A DNA stretch of 23,349 nucleotides, taken from positions 1 through 23,349 of IMG/VR virus record IMGVR_UViG_3300035157_000821. One strand, written 5' to 3'. A model generated the notes under the pieces. It did no database searches and had not been told where the DNA came from. It saw only the letters and a program-made list of their open reading frames with translations. Shown here piece by piece: positions 1 through 23,349 of this stretch. The DNA comes from a virus. Numbering within the stretch: the first letter of the stretch is position 1; each line of letters starts with the position of its first letter. The position numbers and the translations under genes were made by a program.

Positions 1-748
1 CATTTATTACAATTGTACATTCTGCTCCAGTACCATCACCTTTAATAGGAACTCTAGTATAAGTTTCACCAGCAGTTCCTAATCCAACACCACGATTAGT
101 AATAGTAACAATTTTAATAGAACCATCAACTGCGTTACCCCTAACAGGAGCATCTTCAGTATTAGTACTCCAATTTGGAGGAGTAGGAATAAAATCTGTT
201 GATTCAAACTTTACAATATCACTTGGTTTAATGGTATAAAGATATTTCCAAATATATCCATCCCCACTACTACCAGCAGACCGTGGTTCTAAATCGGTAA
301 ATGTTGGTTCATCTAAAGAAGGTTTTCCATTAGGATTTTCTGGGTCTGTACCATTCTGAAGACATTCATAAACCCTATAGTCACTATTAATTACATAATA
401 TGAGGCAGAATATAAATTAGTTGCTCCTGAAATCTTAGCAATATTTGACCTACTATAATCATTCCTATACATGTCATAGGTATTTCCAGAAGACCATTGC
501 CTTTTTCTCACTACCTGTCTAACATCACCTGCATTAATCTTTTTCAATGCAATCATATTATCCCAATATTCATCCTCTTCTGTAAAATTATCTTTTGGTG
601 ATGGGGGATTACTATCCCAATCACTTTGATAATCGGTAGGATTTGGTAGACCTATAAAAGAATAATATGCATTCGTACCAGTAGTTACTCCCGCAACAAA
701 GTTCTTTGCATTTAATATTCTTATCTGATCAGTTATAATTGCAGCCAT
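1..748 (-). CDS. 8: Baseplate wedge protein gp8 (T4-like), 3' part cut off by the window edge
   Basis: This is the N-terminal 249 residues of the T4-family baseplate wedge subunit gp8, a structural protein joining gp7 and gp6 in the wedge. I translated it directly from ATG at 748, and it stays open to the left edge. It matches the remembered T4 gp8 at several places: 'VVRKRQW' (T4 VIPRRDW), 'YRVYECL' (T4 WLVYRCL), 'GDGYIWKYLYTIKP' (T4 GDGYVWEYLFEIPP) and 'TDFIPTP' (T4 NEYIVVP). It begins 41 bp after the protease stop codon. Two overlapping AATAAATA motifs lie 15-26 bp upstream and may be a late promoter. No clear Shine-Dalgarno is visible. Family assignment is confident; the C-terminus and total length are unknown. 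Confidence 0.88.
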   Translation of the reverse strand, partial: MAAIITDQIRILNAKNFVAGVTTGTNAYYSFIGLPNPTDYQSDWDSNPPSPKDNFTEEDEYWDNMIALKKINAGDVRQVVRKRQWSSGNTYDMYRNDYSRSNIAKISGATNLYSASYYVINSDYRVYECLQNGTDPENPNGKPSLDEPTFTDLEPRSAGSSGDGYIWKYLYTIKPSDIVKFESTDFIPTPPNWSTNTEDAPVRGNAVDGSIKIVTITNRGVGLGTAGETYTRVPIKGDGTGAECTIVIN

Positions 749-762
749 TTGACAGAAGTTTT

Positions 763-774
763 TATTTATTTATT
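763..774 (-). promoter_or_regulatory. Candidate T4-type late promoter (two overlapping AATAAATA) before gp8
   Basis: On the minus strand this short gap between the protease stop and the gp8 ATG reads AATAAATAAATA, two overlapping copies of the NATAAATA motif recognised by the phage late sigma factor (gp55) in T4-like phages. It sits where a promoter for gp8 and downstream genes would be expected. The sequence is AT-rich, so chance is possible; the intergenic position is the main support. Confidence 0.5.
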
Positions 775-789
775 AAAGATTTACGCAGT

Positions 790-2481
790 CTAAGTGAGAA
801 CACTATTTACCCTTGGATATTTTACACCAGAAGATGTTGAAACCCTATTTCCATGATTGTCATGAGGAAATACTGTACCACTTTGAGGTCGTTTATAAAC
901 ATAAGATACATATCGATTATTAGAATCACCAAGGTCAGTATATGGAGTATCAACCATACCCTCATTACTAGTTGTAATTTGAGCAGATTTAGAAGCTTCA
1001 ATTATATATTGCGTTGCATCTGTTTGTTTCATATTAGGATATTGTTCAGCAGCACATGCTAAAAGTCCAGCAACTTGAGGAGCAGCCATGCTAGTACCAC
1101 TTGCTGATGCAACATAAAAATTAGAATCTCTTGGATCAGGTTTTTCATTCCAATAACCAGATCCAGAACCATAAACAGATGACATAATATACCTACCAGG
1201 TGCCCAAACATCAACTCTTTCTTCACAATTACTAAAACTTGTTTTATATTCAGTCTGATAGAAATCAATTGCACCTACAGATATCGTATTACCATTTGAA
1301 GTTTCTGCATTACCAGGAGAACTACCTTGGGAAGACTCCCAAGCAGTACCACTTATTACAAGCATATTAGCATAGTCATTACCACCATCCCTATCGATTG
1401 GCCAATAATTATTTCCTGCAGATCCGACGAAAATCACTCCATCACCCATAGCATCTTCAATATCTGCATCGAGAGCTGCACTCCTCACTCCCATCTTAGG
1501 AGTTCTATCACTATTATATGGACTACCAGCACCAGAAGATGGAACAGGAATTCTTTTAGATTGCAACTCTGTTCTTTTTTGAGCAACAGTCATTCCACTA
1601 AGACTGGTAGTCGCTCCTCTATATTTTATCTCATCAATAGCAGTTAACATAATATTTCCATCATTATTAACTAAACCCCAACTATTATTAATTATTGTTG
1701 GATTTCTTCTTCCTGTTGCAGCATTAATTGGTTTATTTTTATGAAAATGACGAACATATTCAAATAAAACATCAGTCCAATCAATTCCAGTTATACCATT
1801 TCCACCACCTGCATTACTTCTAAATGATATATTGTAGATATTAGCATCTCTTGCCCATCCTTGAGTATTTCCAGCAACTGTTCCTGCTACATGAGTTCCA
1901 TGAGGATCTGTATCACCAGTATAAACATAATTTGCTGCAGTATTGGCACTATATCCTAATGCTGCACTATATTGAAACCAATTAAATGCATTACTACGAA
2001 GATTGCCAGTTCCATCAGGATTTTCTCTAAATTCTGGATGATCAAAATTTATATGAGTATCACATATAATAACATCTACATTTTTACCAGAACTTGTTGT
2101 ATTAAGAGTACTAGTTATTTCATTTGTTCCACCATTACCCCAACCTGCTGTTTGTTGACCATCAGTTAACCTTTTAATACCCCAATTTTTATCAGTTGCT
2201 TCAGTTGGAAATTTATCCCATTTACCAGTTTGAGACTCATCCCAATACAATTCAGCTGCTAATTGACCCTTTGGTTTACAATCTTTTACTCTAGAATCAT
2301 TTAATAATTCAGTTGCTTCAGCATCAGATAAAGTAAAAACTTGATTTCTACTAGTTGGTCTTTCTAAATTACAAGTACATGCTCTAGATGGAATAGAACC
2401 ACTACCAGATGATTCCTTCATTTGAGTGCAAAAATCTGCCTTATCACTAAAATTATTAAGAGTGACTGTATATTCTTGCAT
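790..2481 (-). CDS. Subtilisin-like serine protease (peptidase S8), probably virion-associated
   Basis: A 563-aa S8-family endopeptidase. The full catalytic apparatus is visible: Asp141 in VDVIICDTHINFDHPEF, His194 in DPHGTHVAGTVAG, oxyanion-hole Asn357 in GSAGNN and nucleophile Ser464 in SGTSMAAPQVAG. The usual D-(S/T)-G around the Asp is D-T-H here. Residues 1-90 precede the catalytic domain and resemble the propeptide-like leader ('SRNQVFTLSDAEATELLND') I associate with marine-phage subtilases. No signal peptide or membrane segment is seen, so it is probably cytoplasmic and packaged rather than secreted. The ATG follows the fibre gene's TAA with no gap, and a GGAGG Shine-Dalgarno lies inside the end of the fibre gene, so the two should be co-translated. 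Placement between a tail fibre and gp8 suggests a tail component acting on host surface protein or maturing tail proteins; that role is inference. Enzyme class is confident. Confidence 0.9.
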   Translation of the reverse strand: MQEYTVTLNNFSDKADFCTQMKESSGSGSIPSRACTCNLERPTSRNQVFTLSDAEATELLNDSRVKDCKPKGQLAAELYWDESQTGKWDKFPTEATDKNWGIKRLTDGQQTAGWGNGGTNEITSTLNTTSSGKNVDVIICDTHINFDHPEFRENPDGTGNLRSNAFNWFQYSAALGYSANTAANYVYTGDTDPHGTHVAGTVAGNTQGWARDANIYNISFRSNAGGGNGITGIDWTDVLFEYVRHFHKNKPINAATGRRNPTIINNSWGLVNNDGNIMLTAIDEIKYRGATTSLSGMTVAQKRTELQSKRIPVPSSGAGSPYNSDRTPKMGVRSAALDADIEDAMGDGVIFVGSAGNNYWPIDRDGGNDYANMLVISGTAWESSQGSSPGNAETSNGNTISVGAIDFYQTEYKTSFSNCEERVDVWAPGRYIMSSVYGSGSGYWNEKPDPRDSNFYVASASGTSMAAPQVAGLLACAAEQYPNMKQTDATQYIIEASKSAQITTSNEGMVDTPYTDLGDSNNRYVSYVYKRPQSGTVFPHDNHGNRVSTSSGVKYPRVNSVLT

Positions 2482-4755
2482 TTATGCCTCCGCTTGTATT
2501 AGATTAAATGAAACTGTAATAGCACGAGCAACACTATCATTGTTGGTTACTCTAAGAACTTGTGTTGTACTTCCACCAGCTGCGTCATTATTCCAACAAA
2601 AAACACCAGGTGACATATAGAAAGTGGTATTAACATTTGTTGATATAACTTCTGCAAGTACACCTGAACCTGGAAGTGGGTCTGTTCCCTGTGTTCTACT
2701 TGCATCAGCAGTTCTTGTAGAATTATTAACATAAAGTCTAACCCAAGAAGGATAATCAACTGTTACAGTAAGCAAATGATATGCTTTATATGCAGTTAAT
2801 GATAAATCAGCAGATGCACCAGCAGCAAGTTGAGCAGTAGTTGCTTGTTTTGTCTCTCTAGAATATGCACTACCACCGCCAGAAGCAGCAGCCCATTGAG
2901 GAGCAGCATTAGCACCCTGACTGGTTAAGACCTGACCTGATGTTCCATAGTTAGCATTATTAACACCAAAACCAAGTTGACCTACTGGTCCTATTTGTGT
3001 TACATACGATGGTAAATTTGTTCCACCGTTAGTTCTAAATACTAACTTAGCAGGAATATCATTGGCTCCTGGTGTTCCATCTACAATTGCGTCTATCGAT
3101 GCTCCAACACTATTCATATCTAAACCATCACCAGCAGCAAACTGTATTCCCCCTAGATTATCTCCATCTTGAACAATCGTATTTCCATTTACAGCACCAC
3201 GAGTCTTACCCATTAATAAATATGGTCCACCTGCAAAGTTTCCATCACACCTCATTGAAAGACTTGATGATCCTGAATTTGTTCCTGCGATATAAATCCT
3301 ACCACCATATCCACCAGGAGTATTGGTAGTATTATCAGTTCCTGTTCCTGCATATAAATTTCCATCAAGGATAGAATTATTTCCACTGTTACCAATGTAT
3401 ATCTTTCCTCCCATGTTAGCATGAGCAGTACATTGATAGTACAACACCTCAGGTGCATCAAACTGAACATCCCATTCTAATGTTGTTCCATCAGCAGCAT
3501 CATTGTTGGTTATACCATCATTATATTGAGTACCTGTTGAACCATTTACAGTACTTTGAATTCTAAATGGATGTCCACCAGATGCATTTTTAAATCTATA
3601 TTTCTGTCCTCTTGTTAGATAAAGTGTTGGATCATTCTCAGCACCAGTTAATCCATCACCAGTAAATGTATAATCAGTTGTTCCATTAGCACCTAATACC
3701 CACTCAGAAATAGCACCATCAAAAGAAGTTGCAGTTAATATACCTACACCGTAAATACTCTTACTATTACCATCTAAGTCTCCTCCTAACTGAGGTGTGG
3801 TATCTTGTACAATATCACTAAGTCCACCACCAGAACCAACTGAAGATGTTGGTGTAGAAGCATAAACTAAAAGAACACCAGGGAAAGTAGCAGGAGCTAA
3901 TGGACCTGTTCCTGAATTATCTAACCATCTTGCAGTAAATCCAGTAGTAGTCTTATTCATGATACTTACAGTGTGAGTATCGTATTGCTCTCTTTCTGCT
4001 AATACATAATAATTTGCATCACCCATAGCACTGTCAAAGGTGAATGCCATATCACCATTACCGCTATTGTATGCACCATGAGACATATTGGTATCAGTAC
4101 CAGCATTATTGTCCTTAACATGAGCATATGCTACAGGTACAATAACTGACTGCTGTGCTCCTGCAGCTGCTGCAGTTAATCTACCTTGAGCATCAACAGT
4201 AATATTTGCACTAGTATAAGAACCAGCAGTTACTGTAGTATCAGCAAGTTTATCAGCATTTACAGCATCATTTTCAATTGTCCAAAGTGCTCCAGTGTTA
4301 GTAACTACAATATCTCCTTTGTCACCATCCGATATTCCACCTCCTCCTGCAGGTGTTGCCCAAGTATTATCACCTCTTAAAAATGTTGTATTACTTGCTG
4401 TACCTGTTGCCGATAATTCTGCCAAACCAACAGCATCATCTGCCATTTTAGCATTTGTTACTGCATTATTATCGATTGTCCAATCTGCTCCAGTGTTTGA
4501 AACAGTAATATCTCCTTTATCACCATCAGTTACTCCCGCAGCACTAGAATTAATTGTTACTTGACCAGTACCAGTAACAGATATATTTGTTCCCGCAACA
4601 ATAGAAGTAACAATACCAGGTGCTAGATTAGTACCATCACCTAAAGCATCATATAATTCATTGAAATTATCATTAATAATATTAGCACCTGCTCTCAAAG
4701 TACTACCATCGCCAGCATTGGCCGAGGTTCCCGTATTTATTCCTACTTTAGCCAT
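2482..4755 (-). CDS. Tail-fibre-like virion protein with an internal cupredoxin domain
   Basis: A 757-aa, Gly/Ala/Ser/Thr/Asn-rich protein of cyanophage tail-fibre type. The N-terminus (residues 1-44, '[18 protein letters not shown]') is the attachment-type head I know from T4-like cyanophage fibres. Residues 77-109 and 143-175 are two copies of a [18 protein letters not shown] repeat, with the common fibre phrase '[14 protein letters not shown]' between them. '[15 protein letters not shown]' (318-332) is a frequent fibre linker. Residues ~351-454 form a cupredoxin-like domain (separate entry). The C-terminus (~655-757, '[18 protein letters not shown]') resembles a terminal domain found on several cyanophage fibres. 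It starts 25 bp after the giant's stop, with a CTAAATA-type motif over that stop, and abuts the protease. Fibre or adhesin role is inferred from composition and position. A chaperone or short structural spike is less likely. Confidence 0.8.
3394..3705 (-). other. Cupredoxin (type-1 copper) domain inside the tail-fibre-like protein
   Basis: Residues ~351-454 of the 757-aa protein read like a small blue-copper domain: '[20 protein letters not shown]', then 'RGQKYRFKN' and 'HPFRIQ', and finally '[18 protein letters not shown]'. All four classical ligands are present: His395, Cys442, His445 and Met448. The C-x2-H-x2-M spacing equals that of amicyanin and is tighter than in plastocyanin. Codons for His395 (3571-3573) and Cys442 (3430-3432) were checked on the DNA. 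Real copper binding is not shown by sequence alone. Confidence 0.75.
4231..4527 (-). repeat. Two-copy fibre repeat ([15 protein letters not shown]), 198-nt offset
   Basis: Residues 77-109 (4429-4527) and 143-175 (4231-4329) of the fibre protein are near copies, also recognisable as DNA (both contain gctccagtgtt and atatctcctttrtcaccatc on the + strand). The copies are offset by 66 residues. Such repeats usually form short beta-structured shaft segments and can vary in number by recombination. Confidence 0.8.
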
Positions 4756-4777
4756 TGATTAGACTCTTAATTTTAAA

Positions 4778-4785
4778 TATTTAGA
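4778..4785 (-). promoter_or_regulatory. Candidate late promoter (TCTAAATA) before the fibre gene
   Basis: The minus strand reads TCTAAATA across the TAA stop of the giant gene, 23 bp before the fibre ATG. It is one or two mismatches from TATAAATA and matches the looser CTAAATA form. It could give the fibre, protease and gp8 their own late start. Weak evidence, based on motif and position only. Confidence 0.35.
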
Positions 4786-7700
4786 TTGCATAATTCTTAG
4801 ATTTTAATTTCTCAGTTCTTACAACTATAGAAGAAGTATGAATTCCTGTGGGATTTGTAGTACCACCTATACCAATACCACCTAATGTATATGCAGGGTA
4901 AGAAATTGATTTAGTTCTACCATCCAATTCAATTCTACCCCAACTAAAGTTTCCAAATGGTACACTAGAAGTAGTTCCTCCACCAATTGTATTCATTCCA
5001 GAAACTCCACTACCTCCCGTATACCCACTATCAAAAGTATACTGAGTAGAATCAAAGTAAATGTTAGTATTACTAAACCCTGCAGTAGAAACTCCACTCA
5101 GATTAGCCTTAACTCTAGTAATATGAGTTGTTCCAATACCAGTCTTAGATTCTTCTGCACCAACAAAAGATACTTCAACAAATGATACATCACTGGCTTG
5201 ATAAACATTATCAACAAATTGAGTTCCTACTCCAATAATATTCTGATTAATATCCCTACTTACTAAAGAAGTTTCAGCAAGACCCACATTCGATTGAGTT
5301 ATAACAAAGAAATCATTAACTTGAATACTACTCAAAGTAAGTGCCGTACCAACTATTAACGGATCCCTTAAGTAAGAATCATCAGGAATATAGAAATCAA
5401 AGACAAATTTATCCATACCACTCTCATCATCTGTACCAAATCCAACAATAATACCATTATCACCAGCATAAGAACTTACTTTATCTTTTTCAGTAATTAC
5501 TACAGGAGGATCTATCAATACTTGTGGTGGATTTGTAATATCATATCCAACACCACCATTATTAGTAATTGCAATTCCTGTTATAGTTCCATTAGATATA
5601 GTTGCCTCTGCCATTGCCATAGTACTGGTATTAAATCCAATAGTAGACGCAATGCTTACTATAGGGGCACTAGGATACCCTATACCGCCCGAAGAGAGTA
5701 TTATTGATGAAATGGTACCTGCTGCAGAAACAACTGCTGTAGCGGATGCTCCTACAACTTTATCTTGATTATATAATGTAATACCATTTTGGAAACTAGT
5801 CTCAGTATCATTCTCATTTTCTGCGTTAAAGAAAGGTCTTAAATTATCAACCCAAATAGCAGTAGAACCAACTCCAACAGTCTTAATAAGATATCCAGAA
5901 GGATAAATGCTTGGTTCATATAGAGACCTATCTTTTCCAATCTCTTTACCATCTACAATTTCATCTTCAGTTTGTCTACACCATACTACAGGTCTCATAA
6001 GAGTTTCATCTGTAGTATTTCCTGGTCCAAAGTATGGATTAGTAGTTACAAGGTCAGTAGCATCTACACTAGTAACTATTCTAGGATCTTCTTGTAAGGA
6101 AGATTTTTGTCCTTTAGAAGGATCGTATCCAACTGTTAATTTATCTCCTTTCTTAATAGTTTCAAGAATATCTTTAAATACAACATCTAAACCACCAGTT
6201 CCTTTATAGAATAAAATCTTAGATTTATCACCAGATTTAGGTGCTTCAGTAAAGGTAATTACACTACCACCACTAAATGTGTATCCCCTTCCAGGAACCT
6301 GTAAAATATCATTTACAAAGACTAGAAGAGCATCCTCAACATTAATATTAGAACCAGCAGAAGATCTGATAGAAACTAGAGTTCCTGCTTTACTAATTCT
6401 AAATGCTTTAGTGCTACCATCAAACTTACCATCAAAATCATCAAGAACATCAAGAGTTCCAATAGACCATCCAGTAAATTCATCAGTAAATTCCTCAGTA
6501 ACAGTAAGTTGGAATTCTTGGAATCCAGAAGTAGTTGGGATTCCTGTTGTTCCACCAATAGGAACTGTTAAAATATCACCAACCCCATAACCATATCCAG
6601 TATTAACAATTTTAAAATCAATTACACTAGAACCTTGACCAACCTGAACATTAACTTTTGCAGCAGTTCCAAATCCACTTTCACCATTGGCATAAACTAA
6701 TGGCATATCATCATAAGAAAGAGGAGTATCAAATACTACATCTAAAGCTTTAGAAACCTTACCAGAACGAGCATAGAAGTGAGTTCTACTTGAAACACCA
6801 GTATTAACTCTAAATGTATTATTATCAACAATACTTAAAACTGTTGCTCTACCAGTATCAGTTCCATTAGAAACTGCTTTATCTGTTGGTCTTGGTGCAA
6901 CAATTACTCCTTGTACAGTACCTCCAGACTTATAGTAAGTTGGAACAGTAGATACACCAACATTAACTACAAATTCATTTGCACTATTAACCTCAGTAAT
7001 TTTTGTACCAGCATAATATGGATCAGGTTTTCTAGGATACTTATGAGTTGTAATTCCACTATCTTTAGCACATGTAAAGGATAATGACTCTTCTAACAAC
7101 TTAACACTAGTACCAGCAGTTAACTGATGAGAACCTATGGTTAACACTAAAGTACCATTACCTGCATCATAAGTAGCATTCGTAGGTGTATGATAAACAG
7201 TTAATGATGTACCAACCTTAACTGTAATAGTATCATTAGTTACTGCTCCAATAGAAACTGCAGTATTAGATGCAGGGTCTGTTGATCTTGGATAAGAATG
7301 GATGGTTGTATAATCATCCATTGCACATCTAAAGTTTATGCTATTATTTCTAAGTCTAATTGATTCACCTGCTTTCTTAAGAGATCCCTGTAAAAATGTA
7401 TGAATACCAGTATTTGTAGATGGTATAGTATCTAAAACTTGAACTTCAAAAGTATTTGTAGTTACTCCAGTAATAGGTAACCACTTCTTACTCTTAGGAT
7501 CAGTTGCTCTTGGATATGTGTGAGTAGTAGCAAAATTATCTTGCTCACATACAAAAGATAAAGAATTATCAACAAACATAACCCTATCACCATCAGCAAA
7601 TGTAGTTACACCAGCAACAGTGCATGTCATGATACCTGATGATGGATTATATGCTGCTGTAGAAATATTATGACTTGTTTCTCCTCTTAAAGTATGATTA

Positions 7701-10700
7701 CCTATATTAAGAACTAAATCGCCATTAACAGGATTATAACTTGCATCTGATACATCATAATTGACTAATGGAGATGTTCCAACATTAATAGTAATAGTAT
7801 CAGGAGTAGTTGCAATAATTGCAGTTGTTATTCCTGCAATAGGATCTGTAATTCTAGGATAAGAATGAACAGTTGTATTATGATCCATTCCACAACTGAA
7901 TGATATAGCATTAGTAGAGAATCCAACATTATTATTAACAATATAAGAATGTCCTGGTATAACCAATACCATTTCACCTGTTTTAGCATTATAAGTTGCA
8001 TTAGTTGGTGTTGTAGTTCCAACTCCTACTACATTAACTCCACCAGCAATAGCACTTACAAATGTATGTTCATAATCACCACCAGTAATTATCGTATCAC
8101 TTAATGCATTAACAAATATATGATCATAATCTCCACCAGTAACAACAGAATTTGCTTCAGCACTAACGAATGTATGAGAGAATTGCTCACTTGTATTAGA
8201 AACTCCAACATCAAGAGTAATAGTAGTTGGTGTTGTTGATGCAATCTCTACTGAGTTATTATAAGCATAATCTTCACCTCTTGGATAATAATGAGTAGAA
8301 TCACCATTATCTAATCCACAGGTCATTGCAATACCAGTAAATATTACATCTTTACCAGTTACATATCCATGATTGCCTGAAGTAGTTACTGTTGCAATTC
8401 CAGTGGATGCACTATAAGCAAATCCTGTAATTGACTTAGGACCAGAATATGTACAAGTAAATGCAATTCCAGAAAGAGTAACTTCATCCCCTAAAGATAA
8501 TCCATGAGGTAGGAATGTCTTAATTTCACTTATACCTGTAATTGAACTATAACCAACATTTGTTATATTTCTTGGTTTATAAAATACCTGAGAATTAGTA
8601 ACAGCAACTCCTGTTACATGCCCATCAGATACAGTAGCAGTACCAATTTCAACTTTATCAATACTAGTAAGACTTTCTTGTTGAATTGAAACATTTACAG
8701 TTTGAATTCCTGACCTGTATCCAGAACCAGTGTTACCAATACTAATAGAAGTAATAGTTCCTGCTGTACTTACAATTGCAGTACCACCAGCAGCGACTAA
8801 CGGTTGATATCCCCACCCTTCAGTCGAACCAACTGATACTATTGTACCACCTAGTGGACGATTAGTGGCATTAGCATCTCTATCTAAAGTAGGTACTTCG
8901 AGTGCTTCTCCAGTGAAAGTAATAGTAGTAATACCCGATGCTTCAGCAAGAGTATAGTTAGAAGCAGCACCTGGTCCTTGGAATACGTCATTAACTAATA
9001 TTACTCCATTTTCTGTAGCAATACCTGTTACATTTTGACCTTCTGATTTTAAAGTAAAGTCTTTGTTAATACCATTAAATTCAGCAGAAATATCATCAAA
9101 AATATAATTCTTATAATAAGTTTCATTAGTTGTATTAGGAACTCCTCGACGTAAGAATGTTCTGCCTTGGAAGTTAGAACTTGTAGAAATTCCTACCCAA
9201 TCTCTAGAATCTGGTGGATTTAAAGGTGAACTTTGAGGAATATTTCCATAAGGAGGTTCAGCAAAATTAAGTGTATTATCAACGATATTATAATTACCAT
9301 TCACTTTAGTGATTAAAGTTCCTGTTCCATATCCAGCAAGTGGAGTTCCTAACCATCCTCTTCTAACTCTTACCATATTGGTACTACCAATACCAACACC
9401 TTCAATCTTCATTATTTCATCTTCAATTCTTACTAAATCACTTCCAAAGAATGAAGTTATACCACTAAATGGAATTAAATCATTAGTTGTAAATATTTCG
9501 TCAGCAAGAACAGTAGTTTGTGCAGTAGCTACAATTGGAGATTGTAAAATATTATCTAAAGCAACAATAACTTTTGGATTCTGATTAGTTGATGTAAATC
9601 TATGAGAAGTACCAATACCCACACTAGTAATATCAAGAACCTCAGGAACTACTTTAAGTGCATTTTCAGCACTAGATGCTAACTTAATCTTATCAGCATC
9701 AATCTTAACCGCAAATAATTCTTTAGGTACAAAAGTAGTAGAGAATCCTAATTCAGGGAAATTAGTATCAACAATCTCTATTGCTTGAGTTGAACCTATT
9801 CCAGCATGTGCATATTTAATTTTTTCACCACTTACAAAGAAGTGATTGGGAATTCTAATAGTATTAGCATCAACACTAACAATATTACTATCATTACCTT
9901 CAAAACTTCTTTCAAAGATGTCGTAATTATTGTGGGTTAAATTAAATGCTCTCTTAATATCTCTATCAGTACCTGTATAATCACTCATGAATGCTGTTAC
10001 AGATCCTGCTGCATCAAGACTCATTGTAGTCTTAGCATCATCTTGTATTCTTAATGCATTCGTATAAGCATTAACTTCAACTGCAATATTTGGTAATGGT
10101 GTAAATACAATTTCAATATTAGTAGTTGCTCCAGGATTAATATTCAATCTAGATCCAAAAGTACCTAAACCAGCAACTGTTTCTACATTACCATACTCAG
10201 TATCATAAGTATCACCTGCTGCCTGTTCCTCCACATAATCATCAACAACAATAAATTCAGACATCTGATATCTATTATTAGTCGTATCAGTAACTTGAAG
10301 TATTAAATAACCACCATCATATGCCTGGTCATTTGTTCCTACTTGACTTGGGAAATCTGCAATAACTGTAGGTGTTGGATTTGCATTAGAAGCAATTGCA
10401 GTAGTTCTTGCTTCTATTCTTGCATGTTTCAAATCAGCAGTTCCAATACCAGTTGCAGCTGCTGCCATAGCAACATTCACTGTATTAACTACTGCAGTAG
10501 TTCCTATTCCTGCATTTGGATAGAAATCAACTTTTACGTTTGAACCATCAATATATGCCCTATAAGTTCCAAATCCAGAACTAGCCCAAGGAGTTAATGT
10601 TGTAGTTAACTGCCCATAATCTGATAATATTGCATCAGTTCCATCATGAATAATATTTAATTCTGTTAATTCATATTCATTATTTTGAGCACCTGTATCT

Positions 10701-13700
10701 GCTGTAATATTAACTAATGATTTAATAGAACGGTATGTAGTTGCAACACTTACAATCGTTTTTGAAGTGTCTGTAGATGCCAGTTCGGTACTTTGAGAAT
10801 CAAGGGTTACAACTCCACCAAAACTTGTAGCACCAGTAGCAACAAAATTATCATTCAAATTATAAGAAAGAGCCATGACCCAATAGTCATTAACTGCAGA
10901 CTTAGTAGGATAGAATAATAACTGTCCATTATTACCAGATATAACAAAATCAAAAGAACCTTGGTCATACTGAGTTTCAACTCTACCATATTGATTAATA
11001 TAACCATTAGCATTATCATGAATAAGATCAACAACCATTAATTGTCTTTGTCCAATAAATCTCTTATCTCTTACAAATGTAAGATATTTAAGAGAACGAG
11101 TGTCTGATAAACTAAAGCTTCCAGCAACACTATATGCAGTTGCTCTAGGATGACTATTAAATTGTGGACTGATATCATCAATTGAGAGTACTCTATTACC
11201 AATTGATTCGTAGTAATCAGTAAGAACTCTACTATTAAAGATTATTTCATCAGATGCTATTTTATAATCTAATAATAATGAATTTTCTCTTACTAAATCA
11301 AAATCATAATCGCAATTTAAATCACCATATCCAATTAAATCATTAATAACTTCAAAGGAAGTTAAATTCGTAGATAGTCCTACGGTTGCATTAACAGGTT
11401 CATTTTCTAATTGATAATCAGAGAATTTTCTAAATCCTAAAGTATGATTAACACTACTTACCAAATCATCCCAAGTATCATAATCAACTCTAGACCTTAA
11501 AGAATATGCAAAATTCTGATAATAGAAACTATCTTGAATTCTTTGCATATTATAATTAAGAACTCCTGATTGAGTTGCATTTCCTTTCTCTACTCTAGCA
11601 AAAGCTTTTAATTTAAAATGAGCATCATATGAAGTTATTGAAGATGCAATACCTTGAGTATTTGATGATGAACCTTTAATTACTTCATTAACTACAAAAT
11701 CATCTTTTGAGGATATTTTTAAAACACCGTCATTAGTATCCCAAGACTCAACTATACCAGTTGCAGATTTTGATTTAACTTCTTCCCCAACAAAGAATTC
11801 ATTAGTAGTTAATTTTGTTTCAAATACTGGGAAATACTTTTCGGGAATAATTCTTCCAGCAGAATTTCCAGGTATAAATTCTCCAATAGTTTTACCAGCA
11901 CCAACCAAGTTACCCATATTATAAGTAACTGTTGCTCCAATTCCACCTATATTTGGATGAGTCGCAGTAATTGTAAATAATTGATGATTATAATTAACAG
12001 AATTATAACCTAATCCAGTTGAACCTACTCCTACACTTATATTCTCTACCATCACCTTATCATTTACATTAAATGGGAAGGTATCAGCAGTACTAAATCC
12101 AACATTTAATTCTACTGTTACATCTTTAGTAGTTGGATTATAAGAAATAGTATTAATTCCTACACCATTTGAATTTTCGATAGGAAGAATAGTTGGAGGC
12201 AGCATAGACATGCCTGTAGTATTCTTTAAAATTTCTATTTTAGAGTTACCTAATGTATATTTTAAATCAACACCAGGTAATTCTTTTTTAGTTTCTCCAT
12301 CCAAAACAACTAATTTTGGTGCAACACCGTATCCTTTTCCAACAGAAGTTACTCCAACAGATTCTAAAGATCCAAGATCTCTAATTACAACAAATTGAGG
12401 TAAATTAACACTAGGAGTTAAAGTAGGATCTGAAGGATAATCAAAACCAATATCTTTAATTTTAGTTTGTTTTATTTGACCAATATTGTCACTAGATGCT
12501 TCTACTAATGCATTTTTACCACTTATAGAATTAATATTAGAAATTCCAGGAAGAGAATAATAATTTTGTCCTTTATTAATAATTTCAAATTGATTTATAC
12601 TTCCAAACGCAGTTTTTGATGTAGTAGTATATTTTAAATCAGAAGAAGGTGTATTATAAGAACTTGATTCAGGTATATTAGGAATAGAATATTTAAAGGA
12701 ACTAGTCGAACCAATAGTAATGGTCTGTTCACCATTATAAAGACTGTTTTTAACTTCTATTTCACTATTATTAATTACAGGATCAATAATAATATTTTTA
12801 TATAAATCAGGTAAATCATTTTCTGAAATAGGATCTAATTTATAGAATAAAATTTCTGGAAGATAATTATCTACTTTTAAAGTAACTTTAGCATCTGCAG
12901 TTACACCAACAATACCTGTTCTTTGTACTTCAAAATTTCTACTAATTTTACTTGTCTTCCAGTCTTCATTAAAATCTTTATCAACATAGAAATTAAATGC
13001 AAATGCAGAATAAGATACTCCTTGATTAATATATGAAAGAGAAGAGTCTGATAAATCAAATGTTACTGTAGAATCTTTATATACTTTCAATAAAGGATTA
13101 ATCTTACTGAAAGTTGCATCTTGAGCACTTGTAATATCAACAACTACTGGTTTTAATTGAGTTGATTTATAATAAGTAGTTGATAATTTAAATGTATTAT
13201 TATCAACTTTAACAATATAATATATTCCATTATCATCCAATCCTCCTGTAGAAACAGAAGCAGTATGAATAACTTTTTCACCAGTCACATATCCATGAGC
13301 AACAAGACTAAATGAATTATTAGTTGTGTTTATATTAGCAGCAGTGACTGTTGTAGGATCAACTACAAGTCTTCTATTATACTTGTTATATTTTACAACA
13401 AATGTTTTACTATTATTTGGATTAACTGAAACATTAACTACATCATTATTTGATAATCCATGTGTTGATGCAGCAGCAACAGTAACAATATGCTGAGATA
13501 TTTCTCCAGTTATTGGTTCATGAGTAGTTTTAAAACTATGATATGTTCCTGTTCCAATTCCAGTAAAGAATAATGTTGTAGAGTTAGTAAAACCACTATC
13601 AATTCCTTTAAAGGTACCAGTTGAACCTAATGCAACTCTTACAGTTGCTAAACCAACCAAATCATCACTAATTTTAGCAACATAAACAGTAGAAGGTAAA

Positions 13701-16700
13701 GTTGCTATTGATACATTAGAATCATAAGTAATAGAAATTCCAAGACCAGTATTTGCAAAATAATTAAGTTTATCTCCCGTTTTTAATCCGTGATTTGGAA
13801 TATAAAGTGACTTTGTAGGAATAAAGATTTCACTAGAACCTGCACCTGGATTATTAAGAGATATAGTATTTCCTACACCAATTCCAGTAAGAGTTCCTAC
13901 TCCAACTGTATGAATTGGATTAAAATAAATTTCTTTATTTACTTTATAATCATAAGTTGTATTAAATCCAGCATTAACAGTTAATCTTCTTGGTTGTTCA
14001 TAAACAACTGTTGTTACTGAATGAGATGACCCTACAGTATTATCAACTTCTCTTAATACTCTAATCCTAGAATATAAAGGTTCTACATTTAAAACCTTTA
14101 CTTTTTCTGTGCCTATTCCTAAAATATCATTACTTCTAATTTTACTCTCAGATAAATCACCAACAACCTTTAAGAAAGTAACTATTCCTGTTGTAGATAC
14201 ATTATCAACTGCTATTGTACTTGTACCAATTCCCAATAATGACCAGGTATTAGTAGTAACACCTACATTATAAGTACCTCCAATTTTAGATGAAGTAGTA
14301 GATAATCCACTAATTGTAAGTAATTCTGTATTTACAAAATTATGAGGATTAGGAGAAACAATCTCATATTCACCATTTGTGGTGGTAGGATAAATCTCTA
14401 CTCCAGTAATAACACTACTTGCAACACTAACATTAGTTACTCTTTTACCCTCAAGATTAGATACCTTAGCATCTGCACCTGTACCACTTGTATTATTATT
14501 ATCAAATACAACCCTATCTCCAACTTTATATAATTCTCCTCCAGTTTGTATACCTATTTTATCAATAGTACCAGGAGTTATACCTGTTATATCTACTGTT
14601 TGTAATAAATCATTAGGTATAGAAAGATACTTATAATTAAGTTCTTTATCAATTAAATTATATGGTTGAGTATTTCTAAACCATCCATCAGGATTAAAAT
14701 TATGTTGAGTAGATGTATGAGAAAAATTATAATTATTTGGAATAGAATTATAATTAGCACCTATTAAATAAGGGAATTTAGGTTCCTTATATCCATCAAA
14801 TGGACCTGCAGAAGCAGCGACAGAAGTATCAATAGTTGCAAAATATGCATAAGTTCCATTCGGAAATTCTGGAGTTACACAAAATCTTCCATTATTCTTA
14901 TCAAGAACTGTGTTATCGTTTACTTCTTTGTGAGAATAATCCTCCACAAAGAATCCTTCAGGATAAATTGAAACAGAAGGTCTTCCTTCTTTTAAATCTA
15001 AAGAATAACCAGATTGCATTTGAGCAATTGTTCCACCTTCATCAGTAAGATACCCATAAGGTCCATATATTGGATTGCCATCATATGCCCATCCAATTAT
15101 AGGTGAATGGAACTCTGATTGTATTTCGGTATTGTTTACTCTTCTTAAGTCAGTTCTATTATATAAAGTTCTACCAGATTGGTCTACAGAATAAATTACT
15201 TCTCTTAATTTTCGTGGTGCATATAAGTGAGTATATTGAAGACCTTTATTACCTTTTACAATAAATCCATCATCTTCAGTGAAATTAGGATCTCTTTGGA
15301 ATAAATTTATATTCCAAGTCTGAATATTTGATTTTACCTTTAACCCACTACCTACTGTTCTAACTGAAACTGTTGTAGATGCTTGTACATAACCAGTTCC
15401 CCCAGATATTATTTTAACATCTGTTAATTGATTATTTTCTATTACTGGTGTTAATATTGCACCAAAACCTACTCCATCAATATCTAAATCAGGAACAGCA
15501 CTATATTGTTTACCTTTATTTAAAATAATAACATCAATAATTTTTCCATCAACAACTACTGGTTGTAATTGTGCATTTCTTCCACCAATAAGAAAAACAG
15601 AAGGTTCTCTGTCAAAATTAATGATTTCAGCAGAACCATATCCATCCCCATTATTAGATAAATGTATAGATGTAACCTCTCCTCTGAAAATTGGTTGTAT
15701 CTTTGCAGTAAAGGTTTCAGTACCTACAGAAGATATTCCAATATTACCAGTTAATGTTACACTAATATCCTGATAATTAAAGACTTGTGTTCCTACACCA
15801 ATGGATTTAATATTAACATATTGCTCAGTATCATATAAATCTTTTGTTTCAGATAATTTAAAATTATTATCATCAATTTTTGTTACATAATATTCAGATC
15901 CATTAGTAAGACCTTGAATATTAGTTCCTTCTGTAGTGTACTTAACAACTTGTCCAGAACTATAATCATGATTATTAATAGTAATTTTGTCTAAAACAGT
16001 ACTAATACCTACTGGTTGTACTGTTCTTTTTTTATTTTGATAATTCGTTCCTGGATTAACAACATTAATAGAATCAATAACTGATTTTTTATTAACAGAC
16101 CTTAATATTTGTTTTCCTATACCATATGAAGTTAAATCTATAGGATTAGACCCAATAATAGCATCAGCATATGTAGAATGAATTTTTATATTATACTCAT
16201 CTACAACATTTACAAAATAATTGGTTCCATCTATAAGTCCACCAACTACCGTTTGTCCATCTGAATTATAAATTACTTCTTCTGCATTTCTAAATTTATG
16301 ATAAACTGCTCCAAATCCAATAGTATTAGTAGCAAGATTTACTGCAGAAGTAGAAGCAGCACCTGCAAAAGGAAGACTAGAATTAAATGAAACCTTATGT
16401 ACTATAGATTTCATATTTGCCGTAGCAAATGCTCCTTCTCCAGCACCACCAGTAATAGTAATAATAGGAGTTTCAGTATAATCGAATCCAGTATCTATAA
16501 CTTCAATTCGATTTAAAGAACCAGAAATAGCAGGAAATCCTGTTGCTCCTGTTCCTACAGAATCAGATATATTTAAAAGTGGAGGATTTATAATATCATA
16601 TCCACTTCCATTAGAAACTACATCAACAGAATTTAATTTTCCATAATTAATAAAATCAGTAGATTTATAATTGGTTATTTCAACACCATTAATCAAAATA

Positions 16701-18910
16701 CCAGTAGAACCTGGTTCAGTGGAATATACAACCCCATCATCTTTAGGAAGTGATACTTCTCTTAAAATTTCTTGTGGTTGTAAAGTAGATTTTCTTAAAT
16801 TATAAGGTGTAAAAATACAATTAGTTACAACTGCAGTATTCTCTAAGAAAATAAAATCTGATTTTGCTATATTTGCTTGACTACTGGCAAGTTTAATAGT
16901 AGTAGAATCAACTCTTTTAACAAAATATAAACCTTCACCTGGAGGAGTTCTATCACTAACATCTACTCCATCAGCATTACCTGTTACTACATATTCTAAA
17001 TCTCCAGTAAATAATGAAGAATTTACCTTTAAACCTGTTTTTGAATTAAAGAAAGCATCATAATAATTATAAGAAACTATCTCAGGAATGTAATAAACAG
17101 CATCACCAGTATAGAATCCATGCTCTTCATCAGAGATTTTAAAAGTATCTGTATCAAATGTACCAGAAAAAGTTATAGATCGAGTAGAAACATTTAATGG
17201 TTGCTCATTATAAGTTGGAAGAGAAGGAGTTGCTATTAATAAATCACTACCTTTCTTATAAGTATTTTGAACATTAGTAGAATAAAGGTCAATATCAGTA
17301 AATGTATTTGATTGTCCTTTAGATAAATTCCTCTGAATAGTATGTTTTTGAGCAATTGCAAGATTTCCTTGACCCTTAATATTAAAGATATTTGCTGCAC
17401 TTAAAGAAATTACAGTGGTTTCTTTATTAATACCATCAGTACCTTTAATAGTAGCATTATCACCTATTTTAAAAATAGTATCAGCATCAGTAGTTACTTG
17501 ATATATTAACTCAACACTATCAATTAATTGTATTTTAGTGATATTATAAATTGGAGATAAATTATAAACCCAATTTTTTCCTTTAAATGTATTTTCATTT
17601 ACACCAAGAGTTTTAATTTTTGCAGTATTACCCTTAGAATAACCTTTAGTTTTATCTGAATATTCTAATTTATCTAAAACATTATTAATTCTTACTTTAA
17701 TAGTTTTAGTAGAATCTTTAACAGATGTTCCAAATGCATAAGTATTAATTCCAATATTTGCAGCATCTTCTATAATTCCAGTTATATTACTACAACCAAA
17801 GAACTGAGTTAATGATTTAGAAGTATAAGAAACAATTCCTGTAGTAGTATCATTGTAAATTACCGATAATTCTCCAGAATGTGCAAAATCAACAGTTGAA
17901 TCAACATTAAGTACTGTAGTACCTGCACCTATTTGACCAATTAATTTTGTTTTAGGATGTACGGAGAATGCACCATACATTGCACCGTCAACTCTAGAAT
18001 CTCTATTATATCCACCATCAATACTAAACTTATAAGCAGTAGTTGCAGTTCCTGTAAAAACTTTTTCTACACTAGTAATAGGAGCATATGCTTTTTGTAT
18101 ATCAGCACCATATTCGTTTTGAAATAATGTAGATTGTTCTAAATCTACAGGATCTCCTTCAATTGCTTCAACAACCAAATCATTAGTTACTCTATACTGT
18201 GCATTAGACGGTGTAAAGAGGAATTCACCAGGTCTAATAATTTTTACTTCCTCATCATATAATGCTTTGAATAAAATTTCAAAAGATCTATCTGTACCTT
18301 TACTTAAATAAAAATCCTTTGCTTGTTTAATAAAAATATTCTGATTTAGGTCAGAATGTAATGATCTATCTTCAAGTCCAGGTAATAATTGATATTTGGT
18401 TTTTAAAAGAAATTCCTTTAGAAAGAGAGTACTTAGATTCGTTACCTCAGACCCCTTTGTATGCGTCTCTGAGGCGGTTGAATCGAAAACTAGTACATCT
18501 GGATTAGTCTCTGACTTATATGAAGATATTCCACAAAATCCTCTAACACAACCAGTGAAAGCAACATCTGTTTTACCAGTGTATGTAATAATTTCATTAT
18601 CAATTTTTAAAAGACCATAATTCTCAGGGAATCCTTTTGTTCCTTGAGGGGATACTGTCATATCTACATTAATAGTCTCCTCAATTTCATCAATCGCATC
18701 ATTTAATGTAACACTTTGAACTGTATTTGTAGTCTCATCTAATTTAGAATATTGGTCTATATTCTGAATTAAATCAGCAGGAGCACCCTGATATTCATTT
18801 GCTTGATAATATGTCTTTAAAAAATCCGAAACCAGTGGAAATTCGTCCCTGACATACTCAGGAAGCTGGTTTTGAACTATATTATTAAACTGAACTCTTT
18901 TTACTGGCAT
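4781..18910 (-). CDS. Giant virion structural protein with gp7-like baseplate head and repeat-rich body
   Basis: A single uninterrupted 4,709-codon gene, roughly half a megadalton. Residues 1-245 correspond to the C-terminal part of T4 baseplate wedge gp7. Beyond that it is a chain of beta-rich modules: many 'V.N.G.GY..P' repeats, 'Y.V..D.NTFKLS' repeats (~600-3100 and ~4030), a YHYH domain (~1255-1384), a 'DSFYYQNFAYSLRSRV...W..LV' module (~2450-2510), a tandem-duplicated domain (~2725-2957), an 'RIEDEIMKIEG...RRGWLGT' module (~3160) and the C-x2-D-x5-H repeats (3531-3960). 'FVNDILQVPGRGYTFSGG' (~4210) precedes the C-terminal glycine-rich end. ATG at 18910 lies one base after the gp6 stop; no Shine-Dalgarno is clear, so coupling to gp6 is likely. 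No transmembrane segment, nucleotide-binding motif or enzymatic site was recognised. Expected to join the baseplate wedge through its head and project as fibre or spike; that is inferred. Confidence 0.85.
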   Translation of the reverse strand: MPVKRVQFNNIVQNQLPEYVRDEFPLVSDFLKTYYQANEYQGAPADLIQNIDQYSKLDETTNTVQSVTLNDAIDEIEETINVDMTVSPQGTKGFPENYGLLKIDNEIITYTGKTDVAFTGCVRGFCGISSYKSETNPDVLVFDSTASETHTKGSEVTNLSTLFLKEFLLKTKYQLLPGLEDRSLHSDLNQNIFIKQAKDFYLSKGTDRSFEILFKALYDEEVKIIRPGEFLFTPSNAQYRVTNDLVVEAIEGDPVDLEQSTLFQNEYGADIQKAYAPITSVEKVFTGTATTAYKFSIDGGYNRDSRVDGAMYGAFSVHPKTKLIGQIGAGTTVLNVDSTVDFAHSGELSVIYNDTTTGIVSYTSKSLTQFFGCSNITGIIEDAANIGINTYAFGTSVKDSTKTIKVRINNVLDKLEYSDKTKGYSKGNTAKIKTLGVNENTFKGKNWVYNLSPIYNITKIQLIDSVELIYQVTTDADTIFKIGDNATIKGTDGINKETTVISLSAANIFNIKGQGNLAIAQKHTIQRNLSKGQSNTFTDIDLYSTNVQNTYKKGSDLLIATPSLPTYNEQPLNVSTRSITFSGTFDTDTFKISDEEHGFYTGDAVYYIPEIVSYNYYDAFFNSKTGLKVNSSLFTGDLEYVVTGNADGVDVSDRTPPGEGLYFVKRVDSTTIKLASSQANIAKSDFIFLENTAVVTNCIFTPYNLRKSTLQPQEILREVSLPKDDGVVYSTEPGSTGILINGVEITNYKSTDFINYGKLNSVDVVSNGSGYDIINPPLLNISDSVGTGATGFPAISGSLNRIEVIDTGFDYTETPIITITGGAGEGAFATANMKSIVHKVSFNSSLPFAGAASTSAVNLATNTIGFGAVYHKFRNAEEVIYNSDGQTVVGGLIDGTNYFVNVVDEYNIKIHSTYADAIIGSNPIDLTSYGIGKQILRSVNKKSVIDSINVVNPGTNYQNKKRTVQPVGISTVLDKITINNHDYSSGQVVKYTTEGTNIQGLTNGSEYYVTKIDDNNFKLSETKDLYDTEQYVNIKSIGVGTQVFNYQDISVTLTGNIGISSVGTETFTAKIQPIFRGEVTSIHLSNNGDGYGSAEIINFDREPSVFLIGGRNAQLQPVVVDGKIIDVIILNKGKQYSAVPDLDIDGVGFGAILTPVIENNQLTDVKIISGGTGYVQASTTVSVRTVGSGLKVKSNIQTWNINLFQRDPNFTEDDGFIVKGNKGLQYTHLYAPRKLREVIYSVDQSGRTLYNRTDLRRVNNTEIQSEFHSPIIGWAYDGNPIYGPYGYLTDEGGTIAQMQSGYSLDLKEGRPSVSIYPEGFFVEDYSHKEVNDNTVLDKNNGRFCVTPEFPNGTYAYFATIDTSVAASAGPFDGYKEPKFPYLIGANYNSIPNNYNFSHTSTQHNFNPDGWFRNTQPYNLIDKELNYKYLSIPNDLLQTVDITGITPGTIDKIGIQTGGELYKVGDRVVFDNNNTSGTGADAKVSNLEGKRVTNVSVASSVITGVEIYPTTTNGEYEIVSPNPHNFVNTELLTISGLSTTSSKIGGTYNVGVTTNTWSLLGIGTSTIAVDNVSTTGIVTFLKVVGDLSESKIRSNDILGIGTEKVKVLNVEPLYSRIRVLREVDNTVGSSHSVTTVVYEQPRRLTVNAGFNTTYDYKVNKEIYFNPIHTVGVGTLTGIGVGNTISLNNPGAGSSEIFIPTKSLYIPNHGLKTGDKLNYFANTGLGISITYDSNVSIATLPSTVYVAKISDDLVGLATVRVALGSTGTFKGIDSGFTNSTTLFFTGIGTGTYHSFKTTHEPITGEISQHIVTVAAASTHGLSNNDVVNVSVNPNNSKTFVVKYNKYNRRLVVDPTTVTAANINTTNNSFSLVAHGYVTGEKVIHTASVSTGGLDDNGIYYIVKVDNNTFKLSTTYYKSTQLKPVVVDITSAQDATFSKINPLLKVYKDSTVTFDLSDSSLSYINQGVSYSAFAFNFYVDKDFNEDWKTSKISRNFEVQRTGIVGVTADAKVTLKVDNYLPEILFYKLDPISENDLPDLYKNIIIDPVINNSEIEVKNSLYNGEQTITIGSTSSFKYSIPNIPESSSYNTPSSDLKYTTTSKTAFGSINQFEIINKGQNYYSLPGISNINSISGKNALVEASSDNIGQIKQTKIKDIGFDYPSDPTLTPSVNLPQFVVIRDLGSLESVGVTSVGKGYGVAPKLVVLDGETKKELPGVDLKYTLGNSKIEILKNTTGMSMLPPTILPIENSNGVGINTISYNPTTKDVTVELNVGFSTADTFPFNVNDKVMVENISVGVGSTGLGYNSVNYNHQLFTITATHPNIGGIGATVTYNMGNLVGAGKTIGEFIPGNSAGRIIPEKYFPVFETKLTTNEFFVGEEVKSKSATGIVESWDTNDGVLKISSKDDFVVNEVIKGSSSNTQGIASSITSYDAHFKLKAFARVEKGNATQSGVLNYNMQRIQDSFYYQNFAYSLRSRVDYDTWDDLVSSVNHTLGFRKFSDYQLENEPVNATVGLSTNLTSFEVINDLIGYGDLNCDYDFDLVRENSLLLDYKIASDEIIFNSRVLTDYYESIGNRVLSIDDISPQFNSHPRATAYSVAGSFSLSDTRSLKYLTFVRDKRFIGQRQLMVVDLIHDNANGYINQYGRVETQYDQGSFDFVISGNNGQLLFYPTKSAVNDYWVMALSYNLNDNFVATGATSFGGVVTLDSQSTELASTDTSKTIVSVATTYRSIKSLVNITADTGAQNNEYELTELNIIHDGTDAILSDYGQLTTTLTPWASSGFGTYRAYIDGSNVKVDFYPNAGIGTTAVVNTVNVAMAAAATGIGTADLKHARIEARTTAIASNANPTPTVIADFPSQVGTNDQAYDGGYLILQVTDTTNNRYQMSEFIVVDDYVEEQAAGDTYDTEYGNVETVAGLGTFGSRLNINPGATTNIEIVFTPLPNIAVEVNAYTNALRIQDDAKTTMSLDAAGSVTAFMSDYTGTDRDIKRAFNLTHNNYDIFERSFEGNDSNIVSVDANTIRIPNHFFVSGEKIKYAHAGIGSTQAIEIVDTNFPELGFSTTFVPKELFAVKIDADKIKLASSAENALKVVPEVLDITSVGIGTSHRFTSTNQNPKVIVALDNILQSPIVATAQTTVLADEIFTTNDLIPFSGITSFFGSDLVRIEDEIMKIEGVGIGSTNMVRVRRGWLGTPLAGYGTGTLITKVNGNYNIVDNTLNFAEPPYGNIPQSSPLNPPDSRDWVGISTSSNFQGRTFLRRGVPNTTNETYYKNYIFDDISAEFNGINKDFTLKSEGQNVTGIATENGVILVNDVFQGPGAASNYTLAEASGITTITFTGEALEVPTLDRDANATNRPLGGTIVSVGSTEGWGYQPLVAAGGTAIVSTAGTITSISIGNTGSGYRSGIQTVNVSIQQESLTSIDKVEIGTATVSDGHVTGVAVTNSQVFYKPRNITNVGYSSITGISEIKTFLPHGLSLGDEVTLSGIAFTCTYSGPKSITGFAYSASTGIATVTTSGNHGYVTGKDVIFTGIAMTCGLDNGDSTHYYPRGEDYAYNNSVEIASTTPTTITLDVGVSNTSEQFSHTFVSAEANSVVTGGDYDHIFVNALSDTIITGGDYEHTFVSAIAGGVNVVGVGTTTPTNATYNAKTGEMVLVIPGHSYIVNNNVGFSTNAISFSCGMDHNTTVHSYPRITDPIAGITTAIIATTPDTITINVGTSPLVNYDVSDASYNPVNGDLVLNIGNHTLRGETSHNISTAAYNPSSGIMTCTVAGVTTFADGDRVMFVDNSLSFVCEQDNFATTHTYPRATDPKSKKWLPITGVTTNTFEVQVLDTIPSTNTGIHTFLQGSLKKAGESIRLRNNSINFRCAMDDYTTIHSYPRSTDPASNTAVSIGAVTNDTITVKVGTSLTVYHTPTNATYDAGNGTLVLTIGSHQLTAGTSVKLLEESLSFTCAKDSGITTHKYPRKPDPYYAGTKITEVNSANEFVVNVGVSTVPTYYKSGGTVQGVIVAPRPTDKAVSNGTDTGRATVLSIVDNNTFRVNTGVSSRTHFYARSGKVSKALDVVFDTPLSYDDMPLVYANGESGFGTAAKVNVQVGQGSSVIDFKIVNTGYGYGVGDILTVPIGGTTGIPTTSGFQEFQLTVTEEFTDEFTGWSIGTLDVLDDFDGKFDGSTKAFRISKAGTLVSIRSSAGSNINVEDALLVFVNDILQVPGRGYTFSGGSVITFTEAPKSGDKSKILFYKGTGGLDVVFKDILETIKKGDKLTVGYDPSKGQKSSLQEDPRIVTSVDATDLVTTNPYFGPGNTTDETLMRPVVWCRQTEDEIVDGKEIGKDRSLYEPSIYPSGYLIKTVGVGSTAIWVDNLRPFFNAENENDTETSFQNGITLYNQDKVVGASATAVVSAAGTISSIILSSGGIGYPSAPIVSIASTIGFNTSTMAMAEATISNGTITGIAITNNGGVGYDITNPPQVLIDPPVVITEKDKVSSYAGDNGIIVGFGTDDESGMDKFVFDFYIPDDSYLRDPLIVGTALTLSSIQVNDFFVITQSNVGLAETSLVSRDINQNIIGVGTQFVDNVYQASDVSFVEVSFVGAEESKTGIGTTHITRVKANLSGVSTAGFSNTNIYFDSTQYTFDSGYTGGSGVSGMNTIGGGTTSSVPFGNFSWGRIELDGRTKSISYPAYTLGGIGIGGTTNPTGIHTSSIVVRTEKLKSKNYAI
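7031..8320 (-). repeat. Five C-x2-D-x5-H-x2-PR repeats in the giant protein
   Basis: Five 14-residue copies, always preceded by F-x-C context: CGLDNGDSTHYYPR (8279-8320), CGMDHNTTVHSYPR (7853-7894), CEQDNFATTHTYPR (7508-7549), CAMDDYTTIHSYPR (7286-7327) and CAKDSGITTHKYPR (7031-7072). Cys, Asp, His, Tyr-Pro-Arg are invariant in all five. Four copies continue with x-x-D-P. Each is followed by a T.TITV.VGTS strand and an 'AxYxxxxGxLVLTIGxH' strand, so the true module is longer (about 75-140 residues, variable spacing). A CTYS element just upstream of the first copy may be a decayed sixth. Confidence 0.9.
8039..8176 (-). repeat. 54-bp tandem repeat (18 aa, ~2.5 copies) in the giant gene
   Basis: In frame, HTFVSAEANSVVTGGDYD, HIFVNALSDTIITGGDYE and the partial HTFVSAIAGG follow each other at an exact 54-bp period; first His codons are at 8174-8176, 8120-8122 and 8066-8068. 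The DNA is still similar, so duplication looks fairly recent or conserved. It lies inside the first C-x2-D-x5-H module and lengthens it. Confidence 0.85.
10040..10735 (-). repeat. Diverged tandem duplication of a beta domain in the giant protein
   Basis: Two neighbouring segments share the same order of motifs. The first (~10460-10735) has 'NITADTGAQNNEYELTELN' and 'IHDGTDAILSDYGQ', then a FGTYRAYIDGSNVKVDFYP strand. The second (~10040-10310) has 'QVTDTTNNRYQMSEFIVVDD', a 'YDTEYGNVET' segment and GTFGSRLNINPG...IVFTP. Similarity is at protein level only; boundaries are approximate. Confidence 0.65.
14759..15150 (-). other. YHYH-type domain inside the giant protein
   Basis: Residues ~1255-1384 contain 'HSPIIGWAYDGNPIYGPYGY' (Trp1274 codon at 15089-15091), followed by 'LDKNNGRFCVTPEFPNGTYA' and ending 'FPYLIG'. 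These three blocks are the signature of the YHYH domain known from secreted bacterial and marine phage structural proteins. Function of the domain is not established; in virions it is probably a surface module. Confidence 0.8.
18176..18910 (-). other. gp7-like wedge module at the N-terminus of the giant protein
   Basis: Residues 1-245 follow the T4 gp7 C-terminal region in order: 'LPEYVRDEFPLVSDFLKTYY' for gp7's MMPDSYLLQDSNFEAFCEAY, then 'FIKQAKDFYLSKGTDRSFEI' continuing with LFKALYDEEVKI for gp7's 'YDFYSTKGIEASYKFLFKVL' plus YNEEVEI. A phage-typical 'EIITYTGKTDVAFTGCVRG' segment (106-124) is inserted between the two blocks. This supports docking to gp6/gp8 in the baseplate. Alignment is from memory of T4 gp7. 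Confidence 0.75.
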
Positions 18911-18911
18911 T

Positions 18912-20837
18912 TTATGATCTTACTAGTGTCCCGTTTTGGTAACTGGAGGTTACAATGTAATTGGATGCTGATGGATCTAACCCAGAGGAAATTTCATCAA
19001 CAACTGTTTCAAAATTACTGTTACTTATATCTAGTTGCAAATATAAGTCCTGTAATCCAACAACGTCATTGGATTTAGGACAAGCAGATAGTTCTATAAT
19101 TTGTTGACCATCTTTCATTTTACCAGATAGAACATTAACTGGATTAATAGTTATAATTCCTTTTTTATAATTAACAGTTCCCACGTTTCGTTTAACAATT
19201 GTTGGACTTGTTGAGTTTGGAGAAGGAAGACTAAAGAAAAAGAGTGAACCAGTCTCTTTATTAGTGTTTGGTACATCAGAGATATAAAGATCTTCTGTAT
19301 AACCACTTATTTTGAATGGAGTGGATTTAATATTGTATCCATCCATACTCTTAATATGAAATTCATTACCAAATCCAATTTGGTACTCTGCAAATGCATT
19401 AATAACGACTCTTAAGTCTCTACGAATTTGAATTGTTGTAATATTAGAAGTAATAGCATTTGTGCTATCATCAATAACCTTCAGGAATTTACTATATTTG
19501 AATCTTGCTCCATATCTATTTAATTCAGTAGATTCTGAGTATTTTGTAGAATTTTGAATTGCTAAAGTAGAAACATATGCTGCATTAGGTGCCAAATTAC
19601 TATTATAATAAATTTTGGAGTCAACTTCAAGGTAAAGATACTTCAAATCAAGAATTTCAGGTATAATTCCTGCAACTGCATACTTTTTAAGTTTAGTTTT
19701 GATATTTTCTTTGATTAAATTAGGTAAAAAGTCACCTGTTCGTGGTTTTATGCTTATAAAAACCTTTCCATACTGAGGAGGTATCAATTCTTCACCCCCA
19801 AATACGGAAATTGACTCAGTTTCGGGATAAATTCTTGATGGAATTAAAGTTTCATAGTCATTTGCCGTTAAAGCACGATTTTGAGAAGCATATATGCGTG
19901 GTGCATACTTTTTAACCGATTCAACCGACTCAATATTCTCTCCACCAGTAGAAATAGCACTTGTTGTAAGTAAAGAAATGCCACTTGTGACAGAATAATC
20001 TAAACTATTGCGATTATAACTTAATTTTCCAGAAAATACGAATCCACTAACACCATTTGCACTATCTCCGTTACAAACAATGTAATCTACAGTAATAAAA
20101 TTATTTGCATCTAAAGATTTTCCAAAAATTCCATCTCCAAAGAAGATTTCATACCTTTCATCGCTAATTTCTTGTAAAAAATAGACTAATGAATTTTTAT
20201 CTATGTCAAAAAGACTATCTTGATAAGAATATTTGGTACCAGTCGTCGATTGTTCATTATTTTTGACTGTTACAGTAATTAAATCAGTGTCAATTCCAGA
20301 ATTTGGTAAAATAAACTTCTCATTTGGGTCAGAAATGTTAAATGTGAAGTCTTTTGTTAAAAGTGTGCCCTGATAAACAAAAACATTATCAAATGTTGCT
20401 GTTCCATTGTAAACTGGAACGGTAATATCTTCTAAAATTGAAAAAACAAAGGAAGAATTGCCAAAAGATGTAGTTGTTGATGCTACTGGACCTTTTTTAA
20501 GGGTTAAAGATGAAGGAACAGGTGTAACTGAGGTTAAATCTACTGTAAAACTAATAGTTGCTCTTGCTGCTGTCCTTGATCTAGGGATATATCCTATATT
20601 TCTTGCTAAAGAAACAACATTTTCTCTTAAAGTTGCACTATCAATGAATACTTCATTCGTTACCATGTTGGCATTGTATGAAGTAATGTAAGTATTGTAT
20701 GCTAAAACATCCAAAATGGTTGAAAGGTTAGACCCTTCAAAGTCATAATCAGTAAAATTAGCATTTGTTTGCAAATACTCTTTAAGAGTTGTCTTAACCT
20801 GATCAAAATCAAGGTTAGAAAAGTTAACTAAGGGCAT
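18912..20837 (-). CDS. 6: Baseplate wedge protein gp6 (T4-like, baseplate J family)
   Basis: A 641-aa homologue of T4 gp6 (about 660 aa), the inner baseplate wedge protein that dimerises to form the ring around the hub and is structurally related to P2 gpJ and TssF. Typical family text includes 'YDFEGSNLSTILDVLAYNT' (31-49), 'NEVFIDSATLRENVVSLARN' (61-80) with IGYIPRS after it, and the J-like block 'NRALTANDYETLIPSRIYPE' (~318-340) followed by 'YGKVFISIKP'. The ATG is one base past the gp25 stop and is preceded by TAGGTAA, a usable Shine-Dalgarno. The gene then runs into the giant with another one-base gap, so gp25-gp6-giant look like one translation-coupled unit. No odd features; full length. 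Confidence 0.93.
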   Translation of the reverse strand: MPLVNFSNLDFDQVKTTLKEYLQTNANFTDYDFEGSNLSTILDVLAYNTYITSYNANMVTNEVFIDSATLRENVVSLARNIGYIPRSRTAARATISFTVDLTSVTPVPSSLTLKKGPVASTTTSFGNSSFVFSILEDITVPVYNGTATFDNVFVYQGTLLTKDFTFNISDPNEKFILPNSGIDTDLITVTVKNNEQSTTGTKYSYQDSLFDIDKNSLVYFLQEISDERYEIFFGDGIFGKSLDANNFITVDYIVCNGDSANGVSGFVFSGKLSYNRNSLDYSVTSGISLLTTSAISTGGENIESVESVKKYAPRIYASQNRALTANDYETLIPSRIYPETESISVFGGEELIPPQYGKVFISIKPRTGDFLPNLIKENIKTKLKKYAVAGIIPEILDLKYLYLEVDSKIYYNSNLAPNAAYVSTLAIQNSTKYSESTELNRYGARFKYSKFLKVIDDSTNAITSNITTIQIRRDLRVVINAFAEYQIGFGNEFHIKSMDGYNIKSTPFKISGYTEDLYISDVPNTNKETGSLFFFSLPSPNSTSPTIVKRNVGTVNYKKGIITINPVNVLSGKMKDGQQIIELSACPKSNDVVGLQDLYLQLDISNSNFETVVDEISSGLDPSASNYIVTSSYQNGTLVRS

Positions 20838-20838
20838 T

Positions 20839-21240
20839 TTACCTAGCTGCTTCTAAAGCGAATTGTAATTGTTGTGGGGGAATATCTGCACCTATAATCT
20901 CATACACGATATTTACATCATAAGAGTTGTTGTCAAAGTCAGGATTTGCTTCTACTGAGAGTAATTCTACTCTTGGTTCAAAGTTTTCAATGGAAGTTCT
21001 AATTTCATCCACAATTATACCTGCAGAAATCATATCAATATTCTCAAATAGGATTTTACTAACTTTAGAACCGAAATTTGGTTCAAAAGGTTTCTCTCCT
21101 GGAAGAGTCATAATGATATTTCTTACCGATCTAGAGATTGCAGATGCATTCTTTATTGCAATAAGGTCTCTTGTCAATGGATTTGATCCAAATGACATAC
21201 TTATATCTTTAAAACTTTGACTTACCCGTTGTAAAGGCAC
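20839..21240 (-). CDS. 25: Baseplate wedge protein gp25 (T4-like, TssE family), GTG start
   Basis: A 133-aa homologue of T4 gp25 (132 aa), part of the gp6-gp7-gp25 core bundle of the wedge that links baseplate to sheath. It has the lysozyme-like TssE fold name but no catalytic role. The diagnostic EPR motif is at residues 88-90 (ENFEPRVEL), and 'GEKPFEPNFGSK' (48-59) is also typical. The start is GTG at 21238-21240; the first ATG (21198) would remove 'MPLQRVSQSFKDIS', which I recognise as the usual cyanophage gp25 N-terminus, so GTG is preferred. No Shine-Dalgarno is clear. A perfect TATAAATA late motif lies 21-28 bp upstream. Confidence 0.93.
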   Translation of the reverse strand: MPLQRVSQSFKDISMSFGSNPLTRDLIAIKNASAISRSVRNIIMTLPGEKPFEPNFGSKVSKILFENIDMISAGIIVDEIRTSIENFEPRVELLSVEANPDFDNNSYDVNIVYEIIGADIPPQQLQFALEAAR

Positions 21241-21261
21241 TATAATACACCAATTATCTTT

Positions 21262-21269
21262 TATTTATA
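21262..21269 (-). promoter_or_regulatory. 25: T4-type late promoter TATAAATA before gp25
   Basis: The minus strand has an exact TATAAATA in the 40-bp gap between the 63-aa gene and gp25. With the T4 geometry (motif at -13 to -6) transcription would start near 21256, leaving a ~16-nt leader before the GTG. Probably the start of the late gp25-gp6-giant transcript. Confidence 0.7.
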
Positions 21270-21280
21270 GGGGTTTATGA

Positions 21281-21472
21281 CTAAAATTCCTGAAGGTTAG
21301 CAGAATTCGCTCCATTATGCATTAAATCCACCTCATAATCGAGTCCATCAGGTTCATATAGGTCATTTTCTACCTTTAAATCTCTTTTTTTAGGAGTTTG
21401 GTCGTCATTTGCTATCTCTCGTAGCATTTTTTGGTGCTGATGATTACCTAAATTGTCTAAAAAATCTTTCAT
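21281..21472 (-). CDS. Small hypothetical protein (63 aa)
   Basis: No function recognised. The protein is charged and polar ('MKDFLDNLGNHQHQKMLREI' at the start, then alternating acidic and basic residues and DGLDYEVDLMHNGA). It has no membrane segment, cysteine or known motif, and looks like a small soluble helical protein ending in 'NLQEF'. It lies between the terminator of the early operon (15 bp upstream of its ATG) and the gp25 late promoter. The ATG is preceded by AATACTAAA without a Shine-Dalgarno. Sensible codon flow, a Glu/Asp/Lys-rich protein composition and the lack of any competing gene support it as real. It may be read from a late motif at 21514-21521. Confidence 0.7.
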   Translation of the reverse strand: MKDFLDNLGNHQHQKMLREIANDDQTPKKRDLKVENDLYEPDGLDYEVDLMHNGANSANLQEF

Positions 21473-21486
21473 TTTAGTATTGCAAT

Positions 21487-21510
21487 AAAAAAAGGACTCT
21501 TTCGAGTCCC
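21487..21510 (-). terminator. Rho-independent terminator of the accessory operon
   Basis: On the minus strand GGACTC-GAAA-GAGTCC forms a 6-bp perfect stem (plus a G-T closing pair) with a stable GNRA tetraloop, directly followed by seven T. It begins 7 nt after the stop codon of the 47-aa gene, the expected end of the glycosyltransferase operon transcript. Confidence 0.9.
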
Positions 21511-21513
21511 TTG

Positions 21514-21521
21514 TATTTATT
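21514..21521 (-). promoter_or_regulatory. Candidate late promoter AATAAATA abutting the terminator
   Basis: AATAAATA on the minus strand overlaps the TAA of the 47-aa gene. With T4 late geometry the start site would be near 21508, inside the 5' arm of the terminator hairpin, so a transcript started here would lack part of the stem. It would serve the 63-aa gene and gp25. Position is suggestive; the motif is short and AT-rich. Confidence 0.4.
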
Positions 21522-21660
21522 TACCTTGTCCACGGTAGCGTTTTTTTGCTTTATTTCGAGAGGTCGCTGCATAGGTAGTATGTTTTCCTCTCCCCTGAAG
21601 GGTTTTTTTCGGTTTTGATTCAATATGTTGGTCTGAATTCCAACTAACAGATTTTGCCAT
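21517..21660 (-). CDS. Small strongly basic protein (47 aa)
   Basis: Translated by hand from ATG at 21660: begins MAKSVSWNSDQHIESKPKK and ends 'NKAKKRYRGQGK'. About a third of residues are Lys, Arg or His, with no Cys or hydrophobic segment, which fits a nucleic-acid-binding or otherwise disordered basic peptide. I recall closely similar short proteins ending in KKRYRGQG in many marine cyanophages, where they are left as hypothetical. It starts 3 bp after the 28-aa gene and stops 7 nt before the terminator hairpin, so it is the last gene of the operon. DNA or RNA binding is inferred from charge only. Confidence 0.8.
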   Translation of the reverse strand: MAKSVSWNSDQHIESKPKKTLQGRGKHTTYAATSRNKAKKRYRGQGK

Positions 21661-21663
21661 AAT

Positions 21664-21750
21664 TTAATGTGGGTTATAAGTTTTGATATACCAAGCGAAA
21701 ATGCATATTGCGAGAATCGCTGCTAGACCGAGATACGAAAGAAAGAGCAT
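21664..21750 (-). CDS. Tiny single-span membrane protein (28 aa)
   Basis: ATG at 21750 opens a 28-residue frame beginning MLFLSYLGLAAILAICIFAW and ending 'YIKTYNPH'. Residues 2-22 are a continuous hydrophobic helix, long enough to cross a membrane once. The start lies 4 bp after the glycosyltransferase stop with AAGG just before it (ATAAGGTAATG), and the stop is 3 bp before the next ATG, so the spacing is that of a coupled gene. Too short for homology reasoning. It could be a membrane-active accessory peptide or a chance frame; tight packing favours a gene. Confidence 0.6.
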   Translation of the reverse strand: MLFLSYLGLAAILAICIFAWYIKTYNPH

Positions 21751-21754
21751 TACC

Positions 21755-22561
21755 TTATATAATACGAGATTTTTCGTGCCCTACACGAATACGGGGGTCA
21801 CATAAGATCTCAAATCCTGCATCGATTGCATCTAAACAGAAACTAACATCTTCTCCACACATATCTTGAACCGCACCTGATTCAAAGACTTGCATCTTTG
21901 GAGCAAACCAAGGATACTTCATTTTCTCAGATTCAAATACACCCTTCTTAATCATCAACCAACCGAAACCTGCGTAGTCTACTGTGAAAGGTTTCTTTCT
22001 TTTCGAGATACTTTCGACGGTTTCGTGATTCATAACCCCGCCATTCTTGCGGAAATCATCCTCTTCTAACCAATGTGCTACTGAAGTAGTCTTACCATCC
22101 TCTGTTGCATACCATCCTGAGACGATATCCTGAGTCTTCTCTTCGTCTACTGTGCCGTCTTCGTTCACTGCATCTGCTGGAACCATCATATCACATAACT
22201 GCCAGAACTTCGCTGAATCAAATACTATATCTGAGTCAATCCAGAGTTGATAGTCATATGCGAGTTTACCGTCCCAAGGTATTTGATCTGGTCCTCTGAG
22301 AACATTTGCTCCAAGGCACTTACATCTCGCAAAGTTAACCATTGAGGAATAATCTTGAGAGATTTGGATTGACATACCATTCTGAACCATGTCAAAGCAT
22401 AACTGCACGAAGTTCTTCAGAAAGATGTATGACACTCCACGACCTGGAAGACAGAATACAATCTGCTTACCTTTCATTCTTGCCTTAATCGCATCAATAT
22501 CCCAATCTTCTTTCTTCTTGGGTTTTGGTGCATTGGCTTTTACTGTAAATCCTTTTGCCAT
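21755..22561 (-). CDS. GT-A type glycosyltransferase-like protein
   Basis: A 268-aa protein conserved among T4-like cyanophages, usually labelled glycosyltransferase. Seen here: a Rossmann-like opening strand 'KQIVFCLPGRGVSYIFLKNF' (32-51), the DxD-type metal/nucleotide-sugar motif in 'LWIDSDIVF' (Asp109, Asp111), the late-domain 'AGFGWLMIKKGVF' (197-209), the acceptor-side 'CGEDVSFC' (Glu237, Asp238) and C-terminal 'DPRIRVGHEKSRII' with His262. This order fits a GT2/GT-A fold transferring a sugar from a nucleotide-sugar. Substrate is unknown; modified nucleotides, host surface glycan or virion protein are all possible. The first 20 residues are lysine-rich. It is driven by the sigma-70 promoter at 22584-22612 and lacks a clear Shine-Dalgarno. 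Confidence 0.8.
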   Translation of the reverse strand: MAKGFTVKANAPKPKKKEDWDIDAIKARMKGKQIVFCLPGRGVSYIFLKNFVQLCFDMVQNGMSIQISQDYSSMVNFARCKCLGANVLRGPDQIPWDGKLAYDYQLWIDSDIVFDSAKFWQLCDMMVPADAVNEDGTVDEEKTQDIVSGWYATEDGKTTSVAHWLEEDDFRKNGGVMNHETVESISKRKKPFTVDYAGFGWLMIKKGVFESEKMKYPWFAPKMQVFESGAVQDMCGEDVSFCLDAIDAGFEILCDPRIRVGHEKSRII

Positions 22562-22583
22562 AGCGTGTTGTAATTACATTTCA

Positions 22584-22612
22584 ATTATAGACTGATATAT
22601 GTATAATGTCAA
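22584..22612 (-). promoter_or_regulatory. Perfect-consensus sigma-70 promoter upstream of the glycosyltransferase gene
   Basis: Minus strand: TTGACA (22607-22612), 17-bp spacer, TATAAT (22584-22589). Both hexamers and the spacing equal the bacterial housekeeping consensus. The start should fall near 22577, about 16 nt before the ATG at 22561. The TGA stop of the oxygenase gene is inside the -35 box. Typical of a strong early phage promoter read by host RNA polymerase. Confidence 0.88.
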
Positions 22613-23118
22613 TGTAGGAAATGCGTAATACACCACCTTCCCATACCTTTAAACTTATCATCCATACTTGTTGTATTAACTTCATGTTTTATCTTACCAG
22701 GAAATATGATTGCTTTATTCGATTCTAATTCAATCGTCTTATTATAATCTGTAAAGACAAACTCACCACCTGTAAATCTCTTAGGTTCTTTATACATCCA
22801 GTTTAATATTGTTATTTTACAGTTATCTTCATGTGGTTTAAAATAATCTCCCTCCTCATAATAAGATAAGAAACTAGTTTCATCAGGAACCAGAGTATTA
22901 TCAAGAATTGTTCTCAACTTATTTTCAAATACTTCATCTGATGTTGGTAGTTCATTATCTAATATTCTACACCAACATCGATTACGCTCATCTTCGACCC
23001 TCATCAAATTACTCTGATGCTCATCAAGTTCTTTCCAGAGTTTCTCCTCTTGTTCTTCTGTATATAATTCCCTAACAATAGTATAAGGAAACTCTTCATT
23101 TATATGTTCAATTTTCAT
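22609..23118 (-). CDS. 2-oxoglutarate/Fe(II)-dependent oxygenase (Phy/P4H-like fold)
   Basis: A 169-aa non-haem iron dioxygenase: oxidises a substrate while decarboxylating 2-oxoglutarate. The facial triad is visible as His96-x-Asp98 in YFKPHEDNC and His145 in GKIKHEVN, and Arg161 in GRWCITHF is the expected 2-oxoglutarate anchor. 'FTGGEFVFTD' and 'IIFPGKIKHEV' are family-typical strands. An upstream in-frame extension to 23169 exists, but the start at 23118 (MKIEHINEEF) is chosen because its ATG overlaps the previous gene's TAA (TAATG), the extension lies wholly within that gene and GGAGGAGG sits 10 nt upstream. Such oxygenases are frequent in marine T4-like phages; the substrate is unknown (protein, nucleobase or small molecule). 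Confidence 0.88.
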   Translation of the reverse strand: MKIEHINEEFPYTIVRELYTEEQEEKLWKELDEHQSNLMRVEDERNRCWCRILDNELPTSDEVFENKLRTILDNTLVPDETSFLSYYEEGDYFKPHEDNCKITILNWMYKEPKRFTGGEFVFTDYNKTIELESNKAIIFPGKIKHEVNTTSMDDKFKGMGRWCITHFLH

Positions 23119-23330
23119 TAATAAGAATCCTCCTCCCATAACTCTTTTTGGATAACCGACCCATCCCATTTATCTCCCAATTTGATATACGACAAGTCAC
23201 TGGTAGAATACTCTGTCTTCAGTAACCCTACCATTACTTGTAGTAGTTCCCACTTCTCTTTGAAATCCTTCTCGTTTATATTACAATACAATACCGTATC
23301 CTTTGCATAGATGTGGTAAGTAGTAGGCAT
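23118..23330 (-). CDS. Small hypothetical protein (70 aa)
   Basis: No function recognised. Starts 'MPTTYHIYAKDTVLYCNINE' and continues with an amphipathic 'FKEKWELLQVMVGLLKTEY' helix and a short SDLSYIKL strand, ending 'LWEEDSY'. The pattern (short beta start, helix, 'LSYIKL') resembles small conserved cyanophage hypotheticals of about this size that I recall next to structural genes. No signal peptide, membrane span or metal motif. It overlaps the oxygenase start by one base (TAATG), so the two are translation-coupled. Upstream sequence is only 19 bp long in this window, so its promoter and any preceding gene cannot be judged. Confidence 0.75.
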   Translation of the reverse strand: MPTTYHIYAKDTVLYCNINEKDFKEKWELLQVMVGLLKTEYSTSDLSYIKLGDKWDGSVIQKELWEEDSY

Positions 23331-23349
23331 ATCTTTAAGGGGGCAAATA

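Follow-up and report, generated by a model that had tools for sequence, protein, structure and literature searches.

Myoviruses of the T4 type are reported to be ubiquitous in the sea (PMC3037559). The T4-type late promoter (gp55/gp33/gp45) is described as an 8-bp box with A or T at −13 that lies upstream of late genes (PMC2984593, PMC1524935, PMC2988020). In the accounts cited, the T4 late box occupies −13 to −6 (PMC1524935), and A at −13 is a recorded T4 late-promoter variant (PMC2988020). The T4 genes 49, e, soc and I-TevI are reported to have mRNAs with an inhibitory structure at the translation start (PMC3014915), and their late promoters are described as sited so that late RNAs do not contain the 5′ strand of a hairpin that the longer early transcripts can form (PMC3014915, PMC2988022). 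In a Kayvirus, which infects Staphylococcus, no marked activity is reported for a sequence that resembles a late promoter and lies immediately upstream of a terminator (PMC7698491). Each part is known on its own (the T4 late box, the intrinsic terminator, a late start within an early hairpin); no description of a layout in which terminator and late promoter overlap was found in the portions of the literature searched.

The window analysed here, a 23,349-nucleotide stretch of viral DNA (positions 1 to 23,349 of IMG/VR record IMGVR_UViG_3300035157_000821), is a fragment of a T4-like cyanomyovirus with gp25, gp6, and baseplate wedge and tail genes on the minus strand. In the order of transcription, gp25 is preceded by a sigma70 promoter, the phrog_1574 gene, a 28-aa ORF, the phrog_516 gene, AATAAATA, a hairpin with U7, a 63-aa gene and TATAAATA. 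These features are:

22584..22612, minus strand: sigma70-type promoter TTGACA-N17-TATAAT, presumed early, 12/12 consensus match
21755..22561, minus strand: phrog_1574 gene, 268 aa, function unknown, first in the presumed early operon
21664..21750, minus strand: 28-aa hydrophobic ORF between phrog_1574 and phrog_516, read by eye
21517..21660, minus strand: phrog_516 gene, 47 aa, C-terminus RGQGK-stop, profile E 1.5e-21 (scanned as 46 aa)
21514..21521, minus strand: late promoter box AATAAATA, assigned by motif, register against the hairpin kept in relatives
21508..21508, minus strand: predicted late transcription start (G of GACTC), placed by T4 spacing
21487..21512, minus strand: candidate intrinsic terminator, 9-bp GAAA-loop hairpin at 21512-21491 and U7 at 21493-21487
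21281..21472, minus strand: 63-aa gene (KMLREIANDxxTPKK family), presumed target of the late promoter, weak phrog_35080 match, E 0.15
21262..21269, minus strand: separate late box TATAAATA for gp25
20839..21240, minus strand: gp25 baseplate wedge gene, which heads the structural block, phrog_261, E 4e-53
18912-20837, minus strand: gp6
4781-18910, minus strand: 4709-aa baseplate wedge protein, a single ORF, phrog_2885 (baseplate wedge subunit) match over residues 2-3698

The 4709-aa ORF also has a Pfam YHYH match at residues 1261-1364, and a protein of the Peptidase_S8 (subtilase) family is encoded among the tail genes at 790-2481. A 2OG-Fe(II) oxygenase-like gene (PF13640) lies at 22609-23169, and its 3′ end overlaps the −35 hexamer of the sigma70 promoter.

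On the minus strand, AATAAATA (21521-21514) is followed by one base and then by the hairpin AAGGGACTC-GAAA-GAGTCCTTT (21512-21491), which bears out the statement of the first-pass annotation that the box directly precedes the hairpin. With 9 pairs and a 4-nt loop, this GC-rich hairpin is listed first among 6 terminator-like sites in 12000-23349; a U tract follows it directly, and the stem is kept in relatives. The predicted folding energy is −12.3 kcal/mol for 29 nt (z −3.4) and −13.6 kcal/mol for 38 nt (z −5.9). It covers neither a ribosome-binding site nor a start codon, as the stem ends at 21491 and the start codon begins at 21472. The hairpin is predicted to terminate the early RNA.

AATAAATA agrees with the box of T4-type late promoters (TATAAATA or NATAAATA) and overlaps the last codon and TAA stop of the 47-aa phrog_516 gene; its A at −13 is common among the late boxes of relatives. 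Because the T4 late box occupies −13 to −6, +1 falls at 21508, inside the 5′ arm, the position that the first-pass annotation had also derived from T4 spacing. Judged by motif and spacing, the box is predicted to be used late from this position. RNA starting at 21508 retains GACTC-GAAA-GAGTC at −6.6 kcal/mol, and this residual 5-bp hairpin before U7 falls within a loose definition of a terminator. NATAAATA occurs six times in the window, both strands counted, and its chance of lying at a gap of 0-5 nt is ~8e-4 per hairpin, in an arithmetic that ignores A-rich flanks. When ≤1 mismatch is allowed, TATAAATA shows no enrichment in the window (93 sites against 107.9 expected). Conservation is a stronger argument for the element than this chance estimate.

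The first-pass annotation had supposed early transcripts arriving from the right, and their likely source is the TTGACA-N17-TATAAT promoter at 22612-22584. Among 88 unique regions (100 nt before phrog_1574, window included), all score ≥10/12 against the sigma70 consensus, compared with 1/88 for shuffled start regions, and 34 score 12/12; the spacer is 17 in 83 of the 88. Phage P-TIM68 has a similar small ORF in the same position between the two operon genes, as read by eye. Because its promoter is of the sigma70 type, the phrog_1574/phrog_516 operon is taken to be early.

Conservation of the element was examined in two sets. IMG/VR was scanned by pattern for hairpins of the form ATAAATA-N0-6-GACTC; 84 stretches were reported, 80 of them listed, and together with the window they gave 73 unique composites. 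With gaps of 0-6 allowed, the gap to the G of GACTC is 5 nt in 69/69 of these pattern-selected composites that have the 63-aa family gene, and the remaining 4 of the 73 have different neighbour genes (family read by eye). Since this set was selected for the motif, a second set was assembled without motif selection. It consists of 178 unique phrog_516 3′ regions from loci fetched by gp25, the 63-aa gene or phrog_516, from 17 isolate genomes, and from the window. Where a hairpin and the 63-aa gene occur within 420 nt, the motif precedes the hairpin in 28/37 regions, follows it in 5/37, and does neither in 4/37, so that, as in T4-type late promoters, a box is conserved before the same gene in relatives. 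By eye, TGTAAATA follows the hairpin in three of the four junctions with neither (L094, L476 and L494) and is absent from the fourth (L510). Where a hairpin has no 63-aa gene within 420 nt, the motif is found before it in 0/27 and after it in 7/27. Only 2/114 phrog_516 ends without a hairpin carry the motif. The association of motif and hairpin has a Fisher p of 8e-13, uncorrected for kinship.

These counts bear on the idea that AATAAATA is no promoter at all, being a by-product of the TAA stop and its A-rich flank, or a run of A paired to the U tract. The stop codon does lie within the motif, AAUAAA pairs with UUUAUU in the fold of 21521-21484, and some ATAAATA anagrams precede hairpins as often as the motif. 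However, the near absence of the motif from phrog_516 ends without a hairpin disfavours a coding by-product, and the motif is kept both away from the phrog_516 stop, in the composites of L266, L284, L294, L319, L301, L316 and L323, and where the hairpin is absent, as late boxes before the 63-aa gene in L099, L109-L111 and L124. The A–U extension is not general either, because the bases after the U tract vary among relatives. We consider this explanation highly improbable.

Other layouts of the same parts were also seen. The late box lies after the U tract in other lineages, for example L125, L132, L135, L141, L148, L149 and L156, and L132 and L149 have an extra ORF between the late box and the 63-aa gene. 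Many relatives of the 63-aa gene stand behind other upstream genes and have no box in the 85 nt examined. Short AT-rich repeats (TTAGTATTCA, AATACTC-like) occur between phrog_516 and the composite in L301, L316 and L323.

The register is also kept in the 28 motif-unselected junctions, of which 25 have a gap of 5 nt and 3 a gap of 4 nt (gaps up to 8 examined). The promoter–hairpin distance, which the first-pass annotation had proposed to compare among relatives, is therefore kept in them, and the unrelated spacing that it had named as refuting was not seen. The T4-spaced +1 is G in 25/28 of these junctions, and the gap to the first 5-bp stem is 3-5 nt in 79/79 loci (gaps 0-30 allowed; pattern-selected loci included). 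The earlier expectation that a late start would cut the stem stands for the outer pairs, which the predicted start would remove; the stem would be shortened and not destroyed, with 5 bp left in 25/28 and 4 bp in 3/28. For comparison, a late RNA of the T4 gene e/49 type is one that lacks the 5′ strand of the hairpin. The distance from hairpin to start codon is itself 21-24 nt in 72/79, which weakens the register argument, and part of the fixed register may be due to ancestry. A quick tree built from 100 phrog_1574 proteins has the overlapped layout in 19 of its rows. This distribution takes a minimum of 6 changes, and well-supported branches force 3 of these. The layout is not one recent copy; the rows are not independent, and phages recombine.

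Pairing in the stem was compared over 41 unique composites, 39 before the family gene and 2 elsewhere, 16 of the 41 occurring in motif-unselected loci. The search pattern all but fixes the inner five pairs with the exception of pair 2, where only matching combinations are present (U-A 37, C-G 4). Pairs 6 and 7, which the search left free and which would be missing from a late RNA, are pairable in 41/41 (pair 6: G-C 36, A-U 4, G-U 1; pair 7: A-U 17, G-U 15, G-C 9). In some cases the partner is the first U of the tract, so the pairing lends modest support to the formation of a full stem in RNA read from upstream. The late-RNA hairpin over the 41 composites has a mean of −6.6 kcal/mol (range −9.5 to −2.6), and in GACCC variants the GC-closed stem loses ≤1 pair at the late start. 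What the sequences show are the parts of the element, their order, their conservation and their register.

A search for similar overlaps was performed in cultured phages. Upstream overlap (ATAAATA, gap 0-5) is not enriched among loose hairpins in 17 cyanophage genomes, with 7/904 against an upstream mean of 2.9 and a maximum of 8 for the other 20 anagrams of ATAAATA. A stricter scan of 7 of these 17 genomes found few overlaps as well, and the exact form ATAAATA-N0-6-GGGACTC was found neither in 7 cyanophages and T4 nor in 10 further cyanophages. ATAAATA within 35 nt downstream of a hairpin occurs in 29/904, compared with a mean of 9.4 for the other 20 anagrams; the single higher anagram, TAAATAA (33), can overlap the motif. 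The upstream overlaps are:

SynMITS9220M01: after regA
S-PM2: between nrdB and rusA, near 115176
P-SSM4: after psbD, near 172839
S-SSM5: after a small ORF following psbD, before a gene annotated as major head protein, near 167440
S-SM1: like S-SSM5 by sequence
P-SSM2: between purL and hsp20
S-CAM9: after a small ORF

A late start would leave little or no hairpin (0 to −2.2 kcal/mol) in S-PM2, S-SM1, S-SSM5, S-CAM9 and SynMITS9220M01, while −7.1 and −5.5 kcal/mol would be retained in P-SSM4 and P-SSM2, respectively. The same scan of T4 gave one upstream overlap, the gene 49 leader, where AATAAATA abuts a hairpin of which a late start would leave nothing (0 kcal/mol). The rusA gene of S-PM2 is a Holliday-junction resolvase gene, like T4 gene 49. 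The isolate overlaps at regA, psbD, nrdB and purL borders are few and can be called suggestive.

An 80-base DNA search of a phage collection matched 51 records, none over 80% of the query, and 17 of the best 20 of these 51 are ACG-2014d. In one marine single-cell record the phrog_516 stop and the hairpin are present with no late box between them. ACG-2014d has a near-copy of the element, TATAAATA-CAAGG-GACCC-CTCG-GGGTC-C-U7-ATTGCA, with the register and spacer letters of the window (one record read). It lies at an unrelated border, between gp24 and a carbamoyltransferase gene (L642 890-945; near 105560 in the ACG-2014d record), as though the module had relocated or had two origins. Since gp24 is a late gene in T4, a stop at this place would not serve early RNA. 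Either the module acts as an insulator in general and has been re-used here as such, or only some sites have the early role.

The ACG-2014d copy takes weight from an early/late switch and adds it to an explanation by compaction or general insulation, in which terminator and late promoter are both real and overlap because the intergenic space is short, the position of +1 in the stem having no function of its own. The module would then mark early/late and late/late borders alike. Terminator-then-promoter layouts do a similar job elsewhere, upstream overlap is as rare as in the controls, and a 5-bp stem remains in the late RNA. On the other hand, the gap is constant to within 2 nt although the loops differ, as do the letters of the spacer and the outer stem, and the late start removes nearly the whole hairpin in 5/7 isolate overlaps and in T4 gene 49. 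We hold compaction to be rather unlikely.

The pairing of the first base in 28/28 predicted late folds raises another explanation, that one hairpin serves two RNA ends: the full stem would form and protect the early 3′ end, and the 5-bp stem-loop would protect the late RNA from 5′-end-dependent decay. Stem-loops at the 5′ terminus stabilise mRNA in E. coli, and the late stem of 5 bp (4 bp in three junctions) would be of this kind. Against this, most isolate overlaps would keep almost none of the stem, and a terminator needs its inner pairs anyway; this account appears very unlikely. A related proposal would have the full stem end and cap the early RNA, with the 5-bp 5′-terminal stem-loop shielding the late RNA while being too weak to terminate. 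It would further make the element a transcription-level counterpart of T4 gene 49, with its register under selection and the module re-used in ACG-2014d. This combined proposal is unlikely in our view.

The reading that we prefer, with slightly better than even confidence, is that the overlapped terminator and late promoter act as a handover between early and late transcription. A host-type RNA polymerase would start early at the sigma70 promoter (22612-22584), and the transcript would cover phrog_1574, the small hydrophobic ORF and phrog_516 and stop at the hairpin and U7; its timing and termination are predicted from the promoter type and the fold. Late in infection, a phage polymerase of the gp55 type would start at 21508 from AATAAATA, as motif and spacing indicate. 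This RNA would be without the outer stem pairs and, on reaching the U tract, about 22 nt in length, which may make termination less likely. It would express the 63-aa gene and could continue into gp25. About 40 bp would thus shield a late gene from early transcription and then start it late. Escape of the late RNA from termination is plausible, and it is the weakest step of the handover because 5 bp and U7 remain and the Kayvirus late-promoter-like sequence is not clearly active. The kept register and the sigma70 promoter together indicate a probable early operon that ends at the terminator, with the late box inside it serving the 63-aa gene.

The first-pass annotation had placed a simple early/late switch at the boundary of the structural block. 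The switch part agrees with the geometry of T4 gene 49, whereas the boundary part does not hold in this form, as the 63-aa gene comes next and gp25 has a box of its own. In 76/79 start regions, window included, a NATAAATA motif begins 28-37 nt ahead of gp25. The element is therefore not the sole control of the structural block, and a role as the only gate of gp25 was dropped.

If the handover is true, a T4-like phage packs the stop and the late start of successive transcripts into about 40 bp. On a defined sequence, the locus would also make it possible to test whether a terminator next to a promoter loses its action when transcription starts inside its stem. Sequence alone is enough to recognise the layout.

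The late box shares with the NATAAATA form of S-PM2 and other cyanomyoviruses its 8 bp, the A or T at −13 and the position upstream of late genes, and differs from late promoters of the S-PM2 type in overlapping an upstream stop codon and sitting against a terminator. Terminator-then-late-promoter layouts in cyanophages and T4 (e.g., with TTTTTTTATAAATA) likewise have a stop followed by an immediate late start; unlike here, their late start lies beyond the hairpin and the stem is uncut. The late box TTTTTTTATAAATA follows the U tract of a terminator directly or after a few bases in L546 near 743, L559 near 14878, L578 near 16522 and L588 near 11801, and in T4 a terminator U tract runs into or near the late box TTTTTCTTTATAAATA (L245 near 7160 and L248 near 15810). 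T4 gene 49 is alike in geometry, with a late box that abuts the hairpin and a late start inside the early hairpin. In gene 49 the hairpin ends a few bases before the ATG, covers the ribosome-binding site and blocks translation, whereas the hairpin of the window carries U7 and stands about 20 nt before the start codon. Compared with T4 genes 49 and e, the geometry is similar, but the step that is blocked would be transcription rather than translation.
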